Positions 1-64,000 of a DNA stretch of 64,000 bases are shown one piece after another (the first letter of the stretch is position 1; each line of letters starts with the position of its first letter). Source of the stretch: Leucobacter chromiisoli (GTDB lineage Bacteria > Actinomycetota > Actinomycetes > Actinomycetales > Microbacteriaceae); the NCBI RefSeq assembly GCF_016522505.1, contig NZ_JAEHOH010000009.1, positions 62,001 to 126,000 of the forward strand, in the 5' to 3' direction. A program made the translations under genes and the position numbers. The notes beneath the pieces are model-generated. The model made no database searches. It was not told the DNA's origin and worked only from the letters and a program-made list of their open reading frames with translations.

Positions 1-754
1 GGAGCTTCTCCAGCTGCTCGTTGAACTTGTCGCGGAAGTCACGATCCTCCTCGCGGAACGCAACTGCGGTCGCCGAGACGGGCGCTCCCTCGACGAGGTT
101 GTACTCGAGCTGGTCCGCGTAGGGCTTGAGCAGCCCGACGATGCCGATGTTGCCGAGGGCGAAGGCGTCGGCTCGCCCGCTGACGACGCTGTCGATGAGG
201 CCGCTGGAGTCGGAGACCTTGACGAGTCGCTCGGCGGGGACGCCTTGCTCGAGCGCGTACTTCTCCTGGCTGGAGCCGGTGAGCACCGCGAGGTTCAGTC
301 CGGACTCGGTGGAGAAGTCGTCGTAGGAGGAGATATCGTCGGGATTCCCCGTCGGGTAGACCAGCGCCTCCTGGAGCACCGTCAGCGGGTTCGAGAAGAG
401 CACCGCCTCGCAACGCTCCGAGGTCACGGTCAGGCCCGTAGTCACCATCGACCAGCGGCTGGCCTGGAGGCCGGGGATAAAGGCCTCGAACTCGGCGACA
501 GAGCCGTTGAGCTTCGTGATGCCGTACTCCTCGAGCGCGGCGAGAGTGACTTCCGGGACGTATCCCGTCACCTCCCCACTCGGCGTGAGGTTGCTGTCCG
601 GCTCGAGCGAGGCGAGAGCGACATCGACCTCGCCGGTCTTCTGGGCCTTCTCGAAGGTGGAGAGGTCCGCGTCGGAACTCCCCGAGCACGCCGCGAGCGA
701 CGTCGCCAATGCGACTGCGGCGATGGCCGCACCCGCTGTTCGCATGAGTTTCAT
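1..754 (-). CDS. Family-3 ABC solute-binding lipoprotein (C-terminus beyond window)
   Basis: Polar amino acid-type extracellular binding protein, expected to be membrane-anchored by lipid and to feed an ABC importer whose permease genes would lie beyond the left edge. The protein starts MKLMRTAG and has a hydrophobic signal segment ending in a lipobox (LAAC, Cys at about residue 27), followed by Ser-rich linker. The body has family features: a 'GYVPEV' segment (here replacing the usual GfdvD), a central 'TTGLTVTSERCEAVLFSNP' stretch and a 'SGLIDSVVSGRADAF' hinge region. A GAAAGGAAA ribosome site sits just upstream of the ATG at 754. It lies 39 bases downstream of the thioesterase on the same strand, so it may share a transcript with the CoA ligase. 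The substrate cannot be read from sequence. The gene has no stop in the window and is therefore partial. Confidence 0.88.
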   Translation of the reverse strand, partial: MKLMRTAGAAIAAVALATSLAACSGSSDADLSTFEKAQKTGEVDVALASLEPDSNLTPSGEVTGYVPEVTLAALEEYGITKLNGSVAEFEAFIPGLQASRWSMVTTGLTVTSERCEAVLFSNPLTVLQEALVYPTGNPDDISSYDDFSTESGLNLAVLTGSSQEKYALEQGVPAERLVKVSDSSGLIDSVVSGRADAFALGNIGIVGLLKPYADQLEYNLVEGAPVSATAVAFREEDRDFRDKFNEQLEKL

Positions 755-793
755 GATGTTTCCTTTCTCAGGTTTTCCGGCATGCGCAAGTGA

Positions 794-1231
794 TCAGGAG
801 GCCTCGAGGTGACCGTGCTCCGCAGCGGTCATGGGGCGCGTCCTCCGGGTCGCGATATCCCAGACGACCACCCAGGATCGAGAGGTGAGGAGCACCTCCC
901 CATCGGGAGAGGCGAGGGTCTCATCGAATCGCAGACTCTTGCGCCCGACATGGGTGAGCCGGACGGTGCAGTCGACATATCCCATCGCGAGGCTGATGGG
1001 GCGATGGTAGTCGGCTTCGACGCGCGCGATCACGTAGTCGGTGGTCTCTGCGTCGAAGCACCCTTCGAACCATCGCGCCCGCCCCTCGTCAACCAGGGAT
1101 AGTGCGACGGCGTGGTATACGTGGCCCTGCGAGTCGATGTCGAGCCAGCGCAGCGGGATCCGATGCGAGGCGGACTGGGGATCGGGATCCAGCAGCGTGC
1201 TTTCCTCCACGGGGACAGCCTGCTCGTTCAT
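794..1231 (-). CDS. 4HBT-fold acyl-CoA thioesterase
   Basis: Hot-dog-fold thioesterase of the 4-hydroxybenzoyl-CoA type, expected to hydrolyse an acyl- or aroyl-CoA in the cytoplasm. The sequence near residue 30 (WLDIDSQGHVYHAVAL) matches the family's D-x-x-GH-V motif with the catalytic Asp, and the length of 145 residues is normal. The start chosen is the ATG at 1231, which overlaps the stop of the upstream CoA ligase as ATGA. Longer in-frame starts would lie inside the ligase gene and give low-complexity Arg-rich sequence. The overlap implies translational coupling, so the enzyme probably acts on, or proof-reads, the product of that ligase. The natural substrate is unknown. Confidence 0.85.
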   Translation of the reverse strand: MNEQAVPVEESTLLDPDPQSASHRIPLRWLDIDSQGHVYHAVALSLVDEGRARWFEGCFDAETTDYVIARVEADYHRPISLAMGYVDCTVRLTHVGRKSLRFDETLASPDGEVLLTSRSWVVVWDIATRRTRPMTAAEHGHLEAS

Positions 1232-2766
1232 TGGGCGCCCTCCGCGTCGTAGACGCCCTCGACGTCGCGTGAGAGCGCCGACTTGCGCACGCGCTGCGTC
1301 GCACCCCGAGGGAAGTCCTCGACGAACTCCACGTATCTGGGCACCTGGTAGTAGGCGAGGCGCTCTCTGCACCACTCGAGTACGGCCTCCGGTCCGATGT
1401 CCGATCCGGGCTCCCGACGAATGAAGATCTTAATGTCTTCCTCGCCCATCTCCGAGGGCACGCCGATTACGGCGGCCTCGGTGATCTCCGGGTTCTGCTC
1501 GGCGACCCGCTCGACCTCCCATGCCGAGACGTTCTCTCCCCGTCTGCGGAGGCTATCGGTGACACGTCCCTGGAACCCGAAGTAGCCGTCCTCCAGCTCC
1601 ACGGCGAGATCACCCGTGCGCACCAGTCCGCCGCTGAGCACGCGCTCGCTCGCCTCGCCGTTCCGGAAGAACCCGGCCATCGTGAGCTTCTCGGCGTGCG
1701 GGCGCAGCACCAGCTCCCCGGGCGATCCCTGCGGAGCCCGGACTCCGGGCTGCGATTCCACCCAGGCCTCGAACTCGGGGATCGGCCGGCCCATCGACCC
1801 GACGGGGCCGTCGATGTTCAGCAGCGCGAAGTCGGCGCCCTCAGTCAGACCGTAGCCCTCGCGGACCTCGACTCCGAAGCGCTCCTCGAATCGGACCCAG
1901 CTGTCCTGCGGACAGGCCGCACCCCAGGCGATCTCAACCGGATTGTCAGCATCGTCGTCTCGCGGCTGCTGCTTCAAGAGCAGGTTCACGACCGCACCCA
2001 GGTAGTGCAGCCGGGTGCAGCCGAACTCGCGGGTCTGATCCCAGCAGCGGGAGGCGCTGAACTTCTCGACCATGGACACCGACGCGCCTGCGAGGATGGC
2101 GGCGTAGATGGCGGTCCAGCCGCCGCCGTGGTAGAGCGGTTCCCAGAGCAGCAGGTTGTCCGCAGGGCCGATCGAGGCCAGATCGCGCGCCGATCGCGCG
2201 CCGAGTTGCAGATAGCGATCGGTCAGCTTGGCGCCCTTCGGTGCTCCGGTGGTGCCCGAGGTGTACGAGACCTGATCCAGTCGATCGAGGTCGTACCAGA
2301 CGGTGTCTACGGTCGGCCGGCCGCAGTCGAGCACCGCCCCCAGATCATCGCCTTCCCGCAGCAGCTCCTCGCTCGGTCGCCGCCACACCTGTCTCGGTCG
2401 CACCCGACTCCGCTGTGACGCGGCGCGCACTACGTCTGCAAACTCCGCCTCCGCGAAGAGGAGGTGGGGGCGCACATCGTCGAGCAGCAACTCGACCCCG
2501 GCCGACTTGAGGTGGATGCTGACCGGGACATGAACCGCGTTGACCCGTTTCAGGGCGTAGACGAGCACGAGGTGCTCGAAGTGGTTGCGGAGCATGACCG
2601 CGACACGGTCTCCCTCGCGTACGCCGATGAGGTCGAGGCCGGTCGCGCACCGCGACACGGCCGAGACGAACTCCTGATAGCTGAGCTCGCCGTCGGCGGA
2701 ACGGACGAAGCATCTCTGCGGGTGCCGCTGCGCCTGTTCGCGAAGGGCGTCGATGAGGGTGTCCAA
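1228..2766 (-). CDS. AMP-forming acyl/aryl-CoA ligase (ANL superfamily)
   Basis: Activates a carboxylic acid to its CoA thioester using ATP. Visible ANL motifs in order: the P-loop-like YTSGTTGAPKGAK (about residue 170), GYGLTEGA (about 305), the hinge/A8 region GRVTDSLRRRGENVSAWEVE (about 405) and a C-terminal PRGATQRVRKSAL that carries the candidate catalytic Lys. Length 512 is typical. The closest flavour is the crotonobetaine/carnitine- or cyclohexanecarboxylate-CoA ligase type, but substrate assignment is not possible by eye. Translation starts at a TTG (2766) preceded by AAGGGAG at good spacing. It overlaps the thioesterase by four bases, and is divergent from an enoyl-CoA hydratase gene across a 100-base AT-rich gap. 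Confidence 0.88.
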   Translation of the reverse strand: MDTLIDALREQAQRHPQRCFVRSADGELSYQEFVSAVSRCATGLDLIGVREGDRVAVMLRNHFEHLVLVYALKRVNAVHVPVSIHLKSAGVELLLDDVRPHLLFAEAEFADVVRAASQRSRVRPRQVWRRPSEELLREGDDLGAVLDCGRPTVDTVWYDLDRLDQVSYTSGTTGAPKGAKLTDRYLQLGARSARDLASIGPADNLLLWEPLYHGGGWTAIYAAILAGASVSMVEKFSASRCWDQTREFGCTRLHYLGAVVNLLLKQQPRDDDADNPVEIAWGAACPQDSWVRFEERFGVEVREGYGLTEGADFALLNIDGPVGSMGRPIPEFEAWVESQPGVRAPQGSPGELVLRPHAEKLTMAGFFRNGEASERVLSGGLVRTGDLAVELEDGYFGFQGRVTDSLRRRGENVSAWEVERVAEQNPEITEAAVIGVPSEMGEEDIKIFIRREPGSDIGPEAVLEWCRERLAYYQVPRYVEFVEDFPRGATQRVRKSALSRDVEGVYDAEGAQ

Positions 2767-2866
2767 GATTACTCCCTTGGTTTATTCGACTGATCGATAT
2801 AAAATAATTATCATGCCCTTCGAGGAACCCGCAAGGGTAACCTGCACCCGATGAGAGAGGAACGCC

Positions 2867-3640
2867 GTGACCGGAAAGATTCGCGTGGAGATCGATGACG
2901 AGGCGATCGCCACGCTCACAATCGACAATCCGCGCAAGCGCAACGCCTGGACCGAGCAGATGCGCGATGAGCTGATCCAGGCCGTCACGGAACTTTCCGC
3001 TGCTCCCCCGGACACTTGCCGGGCGATCGTGCTGACCGGAGAAGGCCCCGACGCCTTCTGCGCCGGCGAGGACCTGAGCGTCGCGATCGAGTTCACCCCG
3101 GAGAACGCCGGCGTCGACCAGTACCGGGATCTCTTCTCGCTCATCCGCAGAGCACCCAAGCCGATCATCGCTGCGATTCGCGGTGTCGCAGCCGGCTCGG
3201 GTATGCAGCTCGCCCTCTGCGCCGACTACCGCGTGAGCCACCCCGACGTCCGCTTTGGACAGCCTGAGGTGCGGACCGGGCAGGCGAGCGTGACGGGAAG
3301 TTGGCTGCTCGCGCAGAGCGTCGGCATCGCCAAGATGCGCTCTCTCGTCCTCAGCGGCGAGCTGGTCAGGGGCTCCGAAGCCTGGCGCCTCGGGCTGGTC
3401 GATCTCCTGACCGACTCCGATGCGGTCCACTCCACGGCGAGGACCGTCGCGCTCCGCCTCTCGGAGGCGCCGATCGAGGCCTATGCCGCCACCAAGCGAG
3501 CGATCTGCGACATGGAGGAGCAGAGCTTTCAGGCGGCGTTCGATATCGCGAACGAGACGCACGCCTGGGTGGCGAGTACCGACGCCGCTCAGCGGGGCAT
3601 CTCGAAGTTCTTCGAGAGCAGGCCTTCGCGCGTGAAGTAG
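2867..3640 (+). CDS. Enoyl-CoA hydratase/isomerase (crotonase) family protein
   Basis: Crotonase-fold enzyme acting on a CoA thioester. The oxyanion-hole segment AFCAGED (about residue 63) and the second one around GVAAGSGMQLALCAD (about residue 106) are clear. By comparison with rat enoyl-CoA hydratase, the Glu in GQPEV is kept but the first catalytic Glu (usually in GGCELA) is Gln here, so simple hydration is not assured. Length 257 is normal. The GTG start is preceded by GAGAGAGGA. It is divergent from the CoA ligase/thioesterase pair, which makes a shared pathway likely. Retro-aldol cleavage, isomerisation or hydrolysis are alternatives. Confidence 0.87.
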   Translation: MTGKIRVEIDDEAIATLTIDNPRKRNAWTEQMRDELIQAVTELSAAPPDTCRAIVLTGEGPDAFCAGEDLSVAIEFTPENAGVDQYRDLFSLIRRAPKPIIAAIRGVAAGSGMQLALCADYRVSHPDVRFGQPEVRTGQASVTGSWLLAQSVGIAKMRSLVLSGELVRGSEAWRLGLVDLLTDSDAVHSTARTVALRLSEAPIEAYAATKRAICDMEEQSFQAAFDIANETHAWVASTDAAQRGISKFFESRPSRVK

Positions 3641-3652
3641 GGCGACTCTCGA

Positions 3653-3838
3653 TCAGCGCTCGTCGTCGAGGCGCTCGGGCGGCAGCGTGCCGTATTCGAT
3701 CCCCCACCGCACCGCCTGGCGCTCGACCCCTATCTTCCGGCAGGCCGACCGAATGTACGACTTGAGCGAGTTCATGCTGATGTAGCTCCGCGTCGCAATC
3801 TCCCAGTTAGTGAAGCCCTGGGTGATGAGTGAGATCAC
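3653..3838 (-). CDS. LuxR-type helix-turn-helix fragment, out of frame with the upstream ATPase
   Basis: A 61-residue reading frame that is almost entirely a LuxR/GerE DNA-binding domain: helices around ISLITQGFTNWEIATRSY and NSLKSYIRSACRKIGV. The canonical domain start (LSPRE) is also encoded, but about ten codons upstream of the first possible GTG start (3838), inside the end of the ATPase gene and in a different frame (+1 relative to the ATPase). Either translation begins at an unrecognised codon, or ribosomes shift frame at the end of the ATPase gene, or one base is wrong or mutated and the true product is an ATPase-LuxR fusion. The frame contains no other ATG, GTG or TTG nearby. A local regulatory role is inferred from the domain only. 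Confidence 0.6.
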   Translation of the reverse strand: MISLITQGFTNWEIATRSYISMNSLKSYIRSACRKIGVERQAVRWGIEYGTLPPERLDDER

Positions 3839-3845
3839 CTCATCC

Positions 3846-5123
3846 TCACGCGGGCTGAGGCCCTTGTTCTGCGCGTAGCGTGGACGTTCCGCTCTCGAGC
3901 TCTGGCCAGCCGGTCGTGAGGTAGGCCTCGAGGGCGCGGTGCCGGAAGGTGTACTTCCTGCCCCTGGAGATGATCCCGCGCACGGTGTCGAGCCGCTGCG
4001 CGAACGGGCCCGCGTTCGTGGCGTTGTCGTATCCCATCGCCCTGGCGATGCCGGTGAGGGTTCGATGCTTCGGATCCATCTCGGCCATGCGCGTCACGAA
4101 TTCCTGCTCCTTCGGGGGCAGCCTGTCGAGAATGCGCTCGACGTGTGCCGTCGCCTCATGGCGAGCAGCCTCCCACCCGCTGACCACCTCGTCGAGCGTG
4201 ATCACATCGCCCGTCCCCGCGTACCAGGCCCGCTCGCCCGCCAGCTGGAAGAGGAACGGCTCACCGCAGCTGACCGAGACGATCATCTCCGCGGCCTCGG
4301 GAGTCATCCGGATCGTGCTGATTCCACCGGTCTCGTCGGAAGATTCCCAGCCCGGGTCGATGAACGGGCTGAGGGCGAAGAGGAGATCCTCGTCCGATAT
4401 CGGTTCGAGAGTGTTGGTCGCGAAGCGCCGGGCGAAGGTGGCGCCGCTTCGGGAAGAGGCCTTCTCGGCGAACTCGGGCAGGCCGGTGAGATAGACGGCG
4501 ATCGGGAGCGCGCGCTGGTCGACGATGCCGCCCGGCAGTTCGACGGGCATCTTCGCGGTGATCGCGTCCCCCAGGCTGATCAGCAGCTGCGACAGCGCGT
4601 TCTCATCGGAGACGTTCTGGATTTCATCGATGTGGACGAGTACGACGCGTCCCGCCCGTCTCGCGGCCACCCCTACCTCGATGAGCAGCTCGGTGAGCAC
4701 GGAGTACGGCTCGGGACCCGTAGCCCGGTCGATCGTCAGGGAGATCCCGCTCGCGGCGACCTGCCGCACTCGTTCGAGGATGCCGGTGATCCTCTGCTCG
4801 CGCGCGGCCGCCAGGCCTGCTTGATCGGAGAGTCGCAGGATCGCGGCGGCGACGGCCTTCAACGGATCCGCGCCTGCGGGAAGACGTACCTGCGGGGTCA
4901 CCCAGTCGCCGTCCGCCGCGGCCTTCTCGGCGATGCGACGCACGAGTGTCGACTTGCCCAATCCGGGTTCGCCGAGGATGGTTCGACCGCGCTCCGGCAT
5001 CCCGGCGTGCAGCCGCGGCCGCACGACCGCCGACCACTCGGTCAGTTGGCTGATCCGCCCGGCCCAGACAACGGGAACCGTGTCGGAGCCCGGGGTGAAG
5101 GGGTTATCGAGAGGGCTGCGCAC
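3846..5123 (-). CDS. AAA/STAND-type ATPase
   Basis: P-loop ATPase of 425 residues. Walker A is GEPGLGKST (about residue 50), and the Walker B-like stretch VVLVHIDEIQN is near residue 170. The C-terminal half resembles a winged-helix region (RTLTGIARAMGYDNATNAG). The N-terminus has an NPFTP start typical of Orc/Cdc6- or MalT-like ATP-binding modules found as regulators in actinobacteria. The probable start is GTG at 5123. No ribosome site is visible, so it may be leaderless. Its stop lies within the sequence that encodes the beginning of the downstream LuxR domain, suggesting the pair was, or still is, one signalling ATPase. The upstream region holds a 12-base direct repeat. Function beyond ATP binding is not known. 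Confidence 0.72.
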   Translation of the reverse strand: MRSPLDNPFTPGSDTVPVVWAGRISQLTEWSAVVRPRLHAGMPERGRTILGEPGLGKSTLVRRIAEKAAADGDWVTPQVRLPAGADPLKAVAAAILRLSDQAGLAAAREQRITGILERVRQVAASGISLTIDRATGPEPYSVLTELLIEVGVAARRAGRVVLVHIDEIQNVSDENALSQLLISLGDAITAKMPVELPGGIVDQRALPIAVYLTGLPEFAEKASSRSGATFARRFATNTLEPISDEDLLFALSPFIDPGWESSDETGGISTIRMTPEAAEMIVSVSCGEPFLFQLAGERAWYAGTGDVITLDEVVSGWEAARHEATAHVERILDRLPPKEQEFVTRMAEMDPKHRTLTGIARAMGYDNATNAGPFAQRLDTVRGIISRGRKYTFRHRALEAYLTTGWPELESGTSTLRAEQGPQPA

Positions 5124-5126
5124 GTA

Positions 5127-5168
5127 TTAAAGTTATCACCGAACTGAGTAATTTAGTTAAGATTATCA
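5127..5168. promoter_or_regulatory. Imperfect direct repeat in front of the ATPase gene
   Basis: TTAAAGTTATCA (5127-5138) and TTAAGATTATCA (5157-5168) match at 10 of 12 bases and start exactly 30 bases apart, about three helical turns. The stretch is much richer in A and T than its surroundings and directly abuts the ATPase start. It could be a tandem operator or part of a promoter. A similar ATTATCA occurs at 2807-2813 in the divergent promoter gap of the neighbouring CoA genes. Confidence 0.4.
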
Positions 5169-5218
5169 GTGTCTTGGTTTCTGTCTGGAACTTCCTGTCG
5201 CTGAGAAAGAGGTTGCCC

Positions 5219-5947
5219 CTACCGCCGCGGAACCAGCGGCGAGTGCTGCTGCACCCAGCTGTACATCGCCACTGCGGCGGCGGCCGAGGCGTTGATGGAG
5301 CGGGTCGATCCGTACTGCGTGATCTCGACCACGGCCTCAGCGACCGCGACCGCCTCCGTGGTCAGCCCTGGGCCTTCCTGGCCGAACAGCATGACGCAGC
5401 GCTCGGGCCAGTCGAAGGTCTCCATCGGCACGCAGCCGGGCACGTTGTCGATCGCGATGATCGGGATCCCCTCGTCCCGCGCCCACGCCGCGAGCGCCGC
5501 GACGTCCTCGCGGTGCTCGACGTGCTGGTATCGGTCGGTGACCATGGCGCCGCGCTTGTTCCAGCGCCGCCGCCCCACGATGTGCACGGTGTCGGCCGCG
5601 AACGCGTTGGCGCTGCGCACGATCGAGCCGATGTTCATGTCGTGCTGCCAGTTCTCGATGGCCACGTGGAAGGGGTGCCGCTTCTCGTCGAGGTCGGCGA
5701 CGATCGCCTCCATGCGCCAGTAGCGGTAGCGATCGATCACGTTCCGGGTGTCCCCGTGCTCGAGCAGCTCGGGATCGTAGCGATCCTCCGTCGGCCACGT
5801 CTCGCGCCCGCCCGGCCACGGCCCGACACCCGAGGTGGTGCGCTCCGGATGCCCGGTCGCAGCGGCCGCCGCGGGAAGGGCCGATCGACGGGGCGATGGA
5901 TCCTCGAGGGCGGGATCGCGGTGCGGTGCGGAGGCGTCATCAGTCAC
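5219..5947 (-). CDS. SpoU/TrmH-family RNA 2'-O-ribose methyltransferase
   Basis: SPOUT-fold methyltransferase acting on tRNA or rRNA. The family motifs are in order: ENWQHDMNIGSIVRSANAF (motif 1 with N and the catalytic-type Arg), IIAIDNVPG, VMLFGQEGPGL (motif 2) and ITQYGSTRSINASAAAAVAMY (motif 3, the AdoMet-binding knot). An N-terminal 60-residue Pro/Ala-rich extension precedes the catalytic domain. Length 242. The gene is convergent with nothing and divergent from the AI-2E permease gene, with the starts about 50 bases apart. The target nucleotide cannot be read from the sequence. Confidence 0.88.
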   Translation of the reverse strand: MTDDASAPHRDPALEDPSPRRSALPAAAAATGHPERTTSGVGPWPGGRETWPTEDRYDPELLEHGDTRNVIDRYRYWRMEAIVADLDEKRHPFHVAIENWQHDMNIGSIVRSANAFAADTVHIVGRRRWNKRGAMVTDRYQHVEHREDVAALAAWARDEGIPIIAIDNVPGCVPMETFDWPERCVMLFGQEGPGLTTEAVAVAEAVVEITQYGSTRSINASAAAAVAMYSWVQQHSPLVPRR

Positions 5948-5996
5948 CCGCCTATCCTCGCATTCCGCGCGGCTCGCCAGCGGCTACAGTGAAGCA

Positions 5997-7103
5997 ATGG
6001 CACCCGCAGCTTCCCCACCCGATGCTCGCCCCGCGTCCCGTTCGCCGCTCCCTCCCGCGTTGACGACGCTGCTCGCTCTCGCCGCGGCGATCGTCGTGCT
6101 CGCCGGCATGTCCTTCGGGCGGGATCTCATCGGTCCGCTCGCCGTCGCCGCCGTCATCGTGGTGATCTGCCACCCGGTGCGCCACCCGCTCGAGCGCATC
6201 GGTTGCCCGCGCTGGCTCGCGACCACAGCGGTCATCGCGGTCGCCTACGCGGTCCTCGTCGCCATGGCGCTGCTGCTCACCTTCGCCGGGGTGGAGTTCA
6301 CCGCCCTGGTGCTCGACTACGCCGGCGAGCTGCGTGCGACGGTCGACACGATCGTCGCCTGGCTGGGGGAGATGGGCCTGCACTCCCAGGCCTCAGACAC
6401 CGTGGCCGCGATGCTCGCGCCGTCGTCGCTCATCCGCTTCATCACGTCGCTCGGCAGCGGCATGCTCGGAGTCGCCACCGCGCTCTTCTTCATCTTCGCC
6501 TACGTGCTGTTCATGGCGGCCGATGCCGCCCGCTACGATCGCGCGACATCGGACTTCGGGCCGTCGGCGAAGCCGGCCATGATCCGCTTCGAGGCCTTCA
6601 ACCGGGGTGTGCGCCGCTACTACGTGGTCAACGCCTGCTTCGGTCTCGTCGTCGCGGTGATCGACGGGCTCGCCCTCTGGGCCCTCGGCGTACCCGCCCC
6701 TCTTGTCTGGGCGATCCTGTCGTTCGTCACCAATTTCGTGCCGAACATCGGTTTCGTGCTCGGGCTCGTGCCCCCGGCGGTGCTGGCGCTCGTGGTGGGA
6801 GGCTGGCCGCTGATGCTCGCGGTGATCGCCATCTACTGCGTCGTGAACGTCGTGCTGCAGGTGCTGGTGCAGCCGAAGTTCGTGAGCGACGCCGTCAATC
6901 TCAGCCTGACCCTGAGCTTCTTCTCGGTGCTGTTCTGGACCTTCGTGATCGGCCCTCTCGGTGCGATCCTCTCGATCCCGCTCACCCTGCTGCTGCGGGC
7001 GCTGATCCTCGAGAGGGATCCCGGCACCCGCTGGCTGCGCTGGCTCTCCGGGGACACCTCGGCGACGGAGGAGCAACTGGTCGCGGCCCGGAAGACCTCG
7101 TAG
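5997..7103 (+). CDS. AI-2E-family transmembrane permease
   Basis: Polytopic membrane protein of the AI-2 exporter/YdiK-PerM family, with about eight hydrophobic segments. A paired helix starts LTTLLALAAAIVVLAGM, and a signature C-terminal region reads FVLGLVPPAVLALVVGGWP and FVIGPLGAILSIPLTLLL. The start at 5997 was chosen because upstream in-frame sequence is Arg/Ser-rich and overlaps the SpoU gene on the other strand. Length 368 is typical. Proteins of this family transport very different substrates (signals, ions, metabolites), so quorum-signal export should not be assumed. It runs in the same direction as glycerate kinase, 10 bases upstream. Confidence 0.83.
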   Translation: MAPAASPPDARPASRSPLPPALTTLLALAAAIVVLAGMSFGRDLIGPLAVAAVIVVICHPVRHPLERIGCPRWLATTAVIAVAYAVLVAMALLLTFAGVEFTALVLDYAGELRATVDTIVAWLGEMGLHSQASDTVAAMLAPSSLIRFITSLGSGMLGVATALFFIFAYVLFMAADAARYDRATSDFGPSAKPAMIRFEAFNRGVRRYYVVNACFGLVVAVIDGLALWALGVPAPLVWAILSFVTNFVPNIGFVLGLVPPAVLALVVGGWPLMLAVIAIYCVVNVVLQVLVQPKFVSDAVNLSLTLSFFSVLFWTFVIGPLGAILSIPLTLLLRALILERDPGTRWLRWLSGDTSATEEQLVAARKTS

Positions 7104-7113
7104 GCTGACGGTC

Positions 7114-8310
7114 ATGGCCGGCCGTGCACCGCTGATCGTGATCGCCCCGGACTCGTTCAAGGGCAGTTGCTCCTCGCCCGAGGCCGGGAGTGCGCTCGCG
7201 CTCGGCGTGCGCGACGCGCTCGGGGACGGGATGCGGATCCGCGAGCTGCCCATGGCCGACGGCGGCGAGGGCACGCTCGACGCGCTCGCGGCGGCGTGGG
7301 GAGGCCGGGTGCTCGACGTCGAGACCGTCGATGCGCTGGGGCGGCCCTGTACGGCGCGGTTCGGTCTGAGCGCCGATGGTCGCACCGCGGTCGTCGAGGC
7401 CGCCGAGGCGAACGGGCTTCCTCGGGTGAGCGACGTGCCTGCGCAGCCGCTCCGCGCCGACACGTACGGCGTCGGTCTCATCGCGCTCGAGGCGCTGCGC
7501 CGAGGCGCCGAGGAGATCCTGCTCTGCGTCGGCGGTTCTGCCACGAGCGACGGCGGCTCGGGGTTCCTGCGGGCGCTGGGCGCTCGCCTGCTCGACGAAT
7601 CCGGGGTCGAGATCGACCCCGGCGCGGCGGGGCTCCCGGCGCTGCGCAGCGTCGATCTCTCCGCCCTGGGTCCCGCCGCACGGGCCGCGCGGTGGCGGAT
7701 CGCGGTGGACGTCGACAACCCCCTGGTCGGGCCGAGGGGCGCGGGTGCCGTCTTCGGGCCTCAGAAGGGCGCGGCGCCAGGCGACATCGCGGTGATCGAC
7801 GCCGGCCTCGCGCGGCTGGCTGACGCGCTCGCCTCCCGCGGGGGAGCGAGCGCGGCCTCGCTGACCGCACGACCCGGTCTCGGCGCCGCCGGCGGCCTTC
7901 CCCTCGCGGCGGTGGCGGCGCTCGGCGCCGAGACCGTCCCGGGCGCGGAGCTCGTCGCAGGATCGATCGGCCTCGACGAGGCGCTGGCCGAGGCCTCGCT
8001 GGTGATCGCCGGGGAGGGGCGCCTCGATGCGCAGTCGCTCGGCGGCAAAGTGGTCTCGCGCATCCTCGAAGGGGCGAAGGCGGATCGGACCGGATCCGGG
8101 CGAACGCCGCCGGTCGTCGTCATCGCGGGATCCGTGGAGCTGAGCGCCGCCGAGTGCCGCGCGGCCGGGATCGCCGCGGCCCTCTCGATCGCCCGGGGGC
8201 CCGCGACGCTCGCTGAGCTCACCGACGACTGCGCCGAACTGCTGTCCGAGGCCGCGGCCCAGGCGTGCGGGCTGCTCGCCGCCGCGGCATCCGGCGTGCG
8301 TTCGCGCTGA
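7114..8310 (+). CDS. Glycerate kinase
   Basis: Phosphorylates D-glycerate (glycerate 2-kinase, GlxK/GarK family). The N-terminus IVIAPDSFKGSCSS, the segment ADGGEGTLDAL (about residue 48), VGGSATSDGGSGFLRALG (about residue 140) and GEGRLDAQSLGGKV (about residue 300) are strong family blocks. At 398 residues it is slightly longer than the usual 380. The ATG at 7114 follows the permease stop by 10 bases. No pathway partner for glyoxylate or glycerate is adjacent. Confidence 0.92.
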   Translation: MAGRAPLIVIAPDSFKGSCSSPEAGSALALGVRDALGDGMRIRELPMADGGEGTLDALAAAWGGRVLDVETVDALGRPCTARFGLSADGRTAVVEAAEANGLPRVSDVPAQPLRADTYGVGLIALEALRRGAEEILLCVGGSATSDGGSGFLRALGARLLDESGVEIDPGAAGLPALRSVDLSALGPAARAARWRIAVDVDNPLVGPRGAGAVFGPQKGAAPGDIAVIDAGLARLADALASRGGASAASLTARPGLGAAGGLPLAAVAALGAETVPGAELVAGSIGLDEALAEASLVIAGEGRLDAQSLGGKVVSRILEGAKADRTGSGRTPPVVVIAGSVELSAAECRAAGIAAALSIARGPATLAELTDDCAELLSEAAAQACGLLAAAASGVRSR

Positions 8311-8337
8311 GGGCCCGGCGGCGGGCCCGATCCCGCC

Positions 8338-9300
8338 CTAGGCGGACGCTGCGGCGGTGCTCAGCCGCTCGATCTCGGCCGGCGTCAACTCGAGTTCGAG
8401 CGAGGCGAGCAGCGCGCTCAGCTGCGACGTCGTGCGAGCGCTCGCGATCGGCGCCGCGATCGTGGGCTGCTGACGCAGCCACGCGAGCGACACCGACGCG
8501 AGCTCCACGTCGTGCGCACCGGCGACCTCGTCGAGTGCGGCAAGCACGGCGCGTCCGCGGTCGTCGAGGTAGGAGGAGGCGTCCTCGGCGCGTGGGCTCG
8601 CGTTCGCGGCGCTCGCGTCCGAGGCATCGCGGTACTTTCCCGCGAGGAAGCCCTTCGCCAGCGAGAAGTACGGGAACACCGCGAGATCCTCGCGCTCGGC
8701 GACATCGCGCAGCCCGTTTGTCTCGAAGTCGCGCTCCACCAGGTTGTAGTGGGGCTGAAGCGCGATGGGGAGGTGGTGACCGCCCGCACGGCCGATGCGG
8801 AACCACTCGTCGATCCGCTCGGCCGTGTAGTTCGAGACGGCGATCGCGAGGACCTTGCCCTCGTCGACGAGCTCGGAGAAGGAGACCACGGTCTCCTCGA
8901 GCGGTGTCTCGGCATCGTCGAAGTGCGCGTAGTAGAGGTCGATCCGGTCGGTCTGCAGACGCTGCAGCGATGCCTCGGCGGCGGCCTTCACATTCGCACC
9001 GGAGAGCCCCGAGAACTGCGGGTGCGTCGAGACCTTCGTCGCGATCGTCACTCGATCCCGGCCTCCCCGCGCTGCGAGCCACTCGCCGATGATCGTCTCC
9101 GATTCGCCCCCTCCGTTGCCGGGCGCCCAGCGCGAGTAGCCGTCGGCGGTGTCGAGGAAGTCGCCTCCGCCGGCGACGAACGCGTCGAGCACCCTGAACG
9201 ACTCCTCCCGATCGGCGGTCCAGCCGAAGACATTGCCTCCGAGGGCGAGAGGGGTGATCTCGATGTCCGAAGCGCCGTTCTGCGCGTGAGTGGTGCTCAT
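8338..9300 (-). CDS. Aldo/keto reductase
   Basis: NADPH-dependent reductase with the TIM-barrel AKR fold. Seen in order: FLDTADGYSRW (the active-site Asp and Tyr), VTIATKV with the catalytic Lys, DLYYAHFDDAETPLEE (barrel His), and a C-terminal coenzyme-binding stretch PIASARTTSQLSALL. Length 320 is normal. The start at 9300 is supported by AAGGGAA just upstream and gives the family-typical short N-terminus. It stands alone between the glycerate kinase (convergent) and a 213-base gap that presumably carries its promoter. Confidence 0.9.
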   Translation of the reverse strand: MSTTHAQNGASDIEITPLALGGNVFGWTADREESFRVLDAFVAGGGDFLDTADGYSRWAPGNGGGESETIIGEWLAARGGRDRVTIATKVSTHPQFSGLSGANVKAAAEASLQRLQTDRIDLYYAHFDDAETPLEETVVSFSELVDEGKVLAIAVSNYTAERIDEWFRIGRAGGHHLPIALQPHYNLVERDFETNGLRDVAEREDLAVFPYFSLAKGFLAGKYRDASDASAANASPRAEDASSYLDDRGRAVLAALDEVAGAHDVELASVSLAWLRQQPTIAAPIASARTTSQLSALLASLELELTPAEIERLSTAAASA

Positions 9301-9513
9301 GCGATTCCCTTCATCATGCGTCTGGGTGCCGTGTGCACGGTCCAGTTCGACGCTATCAGCGCGCAAGCTGCGAAGGCCCTCAGATGACGAAGCGGGTCGG
9401 CTGTCTCCCGGCCCACTCGCTCGGGCAGGCAGGGATGGAGCCGATCCGTGCCCCGGTCGGCTGTCTTTCTCCGGTTCCTTCCACGCAGTGCTCCTCGACG
9501 GGAACCGTTTGGA

Positions 9514-10227
9514 TCATCGGGATTCGCGGGTTCCTCGGAGATTGTCGGTGAGTACGGCGTCGTACTCGGCAGTGCGCCGGAGAAACTGCTCGCTCCGAAA
9601 CCGCATGAGCCAGGTCCTCCGAGCGGCTGAGAGGAACGCGGGATCTGCCGCGGCCAGGTCCCTGAGAAGGGAATCGAGGTCGTGCTCGAATCCTCCCGGG
9701 GCCAGCACCGTGCTGATGAGCCCGAGCTGGAGGGCCTGTTGCGCCGTGACCCGTTCCTCGGTGAGGGCCAGCCAATGCGCCTGTCGCGGAGGCACTGTCT
9801 CTTCCAGATAGGCGAGCACCCGCCCGGGATACAGACCGAGGCGACGCTCGGGTAGCCAGAACGTCGCCTGCTCCCCCGCGACGGCGAGAGGACTGAGCGC
9901 GGCGAACATGAGGGCCCCGGCGAGCGCGGGGCCCTCGAAGACCGAGACGACGAACAGCTCCGTGCGCAGGAGAGTGTCGGCGATGACAAGCTCGGGGGAG
10001 TCTGAATCGAGGCGGATCGGTTCGCTGAGGTCGACGCCGGAGCTGAAGACGGGGATGGCCGAGCGGAGAACGAGGATGCGCGCTCCCCGATCCTCCGCCT
10101 CGTGCAGCGCACCGGCGATGGTGTGGGAAAAATCGGAGTCGAGGGCGTTGCGCTTCGCGGTGCGACGGAGAGTGACTGTCGCGATGGGGCCGTCTATGGA
10201 GAGGCGGATGTCGTCCTTGTGGCTCAT
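9514..10227 (-). CDS. Enoyl-CoA hydratase/isomerase family protein
   Basis: Short crotonase-family protein (237 residues). The substrate/oxyanion block is recognisable as VFSSGVDLSEP (about residue 59), and a second as ALMFAALSPLAVAGEQATFWLPERRLGLYPG. The Glu in LPER corresponds to the one retained in hydratases, while the first catalytic Glu position holds a hydrophobic residue, so the reaction is probably not classical hydration. Its ATG overlaps the stop of the upstream CoA ligase (ATGA at 10224-10227). It is the third gene of an ECH-ligase-ECH operon. Isomerase, lyase or thioester hydrolase activities are all possible. Confidence 0.82.
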   Translation of the reverse strand: MSHKDDIRLSIDGPIATVTLRRTAKRNALDSDFSHTIAGALHEAEDRGARILVLRSAIPVFSSGVDLSEPIRLDSDSPELVIADTLLRTELFVVSVFEGPALAGALMFAALSPLAVAGEQATFWLPERRLGLYPGRVLAYLEETVPPRQAHWLALTEERVTAQQALQLGLISTVLAPGGFEHDLDSLLRDLAAADPAFLSAARRTWLMRFRSEQFLRRTAEYDAVLTDNLRGTRESR

Positions 10228-11873
10228 CCGGGTGTCTCCGTCGCCGATCGATCGAGACGGTCGATGAGCTCCTGCCGCACGCGTCTGCGGTCGACCTTCC
10301 CGGAGTCGAGCATCGGGATGGTGTCCACCGCCTGCACGGTTCTCGGTGCCTTGAAGCCGGCCAGCTCACGGCGGCAGCGCGTGGCGATGCGGGTGATCGC
10401 AGCGCGCTGGTCGTCGGCGCCCTCGCGTGTGAGCTGGACCACGGCTGCCGGGATCTCGCCGAGGCGACGGTCGGGGATGCCGACGACGATCGCTTCCTCG
10501 ATGAGGGGGTCGTCGCGCAGGAAGGACTCCACCTCGGCGACCGATACATTCTCGCCACCCGGTTTCAGACGGTCGTCGATGCGACCGGCGTAGCGGAGCA
10601 CGTCGCCGTCGAAGCGCACGAGATCGCCGGTGCGCAGGCCTTCGGGGCCGAGCGGTGGCGATCCGAGATAACCGCGCATGACCATCGGCCCGCTGAGCCA
10701 GAGTTCTCCGATCTCTCCTGGCGCCACAGGGACATCCGTCTCGGGGTCCAGGACGCGGACCCGTGTTCCCGGCGTCGGGTGGCCGAGAGTGCCGAGGCGG
10801 ACGGGCTCGGGGTCGGTCCGGACCGTGCAGGCGATCGTACCCGCCTCGCTGGATCCGAACATATTGACCAGTTCGCTCACGCCGAGTGTGTCCTGGATCT
10901 CCTGGAGCGAACCATGATCGCCGCTGGCCCACCCCCGCCGGAGGGAGGGGAGAGGGCGAGGCGCGGTGCGATAGGCGTCGAGCAGCATCCTCCACAGTGC
11001 ACCGTGGCCCTGGAAGGCCGTGCATCCGCGTTCGATCTCCTGCAGCGCTGCCGCGGCGTCGAAGCGGCGAGGGATCACCATCGTGCAACCGCTGGTGATT
11101 GCGGCCAGGCATGTCGAGATCGTGCCGCCGATGTGGAAGAACGGCAGCGGGGAATACATCCGATCGTCGGGTCCGATGCCCAGGCATTCCGCTCCGTAGT
11201 GCGCAGCGGCGAGCGAGCCCGACTGTGTGATCAGTACGCCCTTCGGAGTCGACGTGCTCCCCGAGGTGAACTGGATGAGCGAAACCTCGTCATGATGCGG
11301 CGCAGGTACGTCGAGATCGCGTTCGCCCGCCGTGAGGTTGCCCAGGCGCGTCCCGAGCGGAGCTGTGACAAGAAGCTCTGCGTTCTCCGGTCCCAGGGCC
11401 TCGCGCAGGAGACCGGCGCTGTCGATGTCGAAGAAACCGGTCGCCGCCAGGACGAGGCGCGGCTGTAATGCGCCGAGCACCTGTGCGAGCTCTCCGGCCC
11501 GCAGGCGTGTGTTCAGTCCGCAGATCCGCGCGCCTATCCGCGCCGCACCGAGCATGGCCACGGGCCAGAGCGGCGATGGCGGTGACCAGACCGCTAAGGA
11601 ATCACCCCGTGCGAGGCCGGCGTTCCGCAGAGCGGATGCGAAGTCAGCCGAGAGCTCGATGAGGTCACCCACGGTCAGTTGTGAATGCTCATCGGGGAAC
11701 TCGTACAGGACGTGGTCTGCGCCGAAGCGTCGTTCAGCATCTGCGAGTGCCTCGGCATATCCCTGTCGCGGCATCGGGCGCAGACCCAGTCGATGCGCCT
11801 GGGTGAGCTCTCCCTCAGCGAACCCGGCACCAGCCGGCTGGTGCCGGGAGAGGGTGGACGCCACGGGATTCAT
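10224..11873 (-). CDS. AMP-forming acyl/aryl-CoA ligase
   Basis: ANL-superfamily CoA ligase. Motifs: FTSGSTSTPKGVL, FGSSEAG, GRIDDRLKPGGENVSVAEVE and a C-terminal PMLDSGKVDRRR containing the candidate catalytic Lys. The start at 11873 is preferred because GAGG lies nine bases upstream. ATGs at 11882 and 11891 are alternatives, the latter overlapping the previous gene's stop. Length about 549. It is flanked by two crotonase-family genes in one transcript, which resembles feruloyl-CoA synthetase plus enoyl-CoA hydratase/lyase modules for aryl-propenoates, but that substrate class is only an inference. Confidence 0.87.
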   Translation of the reverse strand: MNPVASTLSRHQPAGAGFAEGELTQAHRLGLRPMPRQGYAEALADAERRFGADHVLYEFPDEHSQLTVGDLIELSADFASALRNAGLARGDSLAVWSPPSPLWPVAMLGAARIGARICGLNTRLRAGELAQVLGALQPRLVLAATGFFDIDSAGLLREALGPENAELLVTAPLGTRLGNLTAGERDLDVPAPHHDEVSLIQFTSGSTSTPKGVLITQSGSLAAAHYGAECLGIGPDDRMYSPLPFFHIGGTISTCLAAITSGCTMVIPRRFDAAAALQEIERGCTAFQGHGALWRMLLDAYRTAPRPLPSLRRGWASGDHGSLQEIQDTLGVSELVNMFGSSEAGTIACTVRTDPEPVRLGTLGHPTPGTRVRVLDPETDVPVAPGEIGELWLSGPMVMRGYLGSPPLGPEGLRTGDLVRFDGDVLRYAGRIDDRLKPGGENVSVAEVESFLRDDPLIEEAIVVGIPDRRLGEIPAAVVQLTREGADDQRAAITRIATRCRRELAGFKAPRTVQAVDTIPMLDSGKVDRRRVRQELIDRLDRSATETPG

Positions 11874-11884
11874 CCGGGCCATCC

Positions 11885-12703
11885 TCAACATCCCCGGAAG
11901 CGGGGGGCGCGCTTCTCCTGCCACGCGGCGATGCCCTCCTTCGCGTCCTCGGTGTCCTGCAGCAGGCGCACCATGAGGTCCTCCATGCGGATCCCGTCGG
12001 AGAGGGTGGTGTCGTAGGCGCGCAGGGCGAGCTCCTTCGTCGCCTGGGCGGCGAGGGGCGATCGCTCGGCGACGGTCTTCGCGTACGCGATGGCCTGGGC
12101 GCGGACGTCGCCCTCGACGACGTGGGAGACGAGTCCGTGCCGGATGGCGTCCTCGGCCTGCAGGACGTCGCCACCGAGCAGCATCGACAGCGCGACGGCG
12201 TGCGGGATCTGACGCAGGAGGCGCTGAGTCCCGCCGAATGAGGCGAGTACTCCCCACCCGGTCTCTGGCGTCGCGAAGCGGGAGCGCGCGGACGCGAAGC
12301 GGATATCCGTCGCCAGCAGCAGGGTGAGTCCGCCGCCGAAGCACACTCCGTCGACTGCGGCGATCACGGGCTTGCGCAGTTCCAGGCCGCGATCGGGGCG
12401 AAGATCCGCGAACGGTGCGAGCAGCCGCTGAAGATCGACGGGATCCGAGAGATACTCGTCGATGTCCGCGCCGGCGCAGAACGCGCGACCCGCCCCGGTG
12501 AAAACGACGACGCGGACGTCCGCGCGGTCGCTCGCGATGCGCCAGGCCCGTTCAAGACCGTCGAGGAGCTCGAAGGTGAGGGCGTTGAGGCGTTCCGGCC
12601 TGTTCAAAGTGATGATCCCGACCTGATCCTCGATCCGCATGAGTACGGTCGGGGTGCCGAGTTCCAGATGTTCTGCGGTTTCTCGCACGTCTTCGTGTGG
12701 CAT
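11885..12703 (-). CDS. Enoyl-CoA hydratase/isomerase family protein
   Basis: Crotonase-family enzyme of 272 residues. Oxyanion block FCAGADIDEYL and second block CFGGGLTLLLATDIRFASARSRFATPETGWGV are obvious. The Glu of TPE is present, whereas the position of the first hydratase Glu is Thr. It is the first gene of the ECH-ligase-ECH operon. The ATG at 12703 was taken because upstream in-frame sequence is of non-coding character and there is an 82-base gap to the histidine kinase stop that can hold a promoter. Substrate unknown. Confidence 0.87.
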   Translation of the reverse strand: MPHEDVRETAEHLELGTPTVLMRIEDQVGIITLNRPERLNALTFELLDGLERAWRIASDRADVRVVVFTGAGRAFCAGADIDEYLSDPVDLQRLLAPFADLRPDRGLELRKPVIAAVDGVCFGGGLTLLLATDIRFASARSRFATPETGWGVLASFGGTQRLLRQIPHAVALSMLLGGDVLQAEDAIRHGLVSHVVEGDVRAQAIAYAKTVAERSPLAAQATKELALRAYDTTLSDGIRMEDLMVRLLQDTEDAKEGIAAWQEKRAPRFRGC

Positions 12704-12785
12704 GGTTCCACACTCGATGCCGCGCCGCGATACGGCAACTGGCATTAGTGACAGCAGACGGCGGCACGGCCGATTGCGCGATCGG

Positions 12786-14690
12786 TCAGCCGGGCCCCAC
12801 TGGTAGCCGGAGGGACGCACGGGTGCCGCCCGTGGTGAGGCTCTCGACGGTGAGCTCACCGCCTTGCGCCTCTGCACGCCGGTGCATGGCGCGCAGGCCG
12901 TGCTTCATCGTCTCAGGCCTGCGCGCCCGCTCGGACGTTCTCTTCCCGCCATCGAGCTCGCTGAGGCCGACTCCATCGTCCACGACGACGAGCTCGACGG
13001 ACCGTCCGTCGTCGACGACGCGCACGGTGATCCGGACCCTGCTCGCGTCCGAGTGCTTGGCCGCGTTCACCAGACATTCGCGAGCGGCTCTCAGCAGTTC
13101 AGCGCCGGTCGGGTCCGAGACGCCGTCGACCGCCTGCTCGATGACGGACTCGATCGCCAGCCCCCACTGCTCGCGGACGGAGGCGAGTGTGCCTTCGATC
13201 TGCCGGGAGAGAGGATCGGGAGGTGCCTCGAGCAGGAAGATCGCGTCTCGCAGTGCCGCCTCGGCCGTGCGGACGAGTTCGATCGCCCGGGGTACTTCCG
13301 GCTCCGGTTCGGCGGTGAGGGCGAGTTGCGCGGCGAACAGCAGCTGCGAGACGTCGTCGTGCAGGTCATCGGCTATACGCTGGCGTTCGCGGTGCTGGGC
13401 GAGCTCCTCCTCTTGGCGGCGTGTCTGCTGCAGTGATGCCGCCTCACTCAGCACCTGGGCGAGGTCCGCCAACAGTGCGCGCTCGCTCCGTCCGAATCCG
13501 TTCGAGGCTCTCTCCGCGCGCAGGACCAGGTTCCCGGCGTTGCCGCCGCAGGGCAGCTCCATCAGCGAGCCGAGCGGTCCGCGGGACGGAATCTCCATTC
13601 TGCTGCCGGACGAGGAGGCCGCTCGACCCCGATGCACGGCGAGGTGATCGGCGGCCAGGAGGCGACGGGTCTCGTCCACGATCCCTGTGATCCGCGTCTC
13701 GTCCGGCGGGGAGGCGAGTGCCGCGATGCGGAGTGCGGCGACGATACCGTCTGCCTCATACGCGAATCGCCGACGCTCGGAGAGCCGTGTCAGCTCGACG
13801 GCGAGCGAGAGACGGGGGAGGACGGGGAGTACGACGCCCATGTCGTCCGCGTCGAAGCCGTTCTCCTTGTTGACGATCATCAGCACGCCGATCGAGCGGG
13901 CAGCGACAACGAGCGGGAGGGCCAGCATGCTCCGGATTCCGAATGCCTGCGGATAGTTCTGGAGGACGGCGGGATCGCCGATGACATGATTGCTGGCGAA
14001 CGGCTGCTGCAGTTCGAACACGCGCGCAGCGTTGCTGTGCAGGTCGCCGGGGTCGATGGGGAAGCGGCGGGTGACGGATGCCGGGAGCCCGAAGGAGCCG
14101 TCTGCGGTGATCAGCAGCCCGGTGTCGTCGTCCGCGACGGAGAGCCCCACGCCGACTTCTCCCAGCTTCGCGGACAGAGCGACGGTCATCGCTTCGATGA
14201 GGGTCGTGAACGAGTCGGTCGACAACACGAGGGCGTCGAGGTCAGTGAGGTCCGGCGCCGCGGTGGGGGCTTGTCGATACTCGAGCGCCGATTCGCAGAC
14301 GCGTGCGAGTGCGCTGAGAAGCGGGGGGTCGGGATGCCGGGGCTCCGCCGCCAGGACCACGAGGAGCCCGATCACCTGGTCGTCTCTGGTCACCGGAACC
14401 CGCGATGATGAGGTGAAGCCGAACTCGGTAAGGCGCTGGCGGAAGGAGCCGTCTGCGCTGCCCTGCGCGCCGCCCCCGCCCGCGCCGGTGTCGCGGGCGG
14501 GGAGGATGAGACGTGCGAGGTCGTTCGCGCGCGACTTGCTGATGCCGTGCGAGCCGACGGCCGGATCTCCGCTCTCTCCCCAGACGGTGAGGATTGCGGC
14601 GTCGAAGCGGGTCACGGTGGCCACCGTGACGCAGAGCCGTTCGAGCAGCCGCCGGTCGACGTGCCCTGTTCTCGGGTTCGTGCGGTTCAT
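12786..14690 (-). CDS. Multi-GAF sensor histidine kinase (NarL/HisKA_3 type)
   Basis: Cytoplasmic-looking sensor kinase with no obvious membrane segment. Residues 1-135, about 150-300 and about 310-420 look like GAF domains (for example MLALPLVVAARSIGVLMIVNKENGF). They are followed by a HisKA_3 dimerisation helix RERQRIADDLHDDVSQ with phospho-acceptor His444. An HATPase domain follows, with N-box ECLVNAAKHSDASRV, a DDGVGL box and KHGLRAMHRRAEAQGG. Its ATG overlaps the response-regulator stop by four bases, so the pair is co-translated. The GAF modules suggest sensing of a small soluble molecule. Because the genes sit in a catabolic operon, the pathway substrate or its CoA derivative is a reasonable guess. 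Confidence 0.88.
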   Translation of the reverse strand: MNRTNPRTGHVDRRLLERLCVTVATVTRFDAAILTVWGESGDPAVGSHGISKSRANDLARLILPARDTGAGGGGAQGSADGSFRQRLTEFGFTSSSRVPVTRDDQVIGLLVVLAAEPRHPDPPLLSALARVCESALEYRQAPTAAPDLTDLDALVLSTDSFTTLIEAMTVALSAKLGEVGVGLSVADDDTGLLITADGSFGLPASVTRRFPIDPGDLHSNAARVFELQQPFASNHVIGDPAVLQNYPQAFGIRSMLALPLVVAARSIGVLMIVNKENGFDADDMGVVLPVLPRLSLAVELTRLSERRRFAYEADGIVAALRIAALASPPDETRITGIVDETRRLLAADHLAVHRGRAASSSGSRMEIPSRGPLGSLMELPCGGNAGNLVLRAERASNGFGRSERALLADLAQVLSEAASLQQTRRQEEELAQHRERQRIADDLHDDVSQLLFAAQLALTAEPEPEVPRAIELVRTAEAALRDAIFLLEAPPDPLSRQIEGTLASVREQWGLAIESVIEQAVDGVSDPTGAELLRAARECLVNAAKHSDASRVRITVRVVDDGRSVELVVVDDGVGLSELDGGKRTSERARRPETMKHGLRAMHRRAEAQGGELTVESLTTGGTRASLRLPVGPG

Positions 14691-15328
14691 GGCGAATCGG
14701 GGGTGATGAGCTCGCGGCGGATGGCTTCGGCGATGACCTGCGTCTTCGATCGCGCCCCCAGGAGCTCCTTGGCCCGTTGCATGTGAAAGCGGACGGTCGA
14801 TTCGCTGATGTGGAGGGTGTGTGCGACCTCCTTGTCCGTCGCGCCCTGGGCAGCGAGGGAGAGGACGCGTTCTTGCTGAGGGGTCAGTTGCGGTGAGAGC
14901 GGGGTGCCCCCGCGGAGGCGCTGCACCAGATCGGCGGGAGACTCCTCGCGGATATGCCCTTGCAGTACTCCGGTGAGCGCCGTGCGCAGCTCCTCGCTGC
15001 CCGCCGACTTGGCGACATAGACGTCGGCGCCTGCTTCGTACGAGGCCCGGACGCTCCGCTCGCTCAGGTGGGTGCTCAGCACGACGATCCGGAGCTCTGG
15101 ATGCTCCTTCCGCAGGCTGGCGATGAGATCGTGCCCTGACATACCTGGCAGACGCAGATCGACGATGACTGCTGCCGGCCGTTCGCGGTGGACGGACTCC
15201 AGCGCCTCCTCTCCGGTGGCCACGCCGATGACGCGGCGCTCGTCCGAGGAGAGCGTCGCGATCAGGCCGTCGCGCACCACCTCGTGATCGTCGACGATGA
15301 GGATGAGGGTCGGAGCCGTGGGGTCCAT
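14687..15328 (-). CDS. NarL/FixJ-type response regulator
   Basis: Two-domain regulator of 213 residues. The receiver domain has an acidic pair IVDDHE and phospho-acceptor Asp57 in VIVDLRLPG. A C-terminal LuxR helix-turn-helix (LTPQQERVLSLAAQGATDKEV and SESTVRFHMQRAKELL) follows from about residue 148. The start at 15328 gives a normal receiver start. It follows the lyase gene by 13 bases and overlaps the cognate kinase gene, so regulator and sensor are transcribed together with the CoA ligase and lyase they presumably control. Confidence 0.9.
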   Translation of the reverse strand: MDPTAPTLILIVDDHEVVRDGLIATLSSDERRVIGVATGEEALESVHRERPAAVIVDLRLPGMSGHDLIASLRKEHPELRIVVLSTHLSERSVRASYEAGADVYVAKSAGSEELRTALTGVLQGHIREESPADLVQRLRGGTPLSPQLTPQQERVLSLAAQGATDKEVAHTLHISESTVRFHMQRAKELLGARSKTQVIAEAIRRELITPDSP

Positions 15329-15341
15329 GTCGCCAATTCCA

Positions 15342-16100
15342 TCATCCTGTCGACGGTGCGCGGTAGGGCGCCGCGGCCTCCGCCGCAGCCCAGAGCGCGG
15401 CGGCGGTAGGGCGGGACGTCTCATCCCAGAGGTGGCCGACGAGACCGGCCGTGCGCGCGACGAGTGCGATGCCGCGCAGGATCTGCCATGGCAGGCCGAT
15501 AGCCGAGAGCAGCGCAGCGCCGGCGCCGTCGACGTTGACCGGGAGCGCCCGCCCAGACGCTTCCTCGGCTGCCTCCCGAAGCATGTCGAGGCGGTCCCGG
15601 GTGAGAGAAGGCAATTCGGTCTCATCCGCGAGTGCGTACAGTGCACGTGTCCGTGGATCGCCGTCCTTGTGGGTGGGGTGCCCGAGGCCGGGAATCCGGA
15701 AGCCCGCCGCTCGCATATCGGTCACCACCGTTCTCGCATGTGCCTGCGGATCTGCCTCTTCCGGCCACTCCTGCAGGATGCGGCCGCAGCCGTCGAGGGC
15801 GCCGAGGAAGTGATCGCCCGCTCCCAGGAGGCCGGCGGCGACCGCGCCCTGCAGGGCGCCGGGGGCGCCGAGGTCGGTCAGGCGGGCCACGACCGCGGTG
15901 GGCGTAAGGCCGTGCTCCGTGAGAGCGACGAGCACCGCATCCAGGATCCGGCGTTCCTGTTCACCGGGCAGCTGCGCCTGGATTTCAAGAGCGACCATGT
16001 CGGTGAAGGTGATCCGGCCGATCAGCTCGTGCGAGAGGTCGCGGCCGCGAACTGCGACGGCGTCCGAGGTGGCCTCGCCCATAGTTTGGTGTGTGGTCAT
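15342..16100 (-). CDS. Citryl-CoA lyase-like protein (citrate synthase fold)
   Basis: Small citrate-synthase-like protein of 252 residues, lacking the long N-terminal half of true synthases. GLGHPTHKDGDPR keeps the His-Asp-Pro-Arg block of citrate synthase (its second catalytic His), and NVDGAGAALLSAIGLP keeps the Asp region. The first catalytic His is replaced in GALQGAVAAGLLG, as in citryl-CoA lyase relatives. Expected activity is carbon-carbon cleavage (or formation) of a citryl-CoA-like thioester. The start codon overlaps the ligase stop by one base (TGATG). The ligase-lyase pairing suggests activation of a carboxylate followed by splitting into acetyl-CoA and a keto acid, which is inference. 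Confidence 0.8.
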   Translation of the reverse strand: MTTHQTMGEATSDAVAVRGRDLSHELIGRITFTDMVALEIQAQLPGEQERRILDAVLVALTEHGLTPTAVVARLTDLGAPGALQGAVAAGLLGAGDHFLGALDGCGRILQEWPEEADPQAHARTVVTDMRAAGFRIPGLGHPTHKDGDPRTRALYALADETELPSLTRDRLDMLREAAEEASGRALPVNVDGAGAALLSAIGLPWQILRGIALVARTAGLVGHLWDETSRPTAAALWAAAEAAAPYRAPSTG

Positions 16101-17707
16101 CAGATGCTCTCCTGTGCGAATAGGGACCCCGTCGGGGCGCGGTCGGGACGGCTCCAGGCGACGGCGAGGTCGGAACGACGGAGCTCTTCCTTCTTCACCC
16201 TCGCGGTGTGGGTCTTTGGAAGCTCCTCGACGAGGCAGATGCGTGATGGGCGCATGAAGCGCGGCAGTCTCTCGTCCAGGTCCTCGGCGATCTTGGCAGC
16301 ATCCGCAGAAGGCTCACCGACGATGAAGAGGACGACGTCTCGGTCGCCATGGGTGTTCGGGATGCCGACCGCGGCGCACTCGCGCACCAGCGGATGTTCG
16401 GCCACGATCGATTCGAGCTCGACGGAGGATATGTTCTCTCCTCCGCGGCGGATCGTGTCCTTCAAGCGGTCGACGAAGTAGAACCACCCGTCCCCGTCGC
16501 ATCGGGCGGCGTCGCCCGTGTGGAACCAGAGGTCGCTCCACGTCTCGACGGTGGCGGCCGGCGCACGCCAGTATCCGGCCATGATCTCGTGGGGGGCGGA
16601 CATCCGCAGGACGAGCTCGCCGACCCCGCCCACCGGGACCTCGTGTCCGAACTCGTCGACGATACGCGCGTCGACGCCTTCGCGTGCCCGTCCACAGCTT
16701 CCCTGCGGCGCATCGCTCCAGCCGGTGGCGATGGGCGAGGCGACCTCCGTCATGTTGAACAGGGTGCTCACACGGACGCCGAAGCGCTCCTGGAATGCGG
16801 CGGTGTCCGCCGGCAGCGGAGCCGCGCAGACGTTGCGCAGTGTGTGGTCGCCGTCCGAGGTGGTCGGCGGCTGTTGAACGAGGTACGAGACGGTGGAGGC
16901 GACGAGCATCGTCGAGGTGACCCCGTACTCGCGGATATCGTTCCAGAACTGCGAACTGCTGAACCCGTCGCGGATGATCAATTGACCGTTCAGGAGTGCG
17001 CTGGAGTAGACGCCGACTTTTCCTGAGACGTGATACATCGCCCACGGGCTGTACCAGACATCGCCCTGCCGTCCGTCGACCGGCATGAGCCACCGGGCCG
17101 TCGCGTACTCCTGGGCCCAGGGGACGAGGACGCCCTTCGAACGTCCACTGGTGCCCGACGTGTAGACGATGGTGGCGATCTCGTGAGGGAGCGGGTCGCG
17201 GTCGTCGACGGCGACTTCGGCCCCGAAGTCCGCGCGGCTGAATCCCGTGCGAGCATCGGAGGACTCGGATGCTCCGTCGACGAGGTAGACCGGCGGTGCT
17301 GCAGGCGAACCGTGCAACGCGTCTCGGAGAACGACGGAGAACCTCGGTGAGGCGATGATGCACCGCGGGTCTGCATCTGAGAGGACGTAGCTGAGGAGCG
17401 AGCCTCTCAATGCGGTATTGACGGGTGTCTCGATCGCACCGATCCGAGCCGCAGCCATCCAGACGGCGGTGGCATCGGACGAGGGTGGAAGGAGCGTGAC
17501 GAGCCGATCGCCGCGCTCGACTCCTGCGGCGGTGAGCGCGCGCATCCACTCCTGCACTCTCGTCTCGAGCCCGAGATAGGTGACGTCGTCGCCGTCGACG
17601 GTTCGGATGAAGACGTGATCGGGCTGTTCGAGCGCCCGTCTTCTGAGGAGCGTCGGCAGGGTCAGGGAGATATCGGTGTCGAGCCGGTCGGGGAGGAGCA
17701 ACGTCAT
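16100..17707 (-). CDS. AMP-forming acyl-CoA ligase
   Basis: ANL-superfamily ligase of 535 residues. Motifs: YTSGTSGRSKGVL (about 195), NMTEVAS (about 340), DRLKDTIRRGGENISSVELE (about 430), and PKTHTARVKKEEL near the C-terminus. The ATG at 17707 has GAAGG upstream. It is the first gene of an operon running through the citryl-CoA-lyase-like gene, the response regulator and the histidine kinase. Related sequences are often annotated as carnitine-CoA ligases. The downstream lyase argues for a hydroxy-di- or tricarboxylate substrate, but nothing in the sequence proves it. Confidence 0.87.
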   Translation of the reverse strand: MTLLLPDRLDTDISLTLPTLLRRRALEQPDHVFIRTVDGDDVTYLGLETRVQEWMRALTAAGVERGDRLVTLLPPSSDATAVWMAAARIGAIETPVNTALRGSLLSYVLSDADPRCIIASPRFSVVLRDALHGSPAAPPVYLVDGASESSDARTGFSRADFGAEVAVDDRDPLPHEIATIVYTSGTSGRSKGVLVPWAQEYATARWLMPVDGRQGDVWYSPWAMYHVSGKVGVYSSALLNGQLIIRDGFSSSQFWNDIREYGVTSTMLVASTVSYLVQQPPTTSDGDHTLRNVCAAPLPADTAAFQERFGVRVSTLFNMTEVASPIATGWSDAPQGSCGRAREGVDARIVDEFGHEVPVGGVGELVLRMSAPHEIMAGYWRAPAATVETWSDLWFHTGDAARCDGDGWFYFVDRLKDTIRRGGENISSVELESIVAEHPLVRECAAVGIPNTHGDRDVVLFIVGEPSADAAKIAEDLDERLPRFMRPSRICLVEELPKTHTARVKKEELRRSDLAVAWSRPDRAPTGSLFAQESI

Positions 17708-17789
17708 TCGAGGCCTTCTCGTGTCTACGGTTGTTTGTCCGGGTCGTGCGTCGGGATGATGGGAATGGATCGACGCGGGGAAGCCTTCG

Positions 17790-19121
17790 TCAGGAGGGGG
17801 TGCCCTCGTCGGTGGGCTTGGGCTCGTGCATGATGAGCCCGGTGATGAGCGTGATGAGGCAGGCGCCGATGACGTACAGAGACACCGGCCAGGATTCGCC
17901 GCCGGCAGCACCCACGAGGCTCGCGGCGACGAAGGGCGTGGCGCCGGCGAAGACGATCGAACCGATCTCGCGGCTCACCGAGAACCCGGTGAATCGGTTC
18001 CTGGTCGAGAAGAGCTCGCTCAGCAAGACCCCCTGTACGCCGAGGATCGTGGGCACTCCGATTCCGATCCCGCCGATCATCGCCAGAATGATCAGCAGAT
18101 CCTGTCCGGTATTGAGGAGCATGAAGAACGGGAACGCGAACAGGGCGGAGATCGCGGATCCGGCGATGAGGACCGGCCGACGGCCGACACGGTCCGAGAG
18201 CGCGCCCATGAGCGGCACCATGAACATCGCGAGGAAGGCGGCGATAGCGACCGCCCACGTGCCGATCGACGTCTCGATGCCGAGGTTGTTGCGCATGTAG
18301 GACAGGGAGTACGTCTGGTAGGCGTACGTCGCCGTGAAGGCGCCCGCCACGATACCGATGACCAGCAGCACGCTTCGCCATTCGTGGCGGAACACTGAGA
18401 TCAGCGGGACCTTGGCGATCTCTTCGCGTTGCTCGACCTGCTTGAACTCGGGTGTCTCGTCCAGGCGCAGCCGAATGTAGAGGCCCACGGCTACGACGAC
18501 GACGCTGAGGAGGAATGGGATGCGCCAGCCCCAGCTCATGAAGGCATCTGTCGGCATGAGGGCGAACAGGGCGAACACCGTCGACGAGAGCACGGTTCCC
18601 GAGTAGGTCCCGATCGTCGCTATCGACCCGAAGAGCCCTCGGCGGTTCTTCGGGGCGAATTCCGCGGAGTAGATCGTCGCTCCGGCGAGCTCCGCTCCCG
18701 CGCCGAGACCCTGAGCGAGCCTCAGGATCACCAGAAGGATCGGTGCGAGGATCCCGATCGTCGCATAGCCGGGCAGCAGACCGATGACCGCGGTGCTGAC
18801 GCCCATGAGGATGAGGGTGGCGACCAGGGCCGGCTTCCGGCCGACGCGGTCACCGACGGCGCCGAAGATGATCGATCCGATCGGACGGGCTGCGAAGCCG
18901 ACGCCGAAGGTTGCAAACGAGAGGAGCGTGCTCACAACCGGGTCGACGGACGGGAAGAAGACCGGTCCGAGGACGAGTGCGGATGCCGTCGCGTAGAGGA
19001 AGAAGTCGTACCACTCCAGAGTGGAGCCGATCACGGACGCGCCGGCGACCCGACGCAGTGTCGAGAGGGTCTGCGCCGGAGTCGCGTCGGCCGCAGAGGA
19101 GGATGGATCCAGTTTCGTCAT
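17790..19121 (-). CDS. MHS-family MFS transporter (metabolite:H+ symporter)
   Basis: Twelve-helix major facilitator of the metabolite-proton symporter group, which imports citrate, alpha-ketoglutarate, shikimate, proline or betaine. Family hallmarks are GSTLEWYDFFLY in the first helix, GDRVGRKP between helices 2 and 3, RLAQGLGAGAELAGA and the second-half SDRVGRRPVL. The start at 19121 is favoured by GAGG six bases upstream over ATGs at 19139 and 19169. Gene order (transporter, CoA ligase, lyase, two-component system, all on one strand) makes it the likely uptake system for the ligase's substrate. A palindrome lies 19 bases upstream of the start. Confidence 0.88.
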   Translation of the reverse strand: MTKLDPSSSAADATPAQTLSTLRRVAGASVIGSTLEWYDFFLYATASALVLGPVFFPSVDPVVSTLLSFATFGVGFAARPIGSIIFGAVGDRVGRKPALVATLILMGVSTAVIGLLPGYATIGILAPILLVILRLAQGLGAGAELAGATIYSAEFAPKNRRGLFGSIATIGTYSGTVLSSTVFALFALMPTDAFMSWGWRIPFLLSVVVVAVGLYIRLRLDETPEFKQVEQREEIAKVPLISVFRHEWRSVLLVIGIVAGAFTATYAYQTYSLSYMRNNLGIETSIGTWAVAIAAFLAMFMVPLMGALSDRVGRRPVLIAGSAISALFAFPFFMLLNTGQDLLIILAMIGGIGIGVPTILGVQGVLLSELFSTRNRFTGFSVSREIGSIVFAGATPFVAASLVGAAGGESWPVSLYVIGACLITLITGLIMHEPKPTDEGTPS

Positions 19122-19139
19122 TGAAACCTCGATTGTCAT

Positions 19140-19154
19140 GTGCTCATCGAGCAC
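19140..19154. promoter_or_regulatory. Palindrome upstream of the MHS transporter
   Basis: GTGCTC-ATC-GAGCAC, six-base perfect arms with a three-base centre, just upstream of the transporter's ATG at 19121. A second, imperfect dyad (ACTGCCG to CGACAGT, 19203-19220) lies further upstream. Position fits an operator or a small leader hairpin. No binding protein can be assigned. Confidence 0.4.
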
Positions 19155-19391
19155 GAGCGGATGGGGCATCCCTCACTCTCTCGAAGGCTCGCCGTCGGGG
19201 TAACTGCCGAAACCGACAGTCTGCGCGCACGGGGAACGCATTGAGCTTCGCGCGCCTCTCCGGACACGATCCGTTTCCCATGCCGGCCGCTGGCGCGGCG
19301 GCCGACGCTGAGAACACGTAGGCGCGCCTCCGCGCGGCAGCGGTCCCGCAGGCTTACGGCCGCAGCCGGGTATCCCCGCGCGCGGATCCCG

Positions 19392-20519
19392 CTACTCGCG
19401 CCATTCCGGGTAGTCGAGTTCGATCCAGTCGCTCTCGCAGGGCGGCCCGGCGGTGTACCCGAACCGGCGATCGAACGGCGAGATCAGCACTCCCGCGAGG
19501 GTCTTCCAGCGCGCCGCCGGCTCCGACCGCTCGTCGGGATGACAGCACACCGAGTTCGGGTAGCCGACGTGATCCTGCAGCGCGCCTCGCAGATCCGCGT
19601 CCGCGAACCCGCCTCCCACCGAGGCGAAGCGTCGCCGCATGCGCCCGAGACGCGCGTAGCTGTCGGCCATCGCGATCGGGGCGAGATCGAAGCCGCCGAC
19701 GATGGGCTCCGTGAAGTGATTGGCGTGCGTGAGCGTGCCATCGTCCGATGCGGTGATCGAGAGATTGTCGGGACCGCCCGGAGAGGCCTCGACATTCAGG
19801 ATCGCGCCGCTCGCATCCGCCAGCACGAAGTTACCCGAGGTCGCACGGGGCATGCCGGCCAGGATCTCGAGCGCCTCCGCCGCGTGAGCCGCGTCCGCCA
19901 CCGAGCGGATCTGCAGATGGTAGGGCACCCCGGCCGTGACGGCGTCGCGAGAGCTCACCAGCGTGTTCATGCCCAGGGCGAGCCCCGAGGCGGTGAGCAC
20001 CATCTTCGCCAGCAGCCCCGCCTCGACGAGCGTCACGTAGTCGGGGCCGTCGGGGCGCGCGACCTCGAGGATGACGACCCCGCCCTCGAGCTCCTCGAGC
20101 CAGTCCCAGTTCTGCCCGACGACCGCGCCGCGGAACGGGCTGCGATCCGCCTCGACCGCGAACGAGGTGCACTCGCCCCTGAGCGCGGCGCCCTTCGCCC
20201 GGGTGGCGCCGTTCAGCACCTCCGAGCGGCAGTTGATCGCCAGGATGTCGTCGAACGGGAGCCCGCTGCCCTCGGCGATCCCGCGGATCTCGACGAGCAG
20301 GTGCGGCGCGTGCCGTTCGATGGCCGGCAGGTATCCGCGCGCGATCCGGATGGCGGCCTCCCACTCGACCCCCTTCGCCGCGAAGGCGCGTTCGTAGCCC
20401 GAGCGGATGATCGCGATCTGCGCCGCGGCGAGCTCGCCGTACTGACGCGACCGATCGGCCGCCTCGCCGCTGATCCGCACCCGAGGGTACGCACGCGCGG
20501 GGGTCGCCGCGCCGCTCAT
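19392..20519 (-). CDS. C45-family Ntn hydrolase (acyl-transferase/amidase fold)
   Basis: Member of the family of isopenicillin N acyltransferase and acyl-CoA:6-APA acyltransferase, which activate themselves by cutting before an internal Cys that becomes the nucleophile. The candidate is Cys117 in RGECTSF, followed by the conserved VVGQNWDW block. C-terminal ANHF and GYPNSVC are also typical. Length 375. It overlaps the upstream deacetylase gene as ATGA and closes a four-gene operon with the hydantoinase/oxoprolinase pair. Prokaryotic members are mostly amide or lactam hydrolases rather than penicillin enzymes, and the context fits N-acyl-amide or cyclic-amide degradation. No signal peptide is seen, so it is cytoplasmic. 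Confidence 0.86.
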   Translation of the reverse strand: MSGAATPARAYPRVRISGEAADRSRQYGELAAAQIAIIRSGYERAFAAKGVEWEAAIRIARGYLPAIERHAPHLLVEIRGIAEGSGLPFDDILAINCRSEVLNGATRAKGAALRGECTSFAVEADRSPFRGAVVGQNWDWLEELEGGVVILEVARPDGPDYVTLVEAGLLAKMVLTASGLALGMNTLVSSRDAVTAGVPYHLQIRSVADAAHAAEALEILAGMPRATSGNFVLADASGAILNVEASPGGPDNLSITASDDGTLTHANHFTEPIVGGFDLAPIAMADSYARLGRMRRRFASVGGGFADADLRGALQDHVGYPNSVCCHPDERSEPAARWKTLAGVLISPFDRRFGYTAGPPCESDWIELDYPEWRE

Positions 20520-21340
20520 CGGTCACCGCCGAGGTCGAGCTCCAGCGGCCCGTGCTCGCGGGCGTAGGCGGCCACCTCGCGGGTCGTGGCGATCCAGGCG
20601 CCGGTGTCCTGCAGGTGGCCGATCACGGTGTCGAGCATCTCGAGGCGAGACGGTCGGCCGGAGATCATCGGGTGCGCGGTGACCATGACGTGGCCGCCGT
20701 GCCGAGCGATGCCGTCGATCTCCGGGATCCAGACGTCGAGCACCTCGCGCGGCGACCGGATCGTCTTCTCCCAGGTGTCGTTCGCGAACCAGAAATGCGG
20801 CGCATCGTCGAGGATCCAGGAGACGGGGACCTCCATGATGTCGTGCGACGGGTGCCGGTACGGCACGATGTCGTCGAGGAGGTTGGAGCTGTACGCGAAG
20901 CCGGCCTCGACGAGGAGGTCGAGCGTGTGCGCACTGAACTCCCACGACGGCGAGCGGTATCCGACGACGTCGGCGCCGAGCGCCCGCAGCGCATCCAGCC
21001 CCGCCCGGAGCTCCTCGCGCTCCTGCTGCTCGGTCATCCCGGTCGGCGAGCTGTGCGAGTGCCCGTGATGGGCGACCTCGTGACCGGCGGCGACGATGGC
21101 GCGGACGGCATCGGGGTGCCGCAGCGCGTCCTTGCCGCAGATGTAGAAGCTCGCCGTCACTGCGTGCTTCTCGAGCAGTCGCAGGATCAGGGGGACGCCG
21201 ACCTTGGGGCCGAACGCCCCTTGCGACAGCACTCCGGGCGCCGAGGCGTTGGCGGGGTTCTCGCCGATCCACACCTCCTCGGCGTCGAAGTCGAAGCTCA
21301 GGGTCGCCCCGTACCGGCGGCCATCGGGCCACTGCGCCAT
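20516..21340 (-). CDS. Polysaccharide deacetylase-family hydrolase (allantoinase/PuuE-like)
   Basis: NodB-fold metal-dependent hydrolase, 274 residues, no signal peptide. The metal/catalytic features are LSFDFDAEEV (acidic motif 1), AHHGHSHSSP (His-x-x-x-His region) and VGYRSPSWEF (motif 3). Cytosolic NodB proteins of this type include PuuE-type allantoinases that open a hydantoin ring. That fits the neighbouring hydantoinase/oxoprolinase genes better than polysaccharide work. The start at 21340 has GAGGGA just upstream. The stop overlaps the C45 hydrolase start, and the gene follows HyuB by one base. Confidence 0.85.
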   Translation of the reverse strand: MAQWPDGRRYGATLSFDFDAEEVWIGENPANASAPGVLSQGAFGPKVGVPLILRLLEKHAVTASFYICGKDALRHPDAVRAIVAAGHEVAHHGHSHSSPTGMTEQQEREELRAGLDALRALGADVVGYRSPSWEFSAHTLDLLVEAGFAYSSNLLDDIVPYRHPSHDIMEVPVSWILDDAPHFWFANDTWEKTIRSPREVLDVWIPEIDGIARHGGHVMVTAHPMISGRPSRLEMLDTVIGHLQDTGAWIATTREVAAYAREHGPLELDLGGDR

Positions 21341-21341
21341 G

Positions 21342-23045
21342 TCATTCCCTCCCTGCGGGATCCGCGCTCGCGCGCGAGGATCCGTCGTCGTCGCTCCGCG
21401 CCTCGGTCCCGCCGAGCCGCCCCTCGCGCGCGTCCCACTCGTGCAGCTCTGCGGGGCGCTCCGCCGGGTCGCCGTAGCCGCCACCGCCGCCGCTCTCGAC
21501 CCGCACGACGGTGCCGGGTGCGAGCACGCGCGAGGTCTTCATCGGCCGATCGATGACGGCGCCGTCCGGGCCGATGACCGTGATGGTCGTCGGCAGCGCG
21601 TCGCCGCCGCCCGCCGCCCCGGCCGGGGCGAATCGCGCATCGGTCTGCTCCGCGTAGAAGGTCGCGTGCTGCGGGTGCTCGAGGATCTCGTACTCCCGCA
21701 CCAGGCCGAGGCCGCCGTGGTACTTGCCCAGGCCCTGCGATCCGGGGCGGAACTCCGTGCGCAGGATCCGCACGTTGTAGTTCGTCTCGACGACCTCGGT
21801 CGGCATCACCCCCACGTTCGCCATGTAGGTGTCGACGCCGTCAAGCCCGTCTCCCTCCCGCGTGGCTCCCGTGCCGCCGCCCACGACATCGGCCATCACG
21901 GACGGGGCGCCGGTGCGCGGGTGGGTCGAGCCGATGTTGAAGCTGAAGAAGCTCACCTGGCTCGAGGCGACCGCGAGGTCGGGCCAGATCCGGTGCATGG
22001 CGTGGATCAGGGTGTCGGCCAGTCGCTGGCACGAGTTGTGCCGGATCGACACCGCCGCGGGCGGCAGCGGGTTCACGACCGAACCCTGCGGAGCCGTGAT
22101 GTCGAGCACCCTGAGCAGGCCGTCGTTCGCGCTCACCGCGGGAGCCACGACCGCGCGCACCGCGTACACGAGGGCGGCGCGCGCGCTCGCCCAGGGGATG
22201 TTCATCGCTCCGGCGGTCTGGGGCCCGCAGCCGGTGAGGTCGATGGCCAGGCGGCCGCCGCGCTTCTCGATGCGCGCGTGGATGCGCGTGGGGTCGCCGC
22301 CGCGGCCGTCGTCGTCGAGCGCTCCCTCGGCCTCGCCCGCACCGTCGGGCAAGGCCGAGAGGAGGCGCCCGATGGTCGTCTCGACGCCGTCCAGCATGCG
22401 CTGCATGACCTCGAGCAGCTCGGCCGTGCCGTACAGGGCGGCGAGCTCGTGCACCCGCTCGGCTCCGAGGTGGCAGGCCGCGCGCTGCGCGCGGAGGTCG
22501 CTGAGCGTCGACAGCGGATCGCGGAAGTTCTCGGTGAGGAGGGCGACGAGGTCCTCGTTCTCCTCGCCGGCGATCGAGAGTCGGATCGGGGGCATGACGA
22601 CCCCCTCGCCGTAGAGGTCGCCGAGCTCCGGCCCCTCGCTTCCGGGATTGACGCCGCCGACGTCGATGTGGTGGGCCGCGGTGCCCGCCCACGCCATCAG
22701 CGCCCCTCCGACGAAGATCGGTGTGACGATGTTGACGTCGGGCAGGTGCATCGCACCCTGATACGGATGGTTGCAGATGTACGCGTCGCCGGCTCGGATG
22801 CGACCCTGCCAGGCGCGGAGCACCGACTTCACCACGAGCGACATCGCCCCGAGCTGAGCCGGGATGTAGTCGGCCTGCGCCACGAGGTCGCCGTCCGCGG
22901 TGAAGAGCGCGCACGAGAAGTCGTCCATGTCGCGGATGATGGGGCTGTAGCTCGAGCGCTTCAGCACGCTGCCCATCTCCTCCGCGGCCGACTGCAGCGC
23001 GGCCGCGGCCACCTCGAAGGTGACGGTGTCCACTGGGGTGCTCAT
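21342..23045 (-). CDS. Hydantoinase B / 5-oxoprolinase subunit-like protein
   Basis: HyuB-type subunit, 567 residues, working with HyuA in ATP-dependent opening of a cyclic amide or in carboxylation/hydrolysis reactions of the oxoprolinase, hydantoinase and acetone carboxylase superfamily. Recognisable blocks: FEVAAAALQSAAEEMGSVL at the start, PIIRDMDDFSCALF, GDAYICNHPYQGAMHLPD, HHIDVGGVNPGS, and GGGGGYGDPAER near the end. A Ser/Asp-rich tail of about 25 residues follows. The ATG overlaps the HyuA stop by four bases. Substrate unknown. The downstream NodB and C45 enzymes suggest sequential amide cleavages. Confidence 0.9.
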   Translation of the reverse strand: MSTPVDTVTFEVAAAALQSAAEEMGSVLKRSSYSPIIRDMDDFSCALFTADGDLVAQADYIPAQLGAMSLVVKSVLRAWQGRIRAGDAYICNHPYQGAMHLPDVNIVTPIFVGGALMAWAGTAAHHIDVGGVNPGSEGPELGDLYGEGVVMPPIRLSIAGEENEDLVALLTENFRDPLSTLSDLRAQRAACHLGAERVHELAALYGTAELLEVMQRMLDGVETTIGRLLSALPDGAGEAEGALDDDGRGGDPTRIHARIEKRGGRLAIDLTGCGPQTAGAMNIPWASARAALVYAVRAVVAPAVSANDGLLRVLDITAPQGSVVNPLPPAAVSIRHNSCQRLADTLIHAMHRIWPDLAVASSQVSFFSFNIGSTHPRTGAPSVMADVVGGGTGATREGDGLDGVDTYMANVGVMPTEVVETNYNVRILRTEFRPGSQGLGKYHGGLGLVREYEILEHPQHATFYAEQTDARFAPAGAAGGGDALPTTITVIGPDGAVIDRPMKTSRVLAPGTVVRVESGGGGGYGDPAERPAELHEWDAREGRLGGTEARSDDDGSSRASADPAGRE

Positions 23046-25108
23046 CGCGACTCCTCGTCTCGGTCTGATTCGGTGACTATGAGGTCGAGCGTGCTGGCCA
23101 CGCGTACGAGCTGGCCGGGCAGGATGACGGAGGTGGCGTCCATCTGCTGGATGATCGCCGGCCCGGTGAACTCGGCGCCCGCGACCAGTGCGCCGCGTTC
23201 GATGACGGGCGTGCGCATGCGCCCGCACCCGGGGAGCAGGACCTCTCGCTCGGCGACGACCGCGTCCTCGGGCAGGGCCCGTGCCGCGACGGGGACCGCG
23301 GGCTCGGCGCCGCGGTCGATCACGCCGGTCGAGGTGAGGCGCACGGTCACGATCTCGACCGGCTCTGCTGCGTTGCTGTGCCCGTATCGCTCATGATGCG
23401 CCTCGTGGAAGCGCTCGGGGATGTCCGCGAGCTCCTCCTCGCCCCACCCCGAGAGCGGAATGTTGAGCTCGAACCCCTGGCCCCGGTAGCGGCAGTCGAC
23501 CGTCGCCGTGTACTCGATGCGGCCGGGGTCCACGCCGTCCTCGGCGAGCTGCTCGGCGGCCTCCTGCGCAGCCTCTTCGAACCACTCCCGGATCCCGGGG
23601 ATGCGCGCGGGTTCGGCTTCGAAGAGCAGGGTCTGGGAGTGGTCGAGCTTGAGCCCGGCGACCAGCAGGCCGTCGGCGGCGAAGAGGCCGGGGCGCAGGG
23701 GGATGATCGCGCTCTTGAGCGCCATGTGCCGCAGGATCAGCCCGGCGTGGAGCGGGCCGGCCCCGCCGAACGCCACGAGCGAGAACTCGCGCGCGTCCAG
23801 GCCCCGCTCGACGCTCACCTTGCGCACGGCGCGGACCATGTGGGCGAGCCCGATGGCGAGGATCGCCTCCGCCGCCTCCTCGACGGCCATGCCGAGCGGC
23901 TCGGCGATCCGGCCGACGGCGGTCACGGCGAGGTCGCGGTCGATGACGAGACCGCCCGCGAGCTCTCCCGAGCCCAGCGTGCCGAGCACGACGTGGGCGT
24001 CGCTGATCGTGGGTTCGACGCCGCCGCGCCCGTACGAGGCCGGGCCCGGAACGGCCTTCGCCGACATGGGTCCCACCTTCAGGCTGCCGGCCTGATCGAT
24101 CCAGGCGATGCTGCCGCCTCCGGCGCCGATCGTGTGGATGTCGACGGTCGGTGCGAGCAGGGTGTGGTCCTGCACCTCCTGCACGGTCGTGAAGGGGATG
24201 CTCGCGTCGCGCAGCAGGCAGACGTCGGTCGAGGTGCCGCCCATGTCGAGGCTGATGAGGTTCGGCTCGCCGAGCGACTCGGCGAGCGCGTGCAGCCCCG
24301 CGACCCCTCCGGCCGGCCCCGAGAGTACCAGGCGGTGCGCTTCCGCCCCCGCGCGAGACGCGGGCACGCAGCCGCCGTTGGACTGCATGACCAGCAGCTG
24401 CGACCCGACGCCGCTGGCAGCGAGCGCGCTGCCGGCGCGGCCCAGATACGCTTCGACGATGGGGCGCAGCGCGGCGTTGATCGCGGTCGTCGCCGTGCGG
24501 GGATACTCGCGGAACTCCCGGACGAGCTCGGACGAGAGGGTCACGGGGGTGTCGGGGAACGCCGCGCGCAGCGCTTCGCCGACCTCGCGCTCGTGCGCGT
24601 CGTTGAGGTAGCTGAAGAGCAGGGAGACGGCGATGGCCTCGGGCGCGGCCGCGCGCAGCTGCTCGATGATCGCCTCGAGGCCGGCGCGGTCCACCGGCTT
24701 CAGCACGCGACCCGCCGAGTCGAGGCGCTCCCCGATCTCGAAGCGCAGCTCGCGCGGCACGAGCTCGGCCGGGCGCCGCGGGGTGAGACTGTAGACATCG
24801 GGGCGGTGCTGCTGCCGGTAGCCCAGCACATCGCGGAACCCCTCGGTGGTGACGAGCGCCGCGCGACCGAGCGAGCCCGTGAGCGTGGCGTTCGTCGCGA
24901 CGGTCGTGCCGTGGCAGACGAGGGACACGTCGGGCAGCTTCACACCCTGATCCTCGAGGGCCGCGACGGCGCTGCGCAGGCCGAGCGACGGATCCGCCGG
25001 CGTCGAGGCCACTTTGGCCTCGACGATCTCGCCACCGCTGCTGCGCGCGATGGCGTCGGTGAAGGTTCCCCCGGCGTCGATGCTGATCGTCCACCTCGGC
25101 AAGGTCAT
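23042..25108 (-). CDS. Hydantoinase A / 5-oxoprolinase subunit-like protein
   Basis: HyuA-type ATP-binding subunit, 688 residues, with an actin-like ATPase fold. Hallmarks are ISIDAGGTFTDAIA at the N-terminus, HGTTVATNATLTG (about residue 63), QSNGGCVPAS (about 265), LSGPAGGVAG and LISLDMGGTSTDV (about 310). The gene starts at an ATG with GAGGGGA upstream and heads a four-gene operon HyuA-HyuB-NodB hydrolase-C45 hydrolase with overlapping or one-base junctions. The divergent 224-base gap to the SDR gene contains repeated copies of a TGACGTATG-like word. Fits N-methylhydantoin, hydantoin or pyroglutamate-type substrates; acetone/acetophenone carboxylase is less likely without a gamma subunit. 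Confidence 0.9.
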   Translation of the reverse strand: MTLPRWTISIDAGGTFTDAIARSSGGEIVEAKVASTPADPSLGLRSAVAALEDQGVKLPDVSLVCHGTTVATNATLTGSLGRAALVTTEGFRDVLGYRQQHRPDVYSLTPRRPAELVPRELRFEIGERLDSAGRVLKPVDRAGLEAIIEQLRAAAPEAIAVSLLFSYLNDAHEREVGEALRAAFPDTPVTLSSELVREFREYPRTATTAINAALRPIVEAYLGRAGSALAASGVGSQLLVMQSNGGCVPASRAGAEAHRLVLSGPAGGVAGLHALAESLGEPNLISLDMGGTSTDVCLLRDASIPFTTVQEVQDHTLLAPTVDIHTIGAGGGSIAWIDQAGSLKVGPMSAKAVPGPASYGRGGVEPTISDAHVVLGTLGSGELAGGLVIDRDLAVTAVGRIAEPLGMAVEEAAEAILAIGLAHMVRAVRKVSVERGLDAREFSLVAFGGAGPLHAGLILRHMALKSAIIPLRPGLFAADGLLVAGLKLDHSQTLLFEAEPARIPGIREWFEEAAQEAAEQLAEDGVDPGRIEYTATVDCRYRGQGFELNIPLSGWGEEELADIPERFHEAHHERYGHSNAAEPVEIVTVRLTSTGVIDRGAEPAVPVAARALPEDAVVAEREVLLPGCGRMRTPVIERGALVAGAEFTGPAIIQQMDATSVILPGQLVRVASTLDLIVTESDRDEESR

Positions 25109-25332
25109 CGTCGATTCCCCTCGGTCGTCCGGGATGGCGGTCCCGCCCCGGGTCACCTCATTGTGCTGCGGCTGCTCGGCCCCGTGCATGGGTCATTCGA
25201 CGTACGGCGCGCGGCGGTCTCGCGCCCGCATCGGCGCCCGCACCGACCCCATACGTCAATCGACCGATGATCCCGGGCGGCGCGGCGGCGAGAGTAGGAG
25301 GCAGACGTCAGCGCACGAGGTTCGAGGAGCAC

Positions 25333-26136
25333 ATGCCATCACCACCCCCCGCCCAGAGGAACGGCGCCGATCGCGCCGCAGTCGCGATCGTCACGGGAGC
25401 GGCCTCGGGCATCGGCCTCGCGACCGCGAGGCGCCTGCTCGCCGACGGGTACCGGCTCGGGCTCGGCGACACCTCGCCGCGGCTCGCCGAGCTCTTCGCC
25501 CCCGAGGTCTCGGAGGGCGCCGTCGTGACCGTCGTGGGCGACCTCGCAGACGAGGCCGTCCGGAGGGAGCTCGTCGAGGCGGCGACGGAGGCGTTCGGGG
25601 GCATCGACGCGCTCGTCAACAACGCCGCCGCGCCGGGTGAGTCCGCCGAGGTCGCCGCGATCGACCTCGACGCCCTGCGGCGCACGCTCGAGGTCAACGT
25701 GGTCGCGGTGATCGGGCTCACCCAGCTGGTCGTGCCGCTGCTCGAGCGCTCGCCGCGCGGGCGCATCGTCAACATGGGTTCACTGTTCGGCGACGAGCCC
25801 GTCGCCGGCGGCGGACCCTACTGCGCGAGCAAGGGCGCGATCCACACCCTGACGCGGGTGCTCGCGATCGAACTGGGCCCGGCGGGCATCACCTGCAACA
25901 CCGTGGCGCCCGGCTTCATCCTCACCCCGATGCACGCGGAGGAGGTGGAGTTCCAGGCGAGGGAGCAGGGGATCACCGCCGAGCAGCGCTACGCCGAGCT
26001 GCGGGAGCGCGTCCCGCTGCGGCGTCACGGCGCCCCCGAGGACGTCGCCGACACCGTCGCCTGGCTGCTCGGCGACGACAGCCGCTACGTGTCGGGTCAG
26101 CGCATCGCCGTGAACGGCGGCGTGCAGTTCGGCTGA
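25333..26136 (+). CDS. SDR-family oxidoreductase
   Basis: NAD(P)-dependent short-chain dehydrogenase of 267 residues. Cofactor loop TGAASGIGLATA, NNAAAP motif, Ser in NMGSLFGD and the catalytic Tyr/Lys pair in YCASKGA are all present, with a normal C-terminus (YVSGQRIAVNGG). An acidic or neutral residue pattern after strand two (GDTS) fits NAD preference, tentatively. GAGGAG precedes the ATG at 25333. It is divergent from the hydantoinase operon and 110 bases before the fused regulator, so it probably oxidises an intermediate of the same pathway. Confidence 0.9.
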   Translation: MPSPPPAQRNGADRAAVAIVTGAASGIGLATARRLLADGYRLGLGDTSPRLAELFAPEVSEGAVVTVVGDLADEAVRRELVEAATEAFGGIDALVNNAAAPGESAEVAAIDLDALRRTLEVNVVAVIGLTQLVVPLLERSPRGRIVNMGSLFGDEPVAGGGPYCASKGAIHTLTRVLAIELGPAGITCNTVAPGFILTPMHAEEVEFQAREQGITAEQRYAELRERVPLRRHGAPEDVADTVAWLLGDDSRYVSGQRIAVNGGVQFG

Positions 26137-26245
26137 GCCCGCCCCGCCGCACGGGGCGCCGCCCGGGCCCGCGCCCCGCCGGCGTCGTGCCCCGCTTGCT
26201 ACTATCTCCCTACCACCCGGGGAGCGATCGGACGGAGAGGTGCTC

Positions 26246-27970
26246 GTGCTGCAGGCAGTCGTTGAGCGCACCATCTCGGCGGCCACTCCGGTGGACTCGC
26301 TCCCGAAGCACGTCCCGCCGGAGATCTGGGGCTACGCCAAGGCGTTCCTGCAGATCCGCCGCCCCGCACTGAGGTTCATCTGGCGCGATGAGAGCCAGTG
26401 GGTCGACGTGCAGCTCACGCTCGAGCACGCTCCCGGGGAACGCAGGCCCGGAACCGAGCGCGTGTTCGTGCGCCTCCGGCCGAGCGAGATGCCGCGAGGG
26501 CTCACGGTGCGCGAGCTCGACGTGCTCACCCTCGTCGCCCTCGGGCACACCAACGGCGGAGTGGCGGAGCGGCTCGGCACCTCCGCGAGGACCGTCTCGA
26601 CCCAGATCGAGCGGCTGCTCGAGAAGCTCGCCCAGAGCTCGCGCGGGGGCCTCGCCGCGCTCGCGGTCGACCTCGGTCTGCTGCGCCTGCCCCTGCCCGG
26701 CGGCCCCCCGGAGAGCACCGGGCTCGGCGTGGCGGAGCTCGAGCTGGCGTACCGGCGGCGCCTCGGGATCGACTACCGGCCGATCCGGGAGGACTTCGCC
26801 GCACGCGTGCCGATCCGCGTCGGAATCCTCAGCCCGGGGACCTCGGTCTCCGACGGGGCCCAGGTGCTGGGCGGCGCGCTCCTGGCGATCGACGAGATCA
26901 ACCGGCACGGCGGCATCGGGGGGCGGAGCATCGAGGCCGTCGCCGTCGAGGTCGACATGTTCGACTGGGCGAGCGTCAGCGCGGGGCTCGGCATGCTCTT
27001 CGAGGCGGACGTCGACGCGATCGTCACGAGCTATGTGAGCGCGGAGCAGCCCGAGGCGCTCGACCTGATCGCCGAGTACGGCAAGCCGTTCCTGCACACG
27101 GCCACGTTCGAGGCCGACGTGCAGCGGGCCGAGCGCGAGCCCTGGAAGTACGGCACGGTGTTCCAGACCTGCGCGTCCGAGAATCACTACGCCCCCGGGA
27201 TGCTGCGCCTGCTCGGACAGCTCGAGCGGCTCGGCGCCTGGACTCCGCCGAGCCGGGTCATCGTGCCGCTCGAGCTGCCCACGGCGAGCATGCACCTGGC
27301 GACCCCGGCGCTGCGCGAGTCTGCGGCGGCGCAGGGGTGGGAGGTCGCCGAGCCGATCCTGACACCACCCGGCGTCACCGACTGGGACGGCGTGGTCGCG
27401 CGGCTGGCGCGGCTGCGCCCCGCCGCGATCCTGTTCGCGAGCTACCTGGAGCAGGAGTTCGCCGCCTTCCAGCGGGCGTTCCTGCGCCACCCGTTCCCCG
27501 CGCTCGTCTACGGCATCTACGCGCCGTCGAACCCGGCCTTCATCGAGGCGCTCGGCCCGGCGGCCGACGGCGTGCTCTGGTCGACCACGACGGGCACGTA
27601 CGACGACGAGTTCGGCGGTCGCTTCCGCGAGCAGTACCGGGCGAAGTACCGCGAGGATCCGGGCTGGTCGATCGGCGGCGCGCTCTACGACCAGGTGCGC
27701 ATGCTCGCCGCGGCCTGGTCCTCCGTCGACCCCGACGACGTGGACGACGTGGTCAAGCACCTCCGGCGCTGGCCCTACCGGGGCGTGAACGGCGTCTACT
27801 ACTTCGGCGAGACGGGCCAGTCGCCGAAGCTCTACCCCGACACCACCAACGACGCTGCGCTGAGTCAGGCTCACCAGATCTACCAGATCCAGGACGGCGA
27901 GCACGTGCTGCTCAGCCCGGCGCCCTTCGGCCGCATCTCGGACTTCCGCTCGCCCGCCTGGCTCTCCTGA
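26246..27970 (+). CDS. Transcription factor: LuxR-type HTH fused to an AmiC/LivJ-like binding-protein domain
   Basis: About 574 residues with an unusual architecture. Residues 1-85 are unassigned. Residues about 85-150 are a LuxR helix-turn-helix (LTVRELDVLTLVALGHTNGGVAERLGT, then SARTVSTQIERLLEKL). Residues about 190 to the end are a periplasmic-binding-protein fold of the branched-chain amino acid/amide type. There is no signal peptide or membrane segment, so the binding domain should sense its ligand in the cytoplasm. The sensor is plainly paralogous to the exported binding protein encoded next door: both share GV(L/I)WSTT, a YQIQD stretch, and a C-terminal SPAP. Translation probably begins at the GTG at 26246, with GGAGAGG five bases upstream; GTG 26240 is an alternative. 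It likely regulates the importer and/or hydantoinase operons. Confidence 0.85.
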   Translation: MLQAVVERTISAATPVDSLPKHVPPEIWGYAKAFLQIRRPALRFIWRDESQWVDVQLTLEHAPGERRPGTERVFVRLRPSEMPRGLTVRELDVLTLVALGHTNGGVAERLGTSARTVSTQIERLLEKLAQSSRGGLAALAVDLGLLRLPLPGGPPESTGLGVAELELAYRRRLGIDYRPIREDFAARVPIRVGILSPGTSVSDGAQVLGGALLAIDEINRHGGIGGRSIEAVAVEVDMFDWASVSAGLGMLFEADVDAIVTSYVSAEQPEALDLIAEYGKPFLHTATFEADVQRAEREPWKYGTVFQTCASENHYAPGMLRLLGQLERLGAWTPPSRVIVPLELPTASMHLATPALRESAAAQGWEVAEPILTPPGVTDWDGVVARLARLRPAAILFASYLEQEFAAFQRAFLRHPFPALVYGIYAPSNPAFIEALGPAADGVLWSTTTGTYDDEFGGRFREQYRAKYREDPGWSIGGALYDQVRMLAAAWSSVDPDDVDDVVKHLRRWPYRGVNGVYYFGETGQSPKLYPDTTNDAALSQAHQIYQIQDGEHVLLSPAPFGRISDFRSPAWLS

Positions 27971-27994
27971 CCGCTTCGCGGTCCTCCCGAGATC

Positions 27995-28006
27995 CGTCAA
28001 ATGACG
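27995..28006. promoter_or_regulatory. Inverted repeat upstream of the ABC importer operon
   Basis: CGTCA-AA-TGACG, perfect five-base arms around AA, lying between the fused regulator gene and the binding-protein gene, about 100 bases before the latter's ATG. The right arm continues as TGACGCATG, which resembles words in the hydantoinase/SDR divergent gap (TGACGTATG on the minus strand at 25250-25258). Candidate operator for the fused regulator. Confidence 0.4.
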
Positions 28007-28101
28007 CATGCCGACGTCTCGACGGGTGACCTAGCGTAAGAGCCGACGTGGCAGGGGGTACCCGGCGGCGCGCGGTCGTTCGCACGAAGGAGTGGAAGAG
28101 T

Positions 28102-29427
28102 ATGAGCGAGAACCAGCCTCCGAGTGGAGTGAAGAGGAAACGGATCACCCGACGCGATCTGGTGCGCACCGCCGGCGCGACCGGACTCCTCGGCATCGTG
28201 GCTGGAGCCGCAGGAGGATACTTCGCGGCGCCGCGCGGCGGAGCGGCGGGCGCCTCGGGCGGCGGGGGCACCATCAAGTTCGGTCTCGTCGCCCCGGTGA
28301 CCGGCCCCTACTCGGGCGACGGCCAGGAGATGGAGCGCGGCGCGAGACTGGCCGTCGAGGACATCAACGCCGAGGGCGGCGTGCTCGGCCAGCAGGTGGA
28401 GCTCGTCGTCGGCGACGTCGGAGACCAGGCGCCGGAGAACTTCATCCAGGTGGCGGAGCGCCTCGTCTCCCGCGAGAAGGTCGCGGCGGCGTCGGGCGGC
28501 TACACGACCACCACGTCGGTCGAGTTCGACACCTACGCGGAGGGCGGGGTTCCGCTCTTCCACACCAACACGCTGCAGGCGAACTCCGACTACGTCGCGG
28601 AGAACGGCATCACGAACATCTTCCAGTGCTGCCCCACAGAGCCCTGGTACGCGAGCGGCTTCCTCCAGCTGATGACGCAGTGGATCGACTCGGGCGTCTG
28701 GACGCCCTCCTCCACGACCGCCGCGGTGATCGCGAGCAACGACTCGTACTCGATCTCCATCGCCACGGTGATGATGGACGGGCTCAAAGAGCTCGGCTGG
28801 GACATCACCATGTACGAGGAGGTCTCCGTCCCCTACGTCGACTGGGGTCCGCAGCTCTCGAAGATCCGCAACAACCCGCCCGGCCTCATCTTCGTCACCG
28901 ACTACCTCGCCGGCGATCTCGCGAGCTTCGCGAAGCAGTTCGCGACCGCCCCGACCCCGTCGCTGCTCTACCAGCAGTACGGACCGAGCGTGCCCGAGTA
29001 CCTCGAGCTCGCGGGCGACGCCGCCAACGGGGTGATCTGGTCGACCACGATCGGCACGCTGCCCGACGACATGGGCACGAGCTTCCGCGAGCGCTACCGC
29101 GACACCTACGGCACCGAGGCGGGCCTCAGCCAGTCGGGCGCGCAGTACGACATCCTGCGCCTCTGGGCGCTGGCGGCCTCGCGAGCCGGCGACGCGTACG
29201 ACACCGAGGGGATCACCGCCGCCATGCGGGGGATCACGTTCCGCGGCGTGGTCGGCACCTACCGCTTCGATCAGACGGACCTCACCGCGATCCCGTACCC
29301 CGACGCGGTGGACGACCCGAGCCTGGGCATGCCGCACCTGACCTATCAGATCCAGGACAAGCAGCAGGTGCTCATCTCGCCCGCGCCGTACATCAACGGC
29401 GAGTTCACCCTTCCGGGCTGGCTCTGA
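28102..29427 (+). CDS. Tat-exported branched-chain/amide-type ABC substrate-binding protein
   Basis: Extracytoplasmic receptor of a Liv/Urt/Fmd-type importer, 441 residues. The N-terminus has a twin-arginine signal (ITRRDLVRTAG followed by a hydrophobic helix GLLGIVAGAAGGYF), no lipobox Cys, and a Gly/Ala linker. The mature part begins IKFGLVAPVTGPYSGDGQEM, characteristic of Peripla_BP_6. AAGGAG lies nine bases ahead of the ATG. It is the first gene of the five-gene importer operon and is the paralogue of the preceding regulator's sensor domain, implying that both bind the same or a related compound. The context favours an amide, urea-like or cyclic amide ligand. Confidence 0.9.
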   Translation: MSENQPPSGVKRKRITRRDLVRTAGATGLLGIVAGAAGGYFAAPRGGAAGASGGGGTIKFGLVAPVTGPYSGDGQEMERGARLAVEDINAEGGVLGQQVELVVGDVGDQAPENFIQVAERLVSREKVAAASGGYTTTTSVEFDTYAEGGVPLFHTNTLQANSDYVAENGITNIFQCCPTEPWYASGFLQLMTQWIDSGVWTPSSTTAAVIASNDSYSISIATVMMDGLKELGWDITMYEEVSVPYVDWGPQLSKIRNNPPGLIFVTDYLAGDLASFAKQFATAPTPSLLYQQYGPSVPEYLELAGDAANGVIWSTTIGTLPDDMGTSFRERYRDTYGTEAGLSQSGAQYDILRLWALAASRAGDAYDTEGITAAMRGITFRGVVGTYRFDQTDLTAIPYPDAVDDPSLGMPHLTYQIQDKQQVLISPAPYINGEFTLPGWL

Positions 29428-30242
29428 TGGGCGCGGGCACGGAGGTGCTCCTCGACGTGCGGGGAGCCACGAAGCGCTACGGCGGCCTGATCGCGGTGAA
29501 CGACGTCAGCTTCAGCGTGCGCCGGGGGGAGATATTCGGGATCGCCGGTCCGAATGGCGCTGGCAAGACCACGCTGTTCGACGTCGTCACCGGCATGGTG
29601 CGCGCGACGGGCGGCGAGATCGACTTCGACGGAGTCTCGATCGTGAGATCGTCGGTGCACGCGATCTGCCACCGCGGCATCACCCGCACGTTCCAGAAGC
29701 CCTCGGTGTTCGACAGCGAGACGGTCATGGGCAACGTGGTCGTCGGGGCCCACTTCGGTTCGGGGAAGCCGTGGTGGAAGAGCCTGAGCCGCGACCCTCT
29801 CGTGTGGGACCGCTCGGTCGAGGCCCTCGAGTTCGTCGGCCTGGCCGAGCGCGCCGAGGAGCGCTCGGGCGACCTCCCCGTCTACGACAAGAAGCGCCTC
29901 ATGATCGCATCGGCGCTGGCGAGCTCGCCGAAGATGCTGTTCCTCGACGAGCCGTTCGGCGGCCTCAACGACGAGGAGATCGACGCGATGCTCGCCCTGC
30001 TCTCGCGCATCAACGCCGAGCGCGGGATCACGATCGTGCTCATCGAGCACGTCATGCGCGCGCTCATGACGCTCGCGGATCGCGTGCTCATCATGGACCA
30101 GGGCAGGACGCTGCGGCAGGGCGATCCGCACACCGTCATGACCGACCCGGACGTCGTCCGGGTCTACCTCGGCTCCTCGGCGGAGGAGGCGGCCTCGACG
30201 GCCGCGATCAAGATCGCCCGTGAGGAGGAGCGCAATGCTTGA
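29427..30242 (+). CDS. Liv-type ABC transporter ATPase (LivG-like) with altered signature loop
   Basis: ATPase of the importer, 271 residues. Walker A GPNGAGKTT (about residue 42), Q-loop in TRTFQKPSVF, Walker B MLFLDEPFGGLN and the switch His in VLIEHVM are intact. The signature loop is odd: where LivG relatives usually have LSYGQ or LPYGDQ, this protein has LPVYDKKRLMIA, losing the Gly. The partner LivF-like ATPase has a normal LSGGE, so the heterodimer may have one degenerate and one active site. The start overlaps the binding-protein stop as TGATG. Confidence 0.9.
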   Translation: MGAGTEVLLDVRGATKRYGGLIAVNDVSFSVRRGEIFGIAGPNGAGKTTLFDVVTGMVRATGGEIDFDGVSIVRSSVHAICHRGITRTFQKPSVFDSETVMGNVVVGAHFGSGKPWWKSLSRDPLVWDRSVEALEFVGLAERAEERSGDLPVYDKKRLMIASALASSPKMLFLDEPFGGLNDEEIDAMLALLSRINAERGITIVLIEHVMRALMTLADRVLIMDQGRTLRQGDPHTVMTDPDVVRVYLGSSAEEAASTAAIKIAREEERNA

Positions 30243-30945
30243 GCTGACCGACGTGGTGGCCGGCTACGGCACCACCACCATCGTGCAGGGCATCTCCCTC
30301 GAGGTGGACCAGGGCGAGTGCTCGGTGCTCGTCGGGCCGAACGGCCACGGGAAGACCACGCTGCTGCGCACCATCAGCGGCCTGATCCGCGCCAGGTCGG
30401 GCAGGATCCGGTTCGACGGGACGGACATCACGCGCGAGCGGGCCGAGAGGCTCGTCGAACGGGGCCTGATCCACATGCCCCAGGGCGACCTGGTGTTCCC
30501 CGACATGACGGTGGAGGAGAACCTGGCGCTCGGAGCGTTCACGAGGCGCGCGTCGAAGCGGGCGAAGCAGCGTCAGGAGGAGGTCTACGCCGTCTTCCCC
30601 CGGCTGCTCGAGCGTCGCACGCAGCGCGCCCGCACCCTCTCGGGCGGCGAGCGCAGGATGCTCGCCATCGGCCGCGGCCTCATGGGCGACGGCAAGCTCA
30701 TCATGATCGACGAGCCGAGCCTGGGGCTGGCGCCCGTGATCGTCGACGAGGTCTACTCGCGGATCCGCCGCATCGTGGACTCGGGCATGACCGTGCTGCT
30801 CGTCGAGGAGAACGTCACGCGGGCGCAGACGCTCGCCGATCGGATCCACCTCGTCGAGAACGGCGGGATCGTCCGCTCGGCGGAGGGTTCGGAGCTCCTC
30901 GACGAGCGGGCGCTCCGAGAGACCTACCTGGGGGTGACGGAATGA
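30235..30945 (+). CDS. Liv-type ABC transporter ATPase (LivF-like)
   Basis: Second ATPase, 236 residues. Walker A GPNGHGKTT, signature LSGGERRMLAIGRGL, Walker B KLIMIDEPSLGL and a Glu in the switch region VLLVEENV, as is usual for LivF. The ATG at 30235 overlaps the LivG-like gene by eight bases and is preceded by GAGGAG within that gene. It pairs with the LivG-like ATPase to power the LivH/LivM permeases. The substrate is shared with the upstream binding protein. Confidence 0.92.
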   Translation: MLELTDVVAGYGTTTIVQGISLEVDQGECSVLVGPNGHGKTTLLRTISGLIRARSGRIRFDGTDITRERAERLVERGLIHMPQGDLVFPDMTVEENLALGAFTRRASKRAKQRQEEVYAVFPRLLERRTQRARTLSGGERRMLAIGRGLMGDGKLIMIDEPSLGLAPVIVDEVYSRIRRIVDSGMTVLLVEENVTRAQTLADRIHLVENGGIVRSAEGSELLDERALRETYLGVTE

Positions 30946-31829
30946 ATCTGATCCTGCAGACCCTGGTCAGCACGCTGGTGCAGGGATCGATGCTCGCGCT
31001 CATCACGATCGGCATGAACCTCGTGTACGGCACGCTCCGCGTGCTGAACATGGCGCAGGGCGTGATGGTGATGGTCGGGGGCATCGCGGCCTGGACCTTC
31101 GTGGCGAACTTCGGCCTCTCGCCCTGGCTGGGGCTGATCATCGCCGTGCTCGCCGCCGCGCTGCTCGGCATGCTGAGCTACGCCGTCGGCGTCAGCCGGC
31201 TGATCGGCCGCGCGGGCATCGACTTCGAGATGACGGCGTTCATCTCGACGTTCGCGATCGCATCGATCGTGCAGAACCTGGTGCAGCTCTTCTACGGACC
31301 GCGCCAGAAGGACTTCCCGACGCTCGTGCCCGGGCGGCTCCAGCTCACGGACGGGGTCTCCATCACGTGGCATCAGCTGCTGACCGCGGGGATCGCGATC
31401 TTCGCGCTCACCGCGCTCGGCCTCTTCCTCGCCAAGTCGCGGTACGGCCTCGCCATCGTGGCGGTGGCGCAGAACCTCGATGCGGCGAGGCTCATGGGCA
31501 TCCCCGCCCGCCGGGCCTACGTGCTCACGATGGGGCTCGCCGCGGGCCTCGCGGGTCTCGCGGGCGTGCTGCTCGCCCCCGTGTACTTCGTCTCGCCCAA
31601 CATGGGCGACCTGCCGATGCTGCAAGCGCTGATCGTCGCGATCTTCGCGGGCCTCGGCAGCACGCGCGGCACCATCATCGCCGCGTACATCATCGGTTTC
31701 GTGCAGGCGGCGGTCTCCATCTTCTGGACGTCGACGTACGCGATGCCGGTGCTCTACGCGCTGATCGTCGTGGTGCTCATCGCGCGTCCCTTCGGTATCG
31801 CCGGCAAGCCGCAGGAGGCAAGGCTATGA
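30942..31829 (+). CDS. Liv-type ABC permease (LivH-like)
   Basis: Membrane permease of 295 residues with about eight hydrophobic helices. The N-terminus, LVQGSMLALITIGMNLVYGT, and the following LRVLNMAQGVMVM segment are hallmarks of LivH/UrtB proteins. The conserved cytoplasmic loop AVAQNLDAARLMGIP marks the ATPase contact. The ATG overlaps the LivF-like stop by four bases. It forms the translocation path with the LivM-like subunit encoded next. Confidence 0.92.
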   Translation: MNLILQTLVSTLVQGSMLALITIGMNLVYGTLRVLNMAQGVMVMVGGIAAWTFVANFGLSPWLGLIIAVLAAALLGMLSYAVGVSRLIGRAGIDFEMTAFISTFAIASIVQNLVQLFYGPRQKDFPTLVPGRLQLTDGVSITWHQLLTAGIAIFALTALGLFLAKSRYGLAIVAVAQNLDAARLMGIPARRAYVLTMGLAAGLAGLAGVLLAPVYFVSPNMGDLPMLQALIVAIFAGLGSTRGTIIAAYIIGFVQAAVSIFWTSTYAMPVLYALIVVVLIARPFGIAGKPQEARL

Positions 31830-32932
31830 ACTCGAATCGCACGCAGGCCCTCGACGCGTCGGCCGGGTCCGCGCTCGGGCGAGGGGAGGCACCCCGCTGG
31901 GGCGCGACCTCGATGGGGTGGCCCACCCCTCGGCCCGCGCTCGCGGGAGCGGTGCTGCTCGTCGCCGTCGTCTTCCCGTTCATCGCGCCGGATCGCAGCT
32001 GGCTGAGCACGGCGGCGCTCGCGATGATCACCATCACGCTCGCGCAGAGCTGGAACCTCGTGCTCGGCTACGGCGGGGTGTGGAACTTCGGCCAGCTCGC
32101 CTTCTACGCGCTCGGCGCCTACTCGGCGGCCCTCGTCGCCACCTACCTGCCGCTCTCGCCGTGGATCTCGATTCCGCTCGCGGGCCTCGTGTCGGGTGCG
32201 ATCGCGCTGCTGCTGTCGATCCCCGTGCTCAGGCTGCGCGGCATCTACGTGTCGCTGCTCACGTTCGGCTTCGCCGAGGTCGTGCGCCTCCTGATCGTGG
32301 CCGACCAGAGCGGCGTGACCGGCGGCAGCTACGGCATGTCCGGATTCGCGGGCTTCGGGTTCTCGGGGCCGCAGGCGCTGAGCGTCAACTACTGGATCGG
32401 GCTCGGCGCGGCCGTGCTCACGACCCTGATCCTGTACGCGATGATCCGCTCGCCGCTCGGCAACGGGATGATCGCGATGCGGGACAACCCGGCGCTGGCG
32501 TCGGCGCGCGGCATCGGACAGCGGACCTATCAGATGCTGATCTTCGCGATCTCGGGCTTCCTCGCCGGCGTGGCCGGGGCCGTGTACGCGAACGTCTTCG
32601 AGGTCGCGTCGCCCACGCTGATGGGGCTCGGGCCGATGACCCTCATCGTCACGATGATGGTGGTCGGCGGGCTCGGCACGATCACGGGACCCATCATCGG
32701 CACGCTGCTGATCTCGTTCGTGCAGATGCAGTTGCAGGACGTGCCCGAGATCCGATTCATCGCGCTCGGAGCGGTGCTGCTCGTCGTGATCCTCCTGATG
32801 CCCCGAGGGCTCGTCCCGTACCTCAGCGAGGCCTGGGCGAGGTTCCGGTTCTGGGTGGACGAGGATCAGGACTGGACGGACGAGGACTACGAGGACGACC
32901 CGCAGCCGCGTCGCGCTCAGCTGGCGAGGTAG
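31826..32932 (+). CDS. Liv-type ABC permease (LivM-like)
   Basis: Second permease, 368 residues. LAQSWNLVLGYGGVWNFGQLAFYALGAY and RLRGIYVSLLTFGFAEVVR are LivM/UrtC signatures, and AMRDNPALASARGI is the ATPase-coupling loop. A 40-residue hydrophilic N-terminal extension and an acidic C-terminal tail (DEDQDWTDEDYEDD) are additions. The start overlaps LivH as ATGA. The last 16 bases overlap the tail of the convergent SDR gene. Confidence 0.92.
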   Translation: MNSNRTQALDASAGSALGRGEAPRWGATSMGWPTPRPALAGAVLLVAVVFPFIAPDRSWLSTAALAMITITLAQSWNLVLGYGGVWNFGQLAFYALGAYSAALVATYLPLSPWISIPLAGLVSGAIALLLSIPVLRLRGIYVSLLTFGFAEVVRLLIVADQSGVTGGSYGMSGFAGFGFSGPQALSVNYWIGLGAAVLTTLILYAMIRSPLGNGMIAMRDNPALASARGIGQRTYQMLIFAISGFLAGVAGAVYANVFEVASPTLMGLGPMTLIVTMMVVGGLGTITGPIIGTLLISFVQMQLQDVPEIRFIALGAVLLVVILLMPRGLVPYLSEAWARFRFWVDEDQDWTDEDYEDDPQPRRAQLAR

Positions 32933-33648
32933 CCGCCGTCCACGTGCACGGTGGTTCCGGTGATGTAGGCGGCGGAACCGCTCGCGAGGAACAGGCACGC
33001 CGCCGCGACGTCGTCGACCGTGCCGAGGCGGCGCGCCGGCAGGTGCGCGGTGAGCGCCTCGACGGCCCTCGGGGTGTTCCCGAGGGTCAGCATCGGAGTA
33101 TCGATCATGCCCGGGGCGACGGCGTTCACGCGGATCCCCCGCCCGCCGAGCTCGGCCGCCAGCTGCTGGGCGAGGCTCACGATCGCGCCCTTGCTCGCGG
33201 CGTAGGCCGATCCGGGCTCCGTCTCGTCGCCGCGGCCGTACGCGACCGAGCTGAGCAGCACGATCGCTCCCTCGTCGATGATCCGCGAAGCCTCCCGCGA
33301 GACGAGGAAGGAGCCGCGGCCGTTGACGCGCATCGAGAGATCCCACTCCTCGGCCGACGTCTCGGCGAGCGCCTTCCAGCGGTAGACGCCGGCGCAGTGC
33401 ACCACGGCGTCGGGGGCGCCGCCCAGCAGCGCCGGAGCCTGCGAGAAGACCTCGGTGATCCGCGCCTCGTCCGAGACGTCGGCGGCCCGCTGGACGAGCC
33501 CCGGGGCGTCCCAGGCCGCGTCGGGGTGCAGGTCGATGGCGAGCACCCGGCCGCCGGAGGCGAGCGCGCCCTCCGCGACGGCTCGGCCGATGCCCGAAGC
33601 GGCGCCCGTCACGACGACTCGGCGCGGCAGGGTGCTGTTGAGATCCAT
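32917..33648 (-). CDS. SDR-family oxidoreductase
   Basis: Short-chain dehydrogenase of 243 residues. Cofactor loop TGAASGIGRAVA, an Asp-Leu after strand two (LAIDLHPD, suggesting NAD), HCAGVY, Ser in LLSSVAYG, catalytic YAASKGA and a C-terminal YITGTTVHVDGGY. It runs convergently into the LivM-like gene, overlapping it by 16 bases. On its own strand it follows the dipeptide-type ABC operon after 103 bases, so it could be the last gene of that transcript. Confidence 0.9.
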   Translation of the reverse strand: MDLNSTLPRRVVVTGAASGIGRAVAEGALASGGRVLAIDLHPDAAWDAPGLVQRAADVSDEARITEVFSQAPALLGGAPDAVVHCAGVYRWKALAETSAEEWDLSMRVNGRGSFLVSREASRIIDEGAIVLLSSVAYGRGDETEPGSAYAASKGAIVSLAQQLAAELGGRGIRVNAVAPGMIDTPMLTLGNTPRAVEALTAHLPARRLGTVDDVAAACLFLASGSAAYITGTTVHVDGGYLAS

Positions 33649-33751
33649 CGGGTGTCCTCTCCACGGTGCGGTACCACCTCATCAGACCACGCCGGCCCGG
33701 ATCGCCGCGTCCGTGATTTGGCGGATATCGGTCGGCCGGAGCCGTGCGCCC

Positions 33752-34600
33752 TCAGGCCTCAGGCACGACCGACATGCGCTGGGTGAAGGTCATCCGGTCG
33801 CGCACCACACGCTCGGGATCCCAGTCGGGGCCGGGCGTCGACGCGACGAGCAGCTGAGAGTAGGGATGCTCGGGCGCTTCGAGGACCCTGCCGGTCGCGC
33901 CCTGCTCGACGATCGAGCCGCGGAAGAGCACGATCACCCGCTGGCACAGCTCCTGGACCACGGCGAGGTCGTGGCTCACGAACAGATAGCTCACACCCGA
34001 ATCGCGCTGGATCTCGGCCAGCAGGTCGAGCACCTGCGCCTGCACCGACACGTCGAGGGCCGACACCGCCTCGTCGAGCACCACGAGCTTCGGCTCGACC
34101 GCGAGCGCCCGGGCGATCGCGACCCGCTGCCGCTGGCCGCCGGAGAGCTCGTGCGGTCGAGCGGCGGCTTGGCGCTCCGTGAGGCGCACGCGATCGAGCA
34201 GCCGGAGCGCACCGGAGCGCGCTTCGGCCCGCCCGCTCGCTCTCCCGTGCTGCAGCAGTGTGCGCTGCAGCATCTCGCCGACCGCGAGGCGTCGATCCAG
34301 CGAACCGTTCGGATCCTGGAACACCATCTGCGCCGCCCGTGCCCGCGCCAGACGCGCGCCGCGTCCCCGCGCGGGCCGCAGCACGTCGGCTCCGTCGATG
34401 AGCGCCTCTCCGGAGTCCGCCCGTTCCAGCCCCACGAGGATGCGCGCGATCGTCGACTTGCCCGACCCGGATTCCCCCACGAGCCCGAGCGCCTCGCCGG
34501 CCTCGATCGAGAAGCTCGTCCGGTTCACGGCCGTCACGTCCTCGGCGCCCCGGCCCATCTGGAACACGCGGTGCAACTCGGTGACCTCGACGAGACTCAT
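33752..34600 (-). CDS. Peptide/opine-type ABC ATPase (DppF-like)
   Basis: Second ATPase of the family-5 importer, 282 residues. Walker A GESGSGKST, Q-loop QMVFQDPNGSL, signature LSGGQRQRVAIARAL, Walker B LVVLDEAVSALD and switch His FVSHDL. The C-terminal oligopeptide-transporter extension (HPYSQLLVASTPGPD) is present. The ATG at 34600 overlaps the DppD-like stop by four bases. Longer in-frame starts lie wholly within the upstream gene and are rejected. Confidence 0.92.
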   Translation of the reverse strand: MSLVEVTELHRVFQMGRGAEDVTAVNRTSFSIEAGEALGLVGESGSGKSTIARILVGLERADSGEALIDGADVLRPARGRGARLARARAAQMVFQDPNGSLDRRLAVGEMLQRTLLQHGRASGRAEARSGALRLLDRVRLTERQAAARPHELSGGQRQRVAIARALAVEPKLVVLDEAVSALDVSVQAQVLDLLAEIQRDSGVSYLFVSHDLAVVQELCQRVIVLFRGSIVEQGATGRVLEAPEHPYSQLLVASTPGPDWDPERVVRDRMTFTQRMSVVPEA

Positions 34601-35391
34601 GACTGTGCCCTCCGTTCGAGCGCCGGCGCCGACTCTATGAGCGAGCGCGTGTAGGGGTGCCGCGCCTCGGCGAAGAGGCCCGGACGCCCGAGAGTCTCCA
34701 CGATCTCCCCCTGCTGCAGCACGTGGATGCGATCGCAGATCGCGCCCGCCAGGTGGAGGTCGTGGGTGATGAAGAGCATTCCGAGGCCGCGCTCTCGGAT
34801 CTGACGCTGGAAGATCGCGATGATCTCGGCCTGGGTCGTGACGTCGAGCGCGCTGGTCGCCTCGTCGGCCAGCACCAGCTTCGGGTCGGTGCTGAGCGCC
34901 GCCGCGATGACGACGCGCTGCAGCATGCCGCCCGACAGTTCGTGCGGGTACTGCCGCATGCGCCGCTCCGGCTGCGTGAGCCCGACCTCGGTGAGGAGGG
35001 CGAGGATCCGCTCGTCGGCGTCTCTCCGGCGCTTGCCGTGCACGCGCACGAGGCGCTCGGCGAGGGAGTCCCCGATGCGGCGGACCGGGTTGAGCGCGGC
35101 TCGGGGATCTTGCTGCACGAGCGCGACGGATTCGGCGCGCAGCCGGCGGCACGTCGCCGCGTCGGCGCCCACCATCTCGGTGCCGTCGACGCGGATGCTG
35201 CCGGTGATCTCGGCCTCGTCGCCGTAGAGCCGAAGCGCTGCGCGCACCGAGGTCGACTTTCCGGAGCCCGATTCGCCGACGAGCCCGACCAGCTCCCCGG
35301 CGGCGACGTGCAGGTCGATGCCCTTGAGGATGTGGGCCGGCTCGTCGCCTCCGACGAAGCTCAGGTGCAGTTCGTTGATGTCCAGGAGCAT
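34597..35391 (-). CDS. Peptide/opine-type ABC ATPase (DppD-like)
   Basis: First ATPase of the importer, 264 residues. Walker A GESGSGKST, Q-loop ALVQQDPRAALNP, signature LSGGMLQRVVIAAAL, Walker B LVLADEATSALD and switch FITHDL. The family extension HPYTRSLIESAPAL ends the protein. The ATG is four bases after the DppC-like stop, so expression is coupled. It is slightly shorter than typical DppD (about 320). Confidence 0.92.
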   Translation of the reverse strand: MLLDINELHLSFVGGDEPAHILKGIDLHVAAGELVGLVGESGSGKSTSVRAALRLYGDEAEITGSIRVDGTEMVGADAATCRRLRAESVALVQQDPRAALNPVRRIGDSLAERLVRVHGKRRRDADERILALLTEVGLTQPERRMRQYPHELSGGMLQRVVIAAALSTDPKLVLADEATSALDVTTQAEIIAIFQRQIRERGLGMLFITHDLHLAGAICDRIHVLQQGEIVETLGRPGLFAEARHPYTRSLIESAPALERRAQS

Positions 35392-35395
35392 CGGT

Positions 35396-36244
35396 TCATC
35401 CTCTCGCTAGCAGCCGGTCGGCGACGCGGACCCCGACGATGTTGACCGCGATCACCACGAGCGCGATCGCAGCGCCGGGCACCAGCGTCGGCAGGAACTG
35501 GCCCTGCACGATGCCGGCCTGCCCCTCCTGCACCATGAGGCCCCACTCCGAACTCGGGGGCTGTGCGCCGAACCCCAGGAAGCTCAGGGTCGCGAGGCTC
35601 ATGAGCGCCTCCCCGAACAGCACGACGAGATAGCCGACGAGCGGGGGCAGCAGGTTGGGCACGACGCCCCTGAGGCAGATCGCGAGCCCGCCCATGCCCT
35701 GCACGCGGTAGGCGTCGATGTAGGGGCGCGCCATCTCGCTGAGTGCGAGACTGCGGGTGTACTTCGCGATGACCGGGGCGTAGGCGAGCGCGAGCGCCAC
35801 CACGGCGGTGATCGGCCCCTTGCCGAACACGGCGATCACGAGCACCACGAACAGCAGCCCCGGGAACGCGAACATGACGTCCGTGATCCTCGCGAGCAGC
35901 GTATCGACCCAGCCGCCCCGCCAGGCCGCGAGCACGCCGATGGCGACGCCGAGCGCCGTGGCGAGGGCGAGCAGCAGGACCGGCCCGATGAGCGTCTCGC
36001 CGGCCCCGATGAGCAGGCGGGAGAACAGGTCGCGTCCGAGCTGGTCGGTGCCGAGCAGGTGGGCGCCGCTCGGCGCGGACCACACGGCGGCGAAGTCGAT
36101 CTCGTCGGCTTCGTAAGGCGCCACTACCGAGCCGAGCAGCGCTCCGATCACGACGAGGACGAGGAAGCCGAGGGAGACCCAGTATCCGATCGCGGTTCCG
36201 GAGCGGCGTCGCGCGCGCAGGCGCGGGGGAACCAGTGCGGTCAT
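35396..36244 (-). CDS. Peptide/opine-type ABC permease (DppC-like)
   Basis: Permease of 282 residues with six hydrophobic helices. The N-terminal domain has the DppC signature LLGTDQLGRDLFSRLLIGA, and the EAA-type coupling loop is in YIDAYRVQGMGGLAICLRGVVPN. The C-terminal LSFLGFGAQPPSSEWGLMV is diagnostic. Its start overlaps the DppB-like stop by four bases. Works with the DppB-like subunit. Confidence 0.92.
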   Translation of the reverse strand: MTALVPPRLRARRRSGTAIGYWVSLGFLVLVVIGALLGSVVAPYEADEIDFAAVWSAPSGAHLLGTDQLGRDLFSRLLIGAGETLIGPVLLLALATALGVAIGVLAAWRGGWVDTLLARITDVMFAFPGLLFVVLVIAVFGKGPITAVVALALAYAPVIAKYTRSLALSEMARPYIDAYRVQGMGGLAICLRGVVPNLLPPLVGYLVVLFGEALMSLATLSFLGFGAQPPSSEWGLMVQEGQAGIVQGQFLPTLVPGAAIALVVIAVNIVGVRVADRLLARG

Positions 36245-37191
36245 GCGGACACCGCCCTTCGATTGATGCGGGGGTCGAGCATGGGCAGCAGGAGGTCGAC
36301 CGCCGTCGTGACGACCATGTAGGCGACCACCATGAAGAGCAGCACCGCTTGCACGACCGGGAAGTCATGGGTGTTGATCGCGTCCACGAGCAGCGAGCCG
36401 ACGCCCGAGATCCCGAACACGGTCTCGACCGCGACGGTGCCGGCGATCATGCTCGCGATCACGAGGGCGACCATCGTGATGATGGGTCCCCACGAGCCGC
36501 GCAGCACGTGGTCGCGCACCACGAAGCGCTCGGCGAGACCCGTCGCCCGCGCCGCTTCGACGTGCTCCGAGGAGAACTGCTCGATCATGGATTGACGGGT
36601 GACGCGGCTGACGATCGCGAGCGCGGTGATCGCGAGCGTGAACGCGGGCAGGGTGAGCGCGTAGAGCCGGTCGAGCCCTCCGCTGCCCGCCCCCGCGACC
36701 GGGAACCAGCCCAGCTGCACCGCGAACAGTGCGACCAGGGCGATGCCGAGTACGAACGATGGAATGCTCGCCGCGAGCGTCGTGCCGCCGACGATGACCG
36801 TGTCGGTGGGGCGGCCCCGTCGCACCGCGGCGAGCACGCCGAGTCCGATCCCGAAGACTGCGAGCAGCACCGCGGCGTAGCCGACGAGGGCCAGCGTCAC
36901 CGGAATGCGCGCCGCGAGGATCTGACTCACCGGCTGGTGGTACTGGAATGAGCGCCCGAAGTCGCCCGTGAGGGCGCCCGAGGCCCAGTGCCAGTACTGG
37001 GCGAGCATCGGCTCGTCCAGGTGGTACTGGGCCCGGACGCTCGCGATCCGCTCCGGAGTCATGTTCTCGGGGTTCCCGATCAGGAATGTGACCGGGTCCC
37101 CCGGCGCGGCGAACATCGCGGCGAAGATGATGAAGGAGGCGACGATGAGCGTGAGCAGCATGCCGCCGAGCTTCCGGATCGCGTGGGACAT
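36241..37191 (-). CDS. Peptide/opine-type ABC permease (DppB-like)
   Basis: Permease of 316 residues. MLLTLIVASFIIFAAMFAAPGDPVT at the N-terminus is the standard DppB start, and the EAA loop is EHVEAARATGLAERFVVRDHVLRG. It ends with a helix containing MLDPRINRR. The gene starts six bases after the binding-protein stop on the same strand. Substrate follows from the binding protein and is unknown. Confidence 0.92.
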   Translation of the reverse strand: MSHAIRKLGGMLLTLIVASFIIFAAMFAAPGDPVTFLIGNPENMTPERIASVRAQYHLDEPMLAQYWHWASGALTGDFGRSFQYHQPVSQILAARIPVTLALVGYAAVLLAVFGIGLGVLAAVRRGRPTDTVIVGGTTLAASIPSFVLGIALVALFAVQLGWFPVAGAGSGGLDRLYALTLPAFTLAITALAIVSRVTRQSMIEQFSSEHVEAARATGLAERFVVRDHVLRGSWGPIITMVALVIASMIAGTVAVETVFGISGVGSLLVDAINTHDFPVVQAVLLFMVVAYMVVTTAVDLLLPMLDPRINRRAVSA

Positions 37192-37197
37192 GTCGGG

Positions 37198-38844
37198 CTA
37201 TCCCTCCGCGGTGCCCAGGTCGGCCGCCCACGGGTAGTAGATGTAGGCGGCGGATGACGGGACGCCCGTGACCTCGTTCGACATCACCAGAGTGGAGGGC
37301 GTCGCGACGACGGGGATCCAGACGGCGTTCTCCACCCAGCGGCGCTGCAGCTCGATCGTGATCTCGGCGCGCTCGGCATCGTCGGTGGCGGCGTAGGCCT
37401 CGTCGACGAGCGTGTCGTACTCGGGGTCGTCCAGGATGCCGAAGTTCACGCTCGCGTCGGACTTGCCGTTCTTGTAGAAGCCGAGCGGATCGTTCTTCGA
37501 GATGTAGTACTCGTCCGGCCAGAGGTCGGCCTGACCGCGCAGGTCGGTGTCCGAGTAGAAGTCGCCGTACTGCGCCTGCGGCACGACGAGGATCTCGGCC
37601 TCGAGGCCGACGGACTTCGCCGCGGCGACGAGCGCGTTGGCGATCACGTTGTGGCTCGATGAGCCGTTCGAGGCGACCACGAGCTTCTCGCTCGGAGCCC
37701 CGGCCTCCTCCACCAGCGCCTTCGCCTCGGCGAGGTCCTCCTCGCTCGGCTTGGCCGGCGCGCCTTCGAGATCGTCGAAGGCCTGCTCGAAGGCGTCGAC
37801 CTCGTACCCCCAGGCTCCGGATCCGACCGGCGTCTTCCAGGGCTCGGCGAGGCCGCTGAAGGCCGCGGTCGCGATGCCCTCGCGGTCGAGAGCGAGCGAG
37901 AGCGCCTTTCGCAGCCGAACGTCGGTGAGTGCGCCGCGATCCGTGGCCTCGAGCACCCACGCGTTCGTCGAGGGCCCCTGGAACACGGATACGTCTCCGC
38001 TGTTCGCGAATGCGACGGCGGCGCCCGCGTTCTCGAGGTAGGAGCCCTGCGCCTCGCCCGCGCTGAGGCTGTTCGCGATGGCCGATTCGTCGGCCCAGCG
38101 GAAGGTCACCCGCTCGGCGAGCGCGTCGATGTCGGGGTTCCAGTAGTCGTCGAACTTCGCGATGGTGAGCTGGGAGCCCGGCTCCCACGATTCGATCTGG
38201 TAGGGGCCGCTGCACGCGGATGCGGAGCCGGGCCCGCCGAAGGCCTCTCCCTCGGCCTCGATGACGCGCGGGTTCCAGATGATGCCACCGTCGCCGGCCA
38301 TCGCCTGCAGGAAGATCGCGTCGGGCTGGGTGGTGGTGACGGTGATCTGATCGTCCGCCGTCTGCTCGATCGAGACCACGTTCAGGTACTCGTCCGACTC
38401 GGCGGCGCCTTCCGCCGCGTGGCGCTGCATGCTCCAGAGCACGTCCGCGGTGCTCGCGGGGCTGCCGTCGTGGAAGACGGCGTCTTGCCGGATAGTGAAG
38501 ACGACGTGGGTGTCGTCAGTCCACTCCGCCTCCGACGCGATGCCCTGCCCGAGTGTGAGGTCGGGCTGCACCTGCATCAGGCGGTCGCAGGTGTTCGCGA
38601 GCACCGTGTCGTCGGCCGTGGTCGCGTCGATGTCCGCGTCCATCGTGGTCGGCTCGGAGCCGAGCATCCAGGTCACTGATTCGACGGGACCGGCAGCGGC
38701 CGGCGTGCTCACGGAGAACGGTGCGTCGAGGGCCGGGTTCGCCTTTCCCTCGCCGCCGCCGCCCGAGCAGCCAGTGAGCGCGAGCGCGGCGACGGTCGCC
38801 GTTCCCAGCGCGATCCGCGCCCCGTGTTGCTGTGGTTTCTTCAT
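37198..38844 (-). CDS. Family-5 solute-binding lipoprotein (DppA/OppA type)
   Basis: Extracellular receptor of 548 residues for a peptide-, opine- or amide-like ligand. The start at 38844 has a textbook AAGGAGG eight bases upstream. The signal peptide ends with lipobox ALTGC and a Gly/Glu linker. SBP_bac_5 blocks are EPTTMDADIDATTADDTVL near the start of the mature domain, IRQDAVFHDGSPASTADVLWS (about 115) and VRLRKALSLALDREGIA (about 285). It lies between a C45 hydrolase gene and the permeases, so the importer probably supplies that hydrolase with an N-acyl compound. Confidence 0.92.
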   Translation of the reverse strand: MKKPQQHGARIALGTATVAALALTGCSGGGGEGKANPALDAPFSVSTPAAAGPVESVTWMLGSEPTTMDADIDATTADDTVLANTCDRLMQVQPDLTLGQGIASEAEWTDDTHVVFTIRQDAVFHDGSPASTADVLWSMQRHAAEGAAESDEYLNVVSIEQTADDQITVTTTQPDAIFLQAMAGDGGIIWNPRVIEAEGEAFGGPGSASACSGPYQIESWEPGSQLTIAKFDDYWNPDIDALAERVTFRWADESAIANSLSAGEAQGSYLENAGAAVAFANSGDVSVFQGPSTNAWVLEATDRGALTDVRLRKALSLALDREGIATAAFSGLAEPWKTPVGSGAWGYEVDAFEQAFDDLEGAPAKPSEEDLAEAKALVEEAGAPSEKLVVASNGSSSHNVIANALVAAAKSVGLEAEILVVPQAQYGDFYSDTDLRGQADLWPDEYYISKNDPLGFYKNGKSDASVNFGILDDPEYDTLVDEAYAATDDAERAEITIELQRRWVENAVWIPVVATPSTLVMSNEVTGVPSSAAYIYYPWAADLGTAEG

Positions 38845-38942
38845 CGAAAACGCCTCCTTGTCAGCGTATGTGTTCATCAAACTTCGTTGTTTGGCCGATC
38901 GCCCGGCGTCCCTGCTGATCGTCGCGGGCGGCGGGCTCGGGA

Positions 38943-40121
38943 TCAGTCCGGTGCCCCCGGGCCGTCGTAGAGGTTCCAGGGCAGTAACTCGTAGTCGGTC
39001 TCGCATGGATACCCGGCAGCGATCCGGTACTCGCCGCTCGTGAGGTCGACGCAGCTCGAGAGCAGGGTCGACCACTGCTTGAGAGGCGGCGAGCCGGGGT
39101 TGGGGTGCGTGCAGACCCCCTCCGGATAGCCGAGGTGATCGGACATCGCGGCCCGCACGAGCGCGAAGCCCTCTTCGGCGTCTCCGGCCTCCGCTACGCG
39201 CGCGAGGCCCGCCCGCACCCGAGGAAGACGCAGCAGGGAGTCGGCGGAGACGGGACGGTAGCGGCCGGCGAGCTGCGGTGGCACCGAGGCCTGGAAGTGG
39301 TTGGTGTGGGCGATCATGCCGCGCTCGTCGGGATAGATCCAGTCGACGCCGTGCGGGGTGGTCTCGAGATCGATGCCGAAGCCGCTGCTGTGGGCGAGCA
39401 GCGCATTGCTCGCGATGTGCGGGCGGGTCCTCACGAGGGTCTTCAGGGCCGACGCGAGATCGGCGTCGTCGAGCACGAGGCGGCGGATCAGTGTCTGCGG
39501 AAGACCGATCTCGTTGCCGAAACTGCCCCCCAGGCCGTTCGCGTTGAGGGCGATCCCCGCCGAGTTCGCGCCGTGGCGACCCACCTGACCCGCCTCGACC
39601 TGCATGATCAGGGTCGGGAGCGGATCCTGCACGACTCGCAGTACGAGAGTCGTCTCCGCCGTCAGCGTGCGCCAGTCCCAGTTCTGCCCCACGAGGGTGT
39701 GCCCCGTGCCGCTCGCCTCGCCCGTGAGGAAGAAGGAGGTGCAGCCGTCGACCGCGTCGCGCTCCTCCTCCTGCTCGTCGTCGGGCTCGGGAACGGTCGC
39801 CGGGCTGGCGGCCTGGTGGTCGTAGACGAACTCGCCCCGCACGTTCAGGGTGAAGATCTCCGAGAACGAGGCGCCCGAACCCTCCGCGATCCCGCGCATC
39901 TCGTCGACGAGGTGCGGTGCGAGCTGCTCCGAGATCGGCAGCCACTGCGATACCGAGTCGGTGATGGCGCTCCAGCTCATGCCCGTTTGCAGGCTGAGCG
40001 CTTCGGAGTAGTAGTCGATCGCGACGGCGATGAGGTCGCGGGCGCCTTCGCCGTACTGGCGGCCGCGCTCGCGCGGCGAACCGCTCACCTCGAGCACTCG
40101 GATGCGCCCTGCATCAGTCAT
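38943..40121 (-). CDS. C45-family Ntn hydrolase (second copy)
   Basis: Paralogue of the protein encoded at 19.4-20.5 kb, 392 residues, with the self-processing nucleophile candidate Cys127 in VDGCTSFF and the following LVGQNWDWR. An acidic, Pro-rich insert (about residues 108-122, PEPDDEQEEERD) sits just before the cleavage site, where it could form an exposed loop or propeptide. The C-terminal GYPEGVCTHPN and GYPCETDYE match the other copy. It has no signal peptide. It is the first gene of the operon with the dipeptide-type importer and is divergent from an RpiR regulator gene. Predicted to cut an amide bond of the imported substrate. Confidence 0.87.
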   Translation of the reverse strand: MTDAGRIRVLEVSGSPRERGRQYGEGARDLIAVAIDYYSEALSLQTGMSWSAITDSVSQWLPISEQLAPHLVDEMRGIAEGSGASFSEIFTLNVRGEFVYDHQAASPATVPEPDDEQEEERDAVDGCTSFFLTGEASGTGHTLVGQNWDWRTLTAETTLVLRVVQDPLPTLIMQVEAGQVGRHGANSAGIALNANGLGGSFGNEIGLPQTLIRRLVLDDADLASALKTLVRTRPHIASNALLAHSSGFGIDLETTPHGVDWIYPDERGMIAHTNHFQASVPPQLAGRYRPVSADSLLRLPRVRAGLARVAEAGDAEEGFALVRAAMSDHLGYPEGVCTHPNPGSPPLKQWSTLLSSCVDLTSGEYRIAAGYPCETDYELLPWNLYDGPGAPD

Positions 40122-40200
40122 GGAGACCTCCCTGTCTTATCGCGGTCGGGCCGCGATCCGGCTTGCGATCCTCCGCTCGGCGGAGAAAGATGAGTGGAAC

Positions 40201-40213
40201 ATCCGTTACGGAT
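40201..40213. promoter_or_regulatory. Perfect palindrome between the C45/ABC operon and the RpiR regulator gene
   Basis: ATCCGT-T-ACGGAT is a perfect 6+1+6 palindrome in the 122-base divergent gap. A half-site TACGGAT recurs at 40267-40273, just inside the regulator gene. A second dyad, AGATG-ATA-CATCT (40231-40243), directly abuts the regulator's ATG. Together they look like an operator region for the RpiR-family protein. Confidence 0.55.
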
Positions 40214-40243
40214 ATCCACCTTCTAGTACGAGATGATACATCT

Positions 40244-41131
40244 ATGGAACCGTTTGTAACAAGCGATACGGATAATCGTGCGCTCACGAAGCTGCGCGAC
40301 CGTATCGCCGATCGCTGGAACGAGCTGTCGAAGTCGGAGCGTGCGGTGTGCAGCGTGCTCACCGCCATGTCGGCGGAGCGTCTGCTCTACGCGAGCGCGG
40401 CGGAGCTCGGGTCGCAGAGCCGCACCTCCAACGCGACCGCCGTGCGCACGCTGCAGTCTCTCGGGTACTCCGGCCTCTCCGAGCTCAAGCACGAGGTGGC
40501 GGCGCCGTTCAGCTCGAGCGTCGCTCCCGACATCAGGCTCCGGCAGCGCCTCGAGCACGTGGGGCAGGACCTCCGGCAGATCCAGCGCGAGGTCTGGGCC
40601 GAGGCGGAGGAGCTCGTGCAGCTCGGACGCGGGGCGAACAATGACGAACGCTACTCCGTGGCGGTCAACCTCATCGTTCACGCCGACACCGTCTTCTGCT
40701 ACGGGTTGGGCGCCTCGGGCATCGCCTCCGAGCACCTTGCGCTGCGCCTGCGGCGCATCGGGGTCTCCACGCGTCGACTCGCGACCGACGGCTTCCGGCT
40801 CGCCGACGAGGTCATGAGTCTGGGATCGCGCGACCTGCTCGTGGTGTTCGCGCCCGGTCGCGTGACCCGCGACATCGAAGCGCTGCTCGACCAGGCGCAG
40901 CTCGTGGGCGCGAGTGTGCTGCTCATCACCGACGAACTGCACGAACAGCTCGCCCCGCGCGTCACCGCCTCGCTCACCGCGCCCCACACGCCGACCGGTC
41001 TCACGGCGGAGGGGCTCGCCGGCATTCTCGTCAGCGACGTGCTGGTGCAGGCGGTGTCCGCCGTCGGTCCCGACACCGCACTGCGCTCGTCGCAGCTGCT
41101 CAACGATCTGCGCGCGCGGCTCGGGTACTGA
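40244..41131 (+). CDS. RpiR/MurR-family transcriptional regulator
   Basis: Regulator of 295 residues. An N-terminal winged helix-turn-helix (SKSERAVCSVLTAMSAERLLYAS, then SNATAVRTLQSLGYSGLSELKHE) is followed by a SIS sugar-phosphate-type sensor domain from about residue 125 (TVFCYGLGASGIASEHLALRL and DLLVVFAPGRVTRDI). The ATG at 40244 gives a normal N-terminus. The upstream in-frame extension would read through the palindromic gap. Divergent placement suggests control of the C45 hydrolase/ABC importer operon. SIS domains usually bind phosphosugars, so an amino-sugar-containing substrate is worth considering. Confidence 0.9.
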   Translation: MEPFVTSDTDNRALTKLRDRIADRWNELSKSERAVCSVLTAMSAERLLYASAAELGSQSRTSNATAVRTLQSLGYSGLSELKHEVAAPFSSSVAPDIRLRQRLEHVGQDLRQIQREVWAEAEELVQLGRGANNDERYSVAVNLIVHADTVFCYGLGASGIASEHLALRLRRIGVSTRRLATDGFRLADEVMSLGSRDLLVVFAPGRVTRDIEALLDQAQLVGASVLLITDELHEQLAPRVTASLTAPHTPTGLTAEGLAGILVSDVLVQAVSAVGPDTALRSSQLLNDLRARLGY

Positions 41132-41155
41132 CGCCGGAGCCGCGCGCGCTCGCCG

Positions 41156-43381
<2,226 letters not shown>

Positions 43382-43431
43382 CTGGGTCCCTTCTCGTTCC
43401 GCAGACTGCGACCGCCCGGACGGGCCGTCGC

Positions 43432-43458
43432 AAACTTGAGTGATGATGACTCAAGTTT
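43432..43458. promoter_or_regulatory. HAIR operator (HspR-binding inverted repeat)
   Basis: CTTGAGT-N7-ACTCAAG, the HspR-associated inverted repeat known from actinobacteria, is perfect here and extends to ten-base arms (AAACTTGAGT at 43432-43441, ACTCAAGTTT at 43449-43458). It lies between the clpB start and the end of the TMEM175-type gene, so it controls clpB. Confidence 0.92.
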
Positions 43459-43479
43459 AGCTCAGCGGGGTCGGCTCCG

Positions 43480-44151
43480 CTAGGTCGTCGTGCGATCGTG
43501 CGGCTGGGAGTTCGCCGAGCGGGTGACGACCCCGTCGCTCCAGCGGCCCATGACCGGGCCGACCACGACGAGCGCGGCCCACGTCAGCCGGCCCCAGTCC
43601 GTTCCCGCCAGATAGGCGACGGGGATCGACACCGCGAAGACCGCGACCTGCGCGAGCACGTCGAGGCGCACCGCCCAGCGCGCTGCGTCCGGCACGTCCT
43701 CGGCCACCAGGCCGCGCACGCGCGCGATCTCGAACATCGCCGTCTGCGCGAGGATCGCCGCCGCGACGTTCACCGCGTACAGCGCCGTCGGCAGCGGCAG
43801 CTCGGAGATCTCGGGGTCGCTGATCCCCTGCGTGGTGAAGGGGAGCAGCACGACGAGCGCCGCGACGACCAGGTTCGCGGCGATGACCGCGCCGTCCATC
43901 CCCCGCAGCCGCCCCACGAGCCGCGTGTTCGTCCACCAGAAGAGGGCGATCACCGCGAAGCTGATCACGAACCCGAACAGCTGCGAGCCGAGCCCGTGCG
44001 CCAGCAGAGCACCCGGATCCGTCCACGCGTCGGCCGGGGGAGCGTCGACGTTCGCGATCAGCAGGGTGATCGCGAAGCCGTAGACCGCGTCGAAGAACCC
44101 GAGCCCGCGATCGAACTCGGCGCGGTCGCGCCCGAAGATCATCCTCGCCAT
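43480..44151 (-). CDS. TMEM175-family (DUF1211) membrane protein
   Basis: Putative potassium-permeable channel subunit of 223 residues. Six hydrophobic segments are visible. The first helix carries the family signature in altered form (LGFFDAVYGFAITLLIANV; usually R-x-x-x-F-S-D at the start), and the second-helix region has FWWTNTRLV. The Arg/Ser pair before the pore helix is Gly/Phe here. Its stop lies 21 bases from the HAIR site and it is divergent from the dimethylargininase gene. Function is family-based only. Confidence 0.75.
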   Translation of the reverse strand: MARMIFGRDRAEFDRGLGFFDAVYGFAITLLIANVDAPPADAWTDPGALLAHGLGSQLFGFVISFAVIALFWWTNTRLVGRLRGMDGAVIAANLVVAALVVLLPFTTQGISDPEISELPLPTALYAVNVAAAILAQTAMFEIARVRGLVAEDVPDAARWAVRLDVLAQVAVFAVSIPVAYLAGTDWGRLTWAALVVVGPVMGRWSDGVVTRSANSQPHDRTTT

Positions 44152-44274
44152 CCCACTCCCTCGTGCGAAACCGCCGGTCCCTCCTCACACCCTAGGCTGC
44201 CGTCGGCGTCCGTTCCAGGCCCCGGGCCGGTACGCTGGGAGCGCACCGCCCAGGAATCCGGAGGAGACGCCGCC

Positions 44275-45045
44275 ATGTCCAAGATCGCCCTCGTGCGCCA
44301 GCCCAGCTCTCTGCTCGACGACGGCATCGTCGACCACATCGAGAAGGTCGCCGTCGACATCGAGCGCGCTCGCGAGCAGTGGCGCGGATACGTCGCGGCG
44401 CTCGAGGGGCACGGCTGGCAGACGATCGAGGTCGACCCCGCCGACGACTGCCCCGACTCGGTCTTCGTCGAGGACACCGTCGTGATGTTCCGCAACGTCG
44501 CGGTCATCAGCCGCCCCGGCGCCGACAGCCGCAAGCCGGAGACCGAGGGCACGCGCCGCGCGCTGCAGGCGCTCGGCTGCCCCGTCGCGCAGATCCAGGC
44601 GCCGGGCACCCTCGACGGCGGGGATGTGCTCAAGGTGGGCGACACCGTGTACGTGGGTCGCGGCGGCCGCACCAACGCCGAGGGGATCGCGCAACTGCGC
44701 CGGATCCTCGCCCCGCTCGGCGGCAGGGTGGTGGCCGTGCCGGTGACCAAGGTGCTGCACCTCAAGACCGCCGTCACCGCGCTGCCCGACGGCACCGTCA
44801 TCGGCTACCCCGACTTCGTCGACAACCCGGCGATCTTCGACCGCTTCCTCCCCGTCCCCGAGCCGCACGGCACCGCGGTCGTGTGTCTCAGCGATTCGGA
44901 GCTGCTGATCTCCGCCTCGGCGCCGCGGACCGCCGAGATGCTGCGGGATCTCGGCTACGCCGTCACCGAGGTCGCGATCTCGGAGTACGAGAAGCTCGAG
45001 GGCTGCCCCACCTGCCTCTCGGTGCGGGTGCGGGCCCTCGCGTAG
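44275..45045 (+). CDS. Dimethylarginine dimethylaminohydrolase-type amidinohydrolase
   Basis: Hydrolyses methylated arginines to citrulline and a methylamine, or a related guanidino substrate. The fold belongs to the guanidino-modifying enzymes. DCPDSVFVEDTVV (residues 58-70) holds the acidic substrate ligands, GTLDGGDVLK follows at 111, His162 in LHLKTAV and Cys247 in GCPTCLSVR are the expected catalytic pair. Length 256 matches bacterial DDAH. GGAGGAGA precedes the ATG. It could also be a homologue acting on agmatine or free arginine, but the C-terminal Cys context is DDAH-like. Confidence 0.88.
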   Translation: MSKIALVRQPSSLLDDGIVDHIEKVAVDIERAREQWRGYVAALEGHGWQTIEVDPADDCPDSVFVEDTVVMFRNVAVISRPGADSRKPETEGTRRALQALGCPVAQIQAPGTLDGGDVLKVGDTVYVGRGGRTNAEGIAQLRRILAPLGGRVVAVPVTKVLHLKTAVTALPDGTVIGYPDFVDNPAIFDRFLPVPEPHGTAVVCLSDSELLISASAPRTAEMLRDLGYAVTEVAISEYEKLEGCPTCLSVRVRALA

Positions 45046-45214
45046 CGCGCCCGCGTCGGGCGAGAGCCTGCAGCGCCCCACGCGGCGCACGGACGCACCG
45101 GGACGCGAAGCCCTCGACTGACGGATCGCGCTCCCGCGCTATCGTGGAGGCAGGGTGACGCCGCGCACCCGACGGCTGATGCGCGGCGCGAACGGCCCGA
45201 GAAGGAGCGAGGTC

Positions 45215-46600
45215 TTGGACGAACAGGGGGAGAGCATCCCGGCGCCGGGCGGCGCCGACTCCTGGACGACGGCGGATCCCGAGGCGGGAGCCGGTGCGGC
45301 GGTGACGCTGCTGCGGGCGCTGATCCGCGAGGCCTGCGTCAATGACGGGGATCCGGCCTCGGGCCAGGAGATCCGCAACGTCCGGGTGCTGCAGCGCTTC
45401 CTCTCCGGCGTTCCCGACGGCGCGCTCGAGATGCAGGTGTTCGAATCGGCCCCGGGTCGCGCGTCGCTGATCGCGCGGGTGCGCGGCACGGATCCCGAGG
45501 CTCCGGCGCTGGGCCTGCTCGGGCACCTCGACGTGGTGCCCGTCGACCCCGACGGCTGGAGCCGCGACCCCTTCAGCGGCGAGATCATCGACGGCGAGGT
45601 GTGGGGCCGCGGGGCGGTCGACATGCTCTACCTCACGGCGGTGTTCGCCTGCGTGCTGCGCGAGGCGGCGCTCGCCCCCGAGCGGCCGCGCGGCGACCTC
45701 GTGCTGCTCGCCGTCGCCGACGAGGAGGCCGGCGGCGAGTACGGCCTGCACTGGCTGCTCCGCGAGCATCCCGGGGCGCTGCGCGTCACCGAGGTGCTCT
45801 CGGAATCGGGCGGCATGCGCTTCGGCGACCACGTCGCGATCGGCGTCGCGGAGAAGGGATCGGCCGGCCGTCGCCTGATCGTGCGCGGGGTGCCCGGGCA
45901 CGCCTCGATCCCCTACGGCGCGCAGAGCGCGGCGGTGCGCCTGGGCGAGGTGATGCAGCGGCTGGCGCTCTTCGAGCCCGCGATCCAGCTGGGCGAGCTG
46001 TGGAGCAGATTCGTGTCCGCCCGCGTCTCGGATCCACGGCTCGCCGAGCGGCTGCGCGATCCCGTGCGGCTCGACGCCGCCCTCGGGGAGCTCGGCGGCA
46101 TCGCGGGATACGCCCACGCGATCTCGCGGGTCACGCTCTCGCCGACGGTGCTGCGCGCGGGCAAGACGCACAACGTGATCCCGGGCAAGGGGCGCATCGA
46201 CCTCGACATCCGCACGCTGCCCGGCACGACGGACGAGGAGGTCGACGAGCTGCTGCGGCAGATGCTCGGCGAACTCGCGGACCGCGTCGAGATCCGTCAC
46301 CTGCGCGGCTGGGCGGCCACCTCCTCGCCCACCGACACGCCCCTCTACGCCGCCGTGGAGCGCGCGGTGACGGCGGTCTCAGGCGCACCGGTCGTCCCGA
46401 ACATGGCGGCGGGCGGTTCCGACGCGCGGCTCTTCAGAGAGCTCGGGATCCCGGCCTACGGTTTCGGCCTGCTCGGCCCGTCCTGGAGCTACGAGCGCTA
46501 CCGCGAGCACATCCACGGGCACGACGAGCGGATCGACACAGGTTCGGTGGGCCTGGCCCTGGAGGCTCTCCGCAGGATCGTGCGGGACAGGATCGGCTGA
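45215..46600 (+). CDS. M20-family metallopeptidase
   Basis: Zinc-dependent amidase or dipeptidase of the M20/ArgE/CPG2 group, about 461 residues. Metal and catalytic features are LLGHLDVVPV (first His and the Asp after), GRGAVDML (bridging Asp), ADEEAGGE (catalytic Glu), SESGG and the last His in HIHGHDERI. The lid/dimer domain starts near GVAEKGSAGRRL with HASIPYGAQ. A TTG start at 45215 with GAAGGAG seven bases upstream is preferred; an ATG at 45155 would add a 20-residue Arg-rich leader. Substrate class (peptide, N-acyl or N-carbamoyl amino acid) is open. Confidence 0.87.
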   Translation: MDEQGESIPAPGGADSWTTADPEAGAGAAVTLLRALIREACVNDGDPASGQEIRNVRVLQRFLSGVPDGALEMQVFESAPGRASLIARVRGTDPEAPALGLLGHLDVVPVDPDGWSRDPFSGEIIDGEVWGRGAVDMLYLTAVFACVLREAALAPERPRGDLVLLAVADEEAGGEYGLHWLLREHPGALRVTEVLSESGGMRFGDHVAIGVAEKGSAGRRLIVRGVPGHASIPYGAQSAAVRLGEVMQRLALFEPAIQLGELWSRFVSARVSDPRLAERLRDPVRLDAALGELGGIAGYAHAISRVTLSPTVLRAGKTHNVIPGKGRIDLDIRTLPGTTDEEVDELLRQMLGELADRVEIRHLRGWAATSSPTDTPLYAAVERAVTAVSGAPVVPNMAAGGSDARLFRELGIPAYGFGLLGPSWSYERYREHIHGHDERIDTGSVGLALEALRRIVRDRIG

Positions 46601-46682
46601 CGCGGATCGCGGGATGCACGAGCGGGCGGGCGGGAGCGGGCCGCACGAGCGGGCGGCCGCGAGGATACGAGGAAGGGCGCGA

Positions 46683-48173
46683 ATGGCGGCGACGGCGGTG
46701 TACCTCGGCGTGGACCTCGGCACCTCGAGCGTGAAGGCGGTGCTGCTGGACGCCCTCGGTCGCACGGTGGCCGACGCCCAGGTGCGCTACGGGGTCTCCC
46801 GGCCGCGCCCCTCCTGGGCGGAGCAGGATCCCGAGGCGTGGTGGCGGGCGTGCTGCGAGGCGATCCGAGCCGTCCTCGGCGCGGGGGCGTTCGACGTGCG
46901 CGCCGTCGGGCTCTCGGGGCAGATGCACGGGCTCGTGCTCGTGGACGCCGCCGGAGCGCCGCTGCGCCCGGCGATCATCTGGTCGGACGCTCGGTCGGGC
47001 GCGCAGGTGCGCGAGTGGGATCGCGTCGTCGGCGGCGACGCCGTCGAGGCGATCACCGGGATGCCCGTCGCGACCGGCATGCTGGGGGTCAGCCTCTCCT
47101 GGGTGCGCGAGAACGAGCCCGAGACCTACCTCGCCGCCCGCTACGCCGTGCTCCCCAAGGACTACGTGCGCTTCCGCCTGATCGGCGAGATCGCGACCGA
47201 GGCCACCGACGCCGCGGGGTCGCTGCTGTACGCGGTCCGCGAGCGGGAACCCGCCCTGGGCATCGCGGCCGCGCTCGGGCTCGACGCCGCGCTCCTGCCC
47301 CCGATCGGCCAGTCCCTCTCGACGGCGGGAGCCGTGACGGCCGAAGCAGGCGAGGCGACCGGCCTCGCTCCGGGGACGCCGGTCGCGTTCGGGGGAGGGG
47401 ATCAGCAGATGGCGGCGCTGGCGCTGGGCCTCGAGGATGCGGGGAGCGCCGCCGCGGCCATCAGCTCCGGCGGAACCGTGGTCAGGCGCACGCCCGCCCC
47501 GCTGGAGCCGGCATCGGGGGTGCACGTGATGCCGGCCGCGCGCCCGGAGCAGTGGTTCGCGATGGGCGTGGTGCTGGCCGCCGGGCTGGCCGTCGACTGG
47601 GTCGTGACCGGGCTGCTCGGGCGGCCCACGGCGTCCCCGGCCGCGATCGAGCGCATCATGGCGGAGGCGGCCGGAGTGCCGAGGGGCGCCGATGGGCTGA
47701 TGGCGTCGCCCCACCTCGGCGGCACCCGCACCCCGGTCGTCGACGCCCGCGCCCGCGCGCATCTCTTCGGGCTCGGGTACCAGCACTCCGGCGCGCACGC
47801 GGCCCGCGCCGTGGTCGAGGGGGTCTGCCTGTCGCTCGCGGGGTCGCTGGCGAGGATGTCGACGGCCGGCGAGCCGGTGCGCCGCCTCGTGATGACCGGC
47901 GGCGGCGCCCGCTTCCCCCTCTGGCGGCAGACCCTGGCCGACGCTGCGGGGCTCCCGGTCCTGGTGTCGTCCGACCTCGAGCACGCCGCCATGGGCGCCG
48001 CGATGGCGGGCGCCGCCGCGGTCGGCGAGGAGATCGCCTTCGACCCCGCGGAGCGCATCCGGATGACCGTGGAACCGGATCCGGCCGGGGTCGAGCTCTA
48101 CCGGGAGCGCGCCGGGACGCTCGCGGCCCTCGAGGCGGCGGTGGGCCCGCTGCTCCGCGGAGCGCCGGCCTGA
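46683..48173 (+). CDS. xylB: FGGY carbohydrate kinase, xylulokinase-like
   Basis: Phosphorylates D-xylulose or a related ketose. N-terminal phosphate loop LGVDLGTSSVKAV, xylulokinase signature VGLSGQMHGLVLVD (about residue 77), IIWSDARS, and a second ATPase half with ISSGGTVV and VMTGGGARFPLWRQTLAD. Length 496 is typical. GAGGAAGGG precedes the ATG. It follows the M20 gene by about 80 bases. A transaldolase-like gene lies just downstream beyond an SDR on the other strand, which suggests local pentose or polyol use. Confidence 0.88.
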   Translation: MAATAVYLGVDLGTSSVKAVLLDALGRTVADAQVRYGVSRPRPSWAEQDPEAWWRACCEAIRAVLGAGAFDVRAVGLSGQMHGLVLVDAAGAPLRPAIIWSDARSGAQVREWDRVVGGDAVEAITGMPVATGMLGVSLSWVRENEPETYLAARYAVLPKDYVRFRLIGEIATEATDAAGSLLYAVREREPALGIAAALGLDAALLPPIGQSLSTAGAVTAEAGEATGLAPGTPVAFGGGDQQMAALALGLEDAGSAAAAISSGGTVVRRTPAPLEPASGVHVMPAARPEQWFAMGVVLAAGLAVDWVVTGLLGRPTASPAAIERIMAEAAGVPRGADGLMASPHLGGTRTPVVDARARAHLFGLGYQHSGAHAARAVVEGVCLSLAGSLARMSTAGEPVRRLVMTGGGARFPLWRQTLADAAGLPVLVSSDLEHAAMGAAMAGAAAVGEEIAFDPAERIRMTVEPDPAGVELYRERAGTLAALEAAVGPLLRGAPA

Positions 48174-48251
48174 GCGCCTGAGCGCCTGAGCCCCCGAACG
48201 CCTGAGACCGGAGCCGAGGGCCGCGGTGCGCGCGGCCCGCGGTCGCCCGGA

Positions 48252-48995
48252 TCACATCGGCTCGGCCGCGCTCCAGAGGCTCCAGACCGTGGTGCGCAGG
48301 CGGCGCGGCTGGCCGAGCACGGTGACGACGGCGAACGCGACGTCCTCGGGCCGGAGATAGGGCCCCTCCTCGGGCGGGAGCCCGCCGAAGCGGCCGGTCG
48401 AGGCCGCGAACCCCGTGTTCACGGCGGCCGGGGCGATCGTGCTGACCCGAATGCCCTCGGCACGCACCTCCCGGTCGAGCGACAGCGCGAACTGCCGCTG
48501 CGCCGCCTTGGTGGCGGCGTACACGGCCTCGCTGCCGCCGCCGTGGCCGAGCCCGGCGGCCGAGCTCATGACGACGACGTCGCCGCCTCCCTCCCGCGAG
48601 CGGAAGTGCGCGACGGCGGCCCTGGCGAGCCAGACGGTGCCGAGGAAGTTCGTGTCGCTCATGGCGGCGATCTCGTCGTCGGTGTGGTCCAGCAGCCCGC
48701 CGAAGCGGCCCACCCCGGCGTTCGCGACGACGCTGTCGACGCGGCCCCACCGGTCCGCTCCGGCGCGGATCGCCCGCTGCGCGACCTCGGGGTCGCCGGC
48801 GTCGCCGACCACGATCTCCGTGCAGTCCGGCCCGAGCCCGGCGGCGATCCCGCGCACGGCCTCGGGGCGCAGGTCGACCAGCACGACGCGCGCGCCGCGC
48901 TCCGTCAGGTCGCGCGCGATCGCGGCGCCGATCCCGGATCCCGCCCCGGTCACGACGACGACGGTTCCGGCGAGGTCGCGCGCGTCCGATCCCAT
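48252..48995 (-). CDS. SDR-family oxidoreductase
   Basis: Short-chain dehydrogenase of 247 residues. Cofactor loop TGAGSGIGAAIA, Asp after strand two (LVDLRPE, favouring NAD), ANAGVG, Ser in VMSSAAGL and catalytic YAATKAA. The C-terminus is shorter than usual for sugar dehydrogenases and ends SLWSAAEPM. The start at 48995 has GAAAGG upstream. It is convergent with the xylulokinase gene and divergent from the transaldolase-like gene. A polyol or sugar substrate is a guess from context. Confidence 0.88.
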   Translation of the reverse strand: MGSDARDLAGTVVVVTGAGSGIGAAIARDLTERGARVVLVDLRPEAVRGIAAGLGPDCTEIVVGDAGDPEVAQRAIRAGADRWGRVDSVVANAGVGRFGGLLDHTDDEIAAMSDTNFLGTVWLARAAVAHFRSREGGGDVVVMSSAAGLGHGGGSEAVYAATKAAQRQFALSLDREVRAEGIRVSTIAPAAVNTGFAASTGRFGGLPPEEGPYLRPEDVAFAVVTVLGQPRRLRTTVWSLWSAAEPM

Positions 48996-49119
48996 GCGTG
49001 TGCCTTTCGACGGGGTGGCCTCTGGAGTACTCTGATTCTGCATCCAGGTGAGCACTGCGCACAAACGAACGGACCCGGTCGCGGGTCGCGAGGCGCCGAG
49101 CCGGCGCGAGAGGATCCGA

Positions 49120-49755
49120 ATGAAGCTGTACGCCGATAGCGCGAGGGTCGAAGAGGTCGTGCCGATGCTGCAGGACGGGCTCATCGCGGGGGTGACGTCG
49201 AACCCGACGATCCTCCACCGGGACGGGCGTACGCGGGCCGAGCTTCCGGAGCTCTACGAGGCGTTCGCCGAGGCGGGCGCCGGCGAGATCTTCATGCAGG
49301 CGACCGGCGGCGACCGCGCGCAGCTCCTCGCGGACGCCGAGCGGATCGCGGCCTTCGGCGAGCTGGCCGTCGTGAAGCTCCCGGCGACGCCCGCGGGCTT
49401 CCGGGTCGCGGCGACCCTGGTGCGGCGCGATGTGCGCGTGCTGCTGACCGCGGTGTACAGCCTGGCCCAGACGGCCTACGCAGGATCCCTCGGCGTCGAC
49501 TACATCGCGCCGTACTACGGGAGGATCGTCGACTCGGGCGCCGACGGGCTGGCGACGATCACCCGGATGGAGCGGATCCTCGCCCCGACGCGCACCCGCA
49601 CGCTGGTCGCGAGCGTGCGTTCGGCGGAGGCCGCCGCGACCCTCGCGCTGAACGGCGCGACGCACCTCACCGCCGGGGTCCCGGTGCTGGAGGCGATGCT
49701 CGTGGACCCGGAGACCGAGGCCACGGCCTCCGAGTTCGAGAGGATCGCACGATGA
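49120..49755 (+). CDS. Transaldolase / fructose-6-phosphate aldolase-like protein
   Basis: Class I aldolase of the small TalC/F6P-aldolase group, 211 residues. MKLYADSARVEEV and VTSNPTIL form the family's N-terminal blocks, and the Schiff-base Lys86 is in AVVKLPATPAG. SLAQTAYAGSLGVDYIAPYYGRI is typical, with the Gln/Tyr pair seen in aldolases of this group. GAGAGGA precedes the ATG. It overlaps a cupin gene by four bases. It may cleave fructose 6-phosphate or dihydroxyacetone-type substrates, or act as a true transaldolase. Confidence 0.87.
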   Translation: MKLYADSARVEEVVPMLQDGLIAGVTSNPTILHRDGRTRAELPELYEAFAEAGAGEIFMQATGGDRAQLLADAERIAAFGELAVVKLPATPAGFRVAATLVRRDVRVLLTAVYSLAQTAYAGSLGVDYIAPYYGRIVDSGADGLATITRMERILAPTRTRTLVASVRSAEAAATLALNGATHLTAGVPVLEAMLVDPETEATASEFERIAR

Positions 49756-50048
49756 ACGAGACGCACACGGGATCGCACGGCGAGGTGCAGCTCGAGAACG
49801 AGATCTTCCGGGTGACGCGGTGGACGATCGAGCCGGGCGGCGCCATCCCCATGCACCGACACGAGCACGAGTACGTGGTGGTGCCGATGGTCACCGACAC
49901 CATGCACGTGACCGACGCCGACGGCGCGGAGACCGTGTCGGAGCTCGTGGCGGGGCGCAGCTACACGCGGCCGGCCGGGTCCGAGCACCGGATCGAGAAC
50001 CGCGGATCCGGCACGATCGCGTTCGTGGAGGTCGAGCGCCTGGCGTAG
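49752..50048 (+). CDS. Small single-domain cupin
   Basis: A 98-residue cupin barrel. The metal motif is PMHRHEHEYVVVP (two His, a third His/Glu position) with a second motif in PAGSEHRIENRG. The start overlaps the aldolase stop by four bases, so both are made together. Such cupins may act as sugar isomerases, lyases or small-molecule sensors; nothing specific can be assigned. Confidence 0.82.
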   Translation: MNETHTGSHGEVQLENEIFRVTRWTIEPGGAIPMHRHEHEYVVVPMVTDTMHVTDADGAETVSELVAGRSYTRPAGSEHRIENRGSGTIAFVEVERLA

Positions 50049-50091
50049 GGGCTCGCTCCATCCGTCCGAGCGGCTTCCGGAGCCTCTTCGT

Positions 50092-50105
50092 TGTAGGAAC
50101 CTACA
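50092..50105. promoter_or_regulatory. Palindromic operator upstream of the sodium symporter gene
   Basis: TGTAGG-AA-CCTACA, a perfect 6+2+6 palindrome about 130 bases before the symporter start. It matches, at 13 of 14 bases, the minus-strand reading of the element at 53045-53058 next to the PucR regulator gene. The shared word TGTAGGAA(C/G)CTACA is the best candidate for the PucR binding site. Confidence 0.72.
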
Positions 50106-50237
50106 CTTCCGTCGTGTCCCGTTGGAGGGCGCGACGGCCTTTCGGCGCAGTGCTAGGCCGTGCCCGCGACGGTGGGAACAATGGATGCGACGACTGTGGG
50201 GCCTTCACCGCCGAAGCGCTCCGAAACGGAGGAAATC

Positions 50238-51671
50238 GTGTCTTTGGATCTTGTGGTCATCCTCGCCTACCTCGTGGTGATGCTGCTCTTCGGCTACCTC
50301 GGGTACCGGCGTGCGAACAGCAACGACGACTTCCTGGTCGCGGGCCGCCGTCTCGGCCCGCTGTTCTACATGGGCACCCTCGCCGCGGTCGTGCTGGGCG
50401 GCGCCTCGACCATCGGCGGTGTGCGACTGGGCTACACGTACGGCATCTCCGGCATGTGGATGGTGTTCTGGCTGGGCGTCGGCATCGTCGCGCTGAGCCT
50501 GCTCTTCTCGGGCACGCTCACCCGCCTGCGCGTCTACTCCCTCCCGGAGATGCTGGAGCGCCGGTACGGCACGGCGACCAGCCGGGTGATCGGCGGAGTC
50601 GTGATGATCGCCTACGACCTGATGGTGGCCGTCACCTCGGTGCTCGCCATCGCCGCCGTGGTCGACGTGATCCTCGGGGTGCCGGCGACCCCCGCGATCC
50701 TGATCGGCGGAGGCGTTGTCGTGATCTACAGCGTGCTCGGCGGTATGTGGTCGATCTCCCTGACCGACATCCTCCAGTTCCTGATCATGACCGTCGGCAT
50801 CTTCCTGATCCTCCTGCCCATGGGCGTCGGGCAGGCGGGCGGCTGGTCCGGCCTGAAGCTGGAGCTCCCCGAGAGCTACTTCGACCTCGGCAGCATGGGC
50901 GGCAGCACGATCTTCACGTACTTCCTCATCTACTTCTTCGGCATCATCATCGGGCAGGACGTCTGGCAGCGGGTGTTCACCGCGCGCTCCCCGAAGATCG
51001 CGAAGTACGGCGGGCTCGGCGCGGGCGTCTACTGCATGATCTACGCCGTGGCCGGCGCGGTCATCGGCATGGCCGCTGCGGCCCTCTTCCCCGATCTGGA
51101 TGCGCCCGACAAGGCGTTCGCCGTGCTGGCCGAGGGCGTGCTGCCCGACGGTCTGAGCGGCCTGGTGCTCGCCGCCGCGCTCGCGGCGATCATGTCGACG
51201 GCGAGCGCGACGATCCTCGCCTCCTCCACCGTCTTCGGCAACGACGTGTGGGGCGTGCTCGTCAAGAAGAGCGCGCGCATGGAGTCGATGAGGGAGAGCC
51301 GCTGGTGGACCCTCGCCGCGGGCGTCGTCGTCATCCTGGTGGCCCTGGTGGTCCGCGACGTGGTGACGGCCCTCACCGTCGCGTACAACCTCCTCGTCGG
51401 CGGCCTGCTCGTCCCCGTGGTCGCCGCGCTGTTCTGGCGTCGTGCGACGTCCCAGGGGGCCTTCGCGTCGATCCTCGTCGGCAGCGCGGTGGTGATCGCG
51501 TCGATGGCGATCTTCGGGCTCGCCGCGGATCAGCCGATCTACTTCGGTCTCGTCGCCAGCGCCTTCGCGATGGTCGTCACGAGCCTGCTCGGGCCGAGGA
51601 AGGACGAGGCGACGCTCGTGGAGCGCAGCCGCGCATCCGAGGAGCGCCGGGAGGTGCCGGTGCGCGACTGA
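50238..51671 (+). CDS. Sodium:solute symporter (SSS family)
   Basis: Integral membrane transporter of about 477 residues with 12-13 hydrophobic helices. It resembles SSS proteins such as PutP or pantothenate/urea-type carriers: FLVAGRRLGPLFYMGTLAA, GGASTIGGVRLGYTYG, and an intact Na-site-like AALAAIMSTASATILASSTVFGND. A GTG start at 50238 with GGAGGA five bases upstream is preferred over the upstream GTG. The module with PucR and the ureohydrolase suggests uptake of a guanidino compound such as agmatine or guanidinobutyrate. Confidence 0.88.
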   Translation: MSLDLVVILAYLVVMLLFGYLGYRRANSNDDFLVAGRRLGPLFYMGTLAAVVLGGASTIGGVRLGYTYGISGMWMVFWLGVGIVALSLLFSGTLTRLRVYSLPEMLERRYGTATSRVIGGVVMIAYDLMVAVTSVLAIAAVVDVILGVPATPAILIGGGVVVIYSVLGGMWSISLTDILQFLIMTVGIFLILLPMGVGQAGGWSGLKLELPESYFDLGSMGGSTIFTYFLIYFFGIIIGQDVWQRVFTARSPKIAKYGGLGAGVYCMIYAVAGAVIGMAAAALFPDLDAPDKAFAVLAEGVLPDGLSGLVLAAALAAIMSTASATILASSTVFGNDVWGVLVKKSARMESMRESRWWTLAAGVVVILVALVVRDVVTALTVAYNLLVGGLLVPVVAALFWRRATSQGAFASILVGSAVVIASMAIFGLAADQPIYFGLVASAFAMVVTSLLGPRKDEATLVERSRASEERREVPVRD

Positions 51672-51677
51672 CCGCGG

Positions 51678-53036
51678 TCACCGGCCGAGCGGTTTGATCA
51701 TGCGGTGGCGCACGGTGAGCCGCCGCTCGGCGGCCCAGACGGCGACGCGGAGATCGGAGATGCCCGTCAGCGTGAGCGGATCCCGGCCGCTGAGCTCCGC
51801 GATCCGCGCGAGACGGTGGCGCACGGTGTTGACGTGGACGAACAGCCGCTCGGCCGTCGCCTGCAGCTGCCGATCCTCGGCGATGAACGCCGAGAGCGTC
51901 GCCATCAGGTCGCCCCGGCCGATCTCGTCGGCCCTGACGATCGGATCGACGAGCTGCTCGATGAACGGCGCCAGCTGCTCGGGGGCCTGCTGCTCGAGCA
52001 GGGCGTCGAGCGAGGCGAGCTGATCCGGGCCGGCCACGCCGCCCCGGCTGCGCGCGAGGCGGAGCGAGGCCCGGGCCTCGCTGAACGCCTGCCGGAGACT
52101 GCCGAGCGAGACGACCGTGCTGTAGCCGCACACGAGGCCGAGCGATGAGAAGGAGTCGTCGGTCTCGGGGCTGGTGATCAGGGCGACCTCGCGCGAGGTC
52201 GTGCCGATCAGCCCGTTCGCCCAGCGACGGCCGATCGCGCCCTCACTGCCGGCGGGCCAGAAGGAGACCCTGAGGCGATCCGGATCGAGGCCCTGGGATT
52301 CGATCTCGGGCAGGAGCGCCGCGGGGTGGGCGAGGCCGCCGATGATGAGGTCGATCAGCTGCCCGAGGCGCTGCTGCAGCTCGAGCAGCTCCCGCGCCTG
52401 CTCGACGTTCGAGAACTCGAGGAGGCTCTCCAGCTGGTCCATGAACGCGGTCGAGGGGGCCTCCCCGTCCGCCCTCCACACGAGGGCGCCGCCCGCCTCG
52501 TCCCGGCCCACCTCGCCGCCGAGCGCGTCGGCGACCTCGCGCAGCAGCGCCTCCTCTCCGGCTCCATCGCGCGCCAGCGTCAGGAGGCGCGCGAGCAACG
52601 ACGTCTCGCGCCTCCTCGCGTCGCTCTCGATCTGGCTCCGCCTCCGGAGGACGGAGTCGTTCACCGCGAGGAAGGGGATCCCGTGCTCGAGGAGGAGGAG
52701 CGGCATGCCGCGACGGCGGCAGGCCTCGAGAAGCTCCTCGGGCGGCTCGAGGTGGACCTCGCCGAGGCCGAGCGCAATGCCCGCGACGCCCGCCTCGTCG
52801 AGCGCATCGACGAACACGTGGGCCGCGCGGGGTCGCACGATCGAGCTGCCCAGGGTGCAGACGAGCTCGTGCCGTCGCAGATGGGGGCGCGGATCGAGCT
52901 GCTCGGTCGCGTGCACCCAGAAGACGGGCCGCCGCTCGGCTCCGCGGGGGAGCACGGCGGCGGTCGCCGACAGGGTGCCGTCGGCGAGCAGATCGCCGAC
53001 GGTCACGGACGCTTCAGGGGACCGGGTCTCGACCAT
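51678..53036 (-). CDS. PucR-family transcriptional regulator
   Basis: Regulator of 452 residues. The N-terminal PucR ligand-binding domain (about 10-140; [21 protein letters not shown]) and central region (about 220-330) precede a C-terminal PucR-type helix-turn-helix ([25 protein letters not shown]). The ATG at 53036 lies only nine bases from a copy of the TGTAGGAA(C/G)CTACA element, so autoregulation is likely. It runs convergently to the symporter gene and divergently from the ureohydrolase gene. PucR proteins typically respond to nitrogen-rich substrates. Confidence 0.9.
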
Positions 53037-53044
53037 GCATCGAT

Positions 53045-53058
53045 TGTAGCTTCCTACA
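53045..53058. promoter_or_regulatory. PucR-linked palindrome between regulator and ureohydrolase genes
   Basis: TGTAGCTTCCTACA; on the minus strand TGTAGGAAGCTACA. Only one of 14 bases differs from the element at 50092-50105. It lies in the 173-base divergent gap, 9-22 bases before the pucR-like start, where it could control both genes. Confidence 0.72.
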
Positions 53059-53209
53059 TCGCAATCGGGTGCTGCTGGAGGTGCGTCCCGATCGATCCCG
53101 CGTCTCGTTGGCGAAGCGGATAATGAGTCTGACTCGCCGGTACCGGGTGGACGGTCGTGGCCCAGGGCCGCGCGGATCGCTCGCCCGCATGAAGCAGAAG
53201 GGTTCCCAC

Positions 53210-54175
53210 TTGAGCACGAGCACCCCAGTCCCCCCGATCGACGGCCAGCTCTCCCCCCGCTACGCGGGCTTCACGACGTTCGCCCGCCTGCCCCGCATCG
53301 ACGACGTCGCCGAGCACGACCTCGCCGTGGTCGGCGTGCCGTTCGACAGCGGCGTGACCTTCCGGCCGGGGGCCCGCTTCGGCCCCGGTGGCATCCGGGA
53401 GGCCTCCCGGCTGCTGCGCCCCTACAATCCCGCGCTGGAGGTCGCACCGTTCGAAGCGGTGCAGGTGGTCGACGCCGGCGACATCGACTGCAACCCGTTC
53501 GACATCACGACGGCGCTCGGCGAGATCGAGGCCGGCATCTCGGCGCTCGCGAAGGGCGGCAAGCCGGTCATGGTGCTGGGCGGGGATCATACGATCGCGC
53601 TCGCGTCGCTGCGCGCCCTGCATCGCGAGCACGGCCCCCTGGCGCTCGTGCACTTCGACGCGCACCTCGACACGTGGGGACCCTACTTCGACACGCCCGT
53701 CACCCACGGCACGCCGTTCCGCGTCGCGATCGAGGAGGGGCTGCTGCTGAAGGAGCACTCGGCTCACGTGGGCATCCGCGGCTCCCTCTACAGCGCCGAC
53801 GACCTCAGCGATGACGAGGAGCTCGGGTTCACGATCGTCCACGCCCGGGAGTTCCACACGACCCCGTTCACGGAGATCATCGAACGCATCAGCGCGCGCA
53901 TCGGCGATGCCCCCCTGTACATCTCCATCGACATCGACGTGCTCGATCCCGCGCACGCTCCCGGCACCGGCACGCCGGAGGCCGGAGGGCTGACGAGTCG
54001 CGAGCTGCTCGAGCTGCTGCGGGGCCTGCGCGGCAAGAACCTCGTCGGCGCCGACGTCGTCGAGGTCGCGCCGGCGTACGACCACGCGAGCATCACCTCG
54101 GTGGCCGCGTCGCACTGCGCCTACGATCTCGTCTCGATCATGGGCGCGCGCGTCGCGAGCCGGTCGGGTCGGTAG
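53210..54175 (+). CDS. speB: Ureohydrolase: agmatinase/guanidinobutyrase family
   Basis: Binuclear manganese enzyme that removes urea from a guanidino compound. Metal motifs: [11 protein letters not shown] (His), HFDAHLDTW (Asp-x-His-x-Asp) and [19 protein letters not shown]. Length about 321. A TTG start at 53210 with AGAAGGG seven bases upstream is favoured over ATG 53189, which has no ribosome site. [18 protein letters not shown] is typical of agmatinase/guanidinobutyrase relatives rather than arginase. It is divergent from the PucR gene with the operator in between. Confidence 0.9.
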
Positions 54176-54203
54176 CGAGGGCCGGCCGTGTCGCCCCGTC
54201 GTC

Positions 54204-54596
54204 TCAGTCGAAGAGGTCGCCCAGCCAGTCCATCGGCTTCTTCTGCTTCCGACGGTGGCCGTCGCGCGACGAGCCGTAGCGGGGGTCGTCGTAGCGGCGG
54301 TCGCCGTAGCCGCGATCCCGATCCTCGTACCGGCGGTCGTCGTATCGAGGCTGCCCGTAGGGCTGCTGAGCGGGAGGGGCGTAGGGCTGCTGCGGCGCCG
54401 CCGGGGGAGCCGAGGGAGCGGGAGGAGCAGTGGAGGCCGGCGGGGCCGCGGCCTCGGCTTCGGCCTGGGCGCGCTCGAGGATCTTGTCGAGCTCGCCGCG
54501 GTCGAGCCAGACGCCGCGGCACTGGGGGCAGTAGTCGATCTCGATCCCCTGGCGCTCGCTCATGAGCAGGGTCGTTCCGTCGCTCGGGCAGTTCAT
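54204..54596 (-). CDS. Small TFIIB-type zinc-ribbon protein
   Basis: A 130-residue protein with an N-terminal zinc ribbon: CPSDG (about residue 3) and YCPQCRGVWLDRGELDKI (about 22), the family's C-x2-C plus W-x-D/E-x-G-E-L signature. A Pro/Ala-rich linker, a repetitive Arg/Asp/Tyr tract (DDRRYEDRDRGYGDRRY) and a short WLGDLFD tail follow. Proteins of this kind are widespread in actinobacteria and have no settled role; the disordered tract may mediate protein or RNA contacts. Confidence 0.82.
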   Translation of the reverse strand: MNCPSDGTTLLMSERQGIEIDYCPQCRGVWLDRGELDKILERAQAEAEAAAPPASTAPPAPSAPPAAPQQPYAPPAQQPYGQPRYDDRRYEDRDRGYGDRRYDDPRYGSSRDGHRRKQKKPMDWLGDLFD

Positions 54597-54833
54597 GTCT
54601 CAAAGCTAGACCGCGCCGCGGGGCGGGCTCTCCGCCACGCTGGCTTTCGCAGCGGATTCACGGTTCTGCCCCGACGTCCCCTTCGGCGGCGTCTCTCCCG
54701 TGGGCGGCCTCCAGCGGTGGGTCTGCCTCCAGCGGTATCGGAACCGGGATCCTGATTCCTCTGAGGGCAGATCCACCGCTGAGGGCCGGCGGGCGCCGGC
54801 TGCTGAAGTCGGCCGCTGCGGGGAGGCGCGTGT

Positions 54834-56045
54834 TCAGCCGAACAGCTCGGCGGGGTGCGTGAGGCGCCACCACAGGTCGGGCTCCTCGATGGCCGAGCCC
54901 ACGAGCACCGGGACGTCCTCGTCTCCGCTCGGGGTCTCGACCCGGATCGTCCCGGCGGTCGCCCCGGACGGCCCGGCCCCGACCGTTCCGAGGTCGACGG
55001 TGCGGCCGGCCGATTCGCCGGGCAGCAGCACGGCGCTCGCCCCGCGCTCCGCGCTCAGATCGATCGTCTCCCCCGTCCAGGTGGTCACCTCGCCGATCCG
55101 CTCCCCCTCGGCGGCCACCTCGATCGTCTGCGGCAGGGCGTCCATCGCGCCGAGCAGCGCTCCGGTCGAGGCCGCGCGATCCTCACCGGTGGCGCGTCCG
55201 AGCGTCGCCGCGATCTTCACCACGCTCCGGTCCGCGGCCGAGCCCTGCTGGGCCGCGACCAGGTTGTAGCCCGCGTCGACCGTGCGCCCGGTCTTGAGCC
55301 CGATCACTCCCGGGCGGCCGATGAGCGGGTTCGTGCTCTCCACGACGCCGATCCCCGGGATCTCGGCGCTGGGCATCGACGTGATCTCGGTGATCGTCGG
55401 GTTCTGCAGCGCGAGCCGGGCGATGCGCACCACATCGTCGGCGCTCGCCCGGTTGCGCGTGTCCATGCCGCTCGGCTCGACCAGCTCGAGCGTCTCGAGG
55501 CCGTTGCGGTCGGCCCACTCCGCGACCGCGGCGAGGAACGCGTCCTCGCTGCCGAACGTGGCCCGCGCGTAGGAGATCGCGTAGTCGTTCGACGAGGGGA
55601 TCAGGGCGAGCTGCAGCAGCTGTCTCGTGGTCAGCTGCGATCCGGCGGGGAGGGGGTGCGCGACGCCGTCGAGTGCGATGAGCTCGCGCTGCACGCGCTC
55701 GTCCTCCTCCGTGAGCGTGTAGACCGGCCCGTCCTCGCCCGGCGCGAGCGGCGCGGCCTCGAGGCACACGAGCGCGGTGACGAGCTTCGTGATGCTGGCG
55801 ATCGGATGCGGCGAGGCATCGTTCGTCCACACCCCGTCCGCTTCCGCCCAGCCGATGGCGGTGGGCTGCGGGTAGGCGGCGACCGCGGCCTCGGCCGGTG
55901 CGGGATCGGCCGGGAACTCGGCCGTCTCCGCCACCGCCGGCTGAACCCGGAGCTCGGGGAGCGGAGTCGCGGCGCACGCCCAGGTGTACCCGCCGCCCGC
56001 CACGATCAGTGCGCCGACCGTGCCGAGCGCCCACCGTTTCCTCAC
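54834..56045 (-). CDS. D-alanyl-D-alanine carboxypeptidase (penicillin-binding, S11-like)
   Basis: Trims pentapeptide side chains of peptidoglycan outside the membrane. It has a signal-anchor helix (TVGALIVAGGGYTWACAA), catalytic SITK (Ser84, Lys87), SSN (151-153) and KTG (251-253), in the right order and spacing for a low-molecular-weight PBP. Length 403; GTG start at 56045. The C-terminal 130 residues are a beta-rich domain ending in a WWRLTHP segment. It could also be a class A beta-lactamase-like relative, but the KTG and SxN contexts fit DD-carboxypeptidase. Confidence 0.9.
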   Translation of the reverse strand: MRKRWALGTVGALIVAGGGYTWACAATPLPELRVQPAVAETAEFPADPAPAEAAVAAYPQPTAIGWAEADGVWTNDASPHPIASITKLVTALVCLEAAPLAPGEDGPVYTLTEEDERVQRELIALDGVAHPLPAGSQLTTRQLLQLALIPSSNDYAISYARATFGSEDAFLAAVAEWADRNGLETLELVEPSGMDTRNRASADDVVRIARLALQNPTITEITSMPSAEIPGIGVVESTNPLIGRPGVIGLKTGRTVDAGYNLVAAQQGSAADRSVVKIAATLGRATGEDRAASTGALLGAMDALPQTIEVAAEGERIGEVTTWTGETIDLSAERGASAVLLPGESAGRTVDLGTVGAGPSGATAGTIRVETPSGDEDVPVLVGSAIEEPDLWWRLTHPAELFG

Positions 56046-56092
56046 CCCGCCAGGTTAGCGGAGGCCGAGCGGTCGGAGAGGCGCCCGCAGAA

Positions 56093-57427
56093 TCAGTGCT
56101 CCAGCACGTAGCGATCCCGGCCCACCGCGAGCCCCGCGAGCACCTGACCGAGCGCCACGGCGAAGAGCAGCGCGAACGGCAGCGTCCACCCCGCGGAGAT
56201 CTCATGCAGCCATCCGAACGCGATCGGCCCTCCCGCGGCGAGCAGGTAGCCGACGGACTGCGACATGCCCGACAGGGCGCTGGAGCTCTCGGGGGTGCGC
56301 GCTCGCACCGCCACCAGCGTGAGCCCCATGCTCAGTGACGCTCCGGTGGCGAGCCCGTAGACCAGGATCCAGAGCAGGAGCAGCTCCGGGAGGAACACGA
56401 TCCCCGTCGCCGACACTCCCATGGCGATCGGGATGAGGGCCGGGAGCCAGCGCCGCAGCCGGCCGCGGTAGAGGAGCGGGATGAGGATCGATCCCGCGAT
56501 CCCCGTCAGCTGCAGGAACATGACGTCGAAGCCGGCCTCGACCTCGGAGCGGCCGCGGGAGATCTCGAGCGGGGCGAGCCAGGTGGTGAGCATGTAGAAG
56601 AGCGCCGACTGCGCACCCATGTAGAACGCGACGAGCCACGCGAGCCGATCCCGCCAGATGCGGCGCCCGGCGCTCCGGCCCCGGGCGCCGGGCGCCCGTG
56701 CATCGGGTCTGCCGGGCGAGTCCGCGGCGCGGGATCCGCCGGACGCTTCCGGAGCCAGGGCCTCGAGGGCCGCGGCGCCGACGCCGCCCGCCCCGCCTCC
56801 CAGCTGCTCGGGGTGCATCGGGGCGACCGTCCGCCGGCCCGCGTTCGCCCACACCCATGCGACGAGCGCGGGCAGGATCAGCACACCGGTGCCGAGCATG
56901 GCGAACCGCCAGCCGAGCTCCTCGCCGCCGTGCTCGATGTGGGAGAGCGGCGCCACGATGCCTGCGCCGACCGATCCCAGCGCGCCGAGCACGGCCGTGT
57001 ACACGCCCATCACCAGCGGCACCCGATGCGAGAAGTCCCGCTTGATCACCGCGGGCATAAGCACGTTGCCGACCGCGAGCGCCGCCCCGATGAGGGCGGT
57101 GCCGAGCCAGAGGTTGAGGGGGCCGCCCGGCAGCGAACGCCAGACGGTGCCGATCGCCAGCACGACGAGGGACCAGGAGATGGTGCGCGACATGCCGATC
57201 CGCACGCTGATCGCGTGGGTGAGCGGCGACACGAACGCCCAGACGAGCAGGGGCACCGAGGCGAGCGCGCCGAGCGCGGACGGGCTGACGCCCTGGTCGT
57301 CGGCGATCTGGTCGAGCAGCGGGCCCACTCCCATGATGGTCATCCGCATGTTGGCCGCGACCAGGCACACCGCGATGAAGAGGGGGATCCAGGGGCGGGA
57401 TCGGGCGGCTGCGGATGGGGCGGTCAC
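56093..57427 (-). CDS. MFS transporter, CynX/NimT-like
   Basis: Twelve-helix major facilitator protein of 444 residues. It matches the cyanate-permease-like group: WIPLFIAVCLVAANMRMTIMGVGPLLDQI at the N-terminus and TALIGAALAVGNVLMPAVIKRDF in helix 4. The cytoplasmic loop between the two halves is long and carries Gly/Ala- and Pro/Arg-rich sequence (about residues 205-255). GTG start, no clear ribosome site. Substrate unknown. It follows the SDR gene on the same strand after a 27-base gap. Confidence 0.85.
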   Translation of the reverse strand: MTAPSAAARSRPWIPLFIAVCLVAANMRMTIMGVGPLLDQIADDQGVSPSALGALASVPLLVWAFVSPLTHAISVRIGMSRTISWSLVVLAIGTVWRSLPGGPLNLWLGTALIGAALAVGNVLMPAVIKRDFSHRVPLVMGVYTAVLGALGSVGAGIVAPLSHIEHGGEELGWRFAMLGTGVLILPALVAWVWANAGRRTVAPMHPEQLGGGAGGVGAAALEALAPEASGGSRAADSPGRPDARAPGARGRSAGRRIWRDRLAWLVAFYMGAQSALFYMLTTWLAPLEISRGRSEVEAGFDVMFLQLTGIAGSILIPLLYRGRLRRWLPALIPIAMGVSATGIVFLPELLLLWILVYGLATGASLSMGLTLVAVRARTPESSSALSGMSQSVGYLLAAGGPIAFGWLHEISAGWTLPFALLFAVALGQVLAGLAVGRDRYVLEH

Positions 57428-57454
57428 AATCGACCCAGCCTATCGTGCGGTGGT

Positions 57455-58225
57455 CTACAGCGGCCCGCCCTCGTTCGTCGTGGAGACCCGCTCGAGGAGC
57501 CGGTCGGGCAGCACGCGCGTGAGCGGTGCGACGAGACGGTAGCGCCAGTCGGAGATCATCACGCTGCGGCCGCGGGAGAGGGCGCGGAGCCCCTCGCGGG
57601 CGACGCGGGAGGTATCGGCCCAGGCCATGCGGGGTAGTCTCGGCAGGTGATCGAGCCCCATGCGCTCGTGGAACTCCGTGTCGAGCAGCCCCGGGCACAG
57701 CGCCGTCACGCGAACGCCCCGGGCGCGATAGCGGGCGTTCAGCGAGCGGGAGAGGGAGACCACTGCGGCCTTCGCGGCCCCGTAGGTGCCGGTCGGCGTG
57801 AAGGCTGCGACGCTCGCGACGTTCAGGATCCATCCCCGGCCGCGCTGCAGCATCCCCGGCACGGCGGCGTGGGAGAGCCTGAGCGGCGCCCACGACAGCA
57901 GCTCGTGCAGACGCCGCTCGGCCGCGATGTCGCTGCGCTCGAAGCCGTCGTAGACGCCGAAGCCGGCGTTGTTGATCAGGATGTCGATCGGGCGATCATC
58001 GTCGGCGAGCCGAGCCGCGACCCGCTCGAGCCCCTCCGCGGTGGTGAGGTCGGCCGCGATCACCTCGGCGCGCTCCCGGGAGCCCCGCAGCTCGTCGGCG
58101 AGCGCCCGCAGCCGGTGCTCGTCGCGCGCGACGAGCCCCCCCGAGACGCCCCCCCCCGAGACCTGCAAAGCCCGCACGCCCCCGAGGCCGGTCGAAGCTC
58201 CGGTGATGAGTGCCGTGTATCCCAT
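57455..58225 (-). CDS. SDR-family oxidoreductase with an aberrant N-terminal stretch
   Basis: Short-chain dehydrogenase of 256 residues. TGASTGLG at the N-terminus, LVARDEHRL, NNAGFG, Ser in NVASVAAFTP and catalytic YGAAKAA are all normal. Residues about 18-31 (VRALQVSGGGVSGG) do not look like the usual helix after the cofactor loop, although the spacing is exactly right. The DNA there holds C-runs of seven and nine bases and a repeat GTCTCGGGGGG (minus strand), so compensating sequencing errors or slippage mutations are possible. Cofactor and substrate unknown. Confidence 0.8.
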   Translation of the reverse strand: MGYTALITGASTGLGGVRALQVSGGGVSGGLVARDEHRLRALADELRGSRERAEVIAADLTTAEGLERVAARLADDDRPIDILINNAGFGVYDGFERSDIAAERRLHELLSWAPLRLSHAAVPGMLQRGRGWILNVASVAAFTPTGTYGAAKAAVVSLSRSLNARYRARGVRVTALCPGLLDTEFHERMGLDHLPRLPRMAWADTSRVAREGLRALSRGRSVMISDWRYRLVAPLTRVLPDRLLERVSTTNEGGPL

Positions 58226-58272
58226 GCGACCAGTCTCGCAGGGATGCTCCCCAGCGGCCCGGGGCATGCGGA

Positions 58273-58316
58273 AGGCCCCCGGTCCTCGTCGAGATCTCGA
58301 CGAGGACCGGGGGCCT
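58273..58316. terminator. 44-base perfect palindrome downstream of tRNA-Ser
   Basis: Two 22-base arms meet without a spacer (arm begins AGGCCCCCGGTCCTCGTCGA at 58273; centre GAGATCTC). It is placed right after the 3' end of the minus-strand tRNA-Ser. As RNA it would form a very stable hairpin with a four-base loop. Only a weak U tract follows on the minus strand, so termination is likely but not textbook. Confidence 0.6.
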
Positions 58317-58320
58317 CGCG

Positions 58321-58408
58321 TGGCGGAGCATGGGGGATTTGAACCCCCGAGGGCGTGAACCCAACACGCGTTCCAGGCGTGCGCCATAGGCCGCTAGGCG
58401 AATGCTCC
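58321..58408 (-). tRNA. tRNA-Ser (anticodon GGA)
   Basis: Cloverleaf on the minus strand: acceptor GGAGCAT pairs with ATGCTCC, anticodon loop CTGGAAC with anticodon GGA (stem CACGC/GCGTG), a long variable arm typical of tRNA-Ser, a T-loop GGTTCAAATCC and an encoded CCA at 58321-58323. Discriminator G. Confidence 0.95.
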
Positions 58409-58453
58409 GCGGATCAGTCTAGCCTGTTCTGCGCCGAGCCGCGAAACGGCCGG

Positions 58454-58936
58454 CTATTCGCTCAGCGGATGCGGCACCATGCCGGCGCCCGCTCCGTCCG
58501 CCTCGTCCTCTTCGGGCCGGGGCTCCCGTCCGTCGGCGGCCGCGAACGCCACCGCGGCCACGGCGAGGGCGAACGCCACGATCCCGAGCGGATTGCACAG
58601 CGCGATCGACATCTCGGTCGACCACGTCGACCCGCTCGGCGCGCTGAGGATCGACACGAGCTCGCCGTTCACGGAGTCGGGCACGGTCAGTCCGAAGCCG
58701 ATCGCCGAGACCCACGCGAGCACCAGGCTCACGATGGTGCTGCGGCTGGTCCGGCGTCCGCGCTCGCGGGTGACGCGGATGCGGCGAGCGGCCCACAGCT
58801 GCAGCGCCGCGAACCCGAGGCCGATCGTCGGCAGATACCACCAGGTCAGGGGCCCTCCCAGCCCGACCGCCCATCGGCCGAGAGACATCCAGACCGCCAT
58901 CACGATGCCGATCGTCGCCACCCACCGGCTGCTCAC
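58454..58936 (-). CDS. Small membrane protein of unknown function
   Basis: A 160-residue protein with about four hydrophobic segments (WVATIGIVMAVWMSLG; WWYLPTIGLGFAALQLWAA; IVSLVLAWVSAIGFGL; GIVAFALAVAAVAFA) and an acidic C-terminal tail (EPRPEEDEADG). A GTG start with GGAGGAG upstream. No family recognised. Codon composition and helix pattern support a real gene. It stands alone between tRNA-Ser and the divergent tRNA-Thr/Met pair. Confidence 0.7.
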   Translation of the reverse strand: MSSRWVATIGIVMAVWMSLGRWAVGLGGPLTWWYLPTIGLGFAALQLWAARRIRVTRERGRRTSRSTIVSLVLAWVSAIGFGLTVPDSVNGELVSILSAPSGSTWSTEMSIALCNPLGIVAFALAVAAVAFAAADGREPRPEEDEADGAGAGMVPHPLSE

Positions 58937-59111
58937 GTGCGCTCCTCCCGTTCCCCGTCGTGCGGCTCGCGCCCCGGATCTCCCCGAGGTCTTCGCCCTG
59001 CCGAGATGATATCGGGGATCCGGGTGCAGCGGCTCGCGAGGCGGGCGGCCGATTTCGCATCGACATGAGAAAGGTGTTATTCTCTAACGGTTGTCATCGC
59101 AAGATGGCCGC

Positions 59112-59183
<72 letters not shown>

Positions 59184-59212
59184 CTGACTCTGTTGGTCTT
59201 CGGATCAGGTTT

Positions 59213-59286
59213 GGCTGAGTAGCTCAGCTGGTTAGAGCGCACGACTCATAATCGTGAGGTCGCGGGATCGAGCCCCGCCTCAGCTA
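59213..59286 (+). tRNA. tRNA-Met (anticodon CAT)
   Basis: Acceptor GGCTGAG pairs with CTCAGCT (one G-U pair), anticodon stem CACGA/TCGTG with loop CTCATAA (anticodon CAT), and T-arm with GATCGAGCC. The acceptor and D-arm match elongator tRNA-Met rather than initiator, which would have three G-C pairs in the anticodon stem. No encoded CCA. Confidence 0.93.
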
Positions 59287-59300
59287 CCGGAGTCACGACA

Positions 59301-59323
59301 AGCCCCCGGTGCAGCCGGGGGCT
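59301..59323 (+). terminator. Rho-independent terminator of the tRNA-Thr/Met transcript
   Basis: AGCCCCCGG (59301-59309), loop TGCAG, CCGGGGGCT (59315-59323), followed by TCGTCGTT. It lies 14 bases after tRNA-Met and also separates this transcript from the convergent Ku gene. Confidence 0.8.
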
Positions 59324-59408
59324 TCGTCGTTCACCGGGGCCGCGGCCCCGTCGATGGGAACGGCCGGATCGCCGGATCCTGACGGAATGGACGGCCCGCC
59401 GCGGCGCC

Positions 59409-60275
59409 TCAGCCCGCCGCCTTCTTCTTCCGCGCGCGGGGCTTCGCCGTGCCGGATCGCCCCTTCCGGCTCCGCCCCTTCGCGGCCCGGGACCGCTGCA
59501 CGCTCTGTCTGAGTGCCTCCATGAGGTCGATGACCTCGGCCCCCGCTCCATCGCCGTCCTCGCCGTCCTTGCCGAAGGTCGCCTCGGTGTCGAGCGCCTC
59601 CCCCTCCTCGAGCTTCGCCTGCACGAGGGTGCGCAGCTCCTCCTGGTACTCGTCGCGGAAGTCCTCCGGCGAGAAGTCGGACGAGAAGCTCTTCACGAGC
59701 GCCGCCGAGAGCTGCATCTCCTTGGCGCTGATCCGCACCCGCTCCTCGAGGGCGGGGAAGGCGGCCTCGCGCACCTCGTCGGCCCAGAGCAGCGTCTGCA
59801 CGAGCAGCACGTCCCCCCGCACTCGCAGCGCCGCGAGTCTGGTCTTCTGGCGCAGCGCGAACTGCACGATGGCGGTGCGGTCGGTCTTCTCCAGGGTGCG
59901 GCGCAGCAGCACGTAGGCCTTCGAGGACTTCCCCGCCGGCGCGAGGTAGTAGCTGCGCTCGAAGAGGATCGGGTCGACCTGCTCGCTGGGCACGAACTCG
60001 ACGACCGAGATCTCCCGGCTGCGCTCCGCGGGAAGCGCCGCCAGCTCCTCCCGCGTCAGCACCACCGTCTCCTCGTCCTCCACGTAGGCCCGGTCGATGT
60101 GCTCGTAGGGGATCACCTCTCCGCACACCTCGCAGCGGCGCTGGTAGCGGATCCGGCCCCCGTCCTCGTCGTGCACCTGGTGCAGATCGAGGTCGTGATC
60201 CTCCGTCGCGCTGTAGAGCTTGACGGGCACATTGACGAGGCCGAAGGTGATCGCCCCGGTCCAGATCGCTCTCAT
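59409..60275 (-). CDS. ku: Ku protein for non-homologous end joining
   Basis: DNA-end-binding homodimer of 288 residues. MRAIWTGAITFGLVNVPVKLYSA is the standard bacterial Ku start. A zinc-ribbon-like CEVCGEVI and the AYVLLRRTLEKTDRTAIVQF core block follow. The C-terminus after about residue 255 is a Lys/Arg-rich tail (GRSRKGRSGTAKPRARKKK) like the DNA-threading tails of actinobacterial Ku. It is divergent from LigD with a 70-base gap, the usual NHEJ pairing. Confidence 0.95.
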   Translation of the reverse strand: MRAIWTGAITFGLVNVPVKLYSATEDHDLDLHQVHDEDGGRIRYQRRCEVCGEVIPYEHIDRAYVEDEETVVLTREELAALPAERSREISVVEFVPSEQVDPILFERSYYLAPAGKSSKAYVLLRRTLEKTDRTAIVQFALRQKTRLAALRVRGDVLLVQTLLWADEVREAAFPALEERVRISAKEMQLSAALVKSFSSDFSPEDFRDEYQEELRTLVQAKLEEGEALDTEATFGKDGEDGDGAGAEVIDLMEALRQSVQRSRAAKGRSRKGRSGTAKPRARKKKAAG

Positions 60276-60345
60276 GGGTACAGTACAGCCGATCTCGATG
60301 TCAAAGGGCTACCCAGTTGCGGATCCCCCGGTCGATGATGTACCC

Positions 60346-62760
60346 ATGGCTGGATCTCATCAGATGGTGACGATCGGGGGGCGCCGCATCCGGCTCTCGA
60401 GCCTGGACCGAGTGCTCTACCCCTCGACCGGAACGACGAAGGGCGACGTGATCGGCTACTGCAGCGCGATCGCGCCGGTGATGCTGCCGCACTGCCGCGA
60501 CCGGGCGGCGACGCGCAAGCGGTGGCCGAGGGGCGTCGGCGAGGACGGGTCGGCCGACTTCTTCTTCCAGAAGGACCTCGGCGAGGGGGCGCCCGACTGG
60601 GTCGAGACGCGGAGCATCCAGCATCGGGATCACGTCAACCGCTATCCCCTCGTCAACGACGAGGCGACGCTCGTGTGGCTCGCGCAGCTCTCGGCCCTCG
60701 AGGTGCACGTGCCCCAGTGGCGGTTCGGGCGGGGCGACGAGCAGCTGCCCCCGGACCGGATGGTGCTCGACCTCGATCCGGGGGAGGGCGTCGGCCTGCG
60801 GGAGTGCGCCCAGGTGGCACGCCTCGTGCGCGACATCCTCGCCGACATGGGCCTCGAGTCGATCCCCGTCACGAGCGGCAGCAAGGGCATCCACCTGTAC
60901 GCAGCACTCGACGGACGGCAGAGCTCCGACGAGGTCTCGGCGGTCGCGCGCGAGCTGGCGCGGTCTCTCGAGGCGGATCACCCCGACGAGGTGACGAGCT
61001 CGATGAAGCGGTCGCTGCGGCCGGGCAAGGTGTTCATCGACTGGAGCCAGAACAATGCCAGCAAGACGACGGTCGCCCCGTACTCGCTCCGGGGGCGCGT
61101 GCGTCCCACGGTCGCCGCGCCCCGGACCTGGCGCGAGCTCGCCTCTCCGCACCTGCGGCAGCTGGAGTATCACGAGGTGCTGCAGCGCGTGGAGCGCCGC
61201 GGGGACCCGCTCGCGGCGATCGCCGAACGCGCCGCAGGGGGCGGCGAGAGGCTGGACCGATTATCCCGCTATCGATCGATGCGGGACGCGGGCGTCACGC
61301 CCGAGCCGGTGCCCGAGAGGATCGAGGTGCGGCCGCGGGGAGGGGACCTGGAACCTTTGAGGTTCGTCATCCAGCGCCATGAGGCCCGGCGCCTCCACTA
61401 CGACTTCCGGCTCGAGCACGACGGCGTGCTCGTCAGCTGGGCGCTGCCGAAGGGGGTGCCCACCGATCCGGCCCGCAATCACCTCGCCGTGCCGACCGAG
61501 GATCACCCCATGGAGTACCGCTTCTTCGAGGGAGAGATCCCGAAAGGCGAGTACGGCGCGGGGACGGTCGAGATCTGGGACAGCGGGACGTACGAGCTCG
61601 AGAAGTGGCGGGAGGACGAGGTCATCGCGACGCTGACCGGGACGGCGGGCGGCGGCCTGGGCGGCACGCGCAGGCTGGCCCTCTTCCGCACGCAGCCGGA
61701 TCCGAAGCCGTCATGGATGATCCACCTGATGGAACTGAAGACCGGAGGAGCCGATCGGCAGAATCATGCCGGGATGAGGCCGATGCTCGCCACCCGCGCG
61801 TCGCCGGAGCAGCTGGAGCGGCTCGACGAGCAGCGCTGGGCCTTCGAGATGAAGTGGGACGGGATCCGTGCGCTCGCGACCCTCGACGGCGGCGACGTCG
61901 GGCTCATGAGCCGCTCGGGCGCCGAGATCACGGACGCCTACCCCGAGCTCGGCCGGCTCGCCGAGGTGGTCGCCGCAGACGGGGCGGTGCTCGACGGCGA
62001 GATCGTCGCCTTCGGGGAGGACGGCGCGCCGAGCTTCGGTCGGCTGCAGACGAGGATGGGCTTGAGCGGGGCGCGGGAGGTGGCCCGCGCCCGATCCGTC
62101 GCGCCGGTGTCGCTGCTGCTCTTCGACGTGCTCTCGGTCAACGGAGAGGACTGTCGTCGGCTCGCCTACGAACAGCGACGCGGACTGCTCCTGGAGATGA
62201 TCGACGACGATCCGGCCGTGCCGGTCGCCCTTCCGCCCGCGTTCGAGGGCGACGCCGCCGAGGCGATCGCCGCGAGCCGGCGTCTGCACCTGGAGGGGAT
62301 CGTCGCCAAACGGCGGGAGAGCCCGTATCGATCCGGTGCGCGCTCCCTGGACTGGCTCAAGATCCCGCTCTTCGAGACGGCGGAGGTCGTGGTCGTCGGA
62401 TGGCGACGGAGCGAGGCGGACGCGCTCGGCCTCGCCTCGTTGCTGCTCGCCACCGTGCACGACGGCGAGCTCCGCTATGCGGGGCGGGTGGGCACCGGCT
62501 TCTCGAACGCCGATCGTCGAGCGATCCGCCGACGTCTGAGCGGCATCGAACAGGCCTCTCCTCCGGTCGCGGTACCCGGTGCCGACCGCGTCGACGCCCA
62601 CTGGGTGACCCCGGAGCTGGTGGCGGAGGTCACCTACAAGCAACTGACCGCCTCGGGGCGGCTGCGGCAGGCGGTGTGGCGCGGCTGGCGCCCCGACAAG
62701 TCCGTCGACGACGTCGCCGATCCGGTGGTCGCTGCCGTGGGGGCGGGCGAAGGGGCATAA
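60346..62760 (+). CDS. ligD: Multifunctional ATP-dependent DNA ligase D (POL-PE-LIG)
   Basis: Processes and seals DNA ends delivered by Ku; about 804 residues. Domains run polymerase/primase (about 1-290, with metal Asps in MVLDLDPGEGVG and SGSKGIHLYA), 3'-phosphoesterase (about 340-480, RHEARRLHYDFRLEHDG) and ligase (about 500-800, with nucleotidyl Lys in FEMKWDGIRAL). This order is the mycobacterial one. The ATG at 60346 is chosen; ATGs at 60298 and 60364 are alternatives and none has a strong ribosome site. The C-terminal AdoMet-like/OB part ends WRGWRPDKS, as expected. Confidence 0.94.
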   Translation: MAGSHQMVTIGGRRIRLSSLDRVLYPSTGTTKGDVIGYCSAIAPVMLPHCRDRAATRKRWPRGVGEDGSADFFFQKDLGEGAPDWVETRSIQHRDHVNRYPLVNDEATLVWLAQLSALEVHVPQWRFGRGDEQLPPDRMVLDLDPGEGVGLRECAQVARLVRDILADMGLESIPVTSGSKGIHLYAALDGRQSSDEVSAVARELARSLEADHPDEVTSSMKRSLRPGKVFIDWSQNNASKTTVAPYSLRGRVRPTVAAPRTWRELASPHLRQLEYHEVLQRVERRGDPLAAIAERAAGGGERLDRLSRYRSMRDAGVTPEPVPERIEVRPRGGDLEPLRFVIQRHEARRLHYDFRLEHDGVLVSWALPKGVPTDPARNHLAVPTEDHPMEYRFFEGEIPKGEYGAGTVEIWDSGTYELEKWREDEVIATLTGTAGGGLGGTRRLALFRTQPDPKPSWMIHLMELKTGGADRQNHAGMRPMLATRASPEQLERLDEQRWAFEMKWDGIRALATLDGGDVGLMSRSGAEITDAYPELGRLAEVVAADGAVLDGEIVAFGEDGAPSFGRLQTRMGLSGAREVARARSVAPVSLLLFDVLSVNGEDCRRLAYEQRRGLLLEMIDDDPAVPVALPPAFEGDAAEAIAASRRLHLEGIVAKRRESPYRSGARSLDWLKIPLFETAEVVVVGWRRSEADALGLASLLLATVHDGELRYAGRVGTGFSNADRRAIRRRLSGIEQASPPVAVPGADRVDAHWVTPELVAEVTYKQLTASGRLRQAVWRGWRPDKSVDDVADPVVAAVGAGEGA

Positions 62761-62900
62761 CGGAAGCGGGGGGGCGCCCCCCACGTCGGGGGCCCCCCCC
62801 ACAGGGGGGATACGCGACCGGGGGGGGGGCGGGGGGGGGGGGGGCCCCCCCCCCCCCGCCGGCGGGGGCCCCCCCCCCCCCCCCCCCCCCCCCCGCTCCT
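62761..62900. repeat. Extreme G/C homopolymer tract, probable artefact
   Basis: From about 62766 the sequence is almost wholly runs of G then C, for example runs of seven or more G around 62821-62843 and a C run of over twenty bases near 62870-62894, with inverted symmetry (G block, then C block). It encodes nothing and is unlike all other intergenic DNA in the window. It looks like a poly-G sequencing or collapsed-assembly artefact between two genuine gene ends. A small hairpin, ACGCGAG-CAGA-CTCGCGT (62911-62928), lies just beyond. Confidence 0.7.
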
Positions 62901-62952
62901 CTGGAGTGCTACGCGAGCAGACTCGCGTCACATTCCGCTACTGCGTTCCGGC

Positions 62953-64000
62953 TTAGAGCTCGGCCGCCTTCTGACGACGAGCCGCCAGCACGGTCACCGC
63001 GCCGCCCACGAGCAGCATGGCCGCAGCCGTGATGCCGAGGGGGAGCAGCGAGAGGCCACCGGTGTTGGCGAGGTCGTCGCCGCCGCCGTTGCCGCCCTCA
63101 CCGTTGCCGTCACCATCGCCGCCGCCGTTGCCGCCACCGCCGTTGTCGGACGCGACAGCGAAGGAGACGGTGGCCGCGGCGGAATCGACGCCGCCGACGT
63201 TCTGGGTGGCCGACAGATCGTAGCTGCCGGCGGCCAGCGCCGCACCGAAGTCGACGGTCCAGGTGCCGTTCTCACCGACCGTGGCCGTGTAGGACTGACC
63301 GCCCACGGTCACGGTGACGGTGGCGCCGGGGATGCCGGTGCCGGAGACGTTGCTCGGGCCCTGGCCGGCCGGGAAGGCCTGGCCGTCGGTGATCGAGGTG
63401 ATCGTCGGCGCGGCGGGGACCTCGGGCTCCGTCACGACGAAGGAGGAGGTCGTCGCGTTCGAGGTCACGCCCTCGACGGCCTGCGTCGCGCTGACCGAGT
63501 ACTCGCCGGCACCGAGGTTCGTCTCGACGGTCCAGTTGCCCTCGGCGTTCACGGTGGCGGTGCCCTCGACGGCGCCGGTCACGGTCACGGTCGCGCCGGG
63601 GATGCCGGTGCCGGTGATCGCGGTGACGGGGCCCTCGACGGTCGAGCCGTCGGCCGGAGCGGTGATCGCGGGCGCCTCGACGACCGGATCCTCGCTCGGA
63701 GCGGCCTCACCCGAGAGGGTGTAGTTGCCGAGGCTGCCGTAGTTGCTGAAGCCGCCGGCGTTCGCGCCCGTCGCGTTGTCGGGGTTGCCGGTGCCGACGC
63801 CCTCGACGGTGAGCGTGTAGGTGCCCGCCTCGACGTCGTTCGCCGTGATGGAGGCGCCCATCCCGCTGGCGACCGCCTCGGAGTCCCGAGTCGGGTTGCC
63901 CGCGTCCTCGGCCACCACGTTGCCGCTGGCGTCCATGAGGGTGAGCTTCGCGTTCAGGTTCGGGGAGACATCGGCGACCTCGACGGACGCGGAGACCTCG
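62953..64000 (-). CDS. Sortase-anchored surface protein with Ig-like repeats (N-terminus beyond window)
   Basis: C-terminal part of a secreted protein; the frame is open to the right edge. From the edge inward: a pre-peptidase C-terminal-like domain (EAGTYTLTVEGVG, SNYGSLGNYTLSG), which usually follows a secreted metallopeptidase; two Ig-like repeats sharing GTGIPGATVTVT and GTWTV/GNWTV blocks; a Gly/Asp/Asn-rich linker; the sorting signal LANTG; a hydrophobic helix; and RRQK. LAxTG signals are used by class E sortases of high-GC actinobacteria. It is therefore expected to be covalently fixed to peptidoglycan. Stop TAA at 62953. Identity of the catalytic or binding N-terminus cannot be seen. 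Confidence 0.87.
   Translation of the reverse strand, partial: EVSASVEVADVSPNLNAKLTLMDASGNVVAEDAGNPTRDSEAVASGMGASITANDVEAGTYTLTVEGVGTGNPDNATGANAGGFSNYGSLGNYTLSGEAAPSEDPVVEAPAITAPADGSTVEGPVTAITGTGIPGATVTVTGAVEGTATVNAEGNWTVETNLGAGEYSVSATQAVEGVTSNATTSSFVVTEPEVPAAPTITSITDGQAFPAGQGPSNVSGTGIPGATVTVTVGGQSYTATVGENGTWTVDFGAALAAGSYDLSATQNVGGVDSAAATVSFAVASDNGGGGNGGGDGDGNGEGGNGGGDDLANTGGLSLLPLGITAAAMLLVGGAVTVLAARRQKAAEL

Follow-up and report, generated by a model that had tools for sequence, protein, structure and literature searches.

A conserved fusion of a LuxR-type helix-turn-helix with a Liv/AmiC-type binding domain, and a candidate operator palindrome in linked promoters

Genes and domains at the locus

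The window, a stretch of 64,000 nucleotides from Leucobacter chromiisoli, contains a gene for a fusion protein that is flanked by a short-chain dehydrogenase (SDR) gene on one side and by the genes for a substrate-binding protein (SBP) and a LIV-type ABC importer on the other (Table 1). The fusion gene starts with GTG, and GGAGAGG lies upstream. An earlier note on this DNA had described the product as a LuxR helix-turn-helix (HTH) in front of a complete Peripla_BP_6-type domain, and had proposed a Pfam search together with a hunt for other proteins with the same domain order. The Pfam search located GerE (PF00196) at residues 86-139 (38.8 bits against a cut-off of 23.5, E 7e-10) and Peripla_BP_6 at residues 189-525 (97.7 bits against a cut-off of 31.7, E 1.4e-27), both above the curated cut-offs, as was the case for all eight fusion proteins scanned (the window's and seven relatives). 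No Pfam match to receiver, autoinducer-binding, LacI or PAS domains was found in the fusion at E up to 1. The whole chain is covered by no NCBIfam model; at E up to 0.1 there were 23 partial matches, all below their own cut-offs.

The AlphaFold2 model of the fusion was confident (pLDDT 91.3). A weak structural match suggests that residues 1-84 form a PAS-like domain. For the HTH region, the top PDB match in a single-sequence search was EL222 (8a5r, E 9.6e-6), and DevR, VraR and NarL matched as well. Both the Peripla_BP_6 sequence match and the fold place the C-terminal part in the Liv/AmiC cluster of type I binding proteins. Among the structural matches of this sensor domain, 8wch, which contains L-pyroglutamate, a lactam, ranked second. 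As the earlier note had stated, no export signal or membrane helix was seen: the highest 19-residue Kyte-Doolittle mean was 1.25, at residue 242, and the absence of a hydrophobic N-terminus speaks against a secretion signal in this region. The fusion is thus predicted to be cytoplasmic. The Tat signal ascribed to the downstream binding protein was recognizable as a twin-arginine-like leader (ITRRDLVRTAG...), and the stretches said to be common to the two proteins were recovered (GVLWSTT/GVIWSTT, YQIQD and SPAP), with 34% identity over 391 columns (E 1e-61).

The divergently oriented genes upstream encode proteins related to amide-hydrolysing enzymes. The hyuA product scored 456.7 bits with NF050156, under the cut-off of 1000 for that model, and its PDB matches were N-methylhydantoinase and 5-oxoprolinase. 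The best PDB match of the polysaccharide-deacetylase-family protein (PDA) was 3rxz; PuuE (3cl6) was matched with E 1.1e-15 and TIGR03212 under its cut-off, and the protein is closer to uncharacterised deacetylases than to PuuE allantoinase. Beyond the second SDR gene, the minus strand carries Opp-type importer genes and another AAT-family gene (window 33752-40097); the amide/peptide theme may reach past the operator-linked genes.

Table 1. Features of the fusion locus, in window coordinates
Feature	Position	Strand	Remarks
AAT-family (acyl-CoA:6-aminopenicillanic acid acyltransferase) protein	19392..20480	-	PF03417
Polysaccharide-deacetylase-family protein (PDA), distantly PuuE-allantoinase-like	20516..21340	-	PF01522
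Hydantoinase B / caprolactamase-beta-like	21342..23045	-	PF02538; NF050157 211 bits, under its 1000 cut-off
Hydantoinase A / caprolactamase-alpha-like (hyuA)	23042..25108	-	PF01968; start at 25108 preferred
-10-like CACAAT (putative hyuA promoter)	25165-25160	-	
Degenerate candidate operator O-hyuA CGTACGTCGAATGACCCATG	25187..25206	-	5/10 dyad pairs; score 12.1; similar sites in Leucobacter loci
Degenerate candidate operator O-SDR CATACGTCAATCGACCGATG	25250..25269	+	7/10 dyad pairs; between hyuA and SDR; leave-one-out score 16.5
-10-like GAGAGT (putative SDR promoter)	25290-25295	+	
Short-chain dehydrogenase (SDR) upstream of fusion	25333..26136	+	start chosen downstream of operator
PAS-like / LuxR HTH / Peripla_BP_6 fusion, putative regulator	26246..27970	+	574 aa, one open frame
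N-terminal PAS-like beta-alpha-beta-beta-beta domain, residues 3-80	26252..26485	+	AlphaFold2 model, weak match
LuxR/NarL-type HTH, residues 86-139	26501..26662	+	PF00196
Liv/AmiC-type periplasmic-binding-protein sensor domain, residues 189-573	26810..27964	+	
Candidate operator O-SBP GATCCGTCAAATGACGCATG	27991..28010	+	7/10 dyad pairs; centre 101 bp before SBP start
-10-like TAGCGT (putative SBP promoter)	28032..28037	+	21 bp after operator; operator centre about -43.5
Substrate-binding protein (SBP) with twin-arginine-like leader	28102..29427	+	
LIV-type ABC importer genes: two ATPases, two permeases; four overlapping CDS	29427..32932	+	gene calls, order kept in relatives; names by sequence and position
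Second short-chain dehydrogenase	32917..33648	-	
Possible weak operator upstream of second SDR	33708..33727	-	5/10 dyad pairs; score 12.3; similar in L037, L030

Distribution and neighbourhood of the fusion family

The fusion was present in four of the 299 genomes of the window's family (G000, the window's own genome of 3.35 Mb, G047, G223 and G291). In a class-level survey of 394 genomes there were 11 with a match at E 1e-30, and in five of these the HTH was also aligned (G000, G591, G586, G357 and G466). A scan of genome contigs with the single sequence gave 27 stretches that fitted the pattern and no relatives, and the scan with an alignment profile gave 64 fusion loci. The fusion is also carried by two plasmids, pAt14-818c_b (Agrobacterium) and pYJND-2 (Paenarthrobacter).

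The hunt for the same domain order was performed with a set of 70 rows (the window, L037-L100, L030, L035, L036, L013 and L014), from which L031-L034 were left out as copies of loci from the contig scan. The HTH preceded the binding domain, with at least 8 of the 12 HTH key residues kept, in 68 of the 70 rows, which rules out a frameshift artefact or a chance order. The two remaining rows (L086 and L095) failed because their reading frames are broken; these records are from Streptomyces sp. and Actinomycetospora sp., and the broken frames may reflect sequencing error or decay. The fusion architecture is thus widespread. One contig has a second fusion-homologous stretch on the opposite strand (L058:9978-10850), possibly a paralogue cut by the end of the locus.

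The plasmids with the fusion (L013, CP115909.1, and L014, NZ_CP053551.1) are typed conjugative, and the gene lies beside C-N hydrolase and polysaccharide-deacetylase-like genes. Both annotated plasmid homologues are labelled ABC transporter substrate-binding protein in public records, suggesting that annotation may conceal a family of regulators.

To label the neighbours, reference proteins were compared by BLAST with the open frames (E 1e-8, half of the query covered). A PDA gene was found near the fusion in 54 of the 69 loci with a labelled fusion, followed by SBP (19), HyuB (19), C-N hydrolase (19), HyuA (18) and AAT (15). Although in 23 of these 54 loci the gene was labelled PDA at 29-34% identity to the window's protein, the three low-identity proteins scanned (L032, L035 and L067) were all PF01522 members, as were those of the window and L030. 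For comparison, the own genome has three PF01522 and three PF01968 places in its 3.35 Mb. At least one of five hydrolase kinds (PDA, HyuA, HyuB, C-N hydrolase, AAT) was found in 60 of the 70 loci, whereas a LIV-type SBP together with a LivH permease was found in only 17 of the 70, as counted in the fetched flanks, where some contigs end early. Matches to LivF/LivG at 26-34% identity are probably generic ABC ATPases. Amide-hydrolase chemistry, rather than the LIV importer, thus appears to be the shared feature of most loci.

Genes for the 5-oxoprolinase PxpA and PxpBC-like proteins lie upstream of the fusion at L067:4754-7266 and, taken with the 8wch match, give a hint at lactam sensing. A RutA-like monooxygenase gene (under the RutA cut-off) and a penicillin-amidase-family gene are near the fusion in L084, and cytosine permease and hydantoinase genes in L013. 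Our guess from the enzyme families is that the common theme is the catabolism of a cyclic amide, imide or ureide.

The ten loci that had no counted hydrolase were L068 (a 3.7-kb contig), L087, the Actinomycetospora loci L084, L092 and L095, and five Pasteurellaceae loci (L085, L088, L091, L093 and L098). A TorA-like molybdopterin reductase gene followed the fusion in the three Pasteurellaceae loci that were read out (L085, L091 and L098). L091 matched TorA/S-N-oxide reductase models above the cut-off and had a TorC-like cytochrome; a cytochrome was seen by eye in L085 and L098. This suggests that the regulon has changed in the Pasteurellaceae branch.

A candidate operator and its promoter geometry

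Promoters of fusion-linked genes carry a palindrome, CATCCGTCANNTGACGGATG, and in the inter-gene gaps of Leucobacter relatives it recurs at the same spot between the fusion and SBP genes. Neither the palindrome nor the putative PAS-like N-terminus had been noticed in the earlier note, although the gel-shift fragment suggested there (27971-28101) includes O-SBP. The 12-mer CGTCANNTGACG occurred 24 times in the 70 loci, and 23 of these copies had AT, which lay outside the search pattern, where expected on one or both flanks. Most copies were intergenic or overlapped the final codons of the fusion gene, and they neighboured SBP, PDA, HyuA/SDR or the fusion. The exceptions were a copy in L054 with no labelled gene within 150 bp and the copy at L037:9475, inside the fusion gene and with no AT flank, which was omitted when the matrix was built. 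In the window alone, a search that allowed one mismatch gave three matches against 4.0 expected, which is not significant; the support for the operator is therefore comparative. That the palindrome is an attenuator or terminator was set aside by eye, as its stem is short and lacks a T run, and as the palindrome is found repeatedly at promoter positions.

The perfect AT-flanked site was found only twice in the 3.35 Mb of the own genome, at C38:89992 (O-SBP) and at C36:67813. Allowing one mismatch added C7:85127, which is inside an open frame, presumably that of ribosomal protein S2, and was taken as chance; two mismatches added the hyuA/SDR site, C1:8956 and C38:146567. The site on C36 (67813-67830, the same as L125:9814-9831) precedes an operon for two Hist_deacetyl proteins, Peripla_BP_4, an ABC ATPase, a permease and an Amidase, a predicted distant member of the regulon.

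In the 299 family genomes, the 19-base site was present in four (G000, G047, G223 and G285) and the reversed pattern in none. The fusion and the site, each found in four, coincided in three (one-sided Fisher 3.6e-6). G291 has the fusion and no site; G285 has a site and no fusion, and as this site is inside a called gene it was taken as chance. When up to one mismatch was allowed, sites were found in three of the seven other fusion-bearing genomes (G047, G223 and G591), all of them at the fusion or no more than about 5 kb away; the other four had none.

In 20 of the 51 non-training loci, the top match of the leave-one-out matrix lay in the promoter zone, which covers 8.9% of the sequence, as compared with a mean of 4.3 and a maximum of 10 for 30 dyad-preserving permuted matrices. 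The best site was outside that zone in the other 31 loci. Eleven of the 20 matches scored above 5, two of them in near-copies (L035 and L036). A palindrome of their own, about CGTCGGTCANNTGACCGACG, was found in L035, L036, L073, L077 and L079, and another, AATCCGTCGAACGACGGACC, in L095, with similar ones in L084 and L092. Within the Rhizobiales, the SDR-SDR and the Pasteurellaceae groups, a free dyad search gave no shared operator. As these three groups had no shared dyad and four of the seven genomes no site, this form of the operator does not extend to the whole family.

In 34 of the 73 pairs of site and gene, a NANNNT hexamer was located 20-21 bp beyond the gene-facing end of the 20-mer, a count that overstates the independent evidence because the pairs are related and divergent sites were counted both ways. 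The 28 other adjacent spacings gave a mean of 4.0 and a maximum of 8. If the hexamers are -10 elements, the centre of the operator would be near -42.5 to -43.5, the geometry of a class II activator; the lux box and other class II activator sites are centred near -42. It is chiefly the preference for one spacing that speaks for activation. No good -10-like hexamer lies 20-21 bp from the C36 site. The SDR and fusion genes are codirectional with a gap of 109 bp (26137-26245), which makes autoactivation through O-SDR plausible.

Proposed function and relation to known systems

We consider it fairly probable that the fusion is a cytoplasmic one-component, ligand-responsive activator of amide import and catabolism, a reading in which we infer the ligand, the sign, the dimer and the allostery. 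It builds on computed results: the architecture, its conservation in the family, the operator, the spacing and the gene neighbourhood. The importer would bring an amide-type nutrient into the cell, most likely a cyclic amide, imide, ureide or opened intermediate, which would be bound by the C-terminal Liv/AmiC-type domain. Closure of this domain would alter the seating of the N-terminal half (the PAS-like domain and the NarL-type HTH, presumably as a dimer) on CATCCGTCANNTGACGGATG, and the dimer at about -43 would take the place of a -35 element and recruit RNA polymerase by class II activation. The targets would be hyuAB, SDR-fusion (with positive feedback), the SBP-importer operon, and the distant C36 hydrolase/amidase operon. 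Of the one-component regulator envisaged in the earlier note, a real and conserved fusion that likely regulates local operons has stood up; the further claim, that it senses the very ligand of the neighbouring importer, goes beyond the data and is too narrow for a family in which so few loci have the LIV-type SBP and LivH.

It is indeed a serious, if tentative, possibility that the fusion senses a molecule unrelated to the importer cargo, e.g. a pathway intermediate, and that its likeness to the SBP reflects ancestry. This is compatible with the activator reading. In a tree of the sensor domains, 59 fusion rows and 17 adjacent SBPs were split by one branch (SH-aLRT 100); the tree left out L019-L024 (wrong frames), L068, L086 and L095 (partial or broken) and eight near-duplicate fusion rows. 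The two clades mean that the fusion is an old family and the neighbouring SBP a sister lineage, so that the fusion is rejected as a recent copy of the adjacent SBP; a single old fusion event is the simplest reading of the tree. The separate clades and the scarcity of the LIV importer favour different ligands, and so do the aligned loops, which differ between the clades (e.g. TSYVSAEQ vs GGYTTTTS) and which, from recall of LIV-type proteins, we expect near the ligand pocket. On the other hand, 54 conserved positions, including H284, T287, Y422, Y425 and W445, are identical in both clades, which makes related ligands for sensor and SBP plausible, and the fusion and SBP genes both lie beside the same predicted operator in several loci.

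It is unlikely, though worth weighing, that the fusion works as a LacI-like repressor on the same operators and leaves the DNA upon ligand-driven closure. The layout of LacI is alike, with the HTH first and a type I binding-protein fold after it, and a dimer at -43 could block polymerase too. However, the site occupies the -35 zone, with a preference for 20-21 bp between it and the -10-like hexamer, and no -35 at normal spacing was seen when the operator-bearing promoters were read by eye, whereas the sites of repressors are usually found at varying positions, overlapping the -10 or the start site. Much less probable is an AmiC-like action through a partner protein, with the HTH passive or vestigial and the palindrome owned by another regulator, since the HTH residues are conserved in all rows with intact frames (68 of 70), the site and the fusion coincide across genomes, and the Pfam-scanned neighbours, which are part of the window's genes, included no other regulator. 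Despite the transporter label of the two plasmid homologues, the chance that the fusion is an ordinary exported binding protein with a fortuitous HTH is negligible in view of the GerE matches in eight of eight proteins, the missing hydrophobic leader and the kept HTH residues.

If the activator reading is extended to the family, the fusions would be a widespread, undescribed regulator class with an HTH between two potential sensory modules, i.e. ligand-driven class II activators at CATCCGTCANNTGACGGATG. With diverged operators, they would control the use of cyclic amides, imides and ureides in Actinobacteria and Alphaproteobacteria, and a TorCA-like S/N-oxide reductase in the Pasteurellaceae branch. 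We regard this generalization as having an even chance of being right. With the fusion come predictions of an exact operator, of the geometry of its promoters and of a second operon in the regulon. The fusion could also give clues to the substrates of hydantoinase/caprolactamase-like and polysaccharide-deacetylase-like enzymes, which are poorly understood. Should a lactam or imide prove to be the ligand, the fusion would be ready for use as a biosensor of nylon precursors, hydantoins and related compounds.

The earlier note knew of no well-described fusion of this type, and we likewise found no described SBP/LuxR fusion in the open-licence PubMed Central literature as judged by titles and abstract openings. 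In a census of 991 actinobacterial LuxR proteins (PMC3466318, 2012), the LuxR HTH is placed C-terminally, and the figure legends name REC, PAS, HDc, AAA, CHD, FHA, PKc, TPR and CSP_CDS as partner domains. In the part of that paper available to us, the stem periplas is absent and the single mention of substrate binding concerns a cyclase. The fusion breaks the C-terminal definition in that part of the census, as its HTH is at residues 86-139 of 574 and is followed by the sensor.

Like the NarL/FixJ response regulators, the fusion has an HTH of this family, but it has no receiver domain; nor does it have the autoinducer-binding domain of LuxR quorum-sensing receptors, as far as Pfam matches at E up to 1 are concerned. 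EL222-type PAS/LOV-LuxR regulators have a PAS-like domain before the LuxR HTH, as the fusion may have, where the assignment is weak; the fusion differs from them by an extra sensor, a binding-protein domain of about 385 residues that follows the HTH. ABC importer substrate-binding proteins have an export signal, whereas the fusion lacks an N-terminal hydrophobic segment and its HTH precedes the domain. The matched chain of 3h5l (Silicibacter pomeroyi), deposited as a putative ABC transporter binding protein, has no HTH, unlike the fusion.

One-component regulators with a binding-protein sensor include LacI and, by function, AmiC. In Pseudomonas aeruginosa, AmiC holds a separate RNA-binding antiterminator, AmiR, with an ANTAR domain. 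The fusion has the sensor and the DNA-binding domain in one chain and a DNA palindrome instead, and no AmiR-type ANTAR partner was found among the Pfam-scanned window genes (a scan that excluded 29427-32932 and 33752-37191). Like LacI/GalR proteins, with their N-terminal HTH, C-terminal type I periplasmic-binding-protein fold and palindromic site, the fusion has such a sensor after its HTH, as both the Peripla_BP_6 and the fold matches indicate. It differs from LacI/GalR in having no LacI HTH match, a NarL/LuxR HTH, a putative PAS-like N-terminus, a sensor of the Liv rather than the ribose type, and an activator-like position of the site. AmiC-like sensing in a LacI-like layout thus describes the fusion better than a wholly new principle. 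What appears to be new is the combination of domains, which would bring a LuxR HTH and AmiC-type sensing into a single chain, together with the palindromic candidate operator CATCCGTCANNTGACGGATG in the linked promoters.
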